Positions 1-64,000 of a stretch of 64,000 nucleotides of DNA are shown here, one piece after another. The stretch spans positions 1 through 64,000 of the forward strand of contig NZ_JARXHY010000006.1 in the NCBI RefSeq assembly GCF_031127815.1. Direction: 5' to 3'. Position 1 is the stretch's first letter. Every line of letters begins with the position of its first letter. The notes under the pieces were generated by a model that searched no databases, was not told where the DNA came from, and saw only the letters and a program-made list of their open reading frames with translations. Made by a program: the position numbers and the translations under genes. The DNA comes from Pelagicoccus sp. SDUM812003 (GTDB taxonomy: Bacteria > Verrucomicrobiota > Verrucomicrobiia > Opitutales > Opitutaceae).

Positions 1-333
1 TCGGAACGGACGAAGAGGGCGGGTTGGCTGCCTCTCGGAGTCGAGGATCGGCGGTCGGCGAAGGGTGGTCTCGCCTGCCTTGCAGGATCCTGATCCCGCT
101 CGGAGGGTCGTCGGTCCACGCCGCTTTACTTCGTTCGTTCCTCAGGCTCGCTTTGGCTAGGGTTCAGTGCTTCGAACGGACGGTATGCACTTAGAGTTGA
201 AGCCTTGAGTGGGCCGACAGGAAGCTATTCGGCATCTATTATATAGATGCGGTTCAGGCGATAAGCTATGAAATCCAAAAAAACTTGCTGGAATCATTAG
301 GAGAACCGCGCTCGCCGCCCATAGGTAGCGTCT
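1..333. other. Leader of RepA-like gene, no gene seen
   Basis: I see no convincing coding region here. The stretch is G/C-rich up to about 130 and then becomes mixed. It contains two copies of the motif GAACGGACG (near 4 and 175), related to a GGACGGACG cluster inside the 3' end of the following gene. An AT-rich run around 235-250 (ATCTATTATATAGAT, palindromic in part) could hold a promoter for the ATPase gene. The region upstream of the window, where an integrase might lie, is not visible. Confidence 0.4.
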
Positions 334-1473
334 ATGATTACTATAAAGACATGGAACATCGACCAACTCTGTGAATACGAACCTCAGCCAGGTTATAACC
401 TGATCGGTGAGGGCGTCTTAACCAAGGGCTCCACTATGGTGATTGCCGGTCCGCCCGGTGTTGGCAAGTCGCTCGCGACTAGCCAGCTCGCGCTGTCCGG
501 CGTGACCGGAGAGCCCTTTTTCGGTTTGGAAATCAAACACCCCTACAACACCTTGTTACTGCAGAGCGAAAACAGCTTGGCTCGACTGAGTCGTGAGGCT
601 AGGGCTCTGCCTGACAGGGACGACTACGGAAATCGCATCCTCTACGCTGAGCGTCCAGCCAGGGGATTTCGGTTCTCCGATCACAATTTTGTAGCGAACC
701 TCCAGAGGATAATCCAGGACGCGTCGGTGGGTGTCGTTGTCATCGATCCGCTTAATTCCGTTTGTCCGAACCTCTCGCTTGAAGGATTCCTCGAGTGTTT
801 TGCAGTCATACGCCAGGCTGTTGGAGTGGGAGACGATGCCCCGGCTTTGCTCTTTATCCATCATACGCGAAAGAGCCTCGGTAGTGGAGGTGCCCTCCAA
901 CACGATGTATCAGGATCATACGCCATTAGCAGCGTAGCCCGCTCTGTCTTCTGCCTGTTGCCGGTTGGCGATTCCGTATCATGGAGTTGTGCAATGCTAA
1001 ACGACGCCCAGAAACCTGCGACCTCCTATTGGCGTATAAATGATCTGAGGTTCGAGCCGATCGAGATGGAGGAAGTTGCCTCCGCAAAGGATCCTCAGGA
1101 CACTGCGAAAAAGGATATCCTCTCGATGCTTAGCAAAGGGCCGATGACACGTAAAGAGCTCCTAATAGCGCTACAGGGTAGGCTGGATATCGGACGGACC
1201 ACGCTTTATAAATACGTCGCTGAGATGGTCGAGGATGGGCGGGTTGTAGACGATAAGGGTAGTCTGTCTATCTTACTGAAAGATGACGAGACGATCCGTC
1301 CGTCCGAAAAGCCTAAGCGAGAGGACCGGACGGACGAATCAAAGGGTGAAGACGTATCCGATCTCGGACTACCCTCCGACGTCCGTCCGCCGAAAACTCC
1401 TAAGGCCACTGGACGGACGGACGACTCGTTAGGGTCTGATCAGGATACTGATCAGCTAGGCCTCGGACTGTAG
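334..1473 (+). CDS. RepA-like P-loop ATPase (AAA_25 / RecA-fold)
   Basis: A 379-residue RecA-fold ATPase of the kind found as replicative helicase-like RepA or regulatory proteins on plasmids and integrated elements. Walker A is GPPGVGKS (about residues 40-47) and a Walker B-like strand VVVIDP follows near residue 135. After the ATPase core, residues about 265-320 (KDILSMLSKGPMTRKELL and the following helix) look like a winged-helix DNA-binding domain. The C-terminal 60 residues are charged and low in complexity, and their DNA contains repeated GGACGGACG motifs. The start is the ATG just before MITIKTW; no clear Shine-Dalgarno is seen. A terminator lies 39 bases after the stop. The relaxase-like gene pair downstream supports a replication/mobilisation role, which is inference. 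Confidence 0.7.
   Translation: MITIKTWNIDQLCEYEPQPGYNLIGEGVLTKGSTMVIAGPPGVGKSLATSQLALSGVTGEPFFGLEIKHPYNTLLLQSENSLARLSREARALPDRDDYGNRILYAERPARGFRFSDHNFVANLQRIIQDASVGVVVIDPLNSVCPNLSLEGFLECFAVIRQAVGVGDDAPALLFIHHTRKSLGSGGALQHDVSGSYAISSVARSVFCLLPVGDSVSWSCAMLNDAQKPATSYWRINDLRFEPIEMEEVASAKDPQDTAKKDILSMLSKGPMTRKELLIALQGRLDIGRTTLYKYVAEMVEDGRVVDDKGSLSILLKDDETIRPSEKPKREDRTDESKGEDVSDLGLPSDVRPPKTPKATGRTDDSLGSDQDTDQLGLGL
1284..1431. repeat. GGACGGACG motif cluster (iteron-like)
   Basis: Within the 3' end of the RepA-like gene the motif GGACGGACG or its complement CGTCCGTCC occurs four times in about 140 bases, in both orientations (near 1288, 1333, 1381 and 1413). Related copies sit at 4 and 175 upstream of the gene. 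Iteron clusters in or near rep genes are known replication origins, but the motif also encodes recurring RTDD/VRP residues here, so a coding low-complexity explanation is possible. Confidence 0.4.
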
Positions 1474-1511
1474 CTACCCTAGTTGTCTTCTGTATTGCGA
1501 TCTTCGACCGA

Positions 1512-1545
1512 AGTCCCCCAGCCGAAATGTTGGGGGACTTTTTTT
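1512..1545 (+). terminator. Rho-independent terminator after RepA-like gene
   Basis: A perfect 9-bp stem (AGTCCCCCA with TGGGGGACT) around a 10-base loop, followed by a run of seven T. It separates the ATPase gene from the next transcription unit. Confidence 0.85.
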
Positions 1546-1600
1546 CGAAAAAATCCTTTGCACCGCTTGCGCAGACCCTTGAGCCGCCCATAAGCTCGCC

Positions 1601-2131
1601 ATGGCACTAAAGTCCAAAACCGTAAACTTAAGATTGTCAGGCCCCGCACTATCGGAGGCCGCTAACTATGCTCGGGCCCACGGGGTGAGCATCCCAGTCG
1701 CCGTTAAGCGTCTATATGAGCAGGGTCTAGCAGCTCGGCATAATCACCCTGTCGTGGTATTTCCGATCGTCGACCCTGAGTCCGATGCGTTCCAGCAAGC
1801 TCTGGATTGTATCCAAAGTTTGGAGCGTATTCTCGACGATACGTATGTAGGTGTGTCGCGAGCCTTTCCGGGAACACCAGAGGAGTTCGAGGATTGGCGC
1901 CGACTGCGAGAGCTCGCCGCAGATACCCTGAGCAGGGTGTCCGGTCGGGTTGGGATGTTGTTGAATCAAGTCAGGATTTCCAAGGACACTTTGGGGCCAA
2001 TGAAGCTTATCCAGTTGATGCACAGGCTTGATCGTGGTGAGCTCTCAACAGATGAATTGGCGAATCTCGTACGCCTATTCGCGGGCTGCAGTTTTAAGGC
2101 TATAGCGCAAGGAGTCGAAGATGCTGATTAA
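1601..2131 (+). CDS. Probable relaxosome accessory protein (RHH-like N-terminus)
   Basis: A 176-residue protein I do not recognise by family. The N-terminus (KTVNLRLSGPALSEAANYA, then a helix) has the strand-helix-helix pattern of ribbon-helix-helix DNA-binding proteins, as found in MobC-type relaxosome components. The rest is mostly alpha-helical. Its 3' end overlaps the relaxase-like gene by 11 bases, so the two are probably translationally coupled, which supports a mobilisation accessory role. The start ATG (MALKSKT) has no strong Shine-Dalgarno. The assignment rests on the fold pattern and the neighbour. Confidence 0.5.
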   Translation: MALKSKTVNLRLSGPALSEAANYARAHGVSIPVAVKRLYEQGLAARHNHPVVVFPIVDPESDAFQQALDCIQSLERILDDTYVGVSRAFPGTPEEFEDWRRLRELAADTLSRVSGRVGMLLNQVRISKDTLGPMKLIQLMHRLDRGELSTDELANLVRLFAGCSFKAIAQGVEDAD

Positions 2132-3107
2132 ACAAGCGCAATACAAAAACGGGCGTAAGGTTGCTCCGATTGTATCCAAGGTCGGTCTCCAGAAGGGCTT
2201 GAAATACGCGGAGAATCCAGACGATCCGAATCATAAAGACAAGGTTGAGATACATGGTCCGCTCGGCTTTCGCTGCAGTTCGAAAGATGATTTTGCATCC
2301 CAGGCGGTAGAGAGATTTAAAGCTTATGAGCAGTCCAAGATCGGTACCGCTGGACGGAAGTCCAAAGGCGAGCTTGTTGAGCAACTTATCGTCAATCCTG
2401 ATCCTCTGTCCGACCTGACAGACTTTGAGCGTAGGCTGGTCATAAAAATAGTGGCAGATATGCTCGGTCCTGAGAGTGCTGTATTGGGATTTTGGCATGT
2501 TGGCATCAATGGCCGAAACCGAGATGATGCTCATGTGTTTATCGTAAACATCGTAAAATGCGGCGACCCGGCTCTCCGCAAAACTCGCCTGATCGACCGA
2601 GCTCCCAACATTCGCAACTACCGCGAGCTTTTGCGGCGGGTGGAAGATGAGATCGTAGCAGAAATCAACATACGGCGCTGCAAGGAAGGTCGGGATCTGC
2701 TACCGACAAACGAGGAAACTCGTTTGCAGCGTCAGAAAAAGAAGGCATGGAAGACGCTGCCATATCAGGTCGCCGAGCGCCTTGGTTTCACCGCGGCCCG
2801 CGTATCCAAAGAGTCTGTCACAAATGTACTCGTGGATCTTGGGTTCACGGTCTCTTGGGATTCGGCCCGCCAGAAAATGTATCTTGTCTATCCGGCGGAG
2901 GTGATGGGTAAGAAACGCAAGAAGCCGCGCGAAAGCACCCACCGGTGGAAAACTATCTGGCCTCAGATTATCAACACCTGCGACGACTATACGCGCCGAT
3001 TCAAAAAGATCCGTCGAGATCTCGAAGAGAAAAAGAAAAAGCTGGAAGAGGAGAAGGCTGCTGAAAAGCGTCGCGAAGACGAAGAGCGAAATGGTCCTGA
3101 ACGCTAG
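2121..3107 (+). CDS. Relaxase-like mobilisation protein
   Basis: A 328-residue basic protein. The segment FWHVGINGRNRDDAHVFIV (about residues 123-141) resembles the metal-binding histidine motif of MobA/VirD2 relaxases, where a strand ends in HxHxV after an acidic pair; here one His is replaced (DDAHVF), so catalysis is uncertain. The middle part has a possible winged-helix segment (VAERLGFTAARVSKESV), and the last 45 residues are a Lys/Glu-rich coiled coil. It overlaps the upstream RHH-like gene by 11 bases. Likely a relaxase or a derivative acting at the element's transfer origin; an element-encoded replication protein is an alternative. Confidence 0.5.
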   Translation: MLIKQAQYKNGRKVAPIVSKVGLQKGLKYAENPDDPNHKDKVEIHGPLGFRCSSKDDFASQAVERFKAYEQSKIGTAGRKSKGELVEQLIVNPDPLSDLTDFERRLVIKIVADMLGPESAVLGFWHVGINGRNRDDAHVFIVNIVKCGDPALRKTRLIDRAPNIRNYRELLRRVEDEIVAEINIRRCKEGRDLLPTNEETRLQRQKKKAWKTLPYQVAERLGFTAARVSKESVTNVLVDLGFTVSWDSARQKMYLVYPAEVMGKKRKKPRESTHRWKTIWPQIINTCDDYTRRFKKIRRDLEEKKKKLEEEKAAEKRREDEERNGPER

Positions 3108-3133
3108 TCGTTTTTCCCATCTTCCGATTAAAC

Positions 3134-3168
3134 AACCGCCGATGCCACGTTCCGTAGCGTCGGCGGTT
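3134..3168 (+). terminator. Hairpin after relaxase-like gene
   Basis: A 12-bp stem (AACCGCCGATGC with GCGTCGGCGGTT, one G-T pair) around an 11-base loop, 26 bases after the stop codon. There is no T-run (TTGCTTTCC follows), so it may be a weak terminator or an mRNA-end hairpin. Confidence 0.5.
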
Positions 3169-3759
3169 TGCTTTCCGGGCTAGAAGCTGTCCTAGTGGTG
3201 TCGATACGCAATGATCATAAAAAAACTATAGCAAGTTACGAATCGTTCTAACGCAATCTGTGCGGATGATACGCTCAGCGTAAACTGGGTCTTCAGGGTG
3301 CGAACTGTACTATGGTTTGTCCGGTCCTTAGAACTACTGGGGCCCCTTGCCTCGAAAAGTGACGGACTTATCCTCTCCAGAATCGGTCAGGTTTTCATAG
3401 GGCATTTCAAATACCCCTGGAGAGTTCGACTTGACCAAGATAGCACAACGCTTGAACCGAATTTCGAAGGTTCGCTCGGCATCATTCAGTCTGGCCTCGG
3501 AACTTTGGAGGGCGCTGTGATCTCGGCTCAACCAACCCGGTGGCGGCAGAGCGGCAAAAAGAAAGCGACGATAGGCAAACCCATCGGACAGGGCTTGTCC
3601 TATACCAAATGCTAGTTTGTTTTTTGAATCTCACTTACCTACCTCCCCATTTCTAGGCTCGGTATTTGGATTTGGTGAGAATTAAAGAGCTCAGCAGAAA
3701 CGAACCTGATTTCGCTCTCGCCGAGATGGCTGTTTGTAAGTTTTTTCGATCACACCCAT
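3169..3759. other. Intergenic region with repeat copy 1, upstream of ssp operon
   Basis: About 590 bases without a supported gene. It contains the first 28-bp repeat (3226-3253) and ends at the start of the ssp operon. A 105-codon plus-strand frame (3298-3615) and a minus-strand frame (3334-3531) exist but show no recognisable family and no start signals. The AT-rich stretch 3665-3755 is the likely position of the ssp operon promoter; no consensus pair of boxes is convincing. Confidence 0.5.
3226..3253 (+). repeat. 28-bp repeat, copy 1 (probable attachment site, left)
   Basis: Begins CTATAGCAAG and ends TTCTAACG; identical over all 28 bases to copies at 25480 and 29040. Unlike those, this copy lacks the right-hand inverted arm: after the core it reads CAATCTGTGCGG. 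That is what a left junction (attL) would look like if the two other copies carry a complete dyad. Function is inferred. Confidence 0.6.
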
Positions 3760-4698
3760 ATGATTCAAACCAAACCACAACCCCGCTACTCAGGGCACGA
3801 GACCTTCGTTTGTCGTTACGCCTGGCTACCTAAAGTGGTAGGTGCGTTGAGCGGCAAAGACAACGGCGCGCTTTTCAAAGACGAGGACGAAGCAATGGTT
3901 CGCCTCGGAATCGGCAAGAACATGGTTCGCTCTGCGAAATTCTGGGCAGAGGCTGCACAGATCATCACCGATTCCCCTGAAGGCCACCGCCTAACACCGT
4001 TCGGAGAGAGGTTGCTCGGCAGAGAGGGACACGATCAGTATTTCGAGCAGCTCGAAACACTATGGCTTATCCATTGGAAGATCGCGACCAATTCCAAGCG
4101 CCCCCTCTATCATTGGGATCAAATGCTCAACCACTGGCATCGCTCAGAGTTTAGCGAGTCTGAAGCTAAAATATTCCTAGAACGTGGGCTGCCTCCCGAG
4201 CAAGCCAAGCGATCAAAGCGAACGCTATCTGACGGTCTAAGAGTATTTATAAACTCCTACGTCCAAGCAAAAGGAAAGAAAGGTGAGATCGGCGAGGACA
4301 ACCTAGATTGCCCGCTCGTCGAACTGGATCTGCTCCGATGGTCAGGCGACCGGATCAATAGCGACAATCAGCGAGAGTCCATTTATTCTTTCAACATCGA
4401 GGATAAGCCTTCGATTTCTTCAGAGCTGATAGCCTATTGCATCAATGACCTCTGGTCGAGCAGCCATCACCGAGCGAGTTCTTCTTTAGGATTTCGAATC
4501 GTATCGACTGAAGAGAGTAGCCCTGGGCAGGTATTCAAACTGCCGGAGGCTAGCATTCGGGCACATCTGGATGCTTTATCCTCAGTAACCAGAGGCGCTA
4601 TCGTTTTCGAAGAATCTCAATCTATGCAGCAAATCTGGAGACGCGGAAACGTCTCTGAAATGGACCTTCTTGACGCAATTTTCGCCGACTACCAATGA
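3760..4698 (+). CDS. sspB: SspB, DUF4007 DNA phosphorothioation protein
   Basis: A 312-residue DUF4007 protein. The family signature is at the N-terminus: RYSGHETFVCRYAWLPK (residues 8-24), then LGIGKNMVRSAKFWAEA. In characterised SspABCD systems the DUF4007 protein SspB is the DNA nickase that opens the strand for sulfur incorporation. The gene opens a plus-strand operon and overlaps sspC by 4 bases (ATGA). The start ATG at MIQTKPQ is chosen because it precedes the conserved segment and follows a long noncoding stretch. Recognised from family memory and context; DUF4007 also occurs in other defence clusters, but the sspC/sspD/sspA neighbours fit only the phosphorothioation system. Confidence 0.8.
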   Translation: MIQTKPQPRYSGHETFVCRYAWLPKVVGALSGKDNGALFKDEDEAMVRLGIGKNMVRSAKFWAEAAQIITDSPEGHRLTPFGERLLGREGHDQYFEQLETLWLIHWKIATNSKRPLYHWDQMLNHWHRSEFSESEAKIFLERGLPPEQAKRSKRTLSDGLRVFINSYVQAKGKKGEIGEDNLDCPLVELDLLRWSGDRINSDNQRESIYSFNIEDKPSISSELIAYCINDLWSSSHHRASSSLGFRIVSTEESSPGQVFKLPEASIRAHLDALSSVTRGAIVFEESQSMQQIWRRGNVSEMDLLDAIFADYQ

Positions 4699-7600
4699 GT
4701 TTCCCTTCCATTAGCAACTTGCTAAACGTAAACCAACGATTCCTCAGGTCAGTTAATCTCGAACGAGACTTTACTGACACCGAGGCTCTATCCGGATACA
4801 TCGTCACTTCGGAGATCACCCAGAACCTACAGCGAATTGGACGAAATCTACGACCTGAATCCGGCCAACGCGCATGGAGAATCACTGGTGACTTCGGGAC
4901 CGGCAAATCGAGCTTCGCCCTAGTGCTTGCAAACATACTCTGTCGTTCAGCCAAAAAGCTACCACGGGAGATAAAGCACCTTCGCCGCGAACTACCTATC
5001 CCTAACAACGCTCCCAAGCTTTTACCAGTGCTAGTGACTGGCTCACGAGAGCCAATGGCGAAAGCTATACTGAGGGAGTTGCTTTCGAAATTGGAGGCCT
5101 CGATCGATGGTCGAAAGAACTTGGTATCTCGCAGCAAAATTTCCGACGCACTTAGTTCAAGCGCTCTAGATGAGCGGCAAGCCATAAGACTTATTGAAGG
5201 CACTTCGAAAGAACTCGTCACCAAGAACCTATTCGGAGGTGTGCTGCTGGTTATTGATGAACTTGGCAAGTTTCTCGAGTTCGCTGCCTTGAACCCCGAA
5301 CAGCAAGATGTCTATTTTCTTCAAGTTCTAGCCGAGTCGTCTTGTCGGAGCGGAAACTATCCGGTTTACACTCTTGGACTCCTGCACCAAGGCTTCGCAG
5401 AGTACGCGGCGAAGCTTCCTAGTGTTTCACAACTAGAATGGTCCAAAGTTTCTGAGCGCTTCGAAGAATTCGTATTTTCCCAACCGCTAGCCCAAGTCAC
5501 GGCACTTCTGTCTCAGGCACTATCTTCAGACCTCGAGAATCAGAATATTCATGGTTGGAAAGGTCAGGCGAGAGGCGATATGGCCACAGCCATTGACCTA
5601 GGGCTGTTTGGTCCGAATGTTCCTAAAACAGCTCTTAAAGAACATGCCGTATCAATCTATCCGATACACTGCTCAGTTATTCCGGTGCTGGCGAAGTTCT
5701 TCAGGAGGTTTGGACAGAACGAGAGATCACTCTTCAGCTTTCTATTGTCATCGGAACCTTACGCCCTGCAAGATTTTGCGAGCAAGCAGCGGGCATCTCT
5801 GGAGACCATATTCCGGCTGTCAGATTTCTATGATTTTGCAGCAGCGAACTTTTCACATAGACTCAGCGGACAGAGCTTCCGCAGCCACTGGAATCACATC
5901 GACGCGGTTATCAGGAGCACGGGCAACGAGGAGCCAACGACCGTCGCCATACTTAAGACAGTCGGCATTCTAAACGTTATCGACGCTCCCGAGCTCGCAC
6001 CCACCTTCGAGGTACTGCACCTCGCGCTCGGGGATTCAGAGGGACTAGACCAGGAACTTCGAAACCTCTGCAAACGAAACCTTCTGTTCAATCGCGGAAG
6101 ATCGGGTTATGCACTCTGGCCATACAATAGCGTTAACCTGGAGCAGCGATTTGTAGAAGCCAGCGAAGCAATTTCCAAGGCAAGTCCAATCGCTGAAACC
6201 GTTCGGAAGCGCATCGACTCCAGACCAATAGTCGCACGGCGCCACTACATCGAAACAGGCAACCTTCGCTATTTTGAAGTCCTTCAACTCACCGCTTCTG
6301 AATTTTCTAAAAAAGCGGAAGATTTAGCCCCAACGCATCCGGCGGATGGATTGGTGGTTTCAGTTCTTTGCGAATCTAAAGCGGAAAGACTCCAATCAGA
6401 AGAAATTGCCACTGGCCTAGCAAAAAAGCTATCAACAATCATCGCGATCAGCCCACCGCTAGATGCTCTAACCAGCTCCGCCTTGGAGTTAGAGCGTTGG
6501 CTTTGGGTTGAGCGCCAAACACCCGAACTAAAGGACGATCGGTTCGCTGCGGAAGAAGTCTCGCGCCAAATAGCAACCAGCAGCCAAACGGTCGAAAACC
6601 GTATCCAAGAAATCGCAGGCATACGTGGAGTCGTCCGCAAGGAGTCCACGATCGCTTGGTATCATGATGGTGAACTCATCACGGAACGCCTTAGGTTTAA
6701 ATCGATTCAGACTTTCCTTTCAGACCTTTGTGACGAGCTCTTTACCAAAGCTCCCAAAGTTGCAAACGAGCTTATCAATCGCACCAATATCAGTTCAGCA
6801 GCAGCCTCTGCACGTCAAAAGCTCTTCAAGGGAATACTAAGTCAATCCGATCTGCCGTTACTTGGGTTACCTGAGGACAAGTCGCCTCCTGAAAAATCCA
6901 TGTACCTTTCTGTTCTGAAAGCAGGGAATATTCATATCCAAGATGACGATGGGTGTAGAATAGCTTTCCCAAATAAAGGAAAGCGGGGCGACCCCTTGAA
7001 CTTGAGGCCCGCTTTGGATGCAATAATCGCAGCTCTCGAAGAGCAGCCAGACAGAAGAGTTCCTGTAATAGAAATCTACGACAGGCTCAGGCTACCCCCA
7101 TTCGGGGTGAGGGATGGCTTGGTTCCTCTGCTGCTACTTACCGTGTTCACGGTTCACGAAAGCGAGATCGCGATATACGAAGATGATATCTTCCAAGCAG
7201 AAATTGAAGAGAACCTCGCGATGCGATTGGCGAGGAGACCGGAGACTTTTGAGTTTCAGCTTTGCAGAATCAACGGTGTCCGAAAGGAGCTCATATCAGA
7301 AATAGCGAAAACGATTAACACCGAGCACGCTGAACACACACATCTACTCTCAATCGTCCGCCCCCTTTGTTTGTTCATCGACCAACTTCCTGAGTACGTT
7401 CAAAAGACCGATAACTTGTCTGATCAAGCTCGTGAAGTTAGAAAAGCTATCGAAAACGCTCGCGAACCTTCCGACCTTGTCTTCAAGAGAATCCCACAAG
7501 CTTTGGGTATCGAACCGTCCGACAAGAAGAATGCATCTGTTGTCGGCCAAGAGCTCAGCAGAGTGCTCTTTGAACTCAGAAGATCATATCCCGAACTTCT

Positions 7601-8117
7601 ATCGGGTATGGCCAAGAGCATTACGGCGGCCTTCGCTTGGAAGGGGTCTTTCGAAGACTGGAGAAGATCTATTTCAGAACCCGCTGAGACAGTACTCGTA
7701 GGTCTTTCTGATACCGAGCTTCGGTCGTTTTGCTTCAAGCTTATCGACGATGTCACATCTGAAACGGAGTGGCTTGAGGCATTGGGCAGCATCATAACTC
7801 GTTGTCCTCCTTCTCGCTGGAAAGACAGGGACAAGGAAGCGTTCGAGGAAGAAATCAAGAAGCTCGCAGGCAAATTCAATCGCGTGCTCGCAACTTGTTT
7901 CGACAAGAATGGTTCTCTGCCAGATTCTGCGATACGTATTGCAATTACGCCTAAGAGTGGCCAAGAAAAAGACGTAGTGGTTTCTCTCTCCCCATCCGAA
8001 TCTCAAAAAGCAAAGAAGCTTCGTGAATCCATTGTTTCATTACTTCCGGATTCAAATGACGTTTCAATCGCAGCGATCTCTGAGTTGCTGTGGAAACTGA
8101 TGGAGGGAAAACAATGA
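4695..8117 (+). CDS. sspC: SspC, large P-loop ATPase of phosphorothioation
   Basis: A 1140-residue ATPase. Walker A is GDFGTGKS (residues 65-72) and Walker B is LLVIDELGKF (D188, E189). The rest is long and largely helical without motifs I can name. In SspABCD systems SspC is the ATPase partner of SspB and is needed for DNA sulfur modification. The start (MSFPSIS) overlaps the sspB stop by 4 bases and the 3' end overlaps sspD by 4 bases, so sspBCD is a tightly coupled unit. The position between the DUF4007 and DndC-like genes is the main support for the name. The exact mechanical role of the ATPase is inferred from the family. Confidence 0.75.
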   Translation: MSFPSISNLLNVNQRFLRSVNLERDFTDTEALSGYIVTSEITQNLQRIGRNLRPESGQRAWRITGDFGTGKSSFALVLANILCRSAKKLPREIKHLRRELPIPNNAPKLLPVLVTGSREPMAKAILRELLSKLEASIDGRKNLVSRSKISDALSSSALDERQAIRLIEGTSKELVTKNLFGGVLLVIDELGKFLEFAALNPEQQDVYFLQVLAESSCRSGNYPVYTLGLLHQGFAEYAAKLPSVSQLEWSKVSERFEEFVFSQPLAQVTALLSQALSSDLENQNIHGWKGQARGDMATAIDLGLFGPNVPKTALKEHAVSIYPIHCSVIPVLAKFFRRFGQNERSLFSFLLSSEPYALQDFASKQRASLETIFRLSDFYDFAAANFSHRLSGQSFRSHWNHIDAVIRSTGNEEPTTVAILKTVGILNVIDAPELAPTFEVLHLALGDSEGLDQELRNLCKRNLLFNRGRSGYALWPYNSVNLEQRFVEASEAISKASPIAETVRKRIDSRPIVARRHYIETGNLRYFEVLQLTASEFSKKAEDLAPTHPADGLVVSVLCESKAERLQSEEIATGLAKKLSTIIAISPPLDALTSSALELERWLWVERQTPELKDDRFAAEEVSRQIATSSQTVENRIQEIAGIRGVVRKESTIAWYHDGELITERLRFKSIQTFLSDLCDELFTKAPKVANELINRTNISSAAASARQKLFKGILSQSDLPLLGLPEDKSPPEKSMYLSVLKAGNIHIQDDDGCRIAFPNKGKRGDPLNLRPALDAIIAALEEQPDRRVPVIEIYDRLRLPPFGVRDGLVPLLLLTVFTVHESEIAIYEDDIFQAEIEENLAMRLARRPETFEFQLCRINGVRKELISEIAKTINTEHAEHTHLLSIVRPLCLFIDQLPEYVQKTDNLSDQAREVRKAIENAREPSDLVFKRIPQALGIEPSDKKNASVVGQELSRVLFELRRSYPELLSGMAKSITAAFAWKGSFEDWRRSISEPAETVLVGLSDTELRSFCFKLIDDVTSETEWLEALGSIITRCPPSRWKDRDKEAFEEEIKKLAGKFNRVLATCFDKNGSLPDSAIRIAITPKSGQEKDVVVSLSPSESQKAKKLRESIVSLLPDSNDVSIAAISELLWKLMEGKQ
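8102..8107 (+). promoter_or_regulatory. Ribosome binding site deciding the sspD start
   Basis: GGAGGG with a 6-base spacer to the ATG at 8114. It is one of the few strong Shine-Dalgarno sequences in the window and supports the start that gives a 4-base overlap with sspC. Confidence 0.7.
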
Positions 8118-8959
8118 ACCCGATAGAAGTTTCGTTTAATGACGGCCGCCCAGTTAGGCACGTACTCAACGTATCCGGAGGTAAGGACAGTTCAGCCCTC
8201 GCTTTGTTGATGGCGGGACGCGTCAAAGGATTCGAACAGTTTCGTATGGAAAACATGGAGTATGTTTTCTGTGATACGCAGAAAGAGCTCCCTGAAACCT
8301 ACCAATATCTCGCCCGCCTCGAAGCAGAGCTCGGCTCTAAAATCACGTATCTAAACGCGAAAGCTGGTTTTGATCATTGGCACAAGGTTTTTAACGGCTA
8401 CCTCCCATCACCTCAAAATCGATGGTGCACCAAGATGCTTAAGCTAAAGCCCTTTGAGGCACATGTTGGTCAAGACAATGTTGTTAGCTATGTGGGTCTC
8501 CGAGCAGACGAGGATCGAGTTGGCTATATTAGCAAAAAACCAAACATCAAAACGAGATATCCACTGAAAGAAGCTGGCTTTGACTATGATGGGGTCATTC
8601 AAATTTTAGAGGATAGTGGACTCGGTCTTCCGACCTACATGAACTGGGGCCGAACGAACTCTGGCTGCACATTCTGTTTTTTCCAAACTCCTTACGAATG
8701 GGTTAAGCTATACGAAACCTATCCGAAGTACTTCGAGCAAGCGATGGAGTACGAAACAATAGACCCCAGTGACCCGAACAAGCAGTTCACCTGGATGGAA
8801 AAAGCTCCCCTTAGTGCCCTCCTAGATCCGGAAAATAGAAAACGAATTCTTGAGGCTGGCATTAGGCAGGTACCTACCAAGGGAGACAATCGTCTCCTTT
8901 CAATATTTACAGGAAACAGCTCTCAGCGAAGTGAAGCCTGCCTTATGTGCCAGAAATAA
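8114..8959 (+). CDS. sspD: SspD, DndC-like PP-loop ATP pyrophosphatase (PAPS reductase family)
   Basis: A 281-residue adenylating enzyme. The PP-loop SGGKDSS lies at residues 21-27. Cysteines in RWCTK (C105), GCTFC (C185, C188) and the C-terminal ACLMC (C276, C279) fit the PAPS reductase/DndC fold, where four Cys can hold an iron-sulfur cluster. It would activate the DNA backbone phosphate for replacement of a non-bridging oxygen by sulfur supplied by SspA. I chose the ATG at 8114 rather than a start 24 bases upstream, because it makes an ATGA overlap with sspC and has GGAGGG six bases ahead. Its 3' end overlaps the next gene by 13 bases. Confidence 0.82.
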   Translation: MNPIEVSFNDGRPVRHVLNVSGGKDSSALALLMAGRVKGFEQFRMENMEYVFCDTQKELPETYQYLARLEAELGSKITYLNAKAGFDHWHKVFNGYLPSPQNRWCTKMLKLKPFEAHVGQDNVVSYVGLRADEDRVGYISKKPNIKTRYPLKEAGFDYDGVIQILEDSGLGLPTYMNWGRTNSGCTFCFFQTPYEWVKLYETYPKYFEQAMEYETIDPSDPNKQFTWMEKAPLSALLDPENRKRILEAGIRQVPTKGDNRLLSIFTGNSSQRSEACLMCQK

Positions 8960-11319
8960 AAAGCTTTCTAAACGTGTTTAAGGTATCAGCAAGAACCATA
9001 CTGGAACTAGGTGCCGAATTGATCAGCTCTGACTTGATTGCTTTTTATGAGCTAATTAAAAATGGGTTTGATGCAGATTCGAAAAACGGAGTTGAAATTC
9101 ATTTTGAGATTTTGTTGCGGCGAAATGATCATTTCGCTCTTAAAACAACCCTTCAAAAGAATGCACATTTAAATTCACTCAAAGAAGCTGCGATTTCTAA
9201 ATTATTAAAATCCAGCTCTAGTCAATACGCAGAGGAATTAATTGAATCCATCAGGCGTACCGATACCAAAGATAAACTAGATGAGATTCTAGATTATGCA
9301 CTATCGCTAAATCGTATTGTCGTAAAGGATACTGGTGTAGGCATGTCGAGAGAAGACTTAGTCGAAAACTTCCTCGTGATTGGCACTCCTTCAAGAAAGC
9401 GTTCTATAGACAAAGCAATCGCTAATTCCGACAAGTCGTCACCCTATCTTGGCGAGAAAGGTATTGGGAGACTGTCAGCAATGCGTCTCGGCAATAAACT
9501 CGAAGTAGTTTCGACGAAAAAGAAGGAATCACACTACAATAGACTCTCAATAGATTGGAATGAGTTTCGAGACCTCGATGCTATGATCGAAGATATTGAA
9601 GTGCATCCAATTGATGGAGGAAAAAAAGAAGATGCAGGCATTTCTGGTACAAGCATTGTTATAAGCGATCTCGTTGAAGATTGGTCACGCGATCGAGTCA
9701 TCCAGCTTGTCGAGCTGAATTTATCAAAGCTCACTGACCCCTTTGCAAGACAAAGGGACCGCCCGAGAGTTGTGGTCATATGGAACGGTGAAAGGATTCA
9801 AGTGCCATTCATGGACAAGAATCTGATCAAAAACGCCCATGCAAAAATCTCTGGTTCATGGGAATACAAAGAGAAGACCCCACATCTCAGATGCGAGATA
9901 TCAGCACTTGATCTTGGCTTTGAACATCCGGTAACGAAAGAAGAAAGGATCATTTCCTTAGATGACCTCCAAAGCTTGATAAGTGGTCCTAGCGCGACTG
10001 AAGTTCATGATGAAGCGATGAGAAGCATTGGGCCTTTTACTTTTGAAGTATACTGGTACAATCGTCGGAGACTCACGAAAATCGAAGCCATAGGCGATCA
10101 AAAGGCTGTTCGAGACCTACAAAGCAAGTGGTCAGGCGTGATGCTTTACAGGGACGGATTTAGAGTGTTTCCCTACGGAGAAGAGAATGATGATTGGCTA
10201 TCTCTAGACCGTAAAGCTCTTGGGCAAAAAGGCTATTTGCTGAATAAAACGCAACTTGTTGGAAGGGCGAATATTTCCAGAACGTTAAATCCTCAATTGA
10301 TTGATCAGACCAATCGAGAAGGACTAAGAGAAACTCCAGAACAAAAAATACTCTTAGAAGTAATGACGTTCTCTATTGATACTTGTTTGCGTGATCACAT
10401 CAAGGAGATAGAAAGAAGCTACAAGAGTCCGAAGGTCAGCTTGGACACGATAAAAACTAGAGAAGTAGATTTGCGGAGAAGGGCTAGCGTCGCCATAAAA
10501 TCTCTAAAGAAAAACGCTCCACCAGAATGTGCACCTGAGATTGAAGAACTCCAGCAGCTAACACTGGAGCTTTCCGCTTTGACCAAAGCCGCTCAGAAGC
10601 GTATCGACGAGGCTGAGAATGAAGCAAAGCAAATGCTAGAAATGGCGGGAGTTGGGTTGATGATTGAGGTTGTAGCACACGAGCTTGCGAGAGCGACAGA
10701 AGCGGCACTTGAGAATTTAGATCAACTAAAAAGCGTAGAACTAGCCACTCCCCAGCAATCGGCTGTTTCTTCACTTCGATCACATCTAAAAAGCCTTTCG
10801 AAAAGAATACGAATACTAGATCCTCTCAGTATCTCTGGTCGTCAAACAAAGGAAACCTTCAACTTAAAGCAGCTGATTGATGAGACAATTGAGGCTCACG
10901 AATCTCAGTTTAAACGACATGGGATTGATGTCATTTTCAATTCAAGCGAAGATATTGTTAAGATAAAGGCTGTTAGGGGGATGGTAGTTCAAATTCTCGA
11001 GAATTTGATTTCGAATTCCAAATATTGGCTAGAACTCAAATCTTCGAGAGAGCTCAAATTCCAACCAAAAATCGAGATCAGCATCACAAGAGATCCGCTC
11101 GAGCTGATATACTCAGACAACGGCAAAGGTATTGATCCTGATAATATTGATAGGGTATTCCATCCCTTTTTCTCACTCAAAGAAAATTCAAAGAGAAGAG
11201 GCATCGGTCTCTACATTGCACGGGAGTGTGCAAAATACCACGGGGGGGATCTATTTTTGTCCAACAAGAAAGATCCACAGACGCAGCGGCTGCACACGTT
11301 TGTACTAAACTTACCTTAG
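8947..11319 (+). CDS. GHKL double-ATPase with histidine-kinase-like C-terminus
   Basis: A 790-residue protein with two GHKL (Bergerat-fold) ATP-binding modules. The N-terminal one resembles Hsp90/MORC ATPases: N box ELIKNGFDAD (35-44), DTGVGMS (128-134), GEKGIGR (169-175). The C-terminal one resembles sensor kinases: an H-box-like helix VVAHELARA with H578, N box ILENLISNS (about 683-691), DNGKG (724-728), and a G2 box RGIGLYIAREC near 751. No membrane segment is seen, so it is cytoplasmic. It starts at a GTG inside the end of sspD (13-base overlap) and is followed 23 bases later by a receiver-domain gene, suggesting a phosphotransfer pair. Two 60-base stretches I counted (9061, 9181) have only 22 and 20 G/C. 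Input signal and substrate are unknown. Confidence 0.8.
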   Translation: MPEIKSFLNVFKVSARTILELGAELISSDLIAFYELIKNGFDADSKNGVEIHFEILLRRNDHFALKTTLQKNAHLNSLKEAAISKLLKSSSSQYAEELIESIRRTDTKDKLDEILDYALSLNRIVVKDTGVGMSREDLVENFLVIGTPSRKRSIDKAIANSDKSSPYLGEKGIGRLSAMRLGNKLEVVSTKKKESHYNRLSIDWNEFRDLDAMIEDIEVHPIDGGKKEDAGISGTSIVISDLVEDWSRDRVIQLVELNLSKLTDPFARQRDRPRVVVIWNGERIQVPFMDKNLIKNAHAKISGSWEYKEKTPHLRCEISALDLGFEHPVTKEERIISLDDLQSLISGPSATEVHDEAMRSIGPFTFEVYWYNRRRLTKIEAIGDQKAVRDLQSKWSGVMLYRDGFRVFPYGEENDDWLSLDRKALGQKGYLLNKTQLVGRANISRTLNPQLIDQTNREGLRETPEQKILLEVMTFSIDTCLRDHIKEIERSYKSPKVSLDTIKTREVDLRRRASVAIKSLKKNAPPECAPEIEELQQLTLELSALTKAAQKRIDEAENEAKQMLEMAGVGLMIEVVAHELARATEAALENLDQLKSVELATPQQSAVSSLRSHLKSLSKRIRILDPLSISGRQTKETFNLKQLIDETIEAHESQFKRHGIDVIFNSSEDIVKIKAVRGMVVQILENLISNSKYWLELKSSRELKFQPKIEISITRDPLELIYSDNGKGIDPDNIDRVFHPFFSLKENSKRRGIGLYIARECAKYHGGDLFLSNKKDPQTQRLHTFVLNLP

Positions 11320-11342
11320 GAACATTCTGATTTAGACTTAAA

Positions 11343-13235
11343 GTGAGTGTCTTTGAACGGAATTCGCTAAATAAAGCGGTAATAATCGACGACGCCTATG
11401 ATGCAGTTCCCACGGCAGAGGATCTAGCGAATCATCGACAAGAGCTTTATTCGTTTCTAGAAGATATAGAAGAGTCGGACAGCGATCTTTTGATAGAGCA
11501 CTATTCGAGCTTCAATGAACAAGACTGGGACGAGCTGATAGATTCCAACGACTTCATATCGATCCTTTATTCGCTGAAGGACCAATTAAAAAGCAGCTTT
11601 GCGTTAGAGATCTTTGAGGATTTTGATTCAACGCGACGTCACGACCTTACCATCCTCTCTAAGATTCAGAAGGATCTAGAATCCCTTGGCCTGCTGGTAA
11701 CAACAGCGGGGAGAAATGTATCATTAACAGAGGCAGATGCAGATATAATCATCATTGATCTCTTTTTGACACAAAGGCAAGGGTCCGACGACTACGCTAA
11801 ATCTGCTTCAATTTTGAAGAACCACCTTAAGGAGTGCTCCCCCAAGCCTCCAATTGTCATTCTGACCTCACGCAGTCCTCGGGTCGACCATCTAAAAGAA
11901 TCATTCAGAGATGAAGCTGGCGTTTCAGAATCGCTCTTTAGAATAGTTAAGAAGAGCGAGATTCTTCAGGGTGATAAACTGCAGCGAAAACTCAGGCGGC
12001 TTGCAACACACTACGGAGACGCTCAACGTCTTGTTGATTTTATTAATTCTTGGTCTTGTGCCATAGATGATTCAAGAAAGCAAATTGTAGAGTTATTGAG
12101 AAAACTTGATCTGACGGACTTTGCTCAACTTCAAAAGCTTCTACTGGTTAAAGAAAATGCACCCTTAGGCTCCTACCTCGTTGATCTTTTCGATCATGTC
12201 GCTCAATATCACATTGAGTCTAATGAAGCTCTTTCGAGATCAGCCAATCAACTAAACGAAATAGTAATAGAGAAATACCCGCCTCCGTACATTTCAGGCA
12301 AAAGAGAAACGCAGTCTTTCGTTCATAAGTACCTTTCTCAGGGGCCTAATAGACTTTGTTTGCCCAATTCCGCGAGTGTTTCTTACCAATTTGGTGATCT
12401 ATTCTTCAGGTCCCAAGAGACTCCACTTGCTTCATCAAAAAACAAATCTGTAATAACCTCAATAAAGCCGGACGAGGCTCTCCTTTTGCTCACCCCGCCG
12501 TGCGACCTGATGCGGGAGACGCCAAATTACCTCCTTCTGATTTTGGGAAATATAAGCAGGATAACACCTAGCACACCCCAACGCTCCTTCAAGCCCAGAA
12601 CGCATGCTTTTTATCATAATGAAATATTTTATTCGATAGAATGGGACGTAAAGTCACCTTTATCGGTTACAACAGAAGCCCTGGACTATGCACTGTCAGA
12701 TGGTGTAATTAGCAAGGTAGCTCGATTGAGAGCCCATCACACAGCCGAAATTCAGCAAAGACTCTTGTCTGATATTGGTCGAAGTGGGCTCGCCGCGCCG
12801 ATGCTGAAAACTTTTTCGGTATCGCTTGCCGTATACTACCCAAACACTGAAGGCAAACTTACAGCATTGAGAATAGAACATCCAGAGGGGAGTGCAGCGA
12901 TGCACATAGCATCCGAAAAATCACATAGACTTACACTAAGCGAAGATGCGTGTGATTCGATATATAGTGCACTGTGTGCTCTAGAAGACAACAGAATCCA
13001 TCCCAGCAGTCGATCAATGTACGGTGCGCTCAGGAATAGTGAATCACTGCTACTGTCGCTCGAGAAGGGTTTGGACTTCAAATGGATGGAGCAGGATAAG
13101 CCTCAGATAGTGCCCATTGCGGAAATGATAAAAGTAGCATTATTCGTAAACTGTCACAATATTGACGGATTGGTAATTCAACGTGGTGCGATCAGCGATC
13201 GCTCCATCGTATTCTGTCTAACCGAAGAACATTGA
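11343..13235 (+). CDS. Large receiver-domain protein, partner of the GHKL kinase
   Basis: A 630-residue protein with a divergent response-regulator receiver domain at the N-terminus. D16-D17 (VIIDDAYDA) form the acidic pair, D139 (IIIIDLFL) is the predicted phospho-acceptor, T175 (ILTSR) and K203 (RIVKKSEI) complete the site. About 90 residues are inserted between the first strand and the acceptor strand, much more than in CheY. Residues about 220-630 form a domain I cannot name; it includes LLLTPPCDLMRE near 380-391. There is no recognisable DNA-binding output. It starts at GTG 23 bases after the kinase gene and ends 31 bases before sspF, inside the ssp operon. Output could be protein-protein control of the Ssp machinery or an effector activity; both are inference. 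Confidence 0.7.
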   Translation: MSVFERNSLNKAVIIDDAYDAVPTAEDLANHRQELYSFLEDIEESDSDLLIEHYSSFNEQDWDELIDSNDFISILYSLKDQLKSSFALEIFEDFDSTRRHDLTILSKIQKDLESLGLLVTTAGRNVSLTEADADIIIIDLFLTQRQGSDDYAKSASILKNHLKECSPKPPIVILTSRSPRVDHLKESFRDEAGVSESLFRIVKKSEILQGDKLQRKLRRLATHYGDAQRLVDFINSWSCAIDDSRKQIVELLRKLDLTDFAQLQKLLLVKENAPLGSYLVDLFDHVAQYHIESNEALSRSANQLNEIVIEKYPPPYISGKRETQSFVHKYLSQGPNRLCLPNSASVSYQFGDLFFRSQETPLASSKNKSVITSIKPDEALLLLTPPCDLMRETPNYLLLILGNISRITPSTPQRSFKPRTHAFYHNEIFYSIEWDVKSPLSVTTEALDYALSDGVISKVARLRAHHTAEIQQRLLSDIGRSGLAAPMLKTFSVSLAVYYPNTEGKLTALRIEHPEGSAAMHIASEKSHRLTLSEDACDSIYSALCALEDNRIHPSSRSMYGALRNSESLLLSLEKGLDFKWMEQDKPQIVPIAEMIKVALFVNCHNIDGLVIQRGAISDRSIVFCLTEEH

Positions 13236-13266
13236 GTAGACATAAGCTTCAAACCAACCGGACCTA

Positions 13267-15117
13267 ATGAAATGGATAAGCTTTCTCCGTAAGTACGGCC
13301 CAATCTCTCGCAACGACAACATGTACGACGAGACCATACGTCGTTCGGCGAGTTGGGCTGGATTCGAGCCTATCAATTTCGAGCACCCGGCCGAGAAAGA
13401 GGTCCTGGACTGTTTCGAGATAAACGGTCGCTCGCCGGTTTCAGTAATTCTCACTGGAACAGCTGGGGATGGTAAAACTCACCTTTGCAGACAGGTCTGG
13501 AGCAAGCTGGGAGGATCTGATGAAGAATGGGCATCAGATGATCCTTACCTCCAATACGAGATTCCCAACTCTGAATACAGGATACACTTCATCCGAGACT
13601 TGAGCGGTTGGGCCCCTCAGCAGGGACTGGACTGGGAATCAGATAAGATCACCCTGCTCAGGTTGTTCTGCACCTCTATTCTACAAGCTGATTCAAAAGA
13701 CCTCTTTCTGGTTGCTGCAAACGATGGGCAGCTTGTTGAGGCCTGGAGGCGGCTACCTAATTTTCCCGAGATCGAACAGGCAAGAGAAAGCTTCGAGTCG
13801 CTCCTCGTTGAAGATAAGCGGGAACTCGAAGGTATCAGCCTTAAGATGTTCAATTTATCCCGTTGGAGCTCGTCTGAGATCTTTGATCGAGCATTCGATG
13901 CATTTGTCGAACATCCAGGCTGGCAAGCGTGTTACGACGAATCGGAGGGAGATCATTCGGCATTTGGCACTAATTGTCCGATTCGAAAAAACTACGAGCT
14001 CCTCAAAACACCGATTGTCCGAGAACGCCTTCGTTCGCTTATCGATCTTTGTCACCGCAACAACCTCCACCTACCTATCCGCCAGTTGCTTCTTCTCCTC
14101 ACCAACGCTGTGCTCGGTCATTCAGACTGCAATCAGGATAGGCTTATGCGACCGGTCGATGTTTCTCGAATCATCGAAGCAAAAACGGTTTCGAAGGCGA
14201 GCATCTACAACAATATTTTTGGAGGGAATTTATCCGAGAACCGTCGTAGCTCCATCACCGTTTTTGACTATCTTGAGCGATTCCAAATTGGATATGAAAC
14301 CACCAACAGAATCGATAGCATCCTAATATTCGGAGAAGACGATGAGCAGCTCGGTGGCTACTTCGATCAGTACCTAAAGTCCGATCCCTTTTACGGAGCA
14401 GATAAAATCTATTACGAGAGCAGGAACCAATATATAGAAGACGCTGAAGACGACACTGTTGCCACTAAGAGCTTCCTTGAGCTTCTCGCGTCTCAAAGAA
14501 GAGCGCTTTTCTTCAAAATACCAGACTCTGATGCAGAGGAGTTGAAGCTATGGGATCTAACCGTCTTCCGCTACGCCGGTGAATACCTGAAGGAAATCGT
14601 CTCCAGAATGGAGCACGAAAAATCGATCAGAAGCTCCATCAAGCATAGATTGATAAAGGGCTTGAACCGAATCTTTGCGGGTATGTTTGTCGAGACCGAA
14701 CGCGAACTCCTTCTCACTACGAGTGGACACTACTCGCAATCCAAGATCAGTCGGATTCTTAAGGACAGGATCTCCTCCCAGCTAAAAAACGGCGAGCAAG
14801 TCGCAATCGAGGGAGATTCGAATGGGAAGATCCTCTTCAATGTTTGCTTCGATCCTGAGACGGTAGAGAGCCTCGAACTTAACCTTGTCAGATACGAATT
14901 CCTATCGCGAGTTGCCGAAGAAGGCGCGTTGCCAGCCAACTTCTCAAAAGAGTGCTACGAGGACATTCTGGCGTTTAAATCCCGCTTGCTCGCGGTACAT
15001 GAGCTTCGGCGACAGACCGACGATAATTCCGATGATGACGACATTATCACCCTCAAGCTCATAGAAGTATCCGAACAAGGATCTTTAGATGACGGTTTTA
15101 TTGAAATCCGGACATGA
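13267..15117 (+). CDS. sspF: SspF, DptF-like P-loop protein
   Basis: A 616-residue protein with a Walker A ILTGTAGDGKTHLCRQVW (GTAGDGKT at residues 64-71). This P-loop and the gene order match the first gene of the three-gene restriction module of phosphorothioation systems (DptF in Dnd, SspF in Ssp). SspFGH is reported to damage DNA lacking the sulfur mark and to block phage replication. The C-terminal third is helical, with a Glu/Asp-rich end. The gene overlaps sspG by 4 bases (ATGA). G/C is visibly higher than in the two preceding genes (29 of 60 at 13441-13500). The name rests on P-loop similarity and synteny, so it could equally be called dptF-like. Confidence 0.65.
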   Translation: MKWISFLRKYGPISRNDNMYDETIRRSASWAGFEPINFEHPAEKEVLDCFEINGRSPVSVILTGTAGDGKTHLCRQVWSKLGGSDEEWASDDPYLQYEIPNSEYRIHFIRDLSGWAPQQGLDWESDKITLLRLFCTSILQADSKDLFLVAANDGQLVEAWRRLPNFPEIEQARESFESLLVEDKRELEGISLKMFNLSRWSSSEIFDRAFDAFVEHPGWQACYDESEGDHSAFGTNCPIRKNYELLKTPIVRERLRSLIDLCHRNNLHLPIRQLLLLLTNAVLGHSDCNQDRLMRPVDVSRIIEAKTVSKASIYNNIFGGNLSENRRSSITVFDYLERFQIGYETTNRIDSILIFGEDDEQLGGYFDQYLKSDPFYGADKIYYESRNQYIEDAEDDTVATKSFLELLASQRRALFFKIPDSDAEELKLWDLTVFRYAGEYLKEIVSRMEHEKSIRSSIKHRLIKGLNRIFAGMFVETERELLLTTSGHYSQSKISRILKDRISSQLKNGEQVAIEGDSNGKILFNVCFDPETVESLELNLVRYEFLSRVAEEGALPANFSKECYEDILAFKSRLLAVHELRRQTDDNSDDDDIITLKLIEVSEQGSLDDGFIEIRT

Positions 15118-16640
15118 TGACCCAACTCGAAGAAAGATACCCCGCTCCCATTCTAACCAATTCGAGCATGTGGATAGACGAGGCCATTTGGGGCCACCGT
15201 CTACATGACGAACAGTCTCCATGGTTGGTCTTCATGGAGTTTCTGAATGTATTTTTTCATGAATACAACGAACGTAGAGCACTCGAGGAACCGGAAGGTC
15301 CGAACTCGTTAAGCTACAAACCGCGGAAACGACTGCATCTTCGCAATATCCTTTTCAACAATCCCAAAATCAAAAGCATCCGACTCTCTTCGATGTCGGA
15401 TAGCCAAAAGTGGAAAGTTTGGCAAAAAGAGGCAGCAAAGTTCAAAGAGATAGGCAGTCCAAACATGGAGTACCTAAAGGAACACTACGAATCCTTTGAT
15501 GACTTTGCTGAGATAGTCGATCTGCTGCGCCAAACGAGCCTCGAATTAGCTTCGAACAAACGCTGGACCTCGAAGTTTGTATTTCCATATGGCGAGGATA
15601 GTCTGTACGAAGACCTCGATCAGAAAGCGAAAACGAACGATCGCAGATTCTTTGGCAGAACGGGTGAACTACTCTACCTGATGCTTTCAAGGAGTCAAAA
15701 GAAGGCTGAGCTTCTGCAGCTCCTCTCGAATCACTTGTTGCTAAAGAAGAATCCTTGGAATCGAATTGCTCGCACACTTCAACCCGAAGAAGTAGAAGAG
15801 TCGGTCGAGCCAAGGAGAGGATGTTACCTACCGTATAGGCGTAACGATAGTTTTGACCACCTTGCAGAAGACTGGATTTCAATTCTGAAGTTGGGAATGC
15901 CGGATTATGACGCACTGCCTTACCTTGTAACGCTCTCGGGACTGCACTTATTTCTATATAAGCTCAAGATTTCGAAACTCGTCATAGGTTCTGCTGATCC
16001 ACTTAGAATAACCTGCGAAATCGTTGCCCCCAAGAAATCACTGGTTAGAGAGATCTCGAACCTAGACTACCAACAGAACAATCTGATCTCAACGGCAGCT
16101 GTTACTGCTTATATCGAGCAGCTTGAAGAATCTGAGGAATGGCAGCTGGCCTGCAAATCGCATGACCCATTCTTGGAGTGTAAGAACCTCCTGATAGATC
16201 GTCTTAAGTGGGGAGAGAAATACGAAGGAGCTGCAGACCCCAGTTCTCTCATTAGACAACTGAAATCCGGAGCGAGCAAACGCCACAAACAACACGTAGC
16301 GAACATCCACAGAGTCTTTGGCAGGGAGATCGGCTTGATATCAAAGCGAGGCACAAATCGTCTGAGGTATGCACCCAACGATGATCTACTGAAGACCCTT
16401 GTCTTTTCGAACGTGGAGAGCCGAACTGAACTAAGTGAGTTCCTCAATCGAATCTGGGAGCGGTACAGTTTTCTAATTAGCGACAAAGAAGCTGATAAGG
16501 TTCTCTCTGACGAGGAATTCGACAAAAAGGCGTTTCAAGCTAACGCTCGACGGCTTGAACAAAGACTTACTGGTCTAGGATTAGTCAAAAGGCTCTCAGA
16601 TGGTTGCGCCTACGTAATCAACCCCTTCACGCAAAACTGA
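15114..16640 (+). CDS. sspG: SspG, DptG-like restriction module protein
   Basis: A 508-residue protein without motifs I can name. It is mostly helical and rich in charged residues, and has no signal peptide or membrane segment. It is the middle gene of the sspF-sspG-sspH set: its start overlaps the sspF stop by 4 bases and sspH begins 1 base after its stop. Length and position match DptG/SspG, which is needed for the interference activity of the module. The assignment is by synteny more than by sequence. Confidence 0.55.
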   Translation: MMTQLEERYPAPILTNSSMWIDEAIWGHRLHDEQSPWLVFMEFLNVFFHEYNERRALEEPEGPNSLSYKPRKRLHLRNILFNNPKIKSIRLSSMSDSQKWKVWQKEAAKFKEIGSPNMEYLKEHYESFDDFAEIVDLLRQTSLELASNKRWTSKFVFPYGEDSLYEDLDQKAKTNDRRFFGRTGELLYLMLSRSQKKAELLQLLSNHLLLKKNPWNRIARTLQPEEVEESVEPRRGCYLPYRRNDSFDHLAEDWISILKLGMPDYDALPYLVTLSGLHLFLYKLKISKLVIGSADPLRITCEIVAPKKSLVREISNLDYQQNNLISTAAVTAYIEQLEESEEWQLACKSHDPFLECKNLLIDRLKWGEKYEGAADPSSLIRQLKSGASKRHKQHVANIHRVFGREIGLISKRGTNRLRYAPNDDLLKTLVFSNVESRTELSEFLNRIWERYSFLISDKEADKVLSDEEFDKKAFQANARRLEQRLTGLGLVKRLSDGCAYVINPFTQN

Positions 16641-16641
16641 T

Positions 16642-19600
16642 ATGAGCCCCAAAGAGATTCTAGGCAAAGTCGCTGCGAGCTATCTTCGTGACAATTTTGA
16701 CGACAGTGAGGAAGGAACCGCCCGATTCCTCTTAGACTGTTTAACAGCAGAGCAAACCGCGGCAGTCGCCAAAGCCGTTTTGGGTAATCCAGAGCTCTCA
16801 CCAAAGGTCGAAATTAAGTTACCCAAGCATTTCCTTGAGAATTTAGGACTCCCGGAGGAGGTGCTAACCAAGGAGAGAACAACCTATTACCGCAACGCAG
16901 CATGCTCCAAGCCTGCTCTCCTGGTGGCTAACGTTGGCGATGATGAACAGCAGTCATTGAAGGAGTTGGTTCCCATCGGACAGCCTCAGCTACAGAACCA
17001 CCCAGAAACGTGGGTAAAAGTAGCCGCTGCGAATTCGCACCTGTCAGAGGATCATATGATTTGGTGGGAAAGATCGCTCAAAGGTCTGATAGAAGCGAAA
17101 CCCGTTTCCCTTGATCAATTCAGCAATTTTGTCGCGGCAACTCTCTCGGCGAATTCTGATGGGGGGCATCCAATAAAGAAAGCCATTGGCTATAGCCTAC
17201 CGGAACTGCATCTACCACGGGACACGAATTTCTTCGAGTCCCTTGATGAGACCACTTCACGTCATACTTCGCGTTGGAAGGCTCTATTCAATACAGCGAT
17301 CAAAAGACGTAGTTGTTTTTTGTATAAACAAACACCGAGTCAGGGTCTCCTCGAAAAGGATAAGCTGAACGAGACTTTCGAAAAGGTGAAAGATTCGATA
17401 CCGGAGGAGATCCACCCAGTCATCGAGGAGTACATTGAAGCACCAAGCGGATGGAACGAGCAAGCCAAGCGTCTCGCTGAATGCGAATGGGAAGATGTGT
17501 TGCCCCTCTTCGATGGTTTAAAGCGAGAAAAATTCAACTTAGGAAAAGCAACTCGTTCGTTTTTCGAAGACTCGAATCCCGAGGCCCTTAGCGAAGACGA
17601 TCAGGAGTATCTCGAGAGACTAGAAGCTCGAAGGACAACAGAGTCCAACGAAGAAGATGAATCGTTCTACCAAGAGCATAGCAACGAGCTTAAAGAGGAT
17701 GTCGCGCTCAAGGCAAAGTGGGATAAGTTTATTTTTGGAAATGCGATTGAGGCGGAAGATCTTTTCGTCGGACTCGCCCAATGCTTTCAGTTTCTCTTCG
17801 ACCAGAATCTAGAAACGAAATCAAAGACACTTAGTATCCGATCAGACAAAAGATTTCCAAAGGATCTTCGCCAGCTGAACACTGATGCTGGGTTGTATTT
17901 TTCTTTCAGATACAAAGAGCTCTCTCGTTTTCTCGGAGGTAATGTCAAATGCGAGTTCGGGGAACTTTTCAACTACGAAGATCATGACAAAAAATGGAGG
18001 GAAAGCGGTAGGAAAGGATATCCCAACCGTTCGAAATCTAAGAACGCCACCCAAATAAAGTTCTACCTTGAACTAGAAGCAGAGCTCCTCCACGGAAGCC
18101 CTCAAACGTTCACAACTCAACTAGTTTGGAAATTCAACCCCAGCACAATTGCTTCCGAGCTCAGAGATGATTGGCAGAGGCTCGCTAAGAAGCCGTTCAT
18201 AAGATCCCAGACGACGCGCGAGTCCGTGAGTGGGAAAGGAAGATTTCAGACAGTCGCGCTCGACAATGTCGCAACCCTGCAACCTTCGTACGACAAAGAC
18301 CGAGGATCGCTTGTCCCAGTTTACGAGAAGGGCCGAGATGTGGAGCTCCTTTGGCGTAGAAACTTAAAGCAGGCGCTCGACTCCGGCCTCATCACGAAAG
18401 AGACTTTCGAACTACTCGGTACACATTTTGACACTTTTTCGAAATCATATACCAACGCGTTGCATGAGTGCATGACGGATGGCCTTCTCGCGACAGATTC
18501 GCTCCTCCAGCAGTTTACTGATTACTCTTCGCTACTAGAGTCTGTTTTTTCCAATGCTCAAGGAGATCGAAATTCTGAACTGTTACTACGACCGCTTCTC
18601 TACATCGGAGTTACCCATGTTCATGGTGGTCCCATAACCGCAATAGTCGCTCCGTGGCATCCGCTTAGGCTCGCCGCATTCGCAAACAAATCCCTCATTG
18701 TATCGAAATTGATGCGACAGCTGATGTCGTCATCGCAGGTGTACTTTGGCGACACACGATTGTATTTCTCAGAACTGGTCGCTGATTTGAATCACGTTTT
18801 TTATCCTGAAGTTATTGTCGCTTGGGATGATGAGAAGCCAGAGCTTCTGACAGTTACTGACAACTACTTGGGATATTCGCTTCACGAGCCTCCAATCGCC
18901 GCACAGGATTCATATGCCGATACAAATGAAAATCCGATTCACGGAGCAAATCGGATTCTGGAAATTCTAAAAAGGTATCTTTCTCTTCATCCGCACGAAC
19001 AAGCAAACCTATCGGTCGTTCTGTATAATTGTGACTCTGCTCGATTGCCTCAAACCATTGTAGACAAGGTTCAAGAACTTCATGAAGACGATGGCGATTT
19101 GCGCTGCCAAGTGGTCTTGCGGCATCGCGATGGAACTAAACTTCGTCAGCTTTACGAGAGCATCATAGAGTCATCGGGGAGCGATATAGATTCTTACGTT
19201 GCGAGTGAAGCATCCTCTGACTTCATGGCGCGACTACGAATCGGTATTATGGCAGACCAAGCACCTCCGCCAGACGAGGGCGATGGGCCACCAATCGATG
19301 TGGTATTTCTACAAGATGTTATTGCTCGCCATGCTCAACTCGACTGGTACCCGGAAACCACGAAGCCAATTCCAGTATCAGAATGGGTTCCGCAGCGGTG
19401 GTCAAAGAGACGGCCTGCAGCAAAAGACGACCTAAAGTCAGTCGTGTACCTTTCAAGCCCGGTCGCTCCGGTTGAGGGATGGAACTACCTAACCGCCATC
19501 ACAACCTTCTTCCGACCCGATTGGGACCAAGGCCCTGAGAAGCGCTTGATCCCTGCCAGACAACTCAACTTCCGCGATCCAACAACAAAGGAGATTTTTG

Positions 19601-21849
19601 AAGAGATCCACAATCTCGGCAACTGGGTTGTGAACTACGATGAGTTGCTTGATCGTCGCCAGCTGCTCAACCAAAACGTAAAAGTTATTCGATACAAGCA
19701 GACGGGCTCTCAAGGGCGAAATACTCTGATATCCTCGAATTGTTCTACTAGTTTGCTGAAACGAATGGTGAGAAAAAGACTCGACGATCTATCGCTCGGA
19801 CTGAGTGACGTGGAGCTTCAAGGCCTGACCCAACGCCTAATCGACGAAGCAAACCTCATTTCAGGAGACTTAGTGCTTCGTGCTGCTCGGCGCGGACGGA
19901 ACGCCAGCGAGCTTATTGGCGTCGTACTAAGCAAGTTTCTGATCGAAAACGAAGTAGGAACTGACCAGAGATTTGGTTGGTATTTCTTAGACGACTACGC
20001 GAATTGGCTAGGACAAAAGGAAGAGCACATTGCAGACATACTAACCTTGTCGCCAGAATTTGACGACAATGGAAAAAAGCGACTGTCGATAGTTATTACT
20101 GAGTCAAAGTACATCGACTACTCGAATCTATCAGCAAAGAAGAAGGAGTCTCAGAAACAACTTCGCCAAACAGTCGAGAGAATAGCGAAAGCACTTTTTG
20201 GGAATCCATCGAGACTGGATAGAGATATTTGGCTGAGCCGATTTTCAGACATGCTCCTTTCTGGAGTTCAATACTCGGAAAAAGATAAACTAGACCTTTC
20301 CGAATGGAGAAGAGCTATCCGGGCTGGAGAGTGTAGCATATATCTTAGAGGGTACTCGCACGTATTCATATCGGGTCCGTCCGACTGCCCCGAATGCTCC
20401 TCTCTAGTAGAGGTACAAGGATGCGAGTCATCATACCAAGAAGTGTTTTCTCGGGCAAAGGTAAGGGAATTACTCTTAAAATATCTCAGAAAGGACAACC
20501 CAACTCCGACCCGCATCGAAATATCGGGAACCGATATTTGGACTAACAAGGATTTCTCTGCTCCATCCAAGGATGAAAATGAACAGATACTCGAAAGCGA
20601 AACCGCTACAGCGGAAACAAAGGACGAAGTAGAGGAATCAGAATCTCGATCCTCGAAAGAACCTACTGCTACGAGTATTGAAGTCGCTTCAGAGGCACCT
20701 TCGCCACCAGCTCAACGCACGTCAGTTTTAGAAATGGTTGCGAATTTAGAAGCCGATCAACCAGAGGACGAAAAAGCAGACCTAGAATGGCTCAAAGAAA
20801 CAGAAAGCAGAGCCAAAAGCGCCCTTCAACAATTTCAGCTTCGATCTAAGCTTCTAAACTCAAGCTTAACTCCGAATGCAGCTATCTTGAAGTTTGAGGG
20901 AAGTGCCGATCTAACTGTAGAGAAAGTAATCAAACGTCGTTCTGAATTCCTCACCACCCATGGTCTCAACCTGATCTCCGTTAGAGCCGAACCCGGAATC
21001 GTTTCTATTTCAGTAGCACGAGAAAAACGGAAAATTCTATATTTAAGCAATGTTTGGAAATCGTTGAATTTCGGCAATAGTGAATTCAACTGTGACTTGT
21101 TAGTTGGTCTCAAAGAGGAAGACGGTTCCCCTTTGTTTGTTTCTCCATTGAAAAACGCTCCACATACCTTGATTGCAGGAGCAACGGGTAGTGGAAAGTC
21201 GGTTCTGATTCAGAATATTATACTTTCAATTGCGGCAACAAACTCGTCCCGCAATGCTTCTATCGTCTTAATCGATCCTAAACGGGTTGATTTCAATAAA
21301 TTTAAGAAACTGCCTCACGTAAAAGATGGCGTAATAAAGGACAAGGCAGCCGCAGTTCAAAGATTGACTGAGCTGGTCGAGGAAATGGAGAAACGTTATC
21401 AAATATTTGAGGAACAGGACGTTTCAAATATTTCTGAGCTAAAAAAGAAAAACGTTTCTATCGAAATGCCAGTGATCTGGGTGATTCACGATGAGCTTGC
21501 TTTATGGATGATGGACCATGAGTACTCGGAGCAAATTACGAATGCGGTTAACCAATTGGCTGTAGCTGCTAGAGCTGCTGGAATATTCCTAATCTTTGGA
21601 GCCCAACGACCAGATAATACAGTTGTACCTATGCAACTCAGGTCAAACCTTGGTAACCGCTTGGTCCTGAGAGTCGACGGCGAAGGCACGTCAGAGATAG
21701 CATTAACCGAGAAAGGTGCCGAAAAGCTTCTAGGTAATGGGCACTTGCTCGCAAAATTGGAGGGAGAGCAGGGTTTGATTTACGCTCAAGTTCCATTCGC
21801 GAGCGATGAGCAAATTAGTTCTCAGGTGTTACAACTGGCCAAACGCTAG
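16642..21849 (+). CDS. sspH: SspH, DptH-like HerA/FtsK ATPase with nuclease-like domain
   Basis: A 1735-residue protein, about the size of DptH. The C-terminal 250 residues are an FtsK/HerA-type translocase: Walker A GATGSGKS (1513-1520), IVLIDPKRVDF, a Walker B region PVIWVIHDELALW and a sensor-like IFGAQRPDN. Further upstream, QRFGWYFLDDY followed by ADILTL (D1132) and VITESKY (E1154, K1156) has the spacing of a PD-(D/E)xK nuclease core. A low-complexity acidic linker (about 1300-1360) separates it from the ATPase. The protein probably couples translocation on DNA to cleavage of unmodified DNA; this is inference. It ends the operon; sspA is convergent, 42 bases away. Confidence 0.7.
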   Translation: MSPKEILGKVAASYLRDNFDDSEEGTARFLLDCLTAEQTAAVAKAVLGNPELSPKVEIKLPKHFLENLGLPEEVLTKERTTYYRNAACSKPALLVANVGDDEQQSLKELVPIGQPQLQNHPETWVKVAAANSHLSEDHMIWWERSLKGLIEAKPVSLDQFSNFVAATLSANSDGGHPIKKAIGYSLPELHLPRDTNFFESLDETTSRHTSRWKALFNTAIKRRSCFLYKQTPSQGLLEKDKLNETFEKVKDSIPEEIHPVIEEYIEAPSGWNEQAKRLAECEWEDVLPLFDGLKREKFNLGKATRSFFEDSNPEALSEDDQEYLERLEARRTTESNEEDESFYQEHSNELKEDVALKAKWDKFIFGNAIEAEDLFVGLAQCFQFLFDQNLETKSKTLSIRSDKRFPKDLRQLNTDAGLYFSFRYKELSRFLGGNVKCEFGELFNYEDHDKKWRESGRKGYPNRSKSKNATQIKFYLELEAELLHGSPQTFTTQLVWKFNPSTIASELRDDWQRLAKKPFIRSQTTRESVSGKGRFQTVALDNVATLQPSYDKDRGSLVPVYEKGRDVELLWRRNLKQALDSGLITKETFELLGTHFDTFSKSYTNALHECMTDGLLATDSLLQQFTDYSSLLESVFSNAQGDRNSELLLRPLLYIGVTHVHGGPITAIVAPWHPLRLAAFANKSLIVSKLMRQLMSSSQVYFGDTRLYFSELVADLNHVFYPEVIVAWDDEKPELLTVTDNYLGYSLHEPPIAAQDSYADTNENPIHGANRILEILKRYLSLHPHEQANLSVVLYNCDSARLPQTIVDKVQELHEDDGDLRCQVVLRHRDGTKLRQLYESIIESSGSDIDSYVASEASSDFMARLRIGIMADQAPPPDEGDGPPIDVVFLQDVIARHAQLDWYPETTKPIPVSEWVPQRWSKRRPAAKDDLKSVVYLSSPVAPVEGWNYLTAITTFFRPDWDQGPEKRLIPARQLNFRDPTTKEIFEEIHNLGNWVVNYDELLDRRQLLNQNVKVIRYKQTGSQGRNTLISSNCSTSLLKRMVRKRLDDLSLGLSDVELQGLTQRLIDEANLISGDLVLRAARRGRNASELIGVVLSKFLIENEVGTDQRFGWYFLDDYANWLGQKEEHIADILTLSPEFDDNGKKRLSIVITESKYIDYSNLSAKKKESQKQLRQTVERIAKALFGNPSRLDRDIWLSRFSDMLLSGVQYSEKDKLDLSEWRRAIRAGECSIYLRGYSHVFISGPSDCPECSSLVEVQGCESSYQEVFSRAKVRELLLKYLRKDNPTPTRIEISGTDIWTNKDFSAPSKDENEQILESETATAETKDEVEESESRSSKEPTATSIEVASEAPSPPAQRTSVLEMVANLEADQPEDEKADLEWLKETESRAKSALQQFQLRSKLLNSSLTPNAAILKFEGSADLTVEKVIKRRSEFLTTHGLNLISVRAEPGIVSISVAREKRKILYLSNVWKSLNFGNSEFNCDLLVGLKEEDGSPLFVSPLKNAPHTLIAGATGSGKSVLIQNIILSIAATNSSRNASIVLIDPKRVDFNKFKKLPHVKDGVIKDKAAAVQRLTELVEEMEKRYQIFEEQDVSNISELKKKNVSIEMPVIWVIHDELALWMMDHEYSEQITNAVNQLAVAARAAGIFLIFGAQRPDNTVVPMQLRSNLGNRLVLRVDGEGTSEIALTEKGAEKLLGNGHLLAKLEGEQGLIYAQVPFASDEQISSQVLQLAKR

Positions 21850-21891
21850 CAAATCCGACTTGTTTTCATCAAAACCAGCTGCGGAATCGAT

Positions 21892-23082
21892 TTAGAACAA
21901 TTCTCGAAATAGCACTATTTCATTGATCAGCTTCTCTATCTCTTCGGAAGTATTATCGAGACCGAAGCTAATTCTCACCGATTCCGACGCCCTCTCGTGT
22001 GATCCAGTCATGGACAAAACTACATGCGAGGGGGTGATAGCTTCTTCAAGACAGGCAGAACCGGAGGACACGCAAATGCCTCGTTGGTCCAAATAGGTGA
22101 CAAGCGCGTCGCTATCTAAACCTGGAATATAGACATTCGACGTGTTCGGTAGTCTGATCGCTCCTTGTCCGTTAACGTCAACATCCGGAATTCTTACGGC
22201 CAGCCGAGATTCGAACTCGTCTCGTAGCTTCTTGATTCGAAGAATCTCGGCCTGAGCTTTATCAGTCGATCGGATCGCTAGTGCTTTGGCGAGTCCAACT
22301 ATCGACGCGACATTTTCTGTTCCCGCACGTAGGCCGTTCTGCTGTTTGCCACCGTGTAATAGAGGTACGAAATCCCCCGAATTCCTAATCAACAAACCTC
22401 CTATGCCCTTCGGAGCTCCGAATTTGTGACCACTAAAGGAGAGGAAATCTGCACCAAGGTCATCGAACGAAATTGGTGATTTTCCCACAATTTGAACTGC
22501 ATCCAGATGAAGCAAAACGCCGACTTCTCGACAAATAGCTGCGATGTCTCTCGCGGGAAGCACAACTCCGGTTTCGTTGTTACCCCAAATAACGGATACA
22601 ACACATGTTGATGCGCGAATATGCCGCTGCACTTCAGCTAAATCTAGCTCACCCGTCCTAGATGCGGGGAGATAGGTAACTTCGGCTCCGTGCATGTTCT
22701 CCAAAAAGCGACATGTGGAAATGGTAGCTGAATGCTCTACAGATGTAGTTAATATGTGATTACATCCATGGTCTCTGCCTGAGAAAAAGGCAGAACAGAT
22801 AGCCGTATTTATTGATTCTGTCGCACCGCTGGTGAATACAATGCTGCCTGCGCTGCAATCGAGCACACCGGCTATCGCGTCCTTGGCTTCTTCGATCGCC
22901 TTTCTCGCACTCCGGCCGAGCTGATGGCCACTTGATGGGTTACCGTATGTGCGCCCTAGCCATGGCAGCATGGCATCTAGAACCTCCTTTTCGATTGGAG
23001 ATGTGGCATTATGGTCTAAGTAGATCAAGGGGTACAGATCAGCAGATTTTGACTTGATGCTGCAAGCGCTAGTTCGACCCAC
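21892..23082 (-). CDS. sspA: SspA, IscS/NifS-type cysteine desulfurase
   Basis: A 396-residue PLP-dependent cysteine desulfurase. YLDHNATSP opens the fold, the PLP lysine is in SFSGHKFG (K220) and the catalytic cysteine is in SSGSACLEE (C344). It would take sulfur from L-cysteine and pass it as persulfide to SspD for DNA phosphorothioation. The reading frame starts at GTG within the last 14 bases of the methyltransferase gene upstream, so the two genes form a two-gene unit on the minus strand, convergent with the ssp operon. About 20 residues precede the conserved core, so the true start could be slightly later. A housekeeping IscS is an alternative, but the context makes SspA much more likely. 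Confidence 0.85.
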   Translation of the reverse strand: MGRTSACSIKSKSADLYPLIYLDHNATSPIEKEVLDAMLPWLGRTYGNPSSGHQLGRSARKAIEEAKDAIAGVLDCSAGSIVFTSGATESINTAICSAFFSGRDHGCNHILTTSVEHSATISTCRFLENMHGAEVTYLPASRTGELDLAEVQRHIRASTCVVSVIWGNNETGVVLPARDIAAICREVGVLLHLDAVQIVGKSPISFDDLGADFLSFSGHKFGAPKGIGGLLIRNSGDFVPLLHGGKQQNGLRAGTENVASIVGLAKALAIRSTDKAQAEILRIKKLRDEFESRLAVRIPDVDVNGQGAIRLPNTSNVYIPGLDSDALVTYLDQRGICVSSGSACLEEAITPSHVVLSMTGSHERASESVRISFGLDNTSEEIEKLINEIVLFRELF

Positions 23083-25111
23083 TACGCTTCTTGTTCAGCC
23101 CCCAAGTGAGACTTTTCGAATCTAGAAAGGCCTGGAACTTTTCTTTTGAGGGAGCAAAACGGTCATTTTCCCCAAGCGAATCCTTCACTATGCCGAGACT
23201 TGCCAGTTTTTCCGATAACTTGGCCAGCTTCTCGATGCCTTCGAAATCGTCACTCGTAAAACGTTCCTTGAAGAAAAGTATTTGATGCTCTGGACCTTCC
23301 GAGTGGTCGAATACATTTACGAACATTCTCCTGAGATCGATCTTTATCCTAAGCTTTAACTCGGGAAATGGATCGTCGGTGAACCCTTGGTAGTGCATTA
23401 GAGTTAGCTTCCGGCTTAGTTTGTGGATCTTAATGAGATCGGCTTCTTTGGGGTTTCCGTACAACGTTGTCCCGCAAGCTACATAAATTCTGAGAATCGC
23501 CGGTAGTCGATCAAGTAGAGGTGAGTGAAACGTGAAATGCTCCTCAGTGTGCCAACCAAATGGCACTTTCTCACATGCTAGTTCGATCTCGCCAGGATCG
23601 CCAGCGGCAAAGAGCAACTCTGTAGCTTTCTTGATAGCTAGTTCATAGCCTCCGAAGAACGTACGAATATCGTTCTGTAACTTCTCGGAGTACTCCTTGA
23701 ATGGAACTCTTTTCTTAAATTGAGACGACGCGAGATAAACCAAAATATCTTCTCTCCGCTGTTCGCGAGCTGCCTCCATTGTGTCTGAGCCAAAGCGATC
23801 TTCGAAGAGAGCCATCGCCCTCGGAATAGGTCCACAAGCTTTCCGGACTTCCGAAATTCGATCAAATTCTGATTCTTTCGGTTGCCTTCCCAAGTCTAGC
23901 AAGCGACCCCAATAGTCATCGAGAAGCTCTTTGTGCTTTTCGTAGATCGTGAGACGTGGACGTCTTTCCTTCTGTATGGGACGTCCCAAGCCAAGCCTAA
24001 GTGACAGGCTTTCCCAATCGATTCGTCGTCGATAGCGGGTAGATAGAAAATCCTGAGCATCACTCTCTCGTCGGAAAACAACGAACATGCAAGGGCCCGC
24101 AGGAATTGCATCTGCTTCGAGAGTGTGTTCGATTAGACCCTGTAGTTCTGCTTGGTCGAAATACTTCTGAAAAGTATTCAGTTTGGTGCGTACTCCATCC
24201 GAATATCGTTCTCCAGATAGTTCAGGCGCATCACTCTTTCCAATGATAGTTGATACGAGCAAAGCCTTACTTGCCAGGGACCAAGCTCTAGAAAGAACCT
24301 CGATCCTTTCAGCCGGATCTTCGATCACGTTCAGCACAAAACCTAAGTTAACGACATCTGCCTTGCGGAAGGGTATTTCTGGTGCGTGGTGTGGATCCCA
24401 CCCAGAGGATTCGTAGCCAAGTCCCTGTAAGCCTTTCACATCGCTACCCAATCCACATCCGTAGTCGAAAAATGATTCCCCCCTTAACAAAACCCCGCAC
24501 TCCAAGAGCATCTTCACAGGACGTGAAAGCTCGTAGCGCTTGAGAGCTGTCTTTTCTCTCTCGATTTCAGATCGGGTTCCTCCTTCCGAGTTTCGACCAG
24601 TGGTCCGAATCAGTGAGTGGCCATCAATCCGAACTCCCTTTGATTCCAGCAAACGTTCCCAATTCTGTTTGAAACCGATGGTTTTCGTTTCCTCATAAAG
24701 ACCAGCTTCTTCCTCCTTTCGAGTAAGTTTCGCGAACATCTCAATCCGCGGATCCCCGGGAGCGAGAAACGACTCCTTTCGATGGAGGATCGGAGGGTTC
24801 ACGCTCTTCGAGTATGAAGTCTCTTTGGCTCTTCCGACAAGGAAATCAATAGTGATAGAACAGGCTAGGGACGGGTGGGCAACGGTATCAAATTCAGGAT
24901 AGGATAGAAGGGATATCTTGGGTTGGCTTAGATGGAGTTTAATCAGGTTCATCACACCACCTACGTCTCTTTCAATGAGTAGTCGCTCTACTAGTTTTCT
25001 CAAGTCGTGTGTGACTTTTGGAAGGCAACTCACATGGATGTATGCCGCTGTAGGAAGTCGTTTCCCGAATTGAAGACTGTGAGTCGACTTTTTGAATGCA
25101 GCTAGGTCCAT
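23069..25111 (-). CDS. DNA phosphorothioation-associated putative methyltransferase
   Basis: A 680-residue protein with a class I SAM-dependent methyltransferase core: motif I FFDYGCGLGSDV (residues 214-225), then WDPHH and an LGFVLNVIED strand. Proteins of this length and motif are known as phosphorothioation-associated putative methyltransferases and recur beside dnd and ssp genes; their substrate is not established. The N-terminal 200 residues and the C-terminal 320 residues have no named domain. It is the first gene of a minus-strand pair with sspA (14-base overlap) and is divergent from an HTH gene, with 57 bases between them. The ATG start follows the divergent spacer. Confidence 0.75.
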   Translation of the reverse strand: MDLAAFKKSTHSLQFGKRLPTAAYIHVSCLPKVTHDLRKLVERLLIERDVGGVMNLIKLHLSQPKISLLSYPEFDTVAHPSLACSITIDFLVGRAKETSYSKSVNPPILHRKESFLAPGDPRIEMFAKLTRKEEEAGLYEETKTIGFKQNWERLLESKGVRIDGHSLIRTTGRNSEGGTRSEIEREKTALKRYELSRPVKMLLECGVLLRGESFFDYGCGLGSDVKGLQGLGYESSGWDPHHAPEIPFRKADVVNLGFVLNVIEDPAERIEVLSRAWSLASKALLVSTIIGKSDAPELSGERYSDGVRTKLNTFQKYFDQAELQGLIEHTLEADAIPAGPCMFVVFRRESDAQDFLSTRYRRRIDWESLSLRLGLGRPIQKERRPRLTIYEKHKELLDDYWGRLLDLGRQPKESEFDRISEVRKACGPIPRAMALFEDRFGSDTMEAAREQRREDILVYLASSQFKKRVPFKEYSEKLQNDIRTFFGGYELAIKKATELLFAAGDPGEIELACEKVPFGWHTEEHFTFHSPLLDRLPAILRIYVACGTTLYGNPKEADLIKIHKLSRKLTLMHYQGFTDDPFPELKLRIKIDLRRMFVNVFDHSEGPEHQILFFKERFTSDDFEGIEKLAKLSEKLASLGIVKDSLGENDRFAPSKEKFQAFLDSKSLTWGLNKKRSGSN

Positions 25112-25127
25112 AGCAATTGCTTAGCAG

Positions 25128-25161
25128 CATCTTGCCCAGAGACAAGAATCTCCCATCTTGC
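25128..25161. promoter_or_regulatory. Possible operator: direct CATCTTGC repeats
   Basis: Two CATCTTGC direct repeats (25128-25135 and 25154-25161) spaced 26 bases apart lie in the 57-base divergent space between the methyltransferase gene and the HTH gene. They could bind the adjacent HTH protein. This is inference from position only. Confidence 0.3.
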
Positions 25162-25168
25162 TGGCTAT

Positions 25169-25384
25169 ATGACAGATGAAACAGATAAACCCCGACTCAT
25201 CGAACTCCGTGATGGAGTCTTGCCCGTGAATGTGGTCTTCACGCTCGAGGAGGTCGCCGAGATTCTTCGGGTGACTCCCGAAACGGTCAGGCGGCTGATC
25301 AACGACAAGAAGCTTCGGAAACTGCCGATCCGGCATATTCGCATTTCAGCTGTCGAACTTAACCGCTTTCTCGCCTTGTCTTAA
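25169..25384 (+). CDS. Excisionase-type helix-turn-helix protein (HTH_17)
   Basis: A 71-residue MerR-like/excisionase HTH protein. The core is FTLEEVAEILRVTPETVRRL (HTH, residues 29-48), followed by the wing INDKKLRKLPIRHIRIS. Such small proteins act as recombination directionality factors or as repressors. It lies 80 bases left of repeat copy 2, a typical position for an Xis beside its attachment site, and is divergent from the methyltransferase gene. No integrase is present in the window, so it may serve a recombinase encoded elsewhere, or regulate the ssp genes. Confidence 0.7.
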   Translation: MTDETDKPRLIELRDGVLPVNVVFTLEEVAEILRVTPETVRRLINDKKLRKLPIRHIRISAVELNRFLALS

Positions 25385-25922
25385 GGCGACCAATTTCCTC
25401 GGAATTCCCAATTTCGATATGGCGCCAGGACTGCCATGACCGCCCATCGCGATCTGCGTTTTCAGATGGTCAAATATCACTATAGCAAGTTACGAATCGT
25501 TCTAACGGTGATCTGTTAGATCGATTCGCATCGGCTAGTTGTTGGTGCTTGTTGGATGCAGATTACCAAACCCTTTTGCGAGCCCTTCAGGCAACAGGTG
25601 ATCACAAGCCTCAGGGCTTCCTTGTAGGTTGATTCTATCTAACGGAACTATGGAAAAACGAGAGTCGTTCTTTCGTAGGCCCTGAGTAGAGGTCGTCTGG
25701 AAAAATTCGTTTCGGGACTTATGACCAGTTGATAGCCGCTCTCTCAAGATCGACCCATCGGGATCAAAAAGGATTAGTCTTTATCGGGTCGCCGAAGCAT
25801 CTAGTGATCTTCTCCTTTTCGTGCAGTGCTCGTATCCGGAATACTGATTGGGCGTAGTCTACCTTCGCCTTCACTGCCATTCATTGGTTCTACCCGTTCG
25901 GAAAGTCCATTTCCTGATGATG
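25385..25922. other. Intergenic region with repeat copy 2
   Basis: Contains the second repeat (25465-25534) and otherwise no supported gene. The short frames here lack family resemblance and start signals. Composition is mixed and nothing else stands out. Confidence 0.5.
25465..25534 (+). repeat. 70-bp repeat, copy 2, with inverted-repeat core (probable attachment site)
   Basis: Identical to copy 3 (29025-29094) over 70 bases except one A/G change (25479 versus 29039); bases 25480-25507 match copy 1 exactly. Inside, left arm CGAATCGTTCTAAC (25493-25506) and right arm GTTAGATCGATTCG (25515-25528) are inverted repeats (13 of 14) around the 8-base spacer GGTGATCT. Two inverted arms around a 6-8 base overlap is the core-site layout of tyrosine recombinases. 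Confidence 0.65.
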
Positions 25923-26207
25923 TCAAAGATGCAGGCTCATTCGATCGCGAATCTCATCGAAAAGATTGTCTCTAGCCCAGTCGTCGACCTCTTCGTGATC
26001 CCACCATTCTTCGAAACCCACTCTATCAGTGAACATCTTAAGTATGGTCCACGCTTCTTGCGTCGGTCTGTCCAGCGACTGGAAGTACTTGTTCCAATCG
26101 CTCTCTCCAAGTACTTGGTCGTGTTGGAATCGTAATTCGGAGTACGAAAGGGGCTCTGCCGACTCGCTATCATCGGAAGTGAGGATTTTGAAATTCGGAG
26201 GCGGCAT
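25923..26207 (-). CDS. Small acidic hypothetical protein
   Basis: A 94-residue acidic protein if read from the ATG at MPPPNFK; the open frame extends further upstream to 26324 but that part looks noncoding. It is rich in Trp, Asp and Glu (EEWWDHEEVDDW near the C-terminus) and has no family I recognise. It stands alone between repeat copies 2 and 3, so it is likely cargo of a mobile segment. Coding status is supported by amino-acid composition only. Confidence 0.45.
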   Translation of the reverse strand: MPPPNFKILTSDDSESAEPLSYSELRFQHDQVLGESDWNKYFQSLDRPTQEAWTILKMFTDRVGFEEWWDHEEVDDWARDNLFDEIRDRMSLHL

Positions 26208-26436
26208 TTGGAAACGGTTTGGATTTCGCGAATATCCGGTGAGGTGTTTACACGAGCGGACGTGATTATTGTGTAGTCTTCCTTGTAGGAAAATCGAGTG
26301 TTTCCAGCAACGCTCGTCTACCAAGTTAACACTGTCGGTCCAGTAGTGGGTTTGATTACCAGATGGTCCGAAAGCGTTTTTGCTTGAACACCATCTTTCA
26401 AAGACAAGTCAAGGATCTGGGTCGGCTTCAATGTAT

Positions 26437-28674
26437 TCAGTCGCTGGTGCTTAGCTGAAAAAACGAAGCATCATTCTGTGCTGGAATCTCGATTTGAATA
26501 CTTGCCCCATCTTGGATCGTTCGAACTGGCATTGCTTCGTTCCAAGCCTTCAAATCCGATGACTCAAGTACGTTTAACATCAGCACAAAACTGTTGCCTT
26601 CCGTTTTTCGAATAGTCTTCAGATTTAGCGATCCAAGAGTTGTTGCATCGCCATTCAAGAGTGATAGATAGAGCTGCGGATTTTCCTTAAGAAGCTGGAT
26701 CGTATTCAGGTCGTTGACAGCAGGGTCGAAAATAGTTCCCGCCTCTTTTCCGTCCGGAAGTCCGTCTCCGTCAGAATCCACAGAATCGATACGAGTACCA
26801 TAGATCGCTAGCTCCTCGAAATTCGTAAGACCGTCACCATCCAAATCGGATGTGTCTTTAGCAAATGTAGCAGTCAAGAAATGGTCGTCATCCATCGAAA
26901 AAGTGATTGGGTTCTCTTGGCTTGAGATGCTGCCGACCCAGCCCGTGAAAGAGTATCCCAGAGCTGGATAGGCCTCCACTGTAGCGTTTTCACCTGAGCG
27001 ATAAATTCCATCTCCGTAGTCTTTCGCGTATCCATAGAGTGGATTGTTTGCAGACATGGTTAGCCTAAAGCTTTCCTCGACCAGTTCACCGAATTCATAG
27101 GCTCCTAGGTCAATCGCATCGTCTTGGATGCGTAACCTTCCACCTAAGGACAGCTCATACGATTGATCCCACAATTCAGAAAGACCTGAGTCGATCGAGC
27201 TGGCAGATTGCTTGAGCTGGAGTCCGTCGTCGGCAGTGTTCCAAAGGCCGTCGGGTCCAAGTGGATTGCTGGAGTCGAAGAACGGATCAGATTCGTTGAC
27301 CAGAGAACCTTCGAAGTCGATCGTCACTGAATTCAGCGAATCCAAGCCACCTTCCAGCAGATTAGCAGCATGAACAGGATCAGGAATTGGAACCGAGTTA
27401 AAACTGTAATCTTGAACCTTAGGCATGGCGTCCGAGCCAGCAATCGCGTTGCTCGATCCATTTTCACTATTTCTCCACAAGATCGAGTTGGTCAGCGATA
27501 TGTTGCCAGAGGTGTATATAGCACCTCCCGTAGTCGAAGCCGTGTTTTGGACAAATGTGGAATTGACGATCGAGTGCTCCTTGTCGAGGTGAAGCGCCCC
27601 GCCCGACATCGCGGAGTTTCCAACAAATAGCGACCCCCAGATCCATGTCCTTCCGGTCGACCTTATAGCTCCCCCTTCGCCGGTCGAGCTGTTGCTATTA
27701 AAGATGCAGTTAATTACCTTCGACGTCTCGTTATTGTCGTTGTTTATGTAAAGCGCTGCTCCGTGCAGCGCTTGATTCTCTGAGAATATACAGTTTTCGA
27801 GTTCGACGCTACCATGCATCACACCTCCGTTCCCTGCGGTTGTGTTCTGCGTGAAGGAGCATCGGTTCGCTGAGATATTCCCGTCGGAATCCCAGCTGTA
27901 GATAGTCGGTCCTTTGGCTAGGTTTTCTTCGAACTCGCAATCGAGTAGATTGAAGGTGTTGCCGCATATTATAGAATTGCTGTCCACGGAACCATTGTCG
28001 AAAAACTGGCAAGTCGTCGCATCTAAATAGTTCGCATAGATCGCGGCGCCATTTTCGCTGCAAACATTGCCGCTCAAGATGCAATTGCTTAGAGAGACTT
28101 CATAGCCGAAGACGCCGCTTCCTCGAACCGCGGTATTGTCTAGAATCGTGCAATTCTTTGCCGTGATCGTGGCTTCGAAGCTGCTAGCCCACAGGCCGCC
28201 CCCACGACCATGATCTCCTTCGAACCCGTTAGCGTTGCCATTTTTAATTGTGAAACCGTCAATTGTTGCACCCCCACGAAAGTCTACAACGTGAACGCTC
28301 CAATATGTTTCGTCCTCGTGAATGGCGCCGCTTAGTATGGTCGGGTTGACTTCCCAGTCTCTTTGGAAGGCATCGGTTTCTGTGCCAGCAAAGCCGCCAA
28401 GTAACGTTACTCCCTCGCCGAGTTTAAAGGAGAGGAGGCGATCGCCTTGTGTTAGACCCGATCCCTGATCTGGATAGTATGTTCCGGCTTCGACCCAAAC
28501 TTCGTCACCCCGACCGTCAATGGTTTTGGCCAGGGCATCTTGTAGTGAAGTGAGAGCTGTGTCCCAGCTGGAACCATCGCCACCAGGCTCCGCTTCGTCC
28601 GAAACGTAAAATCGCTCAGATCCAGAAGCCATTGCTAGTAAGGAGTTAAGAATGAAAAGACAGAATGGTCTCAT
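26437..28674 (-). CDS. Secreted right-handed beta-helix protein
   Basis: A 745-residue exported protein. I start it at the ATG before MRPFCLFILNSLLAM, which gives a signal peptide; the frame is open 117 bases further up. Residues about 20-110 look like a pectate-lyase-type N-cap, followed by many short beta-helix rungs with repeated NCI/NCIF and GGAI motifs. Then comes a divergent InlB-like repeat (about 570-640, GYSFTGWVG) and two calcium loops (DLDGDGL, DSDGDGLPDG). It is probably a cell-surface or secreted polysaccharide-binding or adhesion protein. It is the main gene between repeat copies 2 and 3. Confidence 0.75.
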   Translation of the reverse strand: MRPFCLFILNSLLAMASGSERFYVSDEAEPGGDGSSWDTALTSLQDALAKTIDGRGDEVWVEAGTYYPDQGSGLTQGDRLLSFKLGEGVTLLGGFAGTETDAFQRDWEVNPTILSGAIHEDETYWSVHVVDFRGGATIDGFTIKNGNANGFEGDHGRGGGLWASSFEATITAKNCTILDNTAVRGSGVFGYEVSLSNCILSGNVCSENGAAIYANYLDATTCQFFDNGSVDSNSIICGNTFNLLDCEFEENLAKGPTIYSWDSDGNISANRCSFTQNTTAGNGGVMHGSVELENCIFSENQALHGAALYINNDNNETSKVINCIFNSNSSTGEGGAIRSTGRTWIWGSLFVGNSAMSGGALHLDKEHSIVNSTFVQNTASTTGGAIYTSGNISLTNSILWRNSENGSSNAIAGSDAMPKVQDYSFNSVPIPDPVHAANLLEGGLDSLNSVTIDFEGSLVNESDPFFDSSNPLGPDGLWNTADDGLQLKQSASSIDSGLSELWDQSYELSLGGRLRIQDDAIDLGAYEFGELVEESFRLTMSANNPLYGYAKDYGDGIYRSGENATVEAYPALGYSFTGWVGSISSQENPITFSMDDDHFLTATFAKDTSDLDGDGLTNFEELAIYGTRIDSVDSDGDGLPDGKEAGTIFDPAVNDLNTIQLLKENPQLYLSLLNGDATTLGSLNLKTIRKTEGNSFVLMLNVLESSDLKAWNEAMPVRTIQDGASIQIEIPAQNDASFFQLSTSD

Positions 28675-29176
28675 TGGTTCCGACCCTGCAAAAGGGAATA
28701 TCTCATGCGAGAAAATAAGACCGTAGGTTGCCTGAAAAATCCCTAAGGGTTGCCACGATGTCTCGCCTAGAGCTTGCGCACGATTCTTCACTGGAAAAGA
28801 GGAGCCTTATACCAGGGCAGAGCTCTTGGTGATGGGCTCTACTCGAATGGCTTCTCTAGAATTATGTTCCCGCTGTACAGCCTTGTGGTGGGTTGACCTA
28901 CCTCAATCCAGTCTTTAGATTTGGAGATTATCTATTTGGTGAGTCACGCCACGAAAGCTTCGTGTTAGACGAGAGTAGGAGTGGTGCTACGAACGACCGA
29001 CTTGGATAAGTTCTTGGGTTGTTCGATGGTCAAATATCGCTATAGCAAGTTACGAATCGTTCTAACGGTGATCTGTTAGATCGATTCGCATCGGGACCTC
29101 GCAGCAAATGTTGGTCGACAGAGCCATGGTTCTGACTCATCTGGAAGCTACTTGATGCGGTAACCGGACGGAGTCG
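28675..29176. other. Intergenic region with repeat copy 3
   Basis: About 500 bases without a supported gene. It holds the third repeat at 29025-29094 and, on the plus strand, a weak promoter-like pair TTGACC / TAGATT with 17-base spacing near 28896-28925. The minus-strand promoter of the beta-helix gene should also lie here but is not recognisable. Confidence 0.45.
29025..29094 (+). repeat. 70-bp repeat, copy 3, with inverted-repeat core
   Basis: Same sequence as copy 2 with one base change. The 28-bp core is 29040-29067; the inverted arms are 29053-29066 and 29075-29088 around an 8-base spacer. It lies in the same orientation, 3560 bp from copy 2, so the segment between them (beta-helix gene and one small ORF) is flanked by direct repeats. 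Confidence 0.65.
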
Positions 29177-29800
29177 TCAGGCTGCTATTGAAGGCTTTTC
29201 GATCATGTTGATAAGTCGATAGGGGACCCAACAGAAGCTTGAGGTGTATTCGAAACCGTTAGCTAGTTTGGTGCGTTGTTTATGTTCACGCAGAAAGTAC
29301 GACCACTCGACCCGGCGCTTTTCTACGAAATCGACTAAGTCTTGTCGCCGCACGAGAATCGTTCTGAGCGTGTCCGAAAAGATCCAAAGGACGTAGTCTG
29401 CGTCGCCGCCGTATCCGGCGATCTTGCGCTCGCAGACCGAGTATAGCTCGATTGGGACCACGTCGTGATACTCCCTAGTAGCAGTTGTTCGGGGATCCTT
29501 GCTAAGGAGTTTGACGTCGACCTTCTTCGTTCGCCTTGTAGTTCGAACAAAGTAGTCAGTCCCGCTTCGGTCTTCCTCCGTGGATGCTTTTTGATAGCTA
29601 TGGAAATCGGGAAAGACTTCGGAAAAGACCTTTCCCAACGGTAGCGTCGCTAGGGCGTCGTCTGTTTGACGCCAGCTTTCGGTGAAGTTAAGTGGAGCGT
29701 TCATGTCCATACTATCGTGCGAGAAGTCTGATAATCCAGCGTAAAACGTATCCAAATTAATTGTACGCGTGTAGTTGAATCGAGCCGCATTTAACTGCAC
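29177..29800 (-). CDS. Nuclease-fold-like hypothetical protein
   Basis: A 207-residue protein I do not recognise by name. The middle segment SGTDYFVRT...KVDVKLLS has the D-(x)n-(D/E)xK pattern of the PD-(D/E)xK nuclease core, with a following helix-rich region and YVLWIF strand. This is a pattern match only. It begins at a GTG inside the last 10 bases of a small upstream gene, so the two are coupled. It is likely part of an integrated element (neighbours: degenerate CHC2 gene and excisionase-like gene). Confidence 0.5.
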   Translation of the reverse strand: MQLNAARFNYTRTINLDTFYAGLSDFSHDSMDMNAPLNFTESWRQTDDALATLPLGKVFSEVFPDFHSYQKASTEEDRSGTDYFVRTTRRTKKVDVKLLSKDPRTTATREYHDVVPIELYSVCERKIAGYGGDADYVLWIFSDTLRTILVRRQDLVDFVEKRRVEWSYFLREHKQRTKLANGFEYTSSFCWVPYRLINMIEKPSIAA

Positions 29801-29985
29801 TTCTTCGCAGCAACTTTTTTCGCGAGAGTATCATCTAGTGTGTTCTTAAAGGAGATGAGATCCCAGCCTTCGGCAGTGATCTCATCATCGTATGGTCCAG
29901 TTTTTACGAGTTTCGAATAGTAGGAGAGGTAGTGACATCTCCGTCGGAGCTCGTCGCATTCGATCGACGATCGAATCGCGATCCA
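29791..29985 (-). CDS. Small hypothetical protein upstream of nuclease-like gene
   Basis: A 64-residue protein read from the ATG at MTWIAIRSS; the frame is open 81 bases further upstream, but that region overlaps the divergent gene and looks noncoding. Amphipathic helices with a Lys-rich tail (LAKKVAAKKCS); no family recognised. Overlaps the next gene by 10 bases. Coding status rests on the overlap and the divergent gene arrangement. Confidence 0.4.
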   Translation of the reverse strand, partial: WIAIRSSIECDELRRRCHYLSYYSKLVKTGPYDDEITAEGWDLISFKNTLDDTLAKKVAAKKCS

Positions 29986-30007
29986 AGTCATAGAACCGAG
30001 ATTCCAA

Positions 30008-30361
30008 ATGATGAAAGACGTGAACGTCGATCGGCTAAGAAGTGCCATCGACATAGTAAGGCACATACAAAAGACAGTGCCTCTTTCTGCATCTAACCAC
30101 GGCTACCTAATGGGCAAGTGCCCTTGGAGCCGAGACGGCCGCATAATCGTTTCGCACGAACTTAAATCCTTTACCTGCCCGGAGACAGGCGAGTTTGGGG
30201 ATGTTCTAGATTTCGAGCGGAAGCTTCATGGCCTGAGTTTCAAGCAGGCCTTGAAGAGGCTGGCCTTTGCTTATGGAACGGCGATTTCACCGAGCTGGAA
30301 ATCGCGAAAGTTGAAGAGCGGACGAGTTCGTCCAAAGGGAAAGGTAACCTATGCAAAATGA
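30008..30361 (+). CDS. Degenerate CHC2 zinc-finger (DnaG-like) protein
   Basis: A 117-residue protein resembling the N-terminal CHC2 zinc-binding domain of DnaG primases, without the catalytic Toprim part. GKCPWSRDGR corresponds to the primase CPFHxE-type segment, but the His is Ser. FTCPETGEFGDVLDF corresponds to the FxCFGCGxxGD segment, but keeps only one Cys. The helix LSFKQALKRLA matches the usual end of the domain. With two of four zinc ligands lost, metal binding is doubtful. Stand-alone CHC2 proteins are common on integrated elements. It overlaps the next gene by 11 bases. The start could be either of two adjacent ATGs (30008 or 30011). Confidence 0.65.
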   Translation: MMKDVNVDRLRSAIDIVRHIQKTVPLSASNHGYLMGKCPWSRDGRIIVSHELKSFTCPETGEFGDVLDFERKLHGLSFKQALKRLAFAYGTAISPSWKSRKLKSGRVRPKGKVTYAK

Positions 30362-30560
30362 AGATAAGCTAGTTGATGCTGTCGGTCTGCTTGAAGCTCT
30401 ATTCGACGAGAAGAGTCGGCCATCCCTGCGTTGGGTGCGCCAAATGCAGGCGCAGCGAAAAATACCGTACCTCAAGATCGGACACCTTGTGCGATTCGAC
30501 TTAGTGGAGGTTCGGCAAGCCTTGAAGGAGAAGCTGACCGTTCGGTCTCGCAGAAAATAA
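30351..30560 (+). CDS. Excisionase-type HTH protein
   Basis: A 69-residue basic protein. RWVRQMQAQRKIPYLKIG followed by HLVRFDLVEVRQAL is the recognition-helix/wing arrangement of excisionase-family (HTH_17) proteins; the usual DNA-binding tail (VRSRRK) is present. It is coupled to the CHC2-like gene by an 11-base overlap and followed by a hairpin. It probably regulates or directs excision of the element that carries it, or of the repeat-flanked segments to its left. Confidence 0.65.
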   Translation: MQNEDKLVDAVGLLEALFDEKSRPSLRWVRQMQAQRKIPYLKIGHLVRFDLVEVRQALKEKLTVRSRRK

Positions 30561-30570
30561 AGACATCAGC

Positions 30571-30594
30571 GGCCCGCTCATTGAAGAGCGGGCC
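30571..30594 (+). terminator. Hairpin after excisionase-like gene
   Basis: A perfect 9-bp G/C-rich stem (GGCCCGCTC with GAGCGGGCC) around a 6-base loop, 10 bases after the stop. It is followed by TAATTGTATCC rather than a T-run, so its strength as a terminator is uncertain. Confidence 0.6.
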
Positions 30595-30620
30595 TAATTG
30601 TATCCAAATATCATTACGAA

Positions 30621-30932
30621 ATGAAGAATTACCGAATTTGTCCCTTTTATGTTTCGACCTATGACGCGAGAGTGACGCCATCAGAAAACTGTCCAAGCTG
30701 TATCAGGCATGGCTATACGGTTAGGTTAGCCTCAATCGACCAAGTGAAGGAGTTGGTTGACCCAGATCATCTAAAGACCTTGTTGGAAGCCCTGCACGCG
30801 ACGCCGCAATACGTCCTGGCGAACAAGACCGCCTACGCGGATAGACTCTACGCGATTCTATTGCTACGTCAGCAGCTGATTCGAGATGCACGATATGGTC
30901 GAGGAAGGGAGTGTGAAGAAGATGAAATCTAG
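30621..30932 (+). CDS. Small Cys-containing hypothetical protein
   Basis: A 103-residue protein, unrecognised. The N-terminus has CPFY and, 18 residues later, CPSC, an incomplete zinc-knuckle pattern; the C-terminal half is helical with basic and then acidic residues. First gene of a run of three overlapping small genes (overlap of 11 bases with the next). Likely an element-borne accessory gene. Confidence 0.5.
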   Translation: MKNYRICPFYVSTYDARVTPSENCPSCIRHGYTVRLASIDQVKELVDPDHLKTLLEALHATPQYVLANKTAYADRLYAILLLRQQLIRDARYGRGRECEEDEI

Positions 30933-31437
30933 ATCCTCAAAAACCAAAAGAAGAGCAAAGCCGGTTAGCGAAAGAAAGCGTCTTAGTGGTAAAGAGCTAA
31001 AGGAGCTGAAAGCGCAAATCGCCGCGGGGAATGAAGCGCCAAGCATCGCGCGCATGAAATTAGCGTACGAAGCGGATAATTGGGACTTCTTGCGGTCCTG
31101 CGCGGCGGCTCATTGGGATCTTGATCCGCAGTCGCTGCTATCGACTATATACTTGGGGATTGCCTATCGTGCCTTGGAACGAAAACGAGAATACGAAGAA
31201 TTGATTAGGCTTGCCGCTAAATCGAATCCCAGTCACTCGAAACTATCCTATGCGGTTGCACGATGGTATTCGCTGCATGGGTACAAGTGCATCTCAATGA
31301 GCTTTTATGCGATGCACCTATACTTGTCTTCCGATTCGAAACCCGAAAACCAAAAAGACGTAGAGTTCGAAATCGCTTTCGAGGCATTTCAGCGATCACA
31401 AGGGATTGAGCCGACGTTAGAGGACAAACAAGAGTGA
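30922..31437 (+). CDS. Hypothetical protein with TPR-like helices
   Basis: A 171-residue protein read from the ATG at MKSRSSK, preceded by GAAG; a longer frame begins at 30886. The N-terminus is a strongly basic tail (KSRSSKTKRRAKPVSERKR) and the rest resembles short tetratricopeptide-like helix pairs (YLGIAYRALERKREYEELI, YAVARWYSLHG). No family is assigned. The chosen start gives an 11-base overlap with the upstream gene. Its stop overlaps the next start (TGATG). Confidence 0.5.
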   Translation: MKSRSSKTKRRAKPVSERKRLSGKELKELKAQIAAGNEAPSIARMKLAYEADNWDFLRSCAAAHWDLDPQSLLSTIYLGIAYRALERKREYEELIRLAAKSNPSHSKLSYAVARWYSLHGYKCISMSFYAMHLYLSSDSKPENQKDVEFEIAFEAFQRSQGIEPTLEDKQE

Positions 31438-31589
31438 TGAAGGACTATATTGTAAACACGCGAAGGCACTCGGTAGAAGAGACGGCCATCTTACGGAGAG
31501 CTCGGCTATACACAAGACTGAATCTAGCTCTATTGCTCCTGCATTCAGCAATCGCGGCGTATGACCTGCTACGTATATTCATACGGTGA
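31437..31589 (+). CDS. Small 50-residue protein with hydrophobic helix
   Basis: A short frame starting at an ATG that shares its A with the upstream stop (TGATG). It encodes a basic N-terminus followed by LNLALLLLHSAIAAYDLLRI, long enough for one membrane-associated helix, and ends IFIR. Support comes from the stop-start overlap and the hydrophobic segment; it could still be a chance frame. Confidence 0.4.
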   Translation: MKDYIVNTRRHSVEETAILRRARLYTRLNLALLLLHSAIAAYDLLRIFIR

Positions 31590-31857
31590 GCGATTCGCTT
31601 TGGGGATCGATCTGATGTTTGCGGAAATTTCGACAATACATGCTAATGGGCGTCGTTCTTTTTCTAATACGAATAGTTTTTGTAGTCACTGGATTGGTGC
31701 AATTATTTGGATTCTGAAGTCTGACACACAGTCTCTTAACGCAGATGACTATCGAAAGCACACATAGCTCATCGTACCAAATTACCTAAACCAGGCCCGC
31801 ATCATTTAGAGACGCGGACTTTTCCTTTGTTTATTCCTAAACCTCAAACTCTACAAT

Positions 31858-32145
31858 ATGACTTTTACATACATTTGCCCGTACTGTCTCGCTCAATACA
31901 CTCACAATGAGTACCTCAAAAATACGAAATGCTTTGAATGCGGCGTTGAGGATGGTCCGGTGCATCTCCTCGAGCACTCGTTTTATCTGCATTGGACTGA
32001 TGTGTTCCGTCTTGCAGAATTCAGGATGGCCATAAGGCAAAACGACTTTCATTGTCCGAGCCGCCGCGAACAGATCGTCGAACGGATCGATAAGCTGCTT
32101 CAAGAACTGTCGCTCGCTAATGGAATGGTGTACCCACAAAGCTGA
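31858..32145 (+). CDS. Small zinc-ribbon-like protein
   Basis: A 95-residue protein with CPYC at residues 8-11 and KCFEC about 20 residues later, the two knuckles of a zinc ribbon. The rest is helical (FRLAEFRMAIR, REQIVERIDKLLQEL). No family name. It stops 7 bases before the phosphoesterase gene and probably shares its transcript. It may bind nucleic acid or a protein partner. Confidence 0.55.
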   Translation: MTFTYICPYCLAQYTHNEYLKNTKCFECGVEDGPVHLLEHSFYLHWTDVFRLAEFRMAIRQNDFHCPSRREQIVERIDKLLQELSLANGMVYPQS

Positions 32146-32152
32146 TCATAAA

Positions 32153-32767
32153 ATGAAAATAGTAGCTCTGTCCGACACCCATTTTTCTGCCTTGCCGAAG
32201 CGTCGACTAGAGGGCGATATCCTTATTCACGCCGGCGACTTCTACGACTCTTGTGATCAATCAGATATCGATCTGGTGCAGCTCAACCGCTGGTTCGCCG
32301 ATCAGGATTTCAAAGAGAAAATATACGTTCCCGGAAATCACGACTATCCCGTATTCAGATCTTGGAGTAGAAACGAAACAAAGCTAACTGAGGCCAAGTT
32401 GCTAGTCGACAGAAGCCTAGCCTTCGAAGGGTATCGAATTTACGGCTCTCCCTGGGTCCCCAACTGCGGGATGGCCTTCGAAATCGATGAAGAGGACATC
32501 TTCGAAAAATGGGAAGCGATCCCGAACGATACGGATATTCTGATTACCCATATGCCACCTCGATACATACTGGATAGCGTCCCCCATATTGGGAATCTTG
32601 GTTGTCCGGACCTTCAAGCGAGAGTTTTCCAGTTTCGGCCAAAGGTGCATGTCTTTGGCCACGTCCATGCCTGTTTTGGTTGCGCTCGTCTCGAATGCAT
32701 CACCTTCGCGAATGCCTCTCAGCTCGGTCCTCACGGACCTAGGGCGCCTGTCGTATTAGATATGTAA
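32153..32767 (+). CDS. Calcineurin-like metallophosphoesterase
   Basis: A 204-residue phosphoesterase with the full set of metal motifs: SDTHF near the N-terminus, GDFYD, GNHDY, THMPP and GHVHA. The short length and the SPWVPN segment resemble the MPPED/UPF0046-like group. It would hydrolyse phosphomonoesters or phosphodiesters with two metal ions; the substrate is unknown. I start it at MKIVALS, 7 bases after the previous gene; the frame opens 33 bases earlier. A terminator follows. Phosphoesterases are frequent in accessory and defence regions, but nothing here links it to the ssp operon. Confidence 0.8.
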   Translation: MKIVALSDTHFSALPKRRLEGDILIHAGDFYDSCDQSDIDLVQLNRWFADQDFKEKIYVPGNHDYPVFRSWSRNETKLTEAKLLVDRSLAFEGYRIYGSPWVPNCGMAFEIDEEDIFEKWEAIPNDTDILITHMPPRYILDSVPHIGNLGCPDLQARVFQFRPKVHVFGHVHACFGCARLECITFANASQLGPHGPRAPVVLDM

Positions 32768-32777
32768 TTACAGATCG

Positions 32778-32810
32778 GGAGACGATTCCTCGAAGGGGTC
32801 GTCTCCTTTT
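32778..32810 (+). terminator. Terminator after metallophosphoesterase gene
   Basis: An 8-bp stem (GGAGACGA with TCGTCTCC) around a 13-base loop, followed by TTTT, 10 bases after the stop codon. Confidence 0.7.
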
Positions 32811-33793
32811 GCTTGTTCCATCTTGAAGCTTGGTTCAGGCCGAGCGCTGAAACTTCTTTTTCTTCTTTCCCGTTTCTTCTTTTTCTTTGCCTAGATTTCG
32901 CGATGGAGGGTGTATGGGTTTGTAGTTCAATCTAAATTGAGGCGAGATAGGTCCATGCGGTGCGCGCAAGACTAACATTGTTTGCTCGAACTCCGACCAA
33001 GTGTGTTCCGATGACATGGGTTCTTGTGCGATGTGTGGCGGTAGATGAATTCTGCTAATTACCGGCTTTTTTTTGGGGGGGAGGGTGCTTATTTCTCTGT
33101 TTGGCTTCCGAAGGTATTTTGAGAATCTCATTCCTGCGGGGAGGAGGGGGCTTAGATTGGGGTTTGTTGGGTGGAGCAAACTATCCACACTGCAATGGAT
33201 GTTCTTGCGGGTTCTCCTATGATATCTGGCTGAACCAACTGGGGTAATTCTCAGATGTTTCAATGAAATCTTGATACCTGCGAACAGAGACCTGCGGTCG
33301 GCAGATCGCCAGGCAATTTTCGATCTCTTGTTCCCTAGGTTGGCTTGTTGTGGATCGCGAGGAGTCTTGCTGAAGCCTTTGATTGTTTTGGAAGGGATCG
33401 TCGTGCATTGGCTCGCTTTGCTAAAACTTGATCTCGATTTCGCCTAACTATCAGGGGCAAAACAGCTTCGTTTGATCGAAGCGAAAAAGCGGAATGTCGT
33501 TTTGCCTTTTTGTCATCCCGTTTCACCGAGTTGTGGTGGCCTTTTGCGTGACGGCTGTATTGAGTAGTCTTGGTCTGTAGCGAGAACTCGGGGTCGCTGT
33601 TTTCGTGTAGATTGAATGTTGAATCAGGGCGTGACTAAGAAGCAATTGATTCCGATAACCAATTAAACTTACGTATTTGCGTGACAAGACCGAGTAAACG
33701 TATCAGAGAGTAATTAGGTAGGAAAACTGGTTATTTTTCCGCTTTACCCCTCGTTAATACCCTCCCTTTTAGAATCCCGAACCCCTCATCCTT
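32811..33793. other. About 980 bases without a supported gene
   Basis: Open frames on the minus strand (32835-33263, 33335-33526) have the composition of chance frames and no recognisable domain. The stretch includes a homopolymer run (TTTTTTTTGGGGGGG near 33067). The last 120 bases (33680-33793) are AT-rich and probably contain the promoter of the secreted-protein cluster. It may be decayed DNA between two accessory segments. Confidence 0.45.
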
Positions 33794-34702
33794 ATGAGAA
33801 TGCGTCTCGTAATTGCTCTGGGTGCTTGTGTGTCTGGAACTCTCCTGACTGCTCAAGACTTGAAGTCGAATGCTGCAACTCCCAGCCCTCACAAGGTTAC
33901 AACGATGGAGGAAAACGCCATCATTGATGAGTTGGATAAGCTCACCGAGATACTGTATTCAGAAACATACAGTCGAAAGGGTGACGGAGAAGAGGCTCGC
34001 GGGCTTCTAAAAAAACTCTCCGGCGATCCTAGAATTAAGAAAAGTCTACTTTTTGAAGTTGATGCTCTTATTCGGCACCTCGATCTTGAGCAAAGTGACC
34101 AGTCGGAGGAAGGGAATCTGAGTGAGCCACTAACTTGGGTGGAGTTGGAGGAGCAACTTATCGATGAGTTTCCCGACGTCGCTTATCCCTATGAGGCTCT
34201 TCTAAAGGCTGCAGAGCATGCCAATGAGCGTCCCTTAGCGGATGGGGTAGCTCAGGATTTAGTAGACCATCCCTTTGCTCCCACGTGGATCAAAGATCGT
34301 GCTCAATTGCTGCTTGCCCGAAATGATGTGATTGGACTTTCGATGGCATACATGCTCGATGCCGAATGGCCAGAAGCGGCCAAGGAGACCTCTGGTTCAG
34401 TGGTGTTGCTGTACACTTGGAGTTCTAAGGAATCTGAGAGGCTGAAGCTCTTTGGGAAATGGCTGAGAGACTACCCCGATCCAACTGTAGTCTTTCTGGG
34501 GGTATGTCTAGATCTTGATTCGCCGGAGGTTAGGAAGGCAGCCAAGCAGTTGCCTGGTAGCCAGTTGATATACAAGGAAGGTGAGGTGCAGAGTGTATTG
34601 ACCCGCTTGCATGCAGACATGGGCTTTCTCGTGTACCGATCGGACTCATTTGGGATTATACAATCCGTAGAGTTCAAGCATTCCTTTTCAAGTCAGCCGT
34701 AG
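33794..34702 (+). CDS. Exported thioredoxin-like domain protein
   Basis: A 302-residue protein with a signal peptide (MRMRLVIALGACVSGTLLTA). The middle is helical and acidic. The C-terminal 110 residues resemble a TlpA-like thioredoxin fold: GSVVLLYTWSS, then VVFLGVCLDLDS and a final MGFLVYRSDSFG. The CxxC active site is absent (WSSK instead), so redox activity is unlikely. It starts the secreted-protein cluster, 14 bases before the next gene, and probably acts in the periplasm with the RHS protein downstream. Confidence 0.6.
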   Translation: MRMRLVIALGACVSGTLLTAQDLKSNAATPSPHKVTTMEENAIIDELDKLTEILYSETYSRKGDGEEARGLLKKLSGDPRIKKSLLFEVDALIRHLDLEQSDQSEEGNLSEPLTWVELEEQLIDEFPDVAYPYEALLKAAEHANERPLADGVAQDLVDHPFAPTWIKDRAQLLLARNDVIGLSMAYMLDAEWPEAAKETSGSVVLLYTWSSKESERLKLFGKWLRDYPDPTVVFLGVCLDLDSPEVRKAAKQLPGSQLIYKEGEVQSVLTRLHADMGFLVYRSDSFGIIQSVEFKHSFSSQP

Positions 34703-34716
34703 AGATCTAGTTTAAG

Positions 34717-36291
34717 ATGAAAAGTTTTGTTCTATCCATCGTAGTCCTGTTGCTTTCTGCGAACACGTTTGCGGCGATTGTTTTGCAGGTGCCATCATCA
34801 GTTGATGTAGGCGAGCAATATCAAGTTTCCGCATACGATCCCCAAGGGGGGCCTTCTGGCGCTCCGTACGTCCGGCTGTACAAAAATGGCGTCCTAGTTG
34901 GGCAGGGCTCTGGAGGCACCGGACTCACTACTGCAGACAATTCTGCTGGAACTGTTACTTGGCGTGCAACTAGTACCATGTCTAGCTCGGTCACAAAGTA
35001 CACTACCGTTATTGCCACCAATACGCCACCAATTGGTGCATTCGATTCGCTCACGTCCTCTGTTACCCAGGGCAAAACAATTTCTGCAACAGGCTGGGCG
35101 GCGGATAATGAGATGGGGTCGCCGATTACGCGTGTCGACGTCTTTTTGAACGGTGTGGATGTAGCAAATGCAACGCTCGGAGGGGTGCGCAATGACGTGG
35201 CGAGCGCCTATGGTCGAAGCGATTATACTAACTCGGGTTGGAGTTGGTCGTATAATACAAGCTCTTTGGCGTTAGGCACGCATTCGGTCCAGGTGAAATT
35301 CGTAGACAACCAAGGAGCCGTTACGACCAAGGCGAGCAAAACCTTTACTGTTTCCAGCTCGGTGCCGACTACGACTTTGAGCGCGGCGGACACAACCCTC
35401 TATGCGGGACAGACAGCTCAATTGACTTCTGTGACGACGGATCCTGGGTCCGAGTTGACGACGCATTATATGGATTACCTCGCTCCGGGAGCTTCTTCGT
35501 GGACTTTGTACTCTCCGAACTGGGCAGCTAGTGGAAATAGCTATTGGTCGGGTTCGCAAAGAGCTTCTCACTCGATGACTGTTTCAAAGGTCCTCAATAT
35601 TCCTGGGACTTGGCAATTTCGATCTAGAGGTCGCGATGCAGCGGGCAGGTATAGCTCCTATAAAACTCAAAATGTCGTCGTTTACGCTGCTCCAACAACT
35701 TCAATTAGCTCGAGTCAGAATTCCATCTTAGTCGGGGATAGTGTTACTCTAAGTGCTCCTTCCTCAGATGCTTTGAGCAAGCTCACTCAGATATACATCG
35801 ATCAAAAGGTGCCAGGCGGATCGTGGGAGGTCTCAAAGTACTATTGGTCTGGATCCGCTCGCAGTTCCTACACTTTCCAGAAGACGTTTGCTTTGGCGAA
35901 TGCTGGGACGTGGCAATTTAGAGCTCGGGGTCGGAACTCGGAAGGCGTCTATGGACCATACTCCGCCACGATCAGTGTGCAGGTGGCCGATATAACTATG
36001 TATTCAGACTTTGATAACGACGGTCTTCCGGACTGGTGGGAGGAGGCGTTTTGGTACATGGGGCTGGATCCACGAAACGCTAGCGACGCAAGTGCAGATT
36101 TCGATGGGGATGGGGTATCCAACTATAACGAATTCGCTCAAAGCTCTAATGATCCTCTTAACAAAGATCCATACAGTTGGTTTGTCAGTCCGCCCCTGCA
36201 GGTGCCAATGCCGACTGGAGCGACCCTTCTGATTGTTGAACCAGACGGTGACTATCGAGGGGTGGAAATGCCGGCCCTCAAGGTGCAGTAA
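34717..36291 (+). CDS. Secreted Ig-like repeat protein with calcium loops
   Basis: A 524-residue exported protein with signal peptide (MKSFVLSIVVLLLSANTFA). It contains an N-terminal Ig-like domain, a VFLNGVDVA domain like those of carbohydrate-binding or cadherin-like proteins, and two repeats of about 110 residues each ending in TWQFRxRGR (residues about 290-300 and 390-400). The C-terminus has two EF-hand-like loops (DFDNDGLPD, DFDGDGVSN). No catalytic motif. Likely a surface protein of the RHS cluster; it ends 22 bases before the next gene. Confidence 0.7.
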   Translation: MKSFVLSIVVLLLSANTFAAIVLQVPSSVDVGEQYQVSAYDPQGGPSGAPYVRLYKNGVLVGQGSGGTGLTTADNSAGTVTWRATSTMSSSVTKYTTVIATNTPPIGAFDSLTSSVTQGKTISATGWAADNEMGSPITRVDVFLNGVDVANATLGGVRNDVASAYGRSDYTNSGWSWSYNTSSLALGTHSVQVKFVDNQGAVTTKASKTFTVSSSVPTTTLSAADTTLYAGQTAQLTSVTTDPGSELTTHYMDYLAPGASSWTLYSPNWAASGNSYWSGSQRASHSMTVSKVLNIPGTWQFRSRGRDAAGRYSSYKTQNVVVYAAPTTSISSSQNSILVGDSVTLSAPSSDALSKLTQIYIDQKVPGGSWEVSKYYWSGSARSSYTFQKTFALANAGTWQFRARGRNSEGVYGPYSATISVQVADITMYSDFDNDGLPDWWEEAFWYMGLDPRNASDASADFDGDGVSNYNEFAQSSNDPLNKDPYSWFVSPPLQVPMPTGATLLIVEPDGDYRGVEMPALKVQ

Positions 36292-36313
36292 TTAAGGAGT
36301 TTCGATTCAAAAG

Positions 36314-36727
36314 ATGAACAAGAAGAAAGCCGTTTTTTTCACTGGAGTGTGCGCGGGGGTTCTCGTTTCCGCTTTTTACCTGATTTCTAATAGAGCAGGG
36401 GACCAGTCTGTGTTCTCTGATGAACTGAAAGCTGACGGAGCCGAAGCAAGCGAGACCGACAAAGAAGAGGCGGTCGATCTTGAGGCTCTTTTCGCCGAGG
36501 GAGCCACCCAGACTGACGTTCAGACCATCGACCTGAGCAAGGAACGTCCTGCAGTTCTGGAAACCCGTCGCATGTATCAGGCGCACGCTTCGCTCAGATC
36601 GCCGGAGGTGAGTGCTCCGGACTCGGCCACCAACACCAGAACCCGGGCCATCATGCTGGACAAGATGGCTCTGCTCGCGGCTCGCTTGGACGAGCGCAAG
36701 CGGGCTGAGCAGGCGAAACAGCCCTAG
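36314..36727 (+). CDS. Small single-pass membrane protein
   Basis: A 137-residue protein: basic N-terminus, one transmembrane helix (VFFTGVCAGVLVSAFYLI), then an acidic, mostly disordered periplasmic part. No family. Its position directly before the RHS gene suggests an accessory or tether for it, which is inference. Confidence 0.6.
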   Translation: MNKKKAVFFTGVCAGVLVSAFYLISNRAGDQSVFSDELKADGAEASETDKEEAVDLEALFAEGATQTDVQTIDLSKERPAVLETRRMYQAHASLRSPEVSAPDSATNTRTRAIMLDKMALLAARLDERKRAEQAKQP

Positions 36728-36777
36728 CATCCCTGTAGTCTTCGCTATCTTCGAATCCTTTTACCTCCCAGACCCAA

Positions 36778-39700
36778 ATGTTCCTCCCGATATATCGACC
36801 CCACCTCGTTCTCGTCGCCTCGATTGCGTCGCTATTTGCCTCCACCGCCTTTTCCGCTGAACTCGTGGGCACGCTCGGTGGCGAGGTCTCCGTCGACAAC
36901 AAAGGCTCGGCCAACTACTCGATTCCTATCCATACTCCTCCGGGCCGGTTGGGTGTGGAGCCGTCGATTTCGCTCAACTATAGCAGCCAAGGGGGCAACG
37001 GCATTCTTGGGGTTGGCTGGGGGCTCTCGCATGGCTTTCCTGAGGCCATCGTCAGGGGGCGCAGCATTCTCGCTCGAGATGGCGAAACGCGCGGCATCGA
37101 GTTCGACTCCAGCGACAAGTTCTATCTCGACGGCAAGCGTCTTATCGTGGTCAGCGGCACCTACGGGCACCACGGCAGCGAATACCGTACCGAGGTCGAC
37201 AGCTTCGCCAAGATAACCGCTTCCGGTTCGGGCGACAATATCGACACCTTCACGGTTAAAACCAAGGACGGCATGACGCTGACTTTCGGGAAGATCGGAT
37301 CGGAGACCGACGGCTACCAGCAGGGCGAGTTCGAGACTCAGGGCAAGGCCTACGCCTACGCGTTGAAGCGAGCCATGGACGCCCAGGACAACTACGTCGA
37401 CTTCGACTACGTCCACAACGGGCACGGCGAGTACGTCATCAGCAAGATATCCTACACCGGGAACGTCTCGACCGGCCTCTCCCCTTTCGCCTCCGTCGAG
37501 TTCGTCTATTCGACTTCCCGCCTCGACCAGCCGTCTCGATACATCGCCGAAAGACGATTCCTGAGCACGCATCGTCTGGATCGGATCGACGTCAAGTTCG
37601 GCACCGAGGTCAAGGCGAAGTACTTGCTCGCATACGAGTACTCGGGCGGCAACGGGCCGACACGGCTCGTCAGCGTGACCCCTTCCCATCGTGTCCCGAA
37701 TACTTCCAATTTCGATAACCTGATATCTACAACCTTCCAGTGGGAAGACACCGCCTACAGTCACTCCGAGGTTAGCAACGTGTTGGCCTCACCGAGCTCC
37801 GACGGCGCGGACCGTCATTTCTTCGCCGACGTGAATGGGGATGGTCTGGACGATTTCGTCAAGGCGACTTCCACTGCGGTCAAGGTGGCGCTCTCCACTG
37901 GAAACAACGTCGGTCCCGAGCAGACGTGGGCCACGACCTCCACTGGCTGGGTTGGGGGCAACGACGTGTTTCGCAGCTGCGACATCAATGCCGACGGACT
38001 CGCCGATATCATTTTCGGTAATCCCTCCGTAGCCGGAGGCAAGCTCTACGCCCTTGTATCCACTGGAGAAGCGAGCACCGGTTTCGATCCGCTCGGCGGC
38101 GGCTCTTCTCCGAAAGTGATCCATACCTTCACTGACGAGTTCAGGGATCCAGGCCAGTCGACCTACAACTTCCGGGCCAAAGAGGGCTCCGCGACTGGGC
38201 GGCGCATCACGATCGCCGATTTTACCGGAGACAGCCGCCCGGACATCTTGATTCACCGCTATGACGGGGACGTAAAACTCGTGAAGTGCAATGGCACCAC
38301 TTACTCGACAGCGGGCACCTACGATATCGGCGGGCGGAGCCTTCAGGGAAGCCCAAGCGCGGAGCCTTTCAATGTGCGCAGCGTTGGCTTCCATATCACT
38401 CAGGAACTTAGCGTTTCGAGCATGCCTTGCGACCTCAACGGCGATGGGATCACCGACTACGCATGGGTAGAGTCGCAGCAGAAACCTGAGCGTCAAAGCA
38501 CGGGGCCGGGAGCTTGGATTCATTCCGTCCACGGTTGGAAAGAGGTCTATGCGGTGACCAGCCTACCAGAGGGCGGCTTTTCTCCCCGTGCCTCAGTTGC
38601 CAACTACGGTTGGATGGCTAACCAGTCCAGCCAAGCATGGCGTCGCCTAAACTCCTTCTATATCAGCCCCGGCGATGTAAACGGCGACGGCTTGACCGAT
38701 TTTCTCACCCTGATGCCTGGAAACGTGGTCACCGAAGCGCCCTGGTCTGAGAACCAGAAGGTCCTTCACCGCACTATTCACTATTCCAAGGGTGGAGCGG
38801 GGCAGCCGAAGTTCAAGCACGTCAACATGGACGAGAACTACGATCCGACCGACAATCCCTACGTGAACGCGGGCGGCCGGACCGTCCGTCCATGGTTCGA
38901 CAAGATCAAGCAGGGCGAGTGGGTCAACGACATGTATCAGACCCTCAACTTCGGGGATAACTCGCAGACCAACGACAAGCTCAGCCTGATGCTGACCCTA
39001 GGCACGACCTCACCATCGGACAACGTCATGCTCGCCGATCTCAATTACGATGGTATGCAGGACTACGTCTGGTACCTGGATACTGGAAGTGCCAGCACCA
39101 GTGGATGGTGGGTGCAGTACTCGCTTGGGGAGAGCTTCACCGACCCGCAGCCCGCTCCCGTCAACTGGAAGCCGTCAGTCCGTCTGAAGTCCGGCCAGGT
39201 GGTGATGGACGTCTACTCGCGCACCGGGCTGGATCTTAATGGCGACGGCATCACCGACTATGCCCAGGGCCTCACCGACCACACCGCCGCGGCTGGGATC
39301 GACGGCTTCTACCTCAGCAGCGGGAAGCCAGGCACTCGCATTTCCAAGATCGTCAACGGTCTGGGCTACGAGACCGAAATCGACTACTCTCCCCTCACCG
39401 ATCCGCTGGTCTACACCCGAGGGGAGAAGCTGCTGGATCTCTATCCGATCCGCGACGTCATGGACACGCGCCGCGTGGTGTCGCGTGTCGCCAAGGACAA
39501 CGGCTCGATATCCGGCGCCACCCATCTTAAGAACGAGTTCCTCTACACCTACGCCGGCGGACGTACCGACCTTTCGGGTCGCGGCTTCCTCGGCTACCAA
39601 GCCTTCGGCACCCTCGACTACAACACCGGCTTCCTCAGCTACCAGTTCGTGGCCCAGTCGTTTCCCATGACTGGCCTCGTCCGCCGCGAAGAGGTCTACG

Positions 39701-42700
39701 CGGTCGACAGATCGGGCTCCAGCCGCTATTTCCGCTACATGTCGCAGACCATCAACGAGGTGACCTGCGACGAGGTGGTCGACGCCAGCGGAGCCCGCTT
39801 GGGCACCTTGTATCCCATGATCAACACCTCGCGGGTACGCAAATGGGAGTTCAGCGAGGTCAGCAGCTCCTCCAAGGATTTCACCGTCTCCAGCGACAAG
39901 CCTTGGGAGGTTCAGACCGCCAACGGTTCCGAACCGTCCGTCAATCTCTACAGCGACGTGTCGGCCTACACCTGGTTCGACTCCATGACTCAGGGCAGCT
40001 ATCCGCTGACCACGCCTCCTTCCATCTTCGTCAACGACGAGGGGCAGTCCGGCAGCCAGACCAGTTCCGGCGCGGGCGTCACCGGCGGCTTCGACCAGAC
40101 CAATGACGGTCTCGGCGTTCAGCGCGACTACGATCTTAACGACCATCTCGGCACCTCCACCTTCCCGGCCAAGATCAAGTACGGCCATGTCGTCAAAGTC
40201 GAGACCGACATGGGCGAGGGCAATCGGGACGTCTCCTACACCACCTACCATCCCATCAGCTATTTCCCCGGAGAATACCTGCCCAGCAAGGTGAAGGACT
40301 CCTACACCGTGTCAGTCACCAACACCGGCGACGCTTCCTACGACGTGACCAGTCCGGTCAAGCGCTACGCCTATTTCCGAAGCGGTGACTCGATCGGTCT
40401 TCTCCAGACCGAAACCGTCGACGCCACCGACAACGTCCTCGATATCTCGACTTCCTACACCTACATCCCCGAGGGGCTTGTGAAGACTACCTCGATCTCC
40501 GGCTACAATAGCAGTTCCCACTACCGCCACGTCGGCGCCTACCAGACCTCCGACGTCATCAGCTACGACAGCCACAAGCGCTGGCCGCTGCGCGTGGAGA
40601 ACGCTTACGACCACTGGACCGAGACACAGCGCGAAGACGTGTATGGTCAGCCCGTGCGGGTGATGGACACGAACCGGAATACCGCCGCCAAGTCCACAGA
40701 AACCACCTACGACGCCATCGGGCGTCCCTTGGTCGAGACCGACCGCCTCCTGGGCAACGCCGTCACCACCACTCGCGGCTTCATTACATCAATTGAAGTC
40801 AAGCCACCCGAAGCCGACGCTAGTTACGACGGTCCCGATTCTGGAGGAGTGTCGGTACCTTCCCGATACTACGAGACCGTCGCCCCCGACAACCAGCCCT
40901 CCGTCACCACCTACTACGACTTCCTGGGGCGCCAGATCCGCACCGTGAAAAGCGGCTACGCTGGCCAGGCCGGCACCACCGACACCGTCTACGATGAACT
41001 TGGCCGCACGGTCGCCAGCTCCACCCTCTACACCTCCTCCTCCGACAAGTTCTGGACCGTCAACGAGTACGACGACGCGGGCCGCGTCTACAAGGTAACC
41101 GCCCCCAATGGCACCGTCACCACCACCAAATACCACGGCCGCGTGACTCAGGTCGAAGTCGACGCCACCGACCGCGCCGCCCAGACTAATACCACCCTCG
41201 TCGATACCAGAGGAAACGCCGTCAAGGTCTGGAACGCCGACATCGCGGTCTCCCTCTCCAATACCACGAACCACTACAAAGGCATTGGCTTACCCGGCGA
41301 ATCCATCCGCTACGATCTCGACGGAGCGGGACGCATGCGACAGACCGTCCTCAAGGATACCACGCCGACCGTCAAGGTGATCTACGACGCGGTGGGAAAC
41401 CAGTCCCAGCTCGACGACCCCGACAAGGGCGTGTGGAACTACCAGTACAACGGACGCGGCGAGATGGTGTGGCAGAAAAACGCCAAGAACGAGACCACCA
41501 CCATCGCCTACGACCTCATCGGCCGCAAGACCTCCACCGTTGTCGATGGCATCGGCGCTCGCGATAGCCATTCGCGCTGGCACTACTACGAGGCCTCGCC
41601 TCAGTCCGCCACCAACGCGGTGGTGGGAGCGACCGGCGCCTGGATCGGCGCCCTGCAGCGCAGCGAGATCGACAACGGCACCACCGCCTTCTCCGCGCCC
41701 GATCACGCCACCTCCGTGACCTACAACGCCAAGGGCCTGCCCGAGCTCAATCTCTCCTACGTCGACGGCAAGTACTACTACACCTATATCGACTACGACT
41801 CCGAGTGGCGCCCCTTTCGCAAGAACTACTTCTGGCGGCCTTCAGGCTACGAGGACGACTACCTGACCCAGCCTCAGCTCTGGCAGAAGTTCGGCGTGCA
41901 GTACACCTACGACTCCAAGAGCTACGTCACCCACGTCAACGACTCCCAGGGCCGCGAATGGTGGAAGGCCGACCCCTCCACGGGCTACGACGTCTACGAC
42001 GCTCCCGTGAAGTTCCGCAAGGGTGGCGACAACCGCAATACGGTGGGATGGACGACAAGGACTTACGATCCGAAGACTCGCAGTCTCACCCGGATCAAAA
42101 CGGGAAGCCACGGCGGGGACGGCTCTATTCAGAACTGGACCTACGCTTGGGATGGACTCGGCAACCTCAAGAGTCGCCAGAGCTCCCTGCAGGATGGAAA
42201 CGCGGTCGAAACCTTCACCTACGACGAGCTGAACCGGCTCGAGACGAATGTCGTTTCGGGGCAGTCCGCCCGCACCTTCACCTACGCGGACAACGGAAAT
42301 ATCACTTACAAATCCGGCGTCGACGGCTCCTCCAGCTCCTACACCTACGACGCTTCGTCCAAGCCGCATGCCGTTCGCTCCGCTTTCGGCTACACCATAG
42401 GCTATGACGCGAACGGAAACATGGTCAGTCGCAGCAAGTCCGGCCAGACCTGGGGCTTCGACTGGACGCCCTTCGACAAGCCCAACTACATCGTAGCCGG
42501 CTCTTCGGCCAGCCTGTTCCGCTACAACGCGGAGAACCAGCGCGTGGTGCACGTGAAGTACAATTCCAGCACGGGCAGTCCGCGTGAGCCGCTGCATGCC
42601 AAGAGCAAGAAGATCTACGTCGGATCCCAGATGGAGGTGGACTTCGACAACCTGATCACCAGCACCGGAAGCTCGGGAACGAACTGGGAGATGTCCAAGG

Positions 42701-44028
42701 TGCGCATCTACATCGATGGTCCCGACGGCCGCACAGGAGCCTACGAGCTCGACCCCAACACCTACACCCAGGACAAGGTGCAGAAGGGCTACCTATACCA
42801 TCAGGACCACCTCGGATCCACCGACGTGGTGGTGGACTACGTCAACAATTTGCCCGCCCCTGTTCCGCCGAAAACAGCTGCGGACAGCGGAGTCAACGCA
42901 TACGCAGATGATGAGGGCGGCAAGAACTCTGTGTTCAGCTACGACCCTTGGGGCGAGCGTCGCGATCCTGTGGATTGGGTCGGCAAGCCTTCTGCGACCA
43001 GCGGAGCCAACGGAGACGAGGTCCTCACACCGCGCGGCTTCACCGACCACGAGATGCTTGACAATTTAGGTCTCATCCACATGAACGGAAGGATATACGA
43101 CCCGCTGCTGGGAAGGTTTTTGTCGGCGGACAAAGTCGTCGACGGAGTCATGACTCTGCAGGGGTGGAACAGGTATTCTTATCTTAAGAACAATCCGTTG
43201 CGTACGACTGACTCTACCGGATACGAATCAGATGAGGACAAGGCTGCTAGGGAGGCTGCTGAACGGGCTGCCAGGGAGGCCGCTGAACAGGCTGCCAGGG
43301 AGGCCGCTGAGAAGGCTGCTAGGGAAGCAGAGAAGGCCGCGAGAGATGCGACTAGGGCTCACATGATCGGAACGTATGGTATCGCGGGTCTTAATATGAG
43401 TATTAATGCCAACGATAAAAACGCTATCCGATCTAACCTTTTAGATGAAATAAATGATGATCCAGAGGCCCGAAGGGGGAATCCGGACAAAACTAAAGAA
43501 CTGTCAGCTAACTACGCAAATGACCCAACAACTGACATGGAGGCTTTGGATCCTTTGCTGAAAGGAGCAATCGATTACATGTTTAGGCGTATTAATGATA
43601 TCGAATACGGGATAAAACAATCAGATAAGAACAGAGTCGAATATGGGTGGGTTGTTAGCTATTTTTATGACAAGAAAAATCCCGATGTTCCTGTTTACCT
43701 ACTGACGCAGGCGATAAAGGGCGAGACTAACAGCATCAACATATCAACCTTCAATGCTGGTTTTGAAGCGTCGTTAAGAAACTCCGACTTGTATTTACAG
43801 GCAAAGCCGATTTTGTACATCCATACGCACTACGCAGAAACTGGTGGGTGGTATCAGACTTCTTCTGGGAGGATTCCCGACGATACCTTTGGACCTGGGG
43901 GGGATGATGTGAAGTTCTCAACTTCACATGGTCCGCTCGTGACAACACGGGGGTCTAGTCACTTTGAGCTCGTTCGTAATGGGAAGGTCTCAGTATTGCT
44001 CAGGGGCAACCCGATGGGAGATAATTAG
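36778..44028 (+). CDS. SpvB/FG-GAP/RHS polymorphic toxin
   Basis: A 2416-residue secreted protein. Order: signal peptide (1-27); SpvB-like domain (GSANYSIPI, GILGVGWGL); about seven FG-GAP/calcium-loop repeats (DVNGDGLDDF, DLNGDGITDY and similar, about 340-830); TcdB-like middle; many YD/RHS repeats; the RHS core (HLGSTDVVVDY, DPWGERRDP, RIYDPLLGRFLSAD); the auto-cleavage region around NNPLRTTDSTGY (N2138). A repetitive AAREAAE linker (about 2155-2195) then leads to a variable tip. The tip holds IHTHYAETGG (H2349, H2351) and TSSGR, resembling DUF4329/JAB-like domains. G/C drops from 36 of 60 in the core (41041) to 23 of 60 in the tip (43381). The downstream gene is the likely immunity gene. 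Confidence 0.85.
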   Translation: MFLPIYRPHLVLVASIASLFASTAFSAELVGTLGGEVSVDNKGSANYSIPIHTPPGRLGVEPSISLNYSSQGGNGILGVGWGLSHGFPEAIVRGRSILARDGETRGIEFDSSDKFYLDGKRLIVVSGTYGHHGSEYRTEVDSFAKITASGSGDNIDTFTVKTKDGMTLTFGKIGSETDGYQQGEFETQGKAYAYALKRAMDAQDNYVDFDYVHNGHGEYVISKISYTGNVSTGLSPFASVEFVYSTSRLDQPSRYIAERRFLSTHRLDRIDVKFGTEVKAKYLLAYEYSGGNGPTRLVSVTPSHRVPNTSNFDNLISTTFQWEDTAYSHSEVSNVLASPSSDGADRHFFADVNGDGLDDFVKATSTAVKVALSTGNNVGPEQTWATTSTGWVGGNDVFRSCDINADGLADIIFGNPSVAGGKLYALVSTGEASTGFDPLGGGSSPKVIHTFTDEFRDPGQSTYNFRAKEGSATGRRITIADFTGDSRPDILIHRYDGDVKLVKCNGTTYSTAGTYDIGGRSLQGSPSAEPFNVRSVGFHITQELSVSSMPCDLNGDGITDYAWVESQQKPERQSTGPGAWIHSVHGWKEVYAVTSLPEGGFSPRASVANYGWMANQSSQAWRRLNSFYISPGDVNGDGLTDFLTLMPGNVVTEAPWSENQKVLHRTIHYSKGGAGQPKFKHVNMDENYDPTDNPYVNAGGRTVRPWFDKIKQGEWVNDMYQTLNFGDNSQTNDKLSLMLTLGTTSPSDNVMLADLNYDGMQDYVWYLDTGSASTSGWWVQYSLGESFTDPQPAPVNWKPSVRLKSGQVVMDVYSRTGLDLNGDGITDYAQGLTDHTAAAGIDGFYLSSGKPGTRISKIVNGLGYETEIDYSPLTDPLVYTRGEKLLDLYPIRDVMDTRRVVSRVAKDNGSISGATHLKNEFLYTYAGGRTDLSGRGFLGYQAFGTLDYNTGFLSYQFVAQSFPMTGLVRREEVYAVDRSGSSRYFRYMSQTINEVTCDEVVDASGARLGTLYPMINTSRVRKWEFSEVSSSSKDFTVSSDKPWEVQTANGSEPSVNLYSDVSAYTWFDSMTQGSYPLTTPPSIFVNDEGQSGSQTSSGAGVTGGFDQTNDGLGVQRDYDLNDHLGTSTFPAKIKYGHVVKVETDMGEGNRDVSYTTYHPISYFPGEYLPSKVKDSYTVSVTNTGDASYDVTSPVKRYAYFRSGDSIGLLQTETVDATDNVLDISTSYTYIPEGLVKTTSISGYNSSSHYRHVGAYQTSDVISYDSHKRWPLRVENAYDHWTETQREDVYGQPVRVMDTNRNTAAKSTETTYDAIGRPLVETDRLLGNAVTTTRGFITSIEVKPPEADASYDGPDSGGVSVPSRYYETVAPDNQPSVTTYYDFLGRQIRTVKSGYAGQAGTTDTVYDELGRTVASSTLYTSSSDKFWTVNEYDDAGRVYKVTAPNGTVTTTKYHGRVTQVEVDATDRAAQTNTTLVDTRGNAVKVWNADIAVSLSNTTNHYKGIGLPGESIRYDLDGAGRMRQTVLKDTTPTVKVIYDAVGNQSQLDDPDKGVWNYQYNGRGEMVWQKNAKNETTTIAYDLIGRKTSTVVDGIGARDSHSRWHYYEASPQSATNAVVGATGAWIGALQRSEIDNGTTAFSAPDHATSVTYNAKGLPELNLSYVDGKYYYTYIDYDSEWRPFRKNYFWRPSGYEDDYLTQPQLWQKFGVQYTYDSKSYVTHVNDSQGREWWKADPSTGYDVYDAPVKFRKGGDNRNTVGWTTRTYDPKTRSLTRIKTGSHGGDGSIQNWTYAWDGLGNLKSRQSSLQDGNAVETFTYDELNRLETNVVSGQSARTFTYADNGNITYKSGVDGSSSSYTYDASSKPHAVRSAFGYTIGYDANGNMVSRSKSGQTWGFDWTPFDKPNYIVAGSSASLFRYNAENQRVVHVKYNSSTGSPREPLHAKSKKIYVGSQMEVDFDNLITSTGSSGTNWEMSKVRIYIDGPDGRTGAYELDPNTYTQDKVQKGYLYHQDHLGSTDVVVDYVNNLPAPVPPKTAADSGVNAYADDEGGKNSVFSYDPWGERRDPVDWVGKPSATSGANGDEVLTPRGFTDHEMLDNLGLIHMNGRIYDPLLGRFLSADKVVDGVMTLQGWNRYSYLKNNPLRTTDSTGYESDEDKAAREAAERAAREAAEQAAREAAEKAAREAEKAARDATRAHMIGTYGIAGLNMSINANDKNAIRSNLLDEINDDPEARRGNPDKTKELSANYANDPTTDMEALDPLLKGAIDYMFRRINDIEYGIKQSDKNRVEYGWVVSYFYDKKNPDVPVYLLTQAIKGETNSINISTFNAGFEASLRNSDLYLQAKPILYIHTHYAETGGWYQTSSGRIPDDTFGPGGDDVKFSTSHGPLVTTRGSSHFELVRNGKVSVLLRGNPMGDN
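43243..43356 (+). repeat. 24-base tandem repeats encoding AAREAAE linker
   Basis: Three units of 24 bases (43243, 43267, 43291) encode eight-residue AAREAAE(R/Q/K) repeats, followed by two shorter degenerate 21-base units. They encode a probable helical linker joining the conserved RHS core to the variable toxin tip. Confidence 0.7.
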
Positions 44029-44037
44029 ATTACGAAT

Positions 44038-44892
44038 ATGAATAATGTAGTGAAAAAGTGTTTGGTCCCCCTTCTTTGGATTGCATTTTCATGTGCTACC
44101 TTTGGGAGGAATGATATATTGAGCGTCGATATAGAATTTACGACGGAGGAAAACGGCAGTTCCTTTTTGATTCGGAAGAGTTACAACTTGCTTGAAAACC
44201 AGGGAAGGTTCATTTCAAAAACGCATAAATATGCTACGAATCATTCTCAGGATGCAAATGATCTAACCGTAGAGAGGATAGAGGATTTTGGGTTGTCGAA
44301 TGCGAGGACGCTATTTGATGCTGTCGCTGACTTCTATGGTAATCGCCCCGAATTAGTAGAGGAAGTTAACGGAATCTGGCATTCTGGCCGTTTAAATGTT
44401 GGCCTTTTCTCGGAAGGCACATCCATTACGATAATGAAGGAATACCCCTCTGCCACTCGAGAAGAAGTAGAGTTCTGGGAGTTCTTCGAAAGTGAAGTGG
44501 ATCGATTCCAACAGTCGTCCAAATTGTTGGAAGAAACGCGAGGAATAAGGGCAATTTTAAATGATTTTGAGCAAAATGGCATCCTCGGTTTTAGAGAGAT
44601 TCAAAATGGGTCCTCTACAAAATTTGATAGACAACACCTCTTTATTAAAGGCGTCTTGGATTTGGATGAATGGAACAATTTGTGGTTAGCTTCCCGTCTC
44701 GAAAGTAATGACGAAAAAGGCAGGAGTACGCAGATTCTGGTGGATCATATTTCTTTGCCTGTGAGTAATGCGATTTTGGAAGATTATTATGGTAAATTGG
44801 TTGTTCTCGAAGGTGTGTTGCGTTGGGATGAGGACGGCAAAAGGTATACCTTTACTGGACGATTAGAAGGAGAACCGGGGGCGCGAAAATAG
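44038..44892 (+). CDS. Candidate immunity protein for the RHS toxin tip
   Basis: A 284-residue exported protein (hydrophobic N-terminus LVPLLWIAFSCATFG). No family recognised; mixed strand/helix. It begins 9 bases after the RHS stop and shares its low G/C (23 of 60 at 44041-44100), as expected of a toxin-tip/immunity pair acquired together. Immunity proteins against RHS tips are often encoded there; an exported one would act on toxin in the periplasm. The stop codon lies inside an AGGGTCAGGG repeat belonging to the transposase unit downstream, so the C-terminus (GARK) may have been changed by that insertion. Confidence 0.55.
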   Translation: MNNVVKKCLVPLLWIAFSCATFGRNDILSVDIEFTTEENGSSFLIRKSYNLLENQGRFISKTHKYATNHSQDANDLTVERIEDFGLSNARTLFDAVADFYGNRPELVEEVNGIWHSGRLNVGLFSEGTSITIMKEYPSATREEVEFWEFFESEVDRFQQSSKLLEETRGIRAILNDFEQNGILGFREIQNGSSTKFDRQHLFIKGVLDLDEWNNLWLASRLESNDEKGRSTQILVDHISLPVSNAILEDYYGKLVVLEGVLRWDEDGKRYTFTGRLEGEPGARK

Positions 44893-44949
44893 GGTCAGGG
44901 CTTAAGGGGCTGTTGCCCAAATAAGGGAGAAAATAGGGTCAGGGCTTAA
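44886..44949 (+). repeat. Two REP-like AGGGTCAGGGCTTAA repeats
   Basis: The 20-base sequence beginning AAAATAGGGTCAGGG occurs at 44886-44905 and 44930-44949, 44 bases apart. Similar AGGGTCAGG motifs flank REP-associated tyrosine transposases in many genomes. The first copy contains the stop codon of the upstream gene. Confidence 0.7.
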
Positions 44950-44987
44950 AACTTGACTTCCAGTTCTATCGGTTCTTATCTCCTTCT

Positions 44988-45977
44988 GTGGCGAGACCCT
45001 TGCGATTCGAATACCCCGGAGCGATCTACCATGTGATCAACCGTGGAAACTATCGGTTCTGGATCTTCGAGGATGTGAAGACGCGGGATGCGTTCGAGAA
45101 ATGCCTCTTCGAGGCCTGCGAGCAGTTTGGCTGGGTATTGCATGCGTATTGCGTGATGAGCAACCACTACCATTTGGCCTTGGAGACTCTGGAGCCGAAT
45201 CTGAGCGCGGGGATGCGTTGGCTGCAGTCTACGTTCGCGATGCGCTACAATCGGTACCGCAAGGAGCACGGTCACTTATTTCAAGGGCGGTTTAAGAGTA
45301 TCGTGGTGGAGGATACGGATCGGTTGGCATGGCTGTGTCACTACATCCACCTAAACCCGGTGAGAGCTGGGATCGTGACGTTGGGGCGTTTGCAGACGTA
45401 TTCGAATAGCAGCTACGCTTGGCTGATGAAGGGCAAGCGCGGGCGGCCGAATTGCCTGCGGTTTTCGGACATGCTAGATTCTGTCGGTGGATTGAAGGAC
45501 GGTCCGGTGGGGCGAAGGAAGTATGCTGACTACTTAAAGTGGCTAGCGACGGATGAACCCAAGCGGAAAGAGATGTTGTTCGAACGGATGAGTCGTGGCT
45601 GGGCCATGGGCACCAAGGCGTTTAAGACAGCGTTGCTCGAAGATGGGAAGCGGGAGGTTGCTCGAAGAGTGATTGAAGGCAAGGCAGATGCGGAGGCTCG
45701 GGATTTGATATGGAGCGGCCGGTTGGAGGCTTGTTTGGCGATCGCTGGCAAGACGTTTAAGGATGCGGAGCGGGAGGCGAAGTCGATGGAGTGGAAGGTG
45801 GCGATCTGCGCGTACATGCGGGAGGCTTGGGGGTGCAAGGTCATTTGGTTGAGCGAGCGGCTCAACATGGGAGCGGCGGCGGGGGTGAGTCGTTGTTTGC
45901 GGCGATTGCGAGAAGGAGAGCTGAGGGAGGCGAGGCAGTTGCTTGAATGTCTCAAGAGGGAGTTAGGCAAGAGTTGA
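44988..45977 (+). CDS. REP-associated tyrosine transposase (RAYT, Y1_Tnp)
   Basis: A 329-residue Y1/HUH transposase. MARPLRFEYPGAIYHV opens the domain; the HUH pair is in NHYHLAL (H60, H62); YIHLNPVRAG is a family signature. The C-terminal part is helical with SERLNMGAAAGVSRCLRRL, probably DNA-binding. It starts at GTG. Two REP-like repeats precede it. A tail fragment of a second copy lies at 48.5 kb. It likely acts on REP sequences by single-strand cleavage and joining. It is complete and may be functional. Confidence 0.85.
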   Translation: MARPLRFEYPGAIYHVINRGNYRFWIFEDVKTRDAFEKCLFEACEQFGWVLHAYCVMSNHYHLALETLEPNLSAGMRWLQSTFAMRYNRYRKEHGHLFQGRFKSIVVEDTDRLAWLCHYIHLNPVRAGIVTLGRLQTYSNSSYAWLMKGKRGRPNCLRFSDMLDSVGGLKDGPVGRRKYADYLKWLATDEPKRKEMLFERMSRGWAMGTKAFKTALLEDGKREVARRVIEGKADAEARDLIWSGRLEACLAIAGKTFKDAEREAKSMEWKVAICAYMREAWGCKVIWLSERLNMGAAAGVSRCLRRLREGELREARQLLECLKRELGKS

Positions 45978-46000
45978 GTGTTTTTTGGGGGTATCCTGAT

Positions 46001-47812
46001 ATGAAATACGTATTTGCGACTCTCGTTTATTGTTGGATAGCGGTTTCGTCCTTGCGGGCGGGTGGACAGGTGCATGCCCATTTGCTGACAGAGGACGGGG
46101 CGCCCTTGATTGGATTCGATGCGAGAGGGGTTCCGATTCGTTGTGGCACGGGCGACGAAGAGTTGATTCAGGTGTTTGCGGAAGGGGAAGCTAGGTGGCA
46201 GCGGTGGGAAATCGTGCCTTCCGTTTTGCGAGCGAGTTCGCGAGATCCGTTTTACATCTTTGTTTTTCCCAACCGTGCGGTATCCAGTGTCAGATTGGTA
46301 TTGCCGACGTCGGACGTAGTGAAGCCTGAGAACTTGGATTTTCACGACGATGGTTTGAATGGAGATGAAGAGGCTGGGGATGGAGTGTATACGCTTGGAC
46401 CTTTTTATCTTCACGAAAACCAGTCAGAGATGACTTTTCATCCTACTGTGCTTTCACCTGGTTTTCTCCAAGTGATCGATACGGGTGGGAGTATCAGTAC
46501 CTTTGCCATCGAGCCAACGATTGGCGTTTTACCTGCAGATTTTGATGGGAACCCGGTGCATGTGCTCGGTGACGAGGCGCAAGTCACCCGTAATCTGTTA
46601 AACGTTAAGCGAGAGCGTTTGGGCTTTCAGGAAATGTTGAGAGGGTTCGCTGGCAGTGAGTCGTGGAATTATGTGAAGGAGGTGTACAAGTTCGTTCAGG
46701 ACGAGTACGACGAGATGTTTCTCATGTCGTCGGGGAAGCTGGAGTTGTATGCGGGTCGCGTGAATTGGAACCAAAATGGAGGCGTTCATTTTGGCGTTCA
46801 GAGTCAGGACATCTACGATGTGACCTACGACGAATCGAGACAGTGGGGCAGCAACGGGGTGCTGGAGTCGCTGAATGTTCTCGACTACCAGCAACGAGGG
46901 ATGAACCCGAATAATATGATGCATGAGTTTCTGCATCGCTGGGGGGCGTACCTATCATTGTCGTTGGGCTACAAGAATGACACAGGCCATTATAGTCCCT
47001 ATAGCGACGCAAATAGCCTGCTTGGGGGCTATGAATGGGTAGCCCAGGGTGACGGAAGCTTTGCGAGGAAGAATGGGAAGCAGGTGTATCGGGCGAGTCC
47101 GGTGGATCTGTTTAGCATGGGCTTGTTGCCTCTCGATGAGTTGCCGGATTTGCATCTTTCGAGGGAAATCGAGTTTGTTGGACGCGAGACGGTCCTGCAG
47201 GCGGGCGATATTGTGAAGACCATTGCTTCGGATGACATTCGAATCGCCCACGCGGAGCGAATGCCTGATTGGGAGAGCCCGAAGACTCACTTTAGAGTGC
47301 TGTTCGTTATCGAGAGTCGGGACCGTCTACTGACGGAGGAGGAGATGGCTTTTTATGCGGGGTTCGTAGGCGAGGCGATGCGTGAGCTTGAGGACGGGGA
47401 GCCCGACCCCGCAATGGGTGGGAGTTGGGCTCCAGTGACGCGTTTCTTTGGAGATCGAGTGACGTGGGATTCTCGAGTGAAGGTCAAAGAGAGCTTGTTT
47501 GCCTCGGGGCTGGATCATGACAGGGATGGATACGAGTCGAGACTGGAAGCAAGTCTTGGACTGGATCCGTTTGACGATGAATCTAAGCCGTGGATACGCG
47601 TGAAGGTGACTGGCGGAGGCGAGATGGTCGTCGAGGTATACCCCTACCAAGAGGACGGGTTGGTTGAGCTGCAGCGTTCGGAGAATCTGGTTGAATGGGT
47701 GTTGGTGGAGGGAGGTGAGATCGTGCAGGAGCATTTACGATATGAGGTGCCGGAGAACATCGCGGGTTTTTTTCGAACGCGGATCGATGTACCTGCGGTA
47801 GCTCAAGATTGA
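46001..47812 (+). CDS. Secreted HExxH zinc-metallopeptidase-like protein
   Basis: A 603-residue exported protein. I use the ATG at MKYVFATLV, which gives a signal peptide; the frame opens 54 bases earlier inside the transposase gene. The motif MHEFLHRWGAY (HEFLH, H308-H312) is the HExxH signature of zinc peptidases; the third ligand is not certain. C-terminal to it are a calcium loop (DHDRDGYESRLEASLG) and a last domain (VELQRSENLVEWVLV) like C-terminal domains of Verrucomicrobial secreted proteins. Substrate unknown. It starts 23 bases after the transposase gene. Confidence 0.6.
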   Translation: MKYVFATLVYCWIAVSSLRAGGQVHAHLLTEDGAPLIGFDARGVPIRCGTGDEELIQVFAEGEARWQRWEIVPSVLRASSRDPFYIFVFPNRAVSSVRLVLPTSDVVKPENLDFHDDGLNGDEEAGDGVYTLGPFYLHENQSEMTFHPTVLSPGFLQVIDTGGSISTFAIEPTIGVLPADFDGNPVHVLGDEAQVTRNLLNVKRERLGFQEMLRGFAGSESWNYVKEVYKFVQDEYDEMFLMSSGKLELYAGRVNWNQNGGVHFGVQSQDIYDVTYDESRQWGSNGVLESLNVLDYQQRGMNPNNMMHEFLHRWGAYLSLSLGYKNDTGHYSPYSDANSLLGGYEWVAQGDGSFARKNGKQVYRASPVDLFSMGLLPLDELPDLHLSREIEFVGRETVLQAGDIVKTIASDDIRIAHAERMPDWESPKTHFRVLFVIESRDRLLTEEEMAFYAGFVGEAMRELEDGEPDPAMGGSWAPVTRFFGDRVTWDSRVKVKESLFASGLDHDRDGYESRLEASLGLDPFDDESKPWIRVKVTGGGEMVVEVYPYQEDGLVELQRSENLVEWVLVEGGEIVQEHLRYEVPENIAGFFRTRIDVPAVAQD

Positions 47813-48258
47813 CACGGATGTGTGTGGGGCGGGGGCAGGAGCGTTGGGAGAAGCGATCCGAAACGGGGCAGGCCGTAGCGTTTTAGTTTCTTGATTTATC
47901 GTAAGCGTGTTGGGACGCGCCATGATTTAGCCCTATGATCTACGTCGTAGATTTCGTAGGTATTGAGGTTTTGACATCTACGATCGACGAGGATGCCATG
48001 CTTAAGGTTAGTGCCTTTAGCTGGGGTCGCATGCCCAAGGAAAACGTGATCTGGATCCAGAAGCGTCGCCGCGAGCGAGGCGAGTGCAGAGCTCAGGAAG
48101 GCCGTGCTGGCAAGTCTTCGATCTCGCTGTTGGAGGCGGTGGTAGAGCAACGGCCGGTATCCTCGCCCTGCGGCTGGAAAGTGTAGGAGAGACGCGGATA
48201 CAACTTGAATGCTCCGAGCAGATCCCAATGGCCGTCGCCTTGCCGCGACAACTAGGCG
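47813..48258. other. Decayed intergenic DNA
   Basis: About 450 bases with short frames on both strands but no intact gene. Some frames continue into the IS66 remnant, so this is probably degenerated insertion-sequence DNA. Nothing else is visible. Confidence 0.4.
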
Positions 48259-48366
48259 ATGCTAAGCTTTAGCGGGAGTTTGAGGGTGTTCATAGTTCCC
48301 GAGCCTTGCGATATGCGCAAGGGCTTCAACGGTCTCGAACCCTATAGCTGCATCAAGGAACTGCTG
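48259..48366 (+). pseudogene. IS66 TnpB (Orf2) fragment
   Basis: The frame encodes SGSLRVFIVPEPCDMRKGFNGL, the N-terminal signature of IS66-family TnpB (CDMRKGFDGL). After about 36 residues similarity is lost and the frame runs into unrelated sequence. Only a 5' fragment of the gene is present and no IS66 transposase (TnpC) follows. Confidence 0.65.
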
Positions 48367-48538
48367 CTGCGACCGCCCGAGTCGACCAACTGGCAGATCG
48401 CGCAGTTCACTCCCGCCGCCTTGGCGAAGGCGAAACTCGGCTTAATCGTAAGCTTCGTAGCTACGATACTTACGACGCTTACAGCTACGAACCGAAACGG
48501 TTCGTCAAGCAACACGACTTGGTGCTTGGCGACACGCT

Positions 48539-48652
48539 TACGAACGACTGAATATGGGAGCGGTCACGGGGGGTGAGCCGTTTTTAAAGCAGCTACGAGC
48601 TGGCGACCTTTCTCTTGAAAACGTTGCGGTTGGAGCTAAATTCTCAGCGTAG
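48539..48652 (+). pseudogene. C-terminal fragment of a second RAYT transposase
   Basis: The frame reads YERLNMGAVTGGEPFLKQLR and continues to an in-frame stop at 48650. It matches the tail of the intact transposase at 45 kb (SERLNMGAAAGVSRCLRRLR), including ERLNMGA and the LxxLRxGxL spacing. No upstream part of the gene is present, so this is a relic. Confidence 0.6.
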
Positions 48653-48818
48653 TTCAATTGCTTTTGATCCACCCTCGATGTTGCATAAACTTCGCATAAA
48701 TTGCGTAACAGCGTGCTAGATTTCGTAAAAGATTATCAATATTAGTAGGATTAATGGTTCGTAAGTTGTTGATAAAAGCGATGTTTAAGTGAATTTTCAG
48801 CTAAACCCGCCTAAAAAA

Positions 48819-48849
<31 letters not shown>

Positions 48850-48854
48850 AGAAT

Positions 48855-48877
48855 GGCCCCGTTCAGGGGCCTTTTTT
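48855..48877 (+). terminator. Terminator after ssrA 3' end
   Basis: A 6-bp G/C stem (GGCCCC with GGGGCC) around loop GTTCA, followed by six T, 5 bases after the CCA end. It is probably the original ssrA terminator of the chromosome. Confidence 0.8.
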
Positions 48878-49123
48878 GTCTCTAGTTCTGGTCGTCGCCC
48901 CTGCGGGGCGATGCCTCGCTGCGCTTGGGTGTCGTCGCAGGCTCCTCGGTGCCCGCCACCTTCACCTTTTGGGGTTCGGCTGTGGCTGCCGTTGCGGTTG
49001 GCTGTTTCGTGCGGATCGAATTTCGTCAAGCGTGCTGCGCAGGGCGTGGACTCTGGTAAAGGGGCGGGATGTAGATTGTCAAAACATGTTGATTGGCAGG
49101 GGAGTTTGGGCTTTAGTTTGGCA
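48878..49123. other. Space between ssrA terminator and mscS
   Basis: A frame open from 48911 reads through this stretch into mscS, but its residues (Pro/Cys/Arg-rich) have no family likeness and are probably untranslated leader. G/C-rich, consistent with the chromosome backbone. Confidence 0.4.
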
Positions 49124-50653
49124 ATGCCTTTTCTGCCTTTTGCCGTTCTGGATGCCCTGTTGGAGCATCCTGTGGTCCGCTATATCATGGAGTTCGCCGA
49201 GCGCGCGTGGGAAGCTTTCACGCAGTATTTCGTCGGCGAAGATCTTTTGATTCAGGTTGGAACGATCATCGGCTTGTTCGCTTTGGCCTACTTGCTTGCC
49301 ATGGCTTTGCGTCCTTTGTTGAGACGGACGCGCGATATGGCGGAAGGTCGAGCGGCTTGGGTGGCTGTATCGGCGGATTGGCTACATGTGAACTTGTTTC
49401 GTCTGCTGCTGGTTTTGCTGCTGTGGTCGGTGTCGATTTCGTTCGATAGCTATCATGCGAACTTGCCTGGCGGGGCGGAATCGGTGTCCGTTTCCAATGC
49501 CTCGGAGTCGGTCGTAGTGGAGATCGAGGACGAGGCCAGTGGGAAAAAGGGGCCGGGGCTTGTCGCCAAGCCAATCGATACGGGGGGCGGTTCGAAGAAC
49601 TACATCCTGCTGCGAGCCGTTGCGAGTGTCGCGACGCTTTTGCTGGTGTCGGGCGCGTTGCCGCGGGCCATTCGCGAGCAGACCTACTACAAGACGCTGT
49701 TCTTCGTGCTGGCGGTGGTGCTGATGCTCAATTTGCTGGGTGTCTGGGAGGCGATTCGCAATGGTTTGGATAGCTTGCAAATCCTGCCGATCGCTGAGGG
49801 CGACGATACCCGCGTCACGGTTCTCACTTTGGTGAAAGGGTTGGTTGTAGTGCTGATGCTGATACCGTTGACGTCGTGGGTGATGCGTTTGAGCGAGGGT
49901 CGAGTGCGTTCCGCTCAGAGCATGACGCCGGCGTTGCAGATGCTGGTGATCAAGGTGCTCAAGGCGCTGATCGTGGTGCTGGCCATTTTGTTTGGTATCA
50001 GCTCCATGGGGATAGATCTTTCGGCTCTAGCGATGTTTGGCGGGGCGATTGGCTTGGGCTTGGGCTTCGGTTTTCAGAAGGTGGTGTCCAACCTGATCAG
50101 TGGGGTTATTTTGTTGAGCGATCGTTCGATCAAGCCTGGCGATGTCATCGAGGTGGATGACACATATGGCTGGATCAACAAGCTGAGCGCTCGCTACGTG
50201 TCGGTGATCACGCGCGATGGAATGGAGCATCTGATTCCGAACGAGACCTTGATCACGGAGAAGGTCACGAATTGGTCGTTTAGCGATGACAAGGTGCGTG
50301 TGAAGGTGCCGTTTGGCGTGTCCTACAATTCCGATATTCACAAGGTGATGGATCTGGCGATCCAGGCAGGCAGGGCCTCGCCGCGCGTGATACAGGACAA
50401 GGAGCCGGTTTGCTGGCTTTTGGGCTTTGGCGACAGTTCGGTGGACTTTGAATTGAGGGTTTGGATACGGGATCCGGCGAACGGGTTGAACAACCTGCGC
50501 AGCGGCATTTACGTGTCTCTTTGGGACCTGTTCAAGGAGCACGGGATCGAGATCCCGTTTCCGCAACGTGATTTGCATGTGCGCGATTCCAAGCCGATTC
50601 CGGTGGTGGTGCGACGCGAGGAGTCGACCGAGAAGGGGGATGAGCTCGCTTAG
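49124..50653 (+). CDS. Small-conductance mechanosensitive channel, MscS family
   Basis: A 509-residue MscS-family channel. I start at the ATG of MPFLPFAVLDA; the frame is open 213 bases further up but that part looks noncoding. Several hydrophobic segments precede the pore helix, LAMFGGAIGLGLGFGFQKVVSN, with the Gly/Ala packing pattern of TM3. Then ISGVILLSDRSIKPGDVIEV and the beta domain with TRDGMEHLIPN follow. The N-terminal half adds extra transmembrane helices relative to E. coli MscS. It releases solutes on hypo-osmotic shock. First chromosomal gene right of the presumed island end. Confidence 0.88.
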   Translation: MPFLPFAVLDALLEHPVVRYIMEFAERAWEAFTQYFVGEDLLIQVGTIIGLFALAYLLAMALRPLLRRTRDMAEGRAAWVAVSADWLHVNLFRLLLVLLLWSVSISFDSYHANLPGGAESVSVSNASESVVVEIEDEASGKKGPGLVAKPIDTGGGSKNYILLRAVASVATLLLVSGALPRAIREQTYYKTLFFVLAVVLMLNLLGVWEAIRNGLDSLQILPIAEGDDTRVTVLTLVKGLVVVLMLIPLTSWVMRLSEGRVRSAQSMTPALQMLVIKVLKALIVVLAILFGISSMGIDLSALAMFGGAIGLGLGFGFQKVVSNLISGVILLSDRSIKPGDVIEVDDTYGWINKLSARYVSVITRDGMEHLIPNETLITEKVTNWSFSDDKVRVKVPFGVSYNSDIHKVMDLAIQAGRASPRVIQDKEPVCWLLGFGDSSVDFELRVWIRDPANGLNNLRSGIYVSLWDLFKEHGIEIPFPQRDLHVRDSKPIPVVVRREESTEKGDELA

Positions 50654-50720
50654 GGTTGAGGGTGTTCGAAAAGTGGCGCCGCGAGTAGACGGGCGCCGCC
50701 TGAGCGCGCACAGTTAGGGT

Positions 50721-51170
50721 ATGCGAACTGAGGACGAATTGCTTTTGGTCTGCTATGTCAGCAGCGCGTGCGAACAGGTGGACGAATCCATGTTGGACGA
50801 GCTGATGAAAGGTTCGCGCGAGCGCAACGAGCGTCGAGGGGTCACGGGCTTGCTGCTGTACAGCGATGGCTCGTTCATGCAGATCCTGGAAGGACCCCCT
50901 CGTTCCGTGATTTCACTGCTGCATCGGATCGAAGAGGACCCGAGGCACCGAAAGGTGCAGCGGCTTTTGCGACGCAGGACGAATGAGCGCTTTTTCGGAG
51001 ATTGGAGCATGGCCTGTCGACGGATGACGGAGGACGAGCGTCGAGGCATCGGCGCCTATGCGGGCTTGCTCGATCAGGCGGATCAAAGCGAGGAGGACCT
51101 GATCTATCGGGAGACCTTGCCGAGCTGGATCCAGCGGTTGGTACGCGAGTTTCAGCGCATCAATCGTTGA
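50721..51170 (+). CDS. BLUF-domain blue-light sensor protein
   Basis: A 149-residue protein made essentially of one BLUF domain. The flavin-site residues are present: Tyr in LLVCYVSSA, Asn in RERNERRGVTGLLLY, Gln in FMQILEGP and Trp in FGDWSMA. BLUF proteins bind FAD and change hydrogen bonding on blue light. No effector domain is attached, so it would act through a partner; the tail is helical. Stand-alone gene, 67 bases after mscS. Confidence 0.85.
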   Translation: MRTEDELLLVCYVSSACEQVDESMLDELMKGSRERNERRGVTGLLLYSDGSFMQILEGPPRSVISLLHRIEEDPRHRKVQRLLRRRTNERFFGDWSMACRRMTEDERRGIGAYAGLLDQADQSEEDLIYRETLPSWIQRLVREFQRINR

Positions 51171-51208
51171 TCCTAGGCTCGGGTTCGCCTTTCTCGGGGC
51201 GAAAGAAA

Positions 51209-51232
51209 AGCTCTCCCGGTTAGGGGAGAGCT
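51209..51232 (-). terminator. Terminator for mdh
   Basis: A 9-bp stem (AGCTCTCCC with GGGAGAGCT) around a short loop. On the minus strand it is followed by TTTTCTTTC, so it ends the mdh transcript 33 bases after the stop; it may also serve the BLUF gene on the other strand. Confidence 0.7.
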
Positions 51233-51264
51233 CTGATGGGGTATAAAATCTGCGTTCGCGAAGA

Positions 51265-52245
51265 CTAGAGGAGGTCGGAGACCATTGTCTTTTCTTCCTT
51301 CAGCTCGTTTTCGGTAGCGGCGACCTTCTCCTTGCTGAAGTCGTTGAGCTCGATGCCGTCCACGACGCTGAGCTTCTGTCCGTCGCTCTTGATCGGGTAG
51401 GAGAACATGAGGCCCTTTTCGATGCCGTACTGGCCGTCGGAGCAGATGGCCACGGAGAAGGAGTCGTCGGCAGCGGTAGGCGTGATGATGTTGCGCACGG
51501 TGTCGATGGCCGCGTTGGCGGCCGAGGCGGCTGAGGAAAGGCCGCGGGCCTTGATGATAGCGGCGCCGCGTTGCTGGACGGTTGGGATGAAGCTGTCCTT
51601 GTACCAGGCTTCGTCGGTGATGACGTCGGTAGCCGCTTTGCCGCCGATGGTCGCGTCGAAGTAGTTCGGATACATGGTCGATGAGTGGTTGCCCCAGATG
51701 GCGAGGTTTTTCACTTCGGTGGTGTCGACGCCGGCCTTGATCGCGAGCTGCGTTTTGGCTCGGTTTTCATCCAGCTTGGTCATGGCGAACCAGCGGTCCT
51801 TGGGGATGTCCGGGGCGTTGTTCATGGCGATGAGGCAATTGGTGTTGCACGGATTGCCGACCACGAGCGTGCGGATGTCGGACGCGGCGTTGTCCTGGAT
51901 GGCCTTGCCTTGGCTGGTGAAGATCTTGCCGTTGATGCCGAGCAGGTCCTTGCGCTCCATGCCTGCCTTGCGAGGGACGGATCCGACGAGCAGAGCCCAG
52001 CTGGCGTTGTTGAAGCCCTCGTTCAGATCGCAGGTCGGCACGATGCCCTTCAGGAGCGGGAATGCGCAGTCCTGGAGTTCCATCACCACACCCTCCAGGG
52101 CTTGCATGGCAGGCTCGATTTCGATGAGCCGTAGGACCACGGGCTGGTCCGGGCCGAGAAGCTGTCCTGACGCGATGCGCACGAGGAGCGAATATCCGAT
52201 TTGTCCGGCGGCGCCGGTAACTGCTACATGGACTGGGTTTTTCAT
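51265..52245 (-). CDS. mdh: Malate dehydrogenase
   Basis: A 326-residue NAD-dependent malate dehydrogenase of the type related to the cytosolic/actinobacterial enzymes (about 325-330 residues). NAD-binding [11 protein letters not shown] (11-21), substrate arginines near [21 protein letters not shown] and the catalytic histidine in [11 protein letters not shown] are all present. It interconverts malate and oxaloacetate in the TCA cycle. Single gene with its own terminator. Confidence 0.95.
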
Positions 52246-52355
52246 AGCGTGGTCAAACTACAAGGGCTTGTAATGAATGCGAATCAAATTAGAACGTTTT
52301 CTAATCATTAGCCGGCGTTTTGGAGCTATTAGCGATCTTTACGTCCGACCGCATC

Positions 52356-53429
52356 CTAGCGGGCGCTGAGATCCTGTCCCATGCGGGCGGAGAGTTTTTC
52401 GTAGGCCTCGAGGATGCTCGACTCGGTGGTTTGCCAATCGATGCAGCCGTCGGTGATGGAGACGCCGTATTGCAGCTGCTCTTTGGGGGCGGGGAAGCTT
52501 TGGTTGCCTGCCTTGAGGTTGCTTTCGATCATGACGCCGATGATGCTGTCGTTGCCCGCTTCGATCTGGCGCATGATTTCCTGAAGCACCTGGGGCTGGC
52601 GCTCCGGCTCCTTGTTGCTGTTGCCGTGGCTGCAGTCGATCATGACTGCGGGTGTGAGCTTGGCGCTTTTGAGGTCCTCCACGGTTTTGGCGACGCTTGC
52701 TTCGTCGTAGTTCGGTCCGCTGTTTCCGCCTCTGAGGACGACATGGCAGTTCGGGTTGCCTCGGGTGGTGATGGATGAGGCGATGCCTGCGGTATTTATG
52801 CCAAGAAAGGTTTGAGTGCCGCTGGCGGCCTTGATGGCGTTGACGGCCACGCCGACGGTGCCGTCCATGCCATTTTTGAAACCGAGCGGCATTGAGAGAC
52901 CGCTGGCCATCTGGCGATGCGTCTGGGACTCGGTGGTACGGGCTCCGATGGCAGCCCAAGAGACGAGGTCCGCAATGTACTGGGGGGTGATCGGGTCGAG
53001 CAGTTCGGTGGCGGTAGGCAGGCCGAGCTCCAGGACCTGTAGGAGAAACTGTCGGGCTACGCGCAGGCCTTTCTTGATGTTTTCGCTGCCGTCGAGGTCG
53101 GGGTCCATGATGAGCCCTTTCCAACCGAGGGAGGTGCGTGGCTTTTCGAAGTAGACGCGCATGACGAGGCATATGCGGTCCTTGACCCTTTCGCTCAGGG
53201 CGGCGAGGCGTTTCGCGTACTCCAGACCAGCCGCGGTGTCGTGGATCGAGCATGGGCCCACCACCACCAGCAAGCGCTTGTCGTCGCCGAAGATGATCTG
53301 GTGGATTTCCTCGCGTGACTTGGTCACGAAATCGGCCAGTTCGTCGGTCTTGTTGTACTCGTCGATGAGTTCTTGGGGAGTCGGGAGCGCGGAGGTGCGG
53401 ACGACGTTGATGTCGGAGGTGTTCTTCAC
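52356..53429 (-). CDS. aroG: 3-Deoxy-7-phosphoheptulonate synthase (DAHP synthase)
   Basis: A 357-residue class I DAHP synthase, close to the 350-residue E. coli AroF/G/H enzymes. GPCSIHD, VMRVYFEKPRTS, GARTTESQ, GFKNGMDGT and MIDCSHGNSNK carry the metal and substrate sites. It condenses phosphoenolpyruvate with erythrose 4-phosphate, the first step of the shikimate pathway. I choose the GTG at VKNTSD because the 37 residues in front (an Arg-rich run from a TTG) do not match the family. A hairpin with T-run lies in the leader. Whether it is aroF, aroG or aroH-type in feedback control cannot be told. Confidence 0.9.
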   Translation of the reverse strand: MKNTSDINVVRTSALPTPQELIDEYNKTDELADFVTKSREEIHQIIFGDDKRLLVVVGPCSIHDTAAGLEYAKRLAALSERVKDRICLVMRVYFEKPRTSLGWKGLIMDPDLDGSENIKKGLRVARQFLLQVLELGLPTATELLDPITPQYIADLVSWAAIGARTTESQTHRQMASGLSMPLGFKNGMDGTVGVAVNAIKAASGTQTFLGINTAGIASSITTRGNPNCHVVLRGGNSGPNYDEASVAKTVEDLKSAKLTPAVMIDCSHGNSNKEPERQPQVLQEIMRQIEAGNDSIIGVMIESNLKAGNQSFPAPKEQLQYGVSITDGCIDWQTTESSILEAYEKLSARMGQDLSAR

Positions 53430-53541
53430 CCGGCAATAGTTGGTAAACTGCGGCTCGAATTTCAAATGCGAATTCCGCTGGTTTTGCTCTAGGCGTCGCC
53501 GCCTGGCGGCTCCCCGAGTCCGACCGAGCGTTTCGGGCAAG

Positions 53542-53576
53542 AAAAAGGCGGATCGCCTACCCCTAAGCGATCCGCC
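53542..53576 (-). terminator. Hairpin with T-run in DAHP synthase leader (attenuator or terminator)
   Basis: A 10-bp stem (GGCGGATCGC with GCGATCCGCC) around a 10-base loop; on the minus strand it is followed by TTTTTC. It sits about 115 bases upstream of the aroG start. A minus-strand TTGACA is seen near 53660, so the hairpin may lie inside the leader mRNA and act as an attenuator; no aromatic-rich leader peptide is seen. Confidence 0.55.
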
Positions 53577-53714
53577 ATCTCGTTTTCTTAGTTACCCCAA
53601 AATCTCGCTAAGCGAGAAAGTGTTTGTTGTTGCGGCGAATAAGTGGTCGGATTTTTGCCCTTGTCAAATTCAATTTGGAAAAAAGATACGTTGTTATACG
53701 TAAGTTGTTGGTTT

Positions 53715-54638
53715 ATGGCAGTTTCACATTATCATCTTTTCACTCCCGCCTGCGTTTTGGAGGCCAAGGGCCCGGATGCGAGGGGGTTTCTGCAGGGGCA
53801 GTTCTCGAACGATTTGGGTCCAGCGCGCCAAGGGGATTGCGTTTACGGGCTATGGCTTGACCGGAAGGGCAAGATCGTGGCGGACAGTTTCGTTCTCTGC
53901 CGGGCGGACGACGATTTCCTTTTGATAAGCTATTATTCGGATGAAAGGCGCATCCGCCAGCGTTTGGAGGACTACTTGATCATGGATGACGTGGAGCTGC
54001 GCGGCTTGAGCGCCCAAAGTCGAGGGTGCTCGCTTTGGGGAGAGCGTCCGGTCGAGCTGCTGGCGAAAACCGACGCGCCTCCGCCCGAGCCGGGTAGGTG
54101 GAAGGCGTATGGCGATGTAGTTGCGTTCTGGGGACGTCGAGGGGCGGCTCCGGTTTTGGAGGTTTTGGAGTTTTCGCGAGGGATGCCGGAGAATCGTATC
54201 GACGATATGGTTACGAATTTGTCTCGCGTAGGGGCCGCTGCGTTGAGTCTGTCCGACCTTGGTCGATTGGCGATTGAGGGGAAGGTTCCTCGCATCGGTA
54301 TCGCGTTTGGGGATACGGATCTGCCGCAAGAGCTCGGATTGCACGAGGACGCGGTTTCGTTCAACAAGGGTTGCTATTTGGGTCAGGAGGTGATGGCCAG
54401 ATTGCATTCGATGGGGCGAGCGAGAAAGGGGCTCGTACGAGCGCGCTGCGCGGAGCAAGGAGCGCTGGAGATCGATCCGCCGATCGAGCTTCGGGATGCC
54501 GACGGCAAGAAGCAGGGGCAGATAAGGGAGCTGTCGTATTCAGATCGTGGAGCGCTGGCGCTCGCAATCGTATCCTTGGGGTACGCCGGAGAATCGCTGA
54601 TGGCAGGCGACAGGACCTTTGTTTTGGAGAGGGATTGA
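53715..54638 (+). CDS. ygfZ: Folate-binding YgfZ-like protein (GcvT-related)
   Basis: A 307-residue GcvT-like protein. The YgfZ signature KGCYLGQE (C220) is present, with GFLQGQFSND near the N-terminus. YgfZ proteins bind tetrahydrofolate and help maintain or repair iron-sulfur enzymes. I start it at MAVSHYH, after an AT-rich segment; the frame opens 72 bases earlier. Its stop overlaps the next small gene (TGATG). Confidence 0.88.
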   Translation: MAVSHYHLFTPACVLEAKGPDARGFLQGQFSNDLGPARQGDCVYGLWLDRKGKIVADSFVLCRADDDFLLISYYSDERRIRQRLEDYLIMDDVELRGLSAQSRGCSLWGERPVELLAKTDAPPPEPGRWKAYGDVVAFWGRRGAAPVLEVLEFSRGMPENRIDDMVTNLSRVGAAALSLSDLGRLAIEGKVPRIGIAFGDTDLPQELGLHEDAVSFNKGCYLGQEVMARLHSMGRARKGLVRARCAEQGALEIDPPIELRDADGKKQGQIRELSYSDRGALALAIVSLGYAGESLMAGDRTFVLERD

Positions 54639-54844
54639 TGGGAAAGGAAGAAGAGGAAAGGCAGATCGCTCAGCTGTTGCAGCAGATGGGAGCGTCGCAG
54701 AACCAAGCGGTTGTGATGGCGAGGCAATTATCGAAACGAGCGGATCAGATTTCGAGCGACGAGGGCTGCAGTCGCTTCGACGCATTGCGCAGATTGCTCG
54801 AAATGGTGAAGTCGGGAAGGGAAGGAAACGCCTACGAGCCCTGA
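54638..54844 (+). CDS. Small conserved-looking protein coupled to ygfZ
   Basis: A 68-residue hydrophilic protein starting MGKEEEERQIAQLL, with helices QNQAVVMARQLSKRADQI and FDALRRLLEMVKSG. No family is recognised. Its ATG shares a base with the ygfZ stop (TGATG), which strongly suggests translational coupling and a real gene. Confidence 0.6.
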   Translation: MGKEEEERQIAQLLQQMGASQNQAVVMARQLSKRADQISSDEGCSRFDALRRLLEMVKSGREGNAYEP

Positions 54845-54978
54845 TTTCATGCGGGATAGAGCCTCATAATAAATGCGTCGGAGGCGCGTTTTGTTTTGAC
54901 CATGGTATCGCAGGGTATTCAGTTAGCGTCCGTATCTGAATAAGATCTACCCTAACCCTCTACATAAATACTCCACAT

Positions 54979-55293
<315 letters not shown>

Positions 55294-55319
55294 TCGCCGC
55301 TAAGCCGCTAATTTTTAGG

Positions 55320-55350
55320 ACTCGCCGCTACGTTAGCGGCGAGTTTTTTT
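55320..55350 (+). terminator. Terminator after HU gene
   Basis: An 11-bp perfect stem (ACTCGCCGCTA with TAGCGGCGAGT), loop CGT, followed by seven T. Confidence 0.9.
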
Positions 55351-55398
55351 GTGCTTGGAACGCGGATACGAGTCGGCGTTTCGAAACTGGCCGCAGTT

Positions 55399-56292
55399 CT
55401 ATTGGAAAAGCGAGGTGACTTGGCGAAAGTACGCGTCGACCTGATTTTCGAGCAGCAGGGTATAGAGCAGGGCGCCTGAAGACAGCATAGGGCCGAACGG
55501 AATGTGGCGGCCGAACAGTTCGGATTCCTCCTCCTTCGATTTGTTCTTTGAAGCGATCGCGCCGGCGAGTTTCCATGCAACTACGCCGATCAGTCCGAGG
55601 AGCGCTCCGCCAAAGATCGAAAAGACGGCTCCCTGCCAGCCAAGGAACGCTCCGATGCCTCCGAGTAGTTTGACGTCGCCGAATCCCATGGCCTCCTTGC
55701 GAAGTATCGTTTCCGCGATCAGGGCGATCCAAAGAATGACCCCTGAGCCAATGAGCACGCCCATGCCGGATTCGACCGCCGAAAACAGGGGAGGAGCGGC
55801 ATAGGTCTGGTTTGTTGAAAGGTGTAGCGAAGGGATGAATACGGAGATGGCGAAACCGATGATGGCTAGTCCAACTGAAAAGCGATTTGGAATCTCCATG
55901 ATATCGAAATCGATGAAACTGCCGCAAACTAGCATGGAGACAAGGAGCATGATGCAGAGCGCCTTGAGGGGCGCGTCCTGATGAGCGTTCCAGGCGGCTA
56001 GGAAGAGTAGGCCGGTCAGAAGCTCGATCATCGGGTAGCGAAAACTGTAGGGTCGGCCGCAGCAGCGAGCTTTTCCTCGAAGGATGAACCAGCTGAGGAT
56101 GGGAATGTTGTCGTGCCACGCGATCGGCTTGCCGCACGCGCAAGTCGAGCCTGGGTGGACGAGCGATTTTCCGGCAGGTATCCGGTAAATGCATACGTTA
56201 AGGAAGCTGCCGACTATGGCCCCGAAAACAAAGGCGCTGAGGTAGGGGAACCAGGGCAGCTCCGCTTGGAGGAATTTTAAGGACTCGAGCAT
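55399..56292 (-). CDS. pilD: Type IV prepilin peptidase / N-methyltransferase
   Basis: A 297-residue membrane enzyme. I start at MLESLKFLQ; the frame is open 165 bases further up into the aroE region. The N-terminal domain has CACGKPIAWHDNIPILSW and ARCCGRPYSFRYP (zinc-binding cysteines, here in a compact arrangement). The aspartyl-protease residues are in SFIDFDIMEIPNR and GFGDVKLLGG (the GxGD motif). Several transmembrane helices follow. It cleaves and methylates type IV pilin or pseudopilin precursors at the inner membrane. It lies 23 bases after aroE and probably shares its transcript. Confidence 0.9.
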   Translation of the reverse strand: MLESLKFLQAELPWFPYLSAFVFGAIVGSFLNVCIYRIPAGKSLVHPGSTCACGKPIAWHDNIPILSWFILRGKARCCGRPYSFRYPMIELLTGLLFLAAWNAHQDAPLKALCIMLLVSMLVCGSFIDFDIMEIPNRFSVGLAIIGFAISVFIPSLHLSTNQTYAAPPLFSAVESGMGVLIGSGVILWIALIAETILRKEAMGFGDVKLLGGIGAFLGWQGAVFSIFGGALLGLIGVVAWKLAGAIASKNKSKEEESELFGRHIPFGPMLSSGALLYTLLLENQVDAYFRQVTSLFQ

Positions 56293-56315
56293 TGTTGTGC
56301 TACTCAATCGGCGAT

Positions 56316-57233
56316 TTATGCCATGGCTTGAAGCGCGGCTTGTTGCATGGTTTCCACCGGCGCCGTTTGCCCGGACCACAGCTCGAGGGAGCGCGCTCCT
56401 TGGTGGATCAGCATGGATAGTCCATTGGCAGCTTGGCCGTTTCGGTCGCGCACGCATTGCATGATCCTAGTGGTAGCCGGATTGTAGATCATGTCGAACA
56501 GCTTGATGGAATTGGGTAGGGATTCTTCGGGAATCGGGGTGGGATCGTCCTGTTTGAGGCCTAGCGACGTGGCGTTTACCAGCAATTCGTTGCCTTCGAG
56601 GTCGAGGGTCGCGTCGGGTTTGGCGCCGCGAAGGGGAATCGCTTTCTCCCTTGCCGCTGGTTCTAGCTCGCTCAGGAGCTTGGCGAGGCGATCCTGGTTG
56701 CGGTTGACGATGGTCAGGGAAGCGCAGCCTTCGGCCAAGCATTGCATCGCTGCGGCCCGAGCTGCTCCGCCGGCTCCAAGCAAGGCGATCGAGGTGCCCT
56801 TTAGGGGCAGGCCAAGATTGAGAAGCACTCCGCGACTCAAGCCGTGCCCATCGGTGTTGTACCCTTTGTATCCACTTTCTGTTTTCAGCAGTGTGTTGAC
56901 CGCTCCGATCGATTTCGCGTGCGGATCGATGGCGTGAATCGCTTCGATGGCCAGCTCCTTATGTGGCACGGTCAGGTTTAGGCCGATAAAGCCTTTTTCG
57001 TAAAACAGGGGCAGGTGTTCGATCAAGGCTTCCGGAGGAACGTCGAAGCGGAAGTAGCGCCAGCTGGCGAAGCGGGAATCGGTTTTCGCGAGTTTCGCCA
57101 GAGCGGCGTTGTGCATTTGCGGGCTGATGGAGTGGCGTACTGGGTGACCCAATACGGCTAGCCCGACGCCGTCAAAGCGCCATTGCTTGAGGTCCTCGAT
57201 GGAGTAGGTCTCATCCGGAGAGTAGCTGCCCAT
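56316..57233 (-). CDS. aroE: Shikimate 5-dehydrogenase
   Basis: A 305-residue shikimate dehydrogenase. Substrate-binding GHPVRHSISPQMHNAAL, catalytic Lys in LTVPHKE, GAVNTL, YNTDGHGL, the NADP loop LLGAGGAARAAAM and NRNQDR are present. It reduces 3-dehydroshikimate to shikimate with NADPH. It is about 30 residues longer than usual at the N-terminus (MGSYSPDETYSIEDLKQW), perhaps a natural extension. Upstream of pilD on the same strand. Confidence 0.93.
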   Translation of the reverse strand: MGSYSPDETYSIEDLKQWRFDGVGLAVLGHPVRHSISPQMHNAALAKLAKTDSRFASWRYFRFDVPPEALIEHLPLFYEKGFIGLNLTVPHKELAIEAIHAIDPHAKSIGAVNTLLKTESGYKGYNTDGHGLSRGVLLNLGLPLKGTSIALLGAGGAARAAAMQCLAEGCASLTIVNRNQDRLAKLLSELEPAAREKAIPLRGAKPDATLDLEGNELLVNATSLGLKQDDPTPIPEESLPNSIKLFDMIYNPATTRIMQCVRDRNGQAANGLSMLIHQGARSLELWSGQTAPVETMQQAALQAMA

Positions 57234-57320
57234 AGGGCGGAAACGTTGCGAAATGGCTGGGCCTCGAGCGAGAAAAATCTCTGTCCGGAATGGATCTCCC
57301 GCGGTTGCGCCGGGGAGGCG

Positions 57321-58187
57321 CTAGCTGGTCTGTTTCTGGTGGCAGCGTTGAAACTCCAGCACGAAGCTGTTGAAGAGCTGGGCCATGTCGTCCTGGTTGC
57401 GCAGCTTGTAGTGGTTGACCAGGTTGCGGCAGCAGCGGGTCAGGACTTCGCGAATGGGCGACGGAGCGAGGTTTCCGAGCTGGGTGACGCTGATTTGGCC
57501 GTCGGTGTATTGCAGCAGCTGGCCGGGCGTGCTGAATTTCCCTCGACGAAACGCATCTATATAGAAAGGGAGATCGTCCTCGAAGCTGCCTACCAGAAAG
57601 TGTCCCGGATAGGCGATCGGGTCGAGCTCTGCGCCGAGGCGTTGAGCGACCAGGATGTAGAGGATGGAAAGCGTGATGGGCAGGCCTTTGCGGGTTTCGA
57701 GCACTCGGTTCAGGTAGCTGTTGTCCGGGTTTTCGTAATCCTCGGCGTTTCCTCGGAAGCCCATTTCGTGAAAGAGGACCCGATTGATGACCACGCAGCG
57801 ATCGCGTGAGCTGCTGGGTTTGATCAGCAGCTCGCGGCAGCGCTGGGCGATGGATTCGATCTGGTCGCAGATATCCGAGGCCTTCAACTGGGGGTATGCC
57901 ACTCGGCAGAGCATGATGGTTCCCGTTTCCAACTCGTAGTTCAGCGAGCGTATGAAGCGTCTGAAGTCTTCCGAGGGATTAGCGTTTTTCAGCTCCTCCA
58001 GCAGTCGCCGAGCATGGCTGGCCAGCATGCGGTTGGAGCCGCGAGCGAGGGATTCGAGAAAGTCGATGGCTGGCGTTCCGATGCGGGAAAACTCGTCCAG
58101 CAGCCCTTTGCGTACGATCGGGCTAGGGTCATCCAACAGGTCGCGAAATGCTTCCTGCCTCTGGCTGTTGAATGGACTAGGCGGCAC
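57321..58187 (-). CDS. SirB1/transglutaminase-like family protein
   Basis: A 288-residue protein of the SirB1/Transglut_core2 family. An N-terminal HEAT-like helical part is followed by the conserved NRVLFHEMGFRGN, NSYLNRVLETRKGLPITL and YPGHFLVG segments. The family resembles transglutaminase-like folds; its biochemical role is not established. The Cys-protease nucleophile seen in true transglutaminases is not obvious. Single gene, 87 bases before aroE. Confidence 0.8.
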   Translation of the reverse strand: MPPSPFNSQRQEAFRDLLDDPSPIVRKGLLDEFSRIGTPAIDFLESLARGSNRMLASHARRLLEELKNANPSEDFRRFIRSLNYELETGTIMLCRVAYPQLKASDICDQIESIAQRCRELLIKPSSSRDRCVVINRVLFHEMGFRGNAEDYENPDNSYLNRVLETRKGLPITLSILYILVAQRLGAELDPIAYPGHFLVGSFEDDLPFYIDAFRRGKFSTPGQLLQYTDGQISVTQLGNLAPSPIREVLTRCCRNLVNHYKLRNQDDMAQLFNSFVLEFQRCHQKQTS

Positions 58188-58517
58188 GGTTGAGATCGTG
58201 GTGCTTCTGAGCGGGATGGCAATAGGATAGCGGTGAGATTGGCCAGATTCATTCCGTTTTTCGATCGGGCTCGCCTTGGGGGGAGTTCTTCTCAGTCGGA
58301 AATTGAGAAGAACACCCTAGATTTCCCAAAAAAGTTTTCTGCAAGGGACGGATTCGTAAGATGCAGATAATCAGAGCTATAGTCGGTGGAGAGCGTGTAA
58401 AAAAGCCGAGAAACAGGCGATGCGAATTTAAGTTGCGGTCTTAGATGACGATTCCCGAGGTACGGCCTGATAGGTCGCCATCTGAATTAGAAGGGAATCT
58501 ATTCAATCACCACGAGC
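58188..58517. other. Intergenic region with hairpin
   Basis: No gene. It contains a 10-bp hairpin, GTTCTTCTCA (58285-58294) with TGAGAAGAAC (58304-58313), without a T-run on either strand. The rest probably holds the divergent promoters for the SirB1-like gene and the small gene at 58518. Confidence 0.45.
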
Positions 58518-58727
58518 ATGGAACAGCTCTATCCACAGAACATATTAGAACGCCATTATCCGATTCTACGCGAGCAGCGGGAAAAGGAGGAGCGTAAAGC
58601 CGATGAGGAAAAGCTTCGGCTTCCCATGGGCATGCATGGAGTCAACGAGGAGTTGGAGAGTCGCTTGTACGAAAACGAGCCTCAGTCCAGCGGTACGATC
58701 GGGCTTCAGCTCAACACTTTCGCCTAA
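58518..58727 (+). CDS. Small hypothetical charged protein
   Basis: A 69-residue hydrophilic protein (ERHYPILREQREKEERKADEE, then LPMGMHGVNEELESRLYENE). No family recognised. The start codon follows a long noncoding stretch, and the gene ends overlapping the stop of the convergent response-regulator gene by 4 bases. Composition looks coding. Confidence 0.5.
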   Translation: MEQLYPQNILERHYPILREQREKEERKADEEKLRLPMGMHGVNEELESRLYENEPQSSGTIGLQLNTFA

Positions 58728-59110
58728 TGGTCGCCGCTTGGCGTTTGGCTGATTCCGTCTAGCACGGTTTTAGAGAACTCGCTTGCCGAAAACGGCTTTG
58801 AGATCAGTCCTGCGATGTCTCTCCCCGCTAGCCGTTCCCTGATTTCGTCGGCGCAGATGCCGCTCATGGGAAAGACTGCCAGATCTGGGGAAACCTCCTT
58901 CAATCGATCGTAGAGGTTTTCGCCTTTGGCGTCCTCTAGGTTCATGTCGAGCAGGCAGGCGGTTATCTCGGAAGTCCGCTCCGTCAGGGCGCGCATGGCG
59001 TCCTGAGCCGAATCCACGCAGATGGAATCGATGCCCAGCGACATGAGCAGGGCCTCGAGCAGGGTTCTCATGCCCTCCTCGTCGTCGATGACCAGCATCT
59101 TTCCTTTCAT
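58724..59110 (-). CDS. Response regulator, single receiver domain
   Basis: A 128-residue CheY-like protein. LVIDDEEG (acidic pair), ACLLDMNL (phospho-acceptor Asp), PMSG and the lysine in LISKPFS are all present. I start at MKGKMLVIDD because GGAGAAG lies just upstream; the frame is open 165 bases further. No output domain, so it signals through protein contact. No kinase gene is adjacent. Confidence 0.85.
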   Translation of the reverse strand: MKGKMLVIDDEEGMRTLLEALLMSLGIDSICVDSAQDAMRALTERTSEITACLLDMNLEDAKGENLYDRLKEVSPDLAVFPMSGICADEIRERLAGRDIAGLISKPFSASEFSKTVLDGISQTPSGDH

Positions 59111-59291
59111 CGGCTTCTCCATCTTGGCGAACGCAGAGAGACTTGCCGCTGAGAGCGGACGAGAAAAGGAAAAAGCGTAACCATTTCGAAAAGCCACTTT
59201 TTGTCGCCAAGGTCTGAATACTCCGAATGTCTTTGGTCGGAGCGGTTTGGACGGACAAGTTTCATTGCTTTTCATCCGTTAGAAGCAAATC

Positions 59292-59972
59292 GTGCGTGCT
59301 GTGAAGAGGATTTCGAGAAAAGGGCTTTTGATGGCCGGGCTCGTTTTGGGGGCGCTGGGGGCGGTCGTTCTTTTCCTCGCGCTTCCCTATTTGCCAAGCG
59401 CCGAGGATCTGCGGCGCCTGGTAGGCAGGGTGGCTGAGATGGGGCCCTTGCTCTTCTTTGGAGCGATGGCGATTCTTCCGCTTTTCTGGTTTCCGCTTTC
59501 GCCTTTCATCTTGCTGGCGCCCGTCTTCGGGAAAGGCGTTGCCATCGCCGGCACGATCGTGGCCCTGGCGTGCAACATGGCGCTCTCCTGGGTCTTGGCC
59601 GGCCGTTGGTTTCGACCGTTTTTTCATCGGTTGGTCGGGCGGTTTGGCTATTCGGTGCCCACGGTTTCGGAGAAGGGGATGGTTGGCATGACGGTGGCTT
59701 TGCGACTGACGCCAGGCGTGCCGTTCCCGCTTCAGAACTATCTGCTTGGCTTGGCGGGAATGCCGTTTGGCTTGTATATGGCGGTCTCGGTGCCGCTCAA
59801 CGCGATCATGTGCGCGAGTCTTATTCTGCTTGGCGACGCGTTGCTGAAGGGCAGCGTGGGCATGCTGGTCGCCGGGGCGCTTGTTTTCTTCGGGGTCGCT
59901 CTAGGGGCCCGTTGGCTGCGCATGCGTCTGCGAGCTCGAGCCATGGAGGGAGGGCGAGATGGCGTGGGATGA
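59292..59972 (+). CDS. TVP38/TMEM64-like (VTT domain) membrane protein
   Basis: A 226-residue inner-membrane protein with about five hydrophobic segments. The VTT/SNARE-associated core is seen at FWFPLSPFILLAPVFGKG and LRLTPGVPFPLQNYLLGL. Members have been linked to phospholipid transport or scrambling (DedA superfamily); the substrate here is unknown. Starts at GTG; its 3' end overlaps xseA by 14 bases, so the two are coupled. Confidence 0.8.
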   Translation: MRAVKRISRKGLLMAGLVLGALGAVVLFLALPYLPSAEDLRRLVGRVAEMGPLLFFGAMAILPLFWFPLSPFILLAPVFGKGVAIAGTIVALACNMALSWVLAGRWFRPFFHRLVGRFGYSVPTVSEKGMVGMTVALRLTPGVPFPLQNYLLGLAGMPFGLYMAVSVPLNAIMCASLILLGDALLKGSVGMLVAGALVFFGVALGARWLRMRLRARAMEGGRDGVG

Positions 59973-61314
59973 TCTCTTCGAGCAGTACCCTGAGGTAACC
60001 GTTAGCCAATACACGGCTTCGATCAAGACGCTGCTTGAGCGGGGCGTGTCTCCCAGCTGGGTATTGGGAGAGGTATCCAATCTTAGGAGACAGAGCAGCG
60101 GCCATCTCTACTTCTCGCTCAAGGATGCTGGCGCTCAGCTGCCGGCGGTGATGTTTCGCGCGCAGGCGAGCGGCCTGGCTTTCCGCTTGGAGGACGGGAT
60201 GCAGGTGCAGGCTTTCGGTCAGATCAGCGTGTACGCTCCGCACGGACGCTACCAGTTGGTGGTCAGGGAGCTGAAGGAGAGCGGGCAAGGGCGTTTGTTT
60301 CGCGAGTTCGAGCGTCTCAAGGCGAAACTCGCTGCGGAAGGCTTGTTCGAAAAAGGGCGAAAGCGAGCCCTGCCGCTTCTGCCCTTGAAGGTCGCGCTTG
60401 TGACCTCCCCCACTGGAGCCGCCGTGCGCGACTTTACCCGAATCCTGAAGCGGCGCGGCTGGGCTGGCCGCCTGCAGATCTTTCCTTGCAAGGTTCAGGG
60501 GGCGGGCGCCGCGGAAGAGATCGCCGCCGCGATCGAGCTGATCAACGAGATCGGCGATTACGACGTCTTGGTCCTGGCTCGTGGTGGGGGCAGCATCGAG
60601 GACCTTTGGAGTTTCAACGAGGAAATCGTGGCTCGAGCTGTGTCGAGAAGCGCCATCCCTACGATCTCGGGCGTCGGGCACGAAATCGATTTCACGCTTA
60701 GCGATTTCGCGGCGGACGCGCGCGCGGAGACGCCCTCCGGCGCTGCGGAGCTCATCAGTAGCGCTTTTTTGGAGACGCTGTCGCGCTTCGAGGATTTGAG
60801 GGATGACATGGAAGCCGCGATCGAAAGTCGGATAGAAGTGTCGCGGCGAGAGCTGTCCACGCTGAAGACGCGCTTGAGAGCGCTGTCGCCTCTGGGGAAA
60901 GTTGAGAACGCCCTGTTGCGTTTGGATGAGCTGCATTCCCGTTTGGACGCCCGGTTTTTCTCCGGTCTGCACTCGTGTCGCGAAAAGTTGAATACGTTTG
61001 GCGGACGAATGGGCGACTTGGATATCGGGTCTCGGCTAAACCAGCTTCGAAATCGACTGGCTCAGGCGGGGCGGCGAATGGACGAACAGGCCAGGGAGCT
61101 AGCTCGAAGCCGTCGTCGTTCGCTTGATCTGGCGGGAACGACGCTGCGAGCGCTGAGTCCCGAGGCGACGTTGGGTCGCGGCTACGTCATTTTGAAATCA
61201 AGCTCTGGCGCGATGGTGACCAGTGTGGCGGACGTGAAAAAGGGAGACCGTCTGGGGGCCTCCCTGAAGGATGGACGGATCGAGCTTTCGGTGGACGACG
61301 TGGCCGCGGAGTGA
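59959..61314 (+). CDS. xseA: Exodeoxyribonuclease VII large subunit
   Basis: A 451-residue protein with an N-terminal OB-fold (WVLGEVSNLRRQSSGHLYF) and the catalytic region VTSPTGAAVRDF, LARGGGSIEDLWSFN, ISGVGHEIDFTLSDFAAD and RAETPSGAAE. The C-terminal half is a long coiled coil. With XseB it degrades single-stranded DNA. No xseB gene follows directly; an ACT-domain gene lies convergent instead. Confidence 0.95.
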   Translation: MAWDDLFEQYPEVTVSQYTASIKTLLERGVSPSWVLGEVSNLRRQSSGHLYFSLKDAGAQLPAVMFRAQASGLAFRLEDGMQVQAFGQISVYAPHGRYQLVVRELKESGQGRLFREFERLKAKLAAEGLFEKGRKRALPLLPLKVALVTSPTGAAVRDFTRILKRRGWAGRLQIFPCKVQGAGAAEEIAAAIELINEIGDYDVLVLARGGGSIEDLWSFNEEIVARAVSRSAIPTISGVGHEIDFTLSDFAADARAETPSGAAELISSAFLETLSRFEDLRDDMEAAIESRIEVSRRELSTLKTRLRALSPLGKVENALLRLDELHSRLDARFFSGLHSCREKLNTFGGRMGDLDIGSRLNQLRNRLAQAGRRMDEQARELARSRRRSLDLAGTTLRALSPEATLGRGYVILKSSSGAMVTSVADVKKGDRLGASLKDGRIELSVDDVAAE

Positions 61315-61333
61315 GCTCCTTCCGGACTCGGCC

Positions 61334-61747
61334 TCAGGCGGCGATCTTTATCTCGTCGATGACGTGAGCCGCGAGGTGGATGTTGGAGACTTTCAGGATC
61401 ATGCGAGAGCCCGCTCCTTCCTCGTCCACGCTGGCGTACATGTAGTCGATGTTGATGCCCGCTTGAGACAAGGCTTTGGTCAGGATGGCGAGGCGTCCTT
61501 TCGAATCTTTGGTTCGGATGGCGAGGACCTCGTCGGTCTCCACGGTGAATCCTGATTTTTCCAAGGAACGCTTGGCGGCGACGGGATCGCAGGCGGTGAA
61601 GCGAAAGCGACCGCAGGTCGGACCCTCTTGCATGGAGATGGCGCTCAAGCTCACATCGTGCAGGGCGAGAATGTCGCTGAGCTCGGCGATTTTTCCAGGG
61701 GCGTTTTCGATCTCAACCGAAAGCTGAGTCTTGATCTCGTATTTCAT
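61334..61747 (-). CDS. Tandem ACT-domain protein
   Basis: A 137-residue protein made of two ACT domains: LSVEIENAPGKIAELSDIL and EVLAIRTKDSKGRLAILTKAL each open a domain. ACT pairs bind amino acids and act as regulators; no catalytic domain is attached, so the partner is unknown. Convergent with xseA. Confidence 0.88.
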   Translation of the reverse strand: MKYEIKTQLSVEIENAPGKIAELSDILALHDVSLSAISMQEGPTCGRFRFTACDPVAAKRSLEKSGFTVETDEVLAIRTKDSKGRLAILTKALSQAGINIDYMYASVDEEGAGSRMILKVSNIHLAAHVIDEIKIAA

Positions 61748-61805
61748 GGTTTAGGTTGGCTACGAAAGTCGAGAGGTGAGTGGATGCTGGCTAAGGGGAA
61801 AAACA

Positions 61806-61832
61806 AAACCGGAGCGGGGTGAGCTCCGGTTT
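61806..61832 (-). terminator. Terminator upstream of ACT gene, minus strand
   Basis: A perfect 10-bp stem (AAACCGGAGC with GCTCCGGTTT) around a 7-base loop; on the minus strand it is followed by TGTTTTTCCCC. It lies upstream of the ACT gene and 29 bases after the minus-strand small frame at 61862, so it marks the end of a minus-strand transcript from that side. Confidence 0.7.
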
Positions 61833-61861
61833 CGATGACGCTTTGAAATTTGGCGCGTTAG

Positions 61862-62044
61862 TCAAGCATGTGAGCTCATGGAGAAGCGTTTCTTGATCAA
61901 GTGCTTCGCCACGCGATCGTGGCTGACGAAGCGCTGCAGCTTCGGGCGATGGAAGTATGGGGAGGCCTGCGAGCTCTCGCTAGACGGGGAAAATATCCTT
62001 AAGGGAGGATTGAACGATGGTTTGGGCGATGATTTGAGATTCAT
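61862..62044 (-). CDS. Possible small basic protein
   Basis: A 60-residue basic, Ser/Pro-rich frame (PYFHRPKLQRFVSHDRVAKH, then LIKKRFSMSSHA). No family recognised. Support: a strong minus-strand terminator lies just beyond its stop, and a TTTACA box with 17-base spacing to TAGTGT lies on the minus strand near 62090-62060. A 72-codon frame on the opposite strand (61878-62096) is the alternative; I prefer the minus strand because of the terminator. Confidence 0.4.
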   Translation of the reverse strand: MNLKSSPKPSFNPPLRIFSPSSESSQASPYFHRPKLQRFVSHDRVAKHLIKKRFSMSSHA

Positions 62045-62253
62045 GTCGGGGGTATCGGTTAGTAAGAGACACTACAGCGAAAGCTATGTTCTGTAAACTC
62101 GCATGAATTCGAGCTGCGGCATTGGTGTGTCTTTAATCCCTTTTTGATCAAATACTTGTAAAGCGATTCCAGGATCGGTGCTAATACTTAGAGTTTGACT
62201 TTGGTTTTACATCCGCGCTTCATGCTAGACTCACCTTTCACCCCGGCCTTCGT

Positions 62254-62886
62254 ATGAGAACAAATACAGTCGCCTGCCTCTTCGCCTGCGCCGCTTTGGT
62301 TATGATAACCGGTTGCAGCTCAACAGGGAGTTCCCAGAAATCTCGTTATCCGGTGACGGCTTCAGGAGCCATTCAAAGGGTGGAGAACGGCACGATCGTG
62401 GCGACTCGAACGGTGAAGATCGACGGACGGGCCACGAATGTCGGCACTGCGGTAGGCGCTGGGGTGGGCGCCGCAGTGGGGGCCATCGCGGTGCCTCGTC
62501 GGCAAACCACCACGATTTCCAGCCCGCAGCCCAATGTCATCCAGGCCAACACCACGAGCAATCGGCACGAGAGCGACGCGGCCATGGCGGTGGGCGGCGC
62601 GGTGGGCGTGCTGGCGGGTCGCAAGGTGGAGAAGATGCTGACGGCGCGAAAGGCGCAGGAACTGACCATCGCCATGGAAGGCGGCGAGACCGTTATGGTG
62701 GTGCAGGAGTACCGGGAGCCAGAGTTCATGGTGAACGAGCGCGTCAAGGTCTACACTACGCGGACCGGCGAGTCGGTGGTGTACCATTCGGACGAGGATC
62801 CGCACTTGGATCCGGACACCGACGCGTATGTCATTCCCGACGATGGCGAATTCGGGGAGGACGAGTTCGAACCCGTGGAGTGGTAG
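62254..62886 (+). CDS. Glycine-zipper lipoprotein (SlyB-like), copy 1
   Basis: A 210-residue lipoprotein. Signal peptide with lipobox MITGCSS; then IQRVENGTIVATRTVKIDG, a glycine-zipper segment GTAVGAGVGAAVGAIA, a linker, a second GAVGVLAGRKVEKML and a C-terminal beta domain (LTIAMEGGETVMVVQEY), ending acidic. SlyB/Pcp-type lipoproteins sit in the outer membrane and respond to envelope stress. It is paralogous to the next gene, 108 bases away. Confidence 0.8.
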   Translation: MRTNTVACLFACAALVMITGCSSTGSSQKSRYPVTASGAIQRVENGTIVATRTVKIDGRATNVGTAVGAGVGAAVGAIAVPRRQTTTISSPQPNVIQANTTSNRHESDAAMAVGGAVGVLAGRKVEKMLTARKAQELTIAMEGGETVMVVQEYREPEFMVNERVKVYTTRTGESVVYHSDEDPHLDPDTDAYVIPDDGEFGEDEFEPVEW

Positions 62887-62994
62887 CGATTCGCGGGAGG
62901 TGGCGAGCGCTGCGTTCCGCGCGCGTCCGTCCGCTTGGATATTGAGCGTTTGGCCTGAATCCGTTTCGCGGATCGGTCGCGTAGTAGTTCTGTG

Positions 62995-63513
62995 ATGAAC
63001 TTCAGAAACGCAGCGAAACGCTTTGCCTCTTCTGGAGCAAAGGCGTTCGTCGGGTTAGTGAGTCTTGTTTTGCTGCAAGCGTGCTCGACTGGAGGAGGAA
63101 CTCAAACGGTGCCGCGATCCGTCGCGGGCCAGGTGCAACGGGTCGATCCCGGTACGGTCGTGGCGACGCGCACTGTGGAGATCGATGGGGAAGCGACCTA
63201 TCTCGGGCAGTCCGGAGGGGCGATCGTCGGCTCGGCGGTTGGGCAATCCATCGGCAGCGGGGACGGCCGCATTCTCGCTTCGGCTGGCGGAGCGGTGGTG
63301 GGCGGAATCGTCGGGGGCATGGTCGAGAAGGAGCTTAGCAAGAAGCGGGCTCAGGAACTGACCATCAGTCTCGACGACGGAAACACTGTGGTCGTCATTC
63401 AGGAACTGGAGGACGTGGGCTTCATCGAAGGAGACCGCGTCAACGTCAGCCAGACGCGAGCGGGCGAGGCTTTGGTGGCTCATGCTCACTACGAAAGCGA
63501 TGGCCTCTATTAG
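62995..63513 (+). CDS. Glycine-zipper lipoprotein (SlyB-like), copy 2
   Basis: A 172-residue lipoprotein with lipobox LLQACST. It shares VQRVDPGTVVATRTVEIDG, glycine zippers (SGGAIVGSAVGQSIG, GGAVVGGIVGGMVEKEL) and LTISLDDGNTVVVIQEL with the preceding protein. The start could be the GTG at 62992. Outer-membrane location is inferred from the lipobox. Tandem duplication of an ancestral gene is likely. Confidence 0.8.
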   Translation: MNFRNAAKRFASSGAKAFVGLVSLVLLQACSTGGGTQTVPRSVAGQVQRVDPGTVVATRTVEIDGEATYLGQSGGAIVGSAVGQSIGSGDGRILASAGGAVVGGIVGGMVEKELSKKRAQELTISLDDGNTVVVIQELEDVGFIEGDRVNVSQTRAGEALVAHAHYESDGLY

Positions 63514-63549
63514 CCGACAGTAGCGGAATCGAGTTCAACCTTCTCAATC

Positions 63550-63587
63550 AAGGCGGGCCGCGCGAGAGAAGGCGGTCCGCCTTTTTT
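63550..63587 (+). terminator. Terminator after lipoprotein genes
   Basis: A 12-bp stem (AAGGCGGGCCGC with GCGGTCCGCCTT, one G-T pair) around a 10-base loop, followed by a T-run. Confidence 0.88.
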
Positions 63588-63624
63588 CTTTTTCCCTCAG
63601 CTGAGATCTGAGAGAGTGGCGGGC

Positions 63625-64000
63625 ATGGATGAAGGGAAGCAAAGCCTAGGGAACCAGCTCGGGCGAAGCCGTTCGCCGTATTTGCTGCAGCACGCGGACA
63701 ATCCGGTCCACTGGATGGAGTGGGGAGAGGACGCGTTTCGTCTCGCTCGCGAGCGCGAGAAGCCGATTTTTTTATCAATTGGCTATTCGACCTGCCACTG
63801 GTGCCACGTCATGGCCCACCAGAGCTTCGAGAACGTGGAGATAGCGGAGGCGCTCAACCAAGCGTTTGTGAACGTGAAGCTGGATCGCGAGGAGCGTCCT
63901 GACATCGACCGAATCTACATGAGCTATGTGCAGTCGACCACCGGGAGGGGCGGCTGGCCGATGAGCGTTTGGCTGACGCCCGACCTGGAGCCGTTTTATG
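63625..64000 (+). CDS. DUF255 thioredoxin-fold protein (YyaL/SPATA20-like), 5' part
   Basis: Only the first 125 residues are in the window. [28 protein letters not shown] (CxxC) and [16 protein letters not shown] are the hallmark segments of the DUF255 N-terminal thioredoxin-like domain, normally followed by a large six-hairpin glycosidase-like domain. Function of the family is not settled. The gene runs off the right end of the window. Confidence 0.9.

Follow-up and report, generated by a model that had tools for sequence, protein, structure and literature searches.

The question raised by this locus is why a two-component-like pair of genes, encoding a histidine kinase (HK) and a receiver protein (RR), should lie between the modification and restriction genes of an Ssp phosphorothioation (PT) system. 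In the window, i.e., the whole stretch of 64,000 nucleotides that was analyzed, the genes follow the order sspB-C-D, HK, RR, sspF-G-H, with the pair spanning positions 8947-13235 (Table 1). To our knowledge, it is still largely an open question how restriction-modification (R-M)-like systems notice an infection or the disappearance of their own mark; a phosphorelay that is conserved beside SspBCD in many phyla, with differing effectors, would make this question testable through H578 of the kinase and D139 of the receiver.

The locus and its two signaling proteins

SspB, SspC, SspD, SspF, and SspG of the SspABCD-SspFGH system were all identified in the window by PADLOC. The gene after sspG is likely sspH, as judged by its FtsK domain and its position, and the aminotransferase gene convergent with it is likely sspA (Aminotran_5, 2.9e-81; 33% identical to proteins labelled SspA in loci L007 and L009). 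Pfam scanning of 12 window genes gave no DNA_methylase match. Detocs consists of the DtcA, DtcB, and DtcC proteins, and no Detocs-named match was returned by PADLOC 2023, a set that may lack this system. Recent insertion was considered as a source of the low G+C content of the pair and was rejected, and a scan for promoters and terminators was uninformative, with counts equal to or lower than those of shuffled sequences.

Table 1. Genes of the Ssp locus in the window, with the basis of each assignment.
Feature	Position	Strand	Basis
sspB (DUF4007)	3760..4698	+	PADLOC, 325.6 bits
sspC ATPase	4695..8117	+	PADLOC, 1229.7 bits
sspD (PAPS-reductase family)	8090..8959	+	PADLOC, 312.4 bits
HK, 790-aa soluble paraMORC-type histidine kinase	8947..11319	+	Pfam, predicted fold, alignment
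RR, 630-aa receiver protein	11343..13235	+	Alignment-derived domain boundaries, no model used
sspF	13267..15117	+	PADLOC, 703.4 bits
sspG	15114..16640	+	PADLOC, 640.5 bits
Likely sspH, C-terminal FtsK-type ATPase domain	16642..21849	+	FtsK/EssC matches, position after sspG
Likely sspA, class-V aminotransferase (cysteine desulfurase)	21892..23082	-	Aminotran_5, identity to SspA-labelled proteins

The profile search of both proteins that the first-pass annotation had proposed was productive for HK, in which HATPase_c_3 (N-terminal), HEF_HK, and HATPase_c (C-terminal) exceeded Pfam cut-offs, but returned no family over cut-off for RR, receiver included. In the predicted structure, HK residues 1-493 adopt an Hsp90/MORC fold, with the GHKL plus S5-like transducer arrangement that is the hallmark of MORC/Hsp90-type GHKL ATPases, and residues 560-790 adopt a histidine-kinase fold. 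A helical linker occupies residues 494-558 approximately, followed by a DHp region (about 559-625) that contains H578 and is a low-confidence stretch of the model, and by the catalytic ATPase (633-790). MORC proteins are known to close on DNA as a clamp. Relatives point to an in-frame GTG at 8974 as the probable true start of HK, and consequently its overlap with sspD may be an artifact of choosing the longest ORF. In PHROGs, HK matched only families of unknown function and one kinase family.

The RR alignment comprised 65 rows (the window protein and 64 of the 82 found) and delimits a divergent receiver (about 10-215; D16, D17, D139, S176, and K204), a middle region (about 215-330), and a C-terminal region at about 340-496, the candidate output domain, bearing the motifs PxCDL (C387, D388) and RLR..ALxLQQ..LGRVG (R461, R463, Q471, R480, G482). 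Catalytic conservation sustains the earlier description of the pair as two-component-like: the H, N, G1, F, and G2 boxes of HK are invariant in 66 of 66 aligned sequences (H578, N686/N690, D724/G726/G728, F738, G752/G754), whereas in RR the residues D16, D17, D139, and K204 are kept in 65/65 rows and S176 in 64/65, with a T in the other. In the output domain, G351, C387, G402, R480, and G482 are identical in 65/65 rows, and D388, W434, and R461 are kept in at least 59/65.

Response_reg_2 (PF19192) matched neither the window RR at E<=1 nor the 65 members at E<=0.1, and a search for it among 19 relatives, in which no positive control gave a signal, returned none. In Pfam and PADLOC, no family was common to the RR members, any single family being matched by at most 3/65 with a weak best E-value; additionally, no PDB sequence relative of the output domain was found. 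Neither PHROGs nor the phage collection yielded a match for RR, which among 95 close-relative genomes was found in one, the window's own.

Association of the pair with the modification genes

One scan of a genome collection, described as comprising 84,980 species genomes, provided the relatives of HK: 359 passed confirmation, and of these the 80 best were retained. The RR alignment had offered no stretch of sufficient conservation to serve as a query. Since the query was an alignment built on Ssp-linked kinases, biased towards Ssp-type kinases and leaving 279 of the 359 relatives outside the kept set, the linkage rates given here hold for the HK lineage only. An RR homologue is encoded directly downstream of HK in 75 of these best 80 relatives; among the 75 loci in which a downstream ORF was called, 49 show a 4-base overlap between the two reading frames. 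As for the other five, three contigs (L031, L060, L069) end at most 160 bases from the HK ORF, L080 is a short contig with a piece of RR, and L041 has an interrupted RR.

Some SspBCDFGH gene was present in the fetched stretch of 77 of the best 80 loci, and SspB, SspC, or SspD in 72; among the eight loci lacking SspBCD in the stretch, five belong to genomes that have SspD (on another contig in L088), the others being L025, L041, and L051 (a 4.4-kb contig). The best 80 loci cover 13 NCBI phylum names, with Pseudomonadota accounting for 54. Plasmids show the same association: of the 16 records that HK matched at E<=1e-40, 12 were opened, and 12/12 have the pair together with Ssp genes (H11, H23, H24, and H25 were left out of this count). 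The pair is a recurrent companion of Ssp, and in the HK lineage the tie to phosphorothioation genes claimed by the first-pass annotation was borne out: these genes are no chance neighbors, and the pair is found near them, not mostly far from them. Its presence beside Ssp in many bacterial groups hints that an alarm or control may be built into the marking of DNA.

Gene order adds detail to this association. The survey of neighborhoods proposed earlier placed HK right after sspD in 40 of the best 80 loci (gaps of -71 to 206 bases) and after sspC in 13, with another gene or none upstream in 27. In 10 of the 80 the order is sspC-HK-RR-sspD, the pair sitting inside the modification operon, so that a position between the modification and restriction halves is true of the window but represents one of several layouts. 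RR is followed directly by SspF in 4 of the 80.

The converse does not hold, as most sampled Ssp loci lack the pair. In the class sample of the window, SspD exceeded 300 bits in 13/384 genomes and the pair was present in 3/13, the window included, while in a sample around an alphaproteobacterium chosen for having the pair it was present in 0/8 other strong SspD loci (two of the eight on contigs <11 kb; one weak SspD hit left out). Ssp evidently works without the pair.

The two proteins diverged together, with a ranked distance correlation of 0.856 over 80 loci, a value reached in 0/200 permutations. SspB, SspC, and SspD correlate with one another at 0.77-0.86, SspF, SspG, and SspH at 0.90-0.95, and the two groups with each other at 0.49-0.79 (12-19 loci). 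Against SspB or SspC, the correlation of HK or RR is 0.61-0.65 (66-70 loci); it is 0.44-0.47 against SspD (72-75 loci) and 0.05-0.17 against SspF, SspG, and SspH (19-23 loci). In the eight loci with all eight genes, HK-RR remains at 0.79 and SspBCD versus SspFGH at 0.50-0.80, whereas HK reaches 0.09 to 0.20 and RR -0.11 to -0.01 against SspBCD, and both lie between -0.29 and 0.07 against SspFGH. Tracking neither group there, the pair is exchangeable and not fixed to a given Ssp lineage; what links it to the modification half is its gene order together with the larger comparison, which is less strict. The pair is, then, a third module, going with the modification genes but exchanged between Ssp lineages.

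These data bear on whether the pair might be a separate cassette for defense or addiction that is simply carried along in Ssp islands. Its absence from most sampled Ssp loci, its independence of both Ssp groups in the eight complete loci, and the association of the wider kinase family with R-M systems in the available text of PMC8011034 would all fit such a passenger, but the insertion between sspC and sspD, the close spacing after sspD, and the correlation with SspB and SspC over the larger set argue against it, and we consider it improbable.

Kinase-receiver pairs are commonly regulatory, and an ordinary regulator that senses infection and gates or induces SspFGH, with RR controlling the restriction half at the level of expression or activity, would suit the window, where RR ends 31 bases before sspF, as well as the four loci in which SspF directly follows RR. 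Comparable regulation has been speculated for SspE (PMC7464106, available text). Against this, SspF, SspG, or SspH was detected in at least 25/80 stretches, which end within 10 kb, and elsewhere other genes accompany the pair: GmrSD-type genes in 4 of the best 80 (one query), and a helicase in 13/80, accompanied in 7 loci by HATPase_c_3 (MORC) and PLD proteins and in 6 by an AAA_23 protein. These neighbor clusters were named by Pfam on one member per cluster, and an Mrr-type protein was likewise assigned in L021, whose cluster includes L023. Moreover, no DNA-binding domain was recognized in RR by Pfam, and the divergence of HK and RR does not follow that of SspFGH, which makes gating of SspFGH alone unlikely. 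The earlier proposal that the pair gates SspFGH as such was therefore not upheld, and we give a regulator of this kind little credence.

A wider kinase family and the possible output

The HEF_HK family was also surveyed in two less biased samples. In a phylum sample it was present in 2/387 genomes, both times beside SspD and once in the window's own genome, and in a class sample in 8/369 genomes including the center; of the others in that sample, five over cut-off lie beside C5 methylases (three), beside Ssp (one), or beside neither (one), and two below cut-off lie beside neither. Viral contigs provided 20 distant relatives of HK. A tree was built from 109 kinases; in it, a branch with an SH-aLRT of 100 sets apart 22 distant members, of which 19 come from viral contigs and 3 from C5-methylase loci, although the program issued a long-branch warning.

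A C5-methylase match was found in 17/20 of the viral-contig stretches, and Pfam confirmed three of three scanned. The motif RNxhxH is that of HEPN RNases, and a protein bearing it is encoded downstream of the kinase in 10/20 of these loci (the kinase gene of L107 being broken), with the motif invariant in the 8 proteins aligned. Pfam HEPN matched one of five scanned downstream proteins (7.4e-4, below cut-off), and when the HEPN-type protein was searched against viral contigs, the contig encoding it was the sole match. Profile alignment of the D139 stretch of RR with the acceptor Asp of the receiver-HEPN proteins was weak (probability 7%, E 0.005). A HEPN motif in the Ssp-associated RR itself was considered and rejected, given that H466 varies among 8 aligned sequences and lies outside the columns conserved in 75% of the 65 rows.

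For the C-terminal region of RR, left unnamed in the first-pass annotation, profile comparison (probability 94.7%, E 5.6e-8, 33 columns) revealed the RLR..ALxLQQ..LGRVG motif in three Response_reg_2 proteins whose genes neighbor C5 methylases, and the same three also show PACDL or RCD. The sharing of this motif makes it probable that the region serves a wider family as its output domain. A genome search with the output-domain profile matched 5/316 genomes: the center genome, one of these three Response_reg_2 proteins at its C-terminus (G1233, 2.1e-4), a 222-aa ORF with the same motif, an unrelated ORF, and one weak hit. Three genomes with known receiver proteins of this type (G1178, G1242, G1341) were absent from the matches and may lie outside the 316 searched.

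In this context, RR could be an abortive-infection effector, phosphorylation turning on a toxic C-terminal domain as a back-up when Ssp is overcome or PT is lost. The HEPN-type cousins make this option a serious one. C5-methylase matches around them also speak for it, and almost every copy of the Ssp-associated output domain retains Cys, Asp, and Arg residues, which would suit an enzyme. However, neither HEPN nor another toxin domain is recognizable in this RR, the HEPN assignment draws on a motif plus a single weak Pfam match, RNxhxH in looser forms occurs by chance in three other ORFs, and half of the viral-contig loci (10/20) are devoid of the motif. We regard an effector role as possible, although rather unlikely.

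The explanation that we favor, and consider on balance probable, is that the pair is the cytosolic signaling module of the PT modification half of Ssp, in which a clamp-kinase sensing the state of DNA would relay to the output of RR. HK is a fusion of a MORC/Hsp90-type ATP-driven clamp with a histidine kinase, the clamp half most likely sensing either the entry of foreign or unmodified DNA or the loss or damage of modified host DNA, by closing around DNA itself or around an Ssp complex bound to it. Such closure would drive autophosphorylation of H578, the phosphoryl group would pass to D139 of RR, and phosphorylated RR would switch its own C-terminal PxCDL/RVG domain, which would carry out the output, either by acting on the Ssp machinery (modification versus restriction) or with RR as the effector itself. 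Phosphotransfer, DNA sensing, and the nature of signal and output are what we infer; in the safest reading, a cytosolic phosphorelay is joined to the module for PT modification and takes its input through a MORC-like clamp. The explanations weighed here overlap, the effector role being one form of the favored explanation, so that their probabilities need not sum to one. The compound defense system put forward in the first-pass annotation stands as a hypothesis.

A broader and more speculative extension, which we hold only tentatively, is a guard of DNA modification that is blind to its chemistry: a single clamp-kinase-receiver design, accompanying cytosine methylation in one branch and phosphorothioation in another, would read the modification or integrity of DNA and release an output, namely a HEPN-type RNase on some viral contigs and the PxCDL/RVG domain on chromosomes and plasmids. 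If true, this would be a two-component system with the epigenome itself as its input.

Relation to known systems

The first-pass annotation knew of no described system with this gene order, a statement that stands in part, as the available texts of three sources already describe related genes. A HEF_HK/Response_reg_2 two-component-like pair accompanying C5-methylase R-M systems has been published (Bellieny-Rabelo, 2021; PMC8011034), and kinases beside Acinetobacter Ssp genes have been noted (PMC7464106; PMC12421847). In the literature searched, which covers subscription journals thinly, no experimental study of the HK-RR pair was recognized. The available texts of PMC12137116 and PMC7159879 contain nothing on the pair, and a figure legend in PMC13092281 lists HATPase and REC among the domains of predicted, unvalidated defense systems.

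The published HEF_HK/Response_reg_2 pair resembles the one described here in having a soluble kinase with HATPase_c_3, HEF_HK, and HATPase_c followed by a receiver protein, three of these receivers being 555-617 aa long with a C-terminal CD...RVG motif as in RR. It differs in its partners, C5 cytosine methylases there and SspBCD phosphorothioation here, and in the receiver, since PF19192 matches 0/65 of the RRs; a term search of the available text of PMC8011034 gave no mention of phosphorothioation. With PF19192 unmatched, yet the receiver residues kept and the C-terminal motif shared, RR is best described as a sister variant and not as a member. On sequence grounds, owing to this shared motif, HK-RR is a phosphorothioation branch of the known HEF_HK/Response_reg_2 family, a family whose function is itself putative.

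The SspABCD-SspFGH system (PMC8092258) has the same modification and restriction genes; nevertheless, by term search its available text mentions no histidine kinase or two-component gene, and the terms searched are absent save for one 'regulat' in the reference list. The terms searched in the available text of PMC10853773 are likewise absent. The paraMORC ATPases of R-M systems (Iyer, 2008; PMC2292703) share the GHKL plus S5 ATPase half, whereas here that half is fused to a full histidine kinase; in the available text of that source the terms receiver, two-component, and phosphorothio- are absent, and 'histidine kinase' appears in other senses only, as it does in that of PMC12839542.

Finally, histidine kinase genes adjoin SspE in 211 Acinetobacter strains, with regulation speculated (PMC7464106), and a two-component system lies near Ssp in A. 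baumannii clone 2 (PMC12421847). In their available text, both sources devote a sentence or two to these genes, naming neither the MORC half, nor RR, nor the wider distribution. The one A. baumannii locus opened (L203) encodes a full-length HK-RR pair next to sspD-C-B with catalytic residues kept, its RR being too divergent for the BLAST references and presenting T at S176 as well as R461V and G482S at two output-domain positions, and therefore the published Acinetobacter kinases probably belong to the same family. In brief, the locus allows two findings published separately to be viewed together: the putative signaling pair linked to R-M systems in 2021, and the Acinetobacter kinase next to Ssp, whose presence had gone unexplained.

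Base composition of the pair and of its surroundings

Across the Ssp-linked loci, the mean G+C of the MORC-type histidine kinase (HK) and of the receiver protein (RR) was 4 to 5 points below that of SspC, with HK lying under its SspC in 66 of 69 loci and RR in 65 of 69. A phosphorothioation locus holding sspBCD was also identified (L154, genome G216, contig 19), with ORFs of 345 and 289 aa where the pair would be and an SspC score near those of pair-bearing loci.

Within the window, the genes upstream of sspB could represent the edge of a mobile element, and the 784-aa repeat protein is likely a surface protein. G+C reached ~0.63 in the 2416-aa ORF vs 0.45-0.50 across the Ssp part, a shift suggesting a possible island border around 35-37 kb.

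Gene sets accompanying Ssp and the pair

Among the best 80 of 359 confirmed HK relatives, a three-gene set recurred next to Ssp plus the pair, and since it includes an HATPase_c_3 protein, two MORC-like ATPases are present per cluster. A second repeated set was found directly upstream of HK-RR.

Location of window features and recurrent gene sets (L-numbers, loci of HK relatives)
Feature	Location	Remark
AAA_25 ATPase and two unnamed ORFs	window 334-3107	upstream of sspB
SspG	window 15114-16640	
784-aa protein	window 26437-28791	Chlamydia-PMP, InlB-B-like and TSP3 repeats
2416-aa ORF	window 36778-44028	
SF2 helicase, HATPase_c_3 protein, PLD-like protein	L011, L039, L043, L045, L046, L054, L055	Pfam on L011's genes
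Helicase, ~730-aa AAA_23 protein, 152-197-aa protein	L020, L023, L025, L029, L037, L042	directly upstream of the pair; Pfam on L020's AAA_23 protein

Viral contigs and known defense systems

Downstream of distant MORC-kinases on viral contigs, we detected proteins bearing RNxhxH, which we take to be the HEPN RNase motif (loci L098, L099, L100, L102, L103, L105, L106, L107, L108, and L109); a C5-methylase match lay within the stretch in nine of these ten loci, the exception being L108. This arrangement is a candidate kinase-triggered RNase of phages or prophages.

Regarding known systems, SspG of the window matched MAD7 of the methylation-associated defense system (NCBIfam, 4.9e-11), far below the cut-off (42 of 410 bits).
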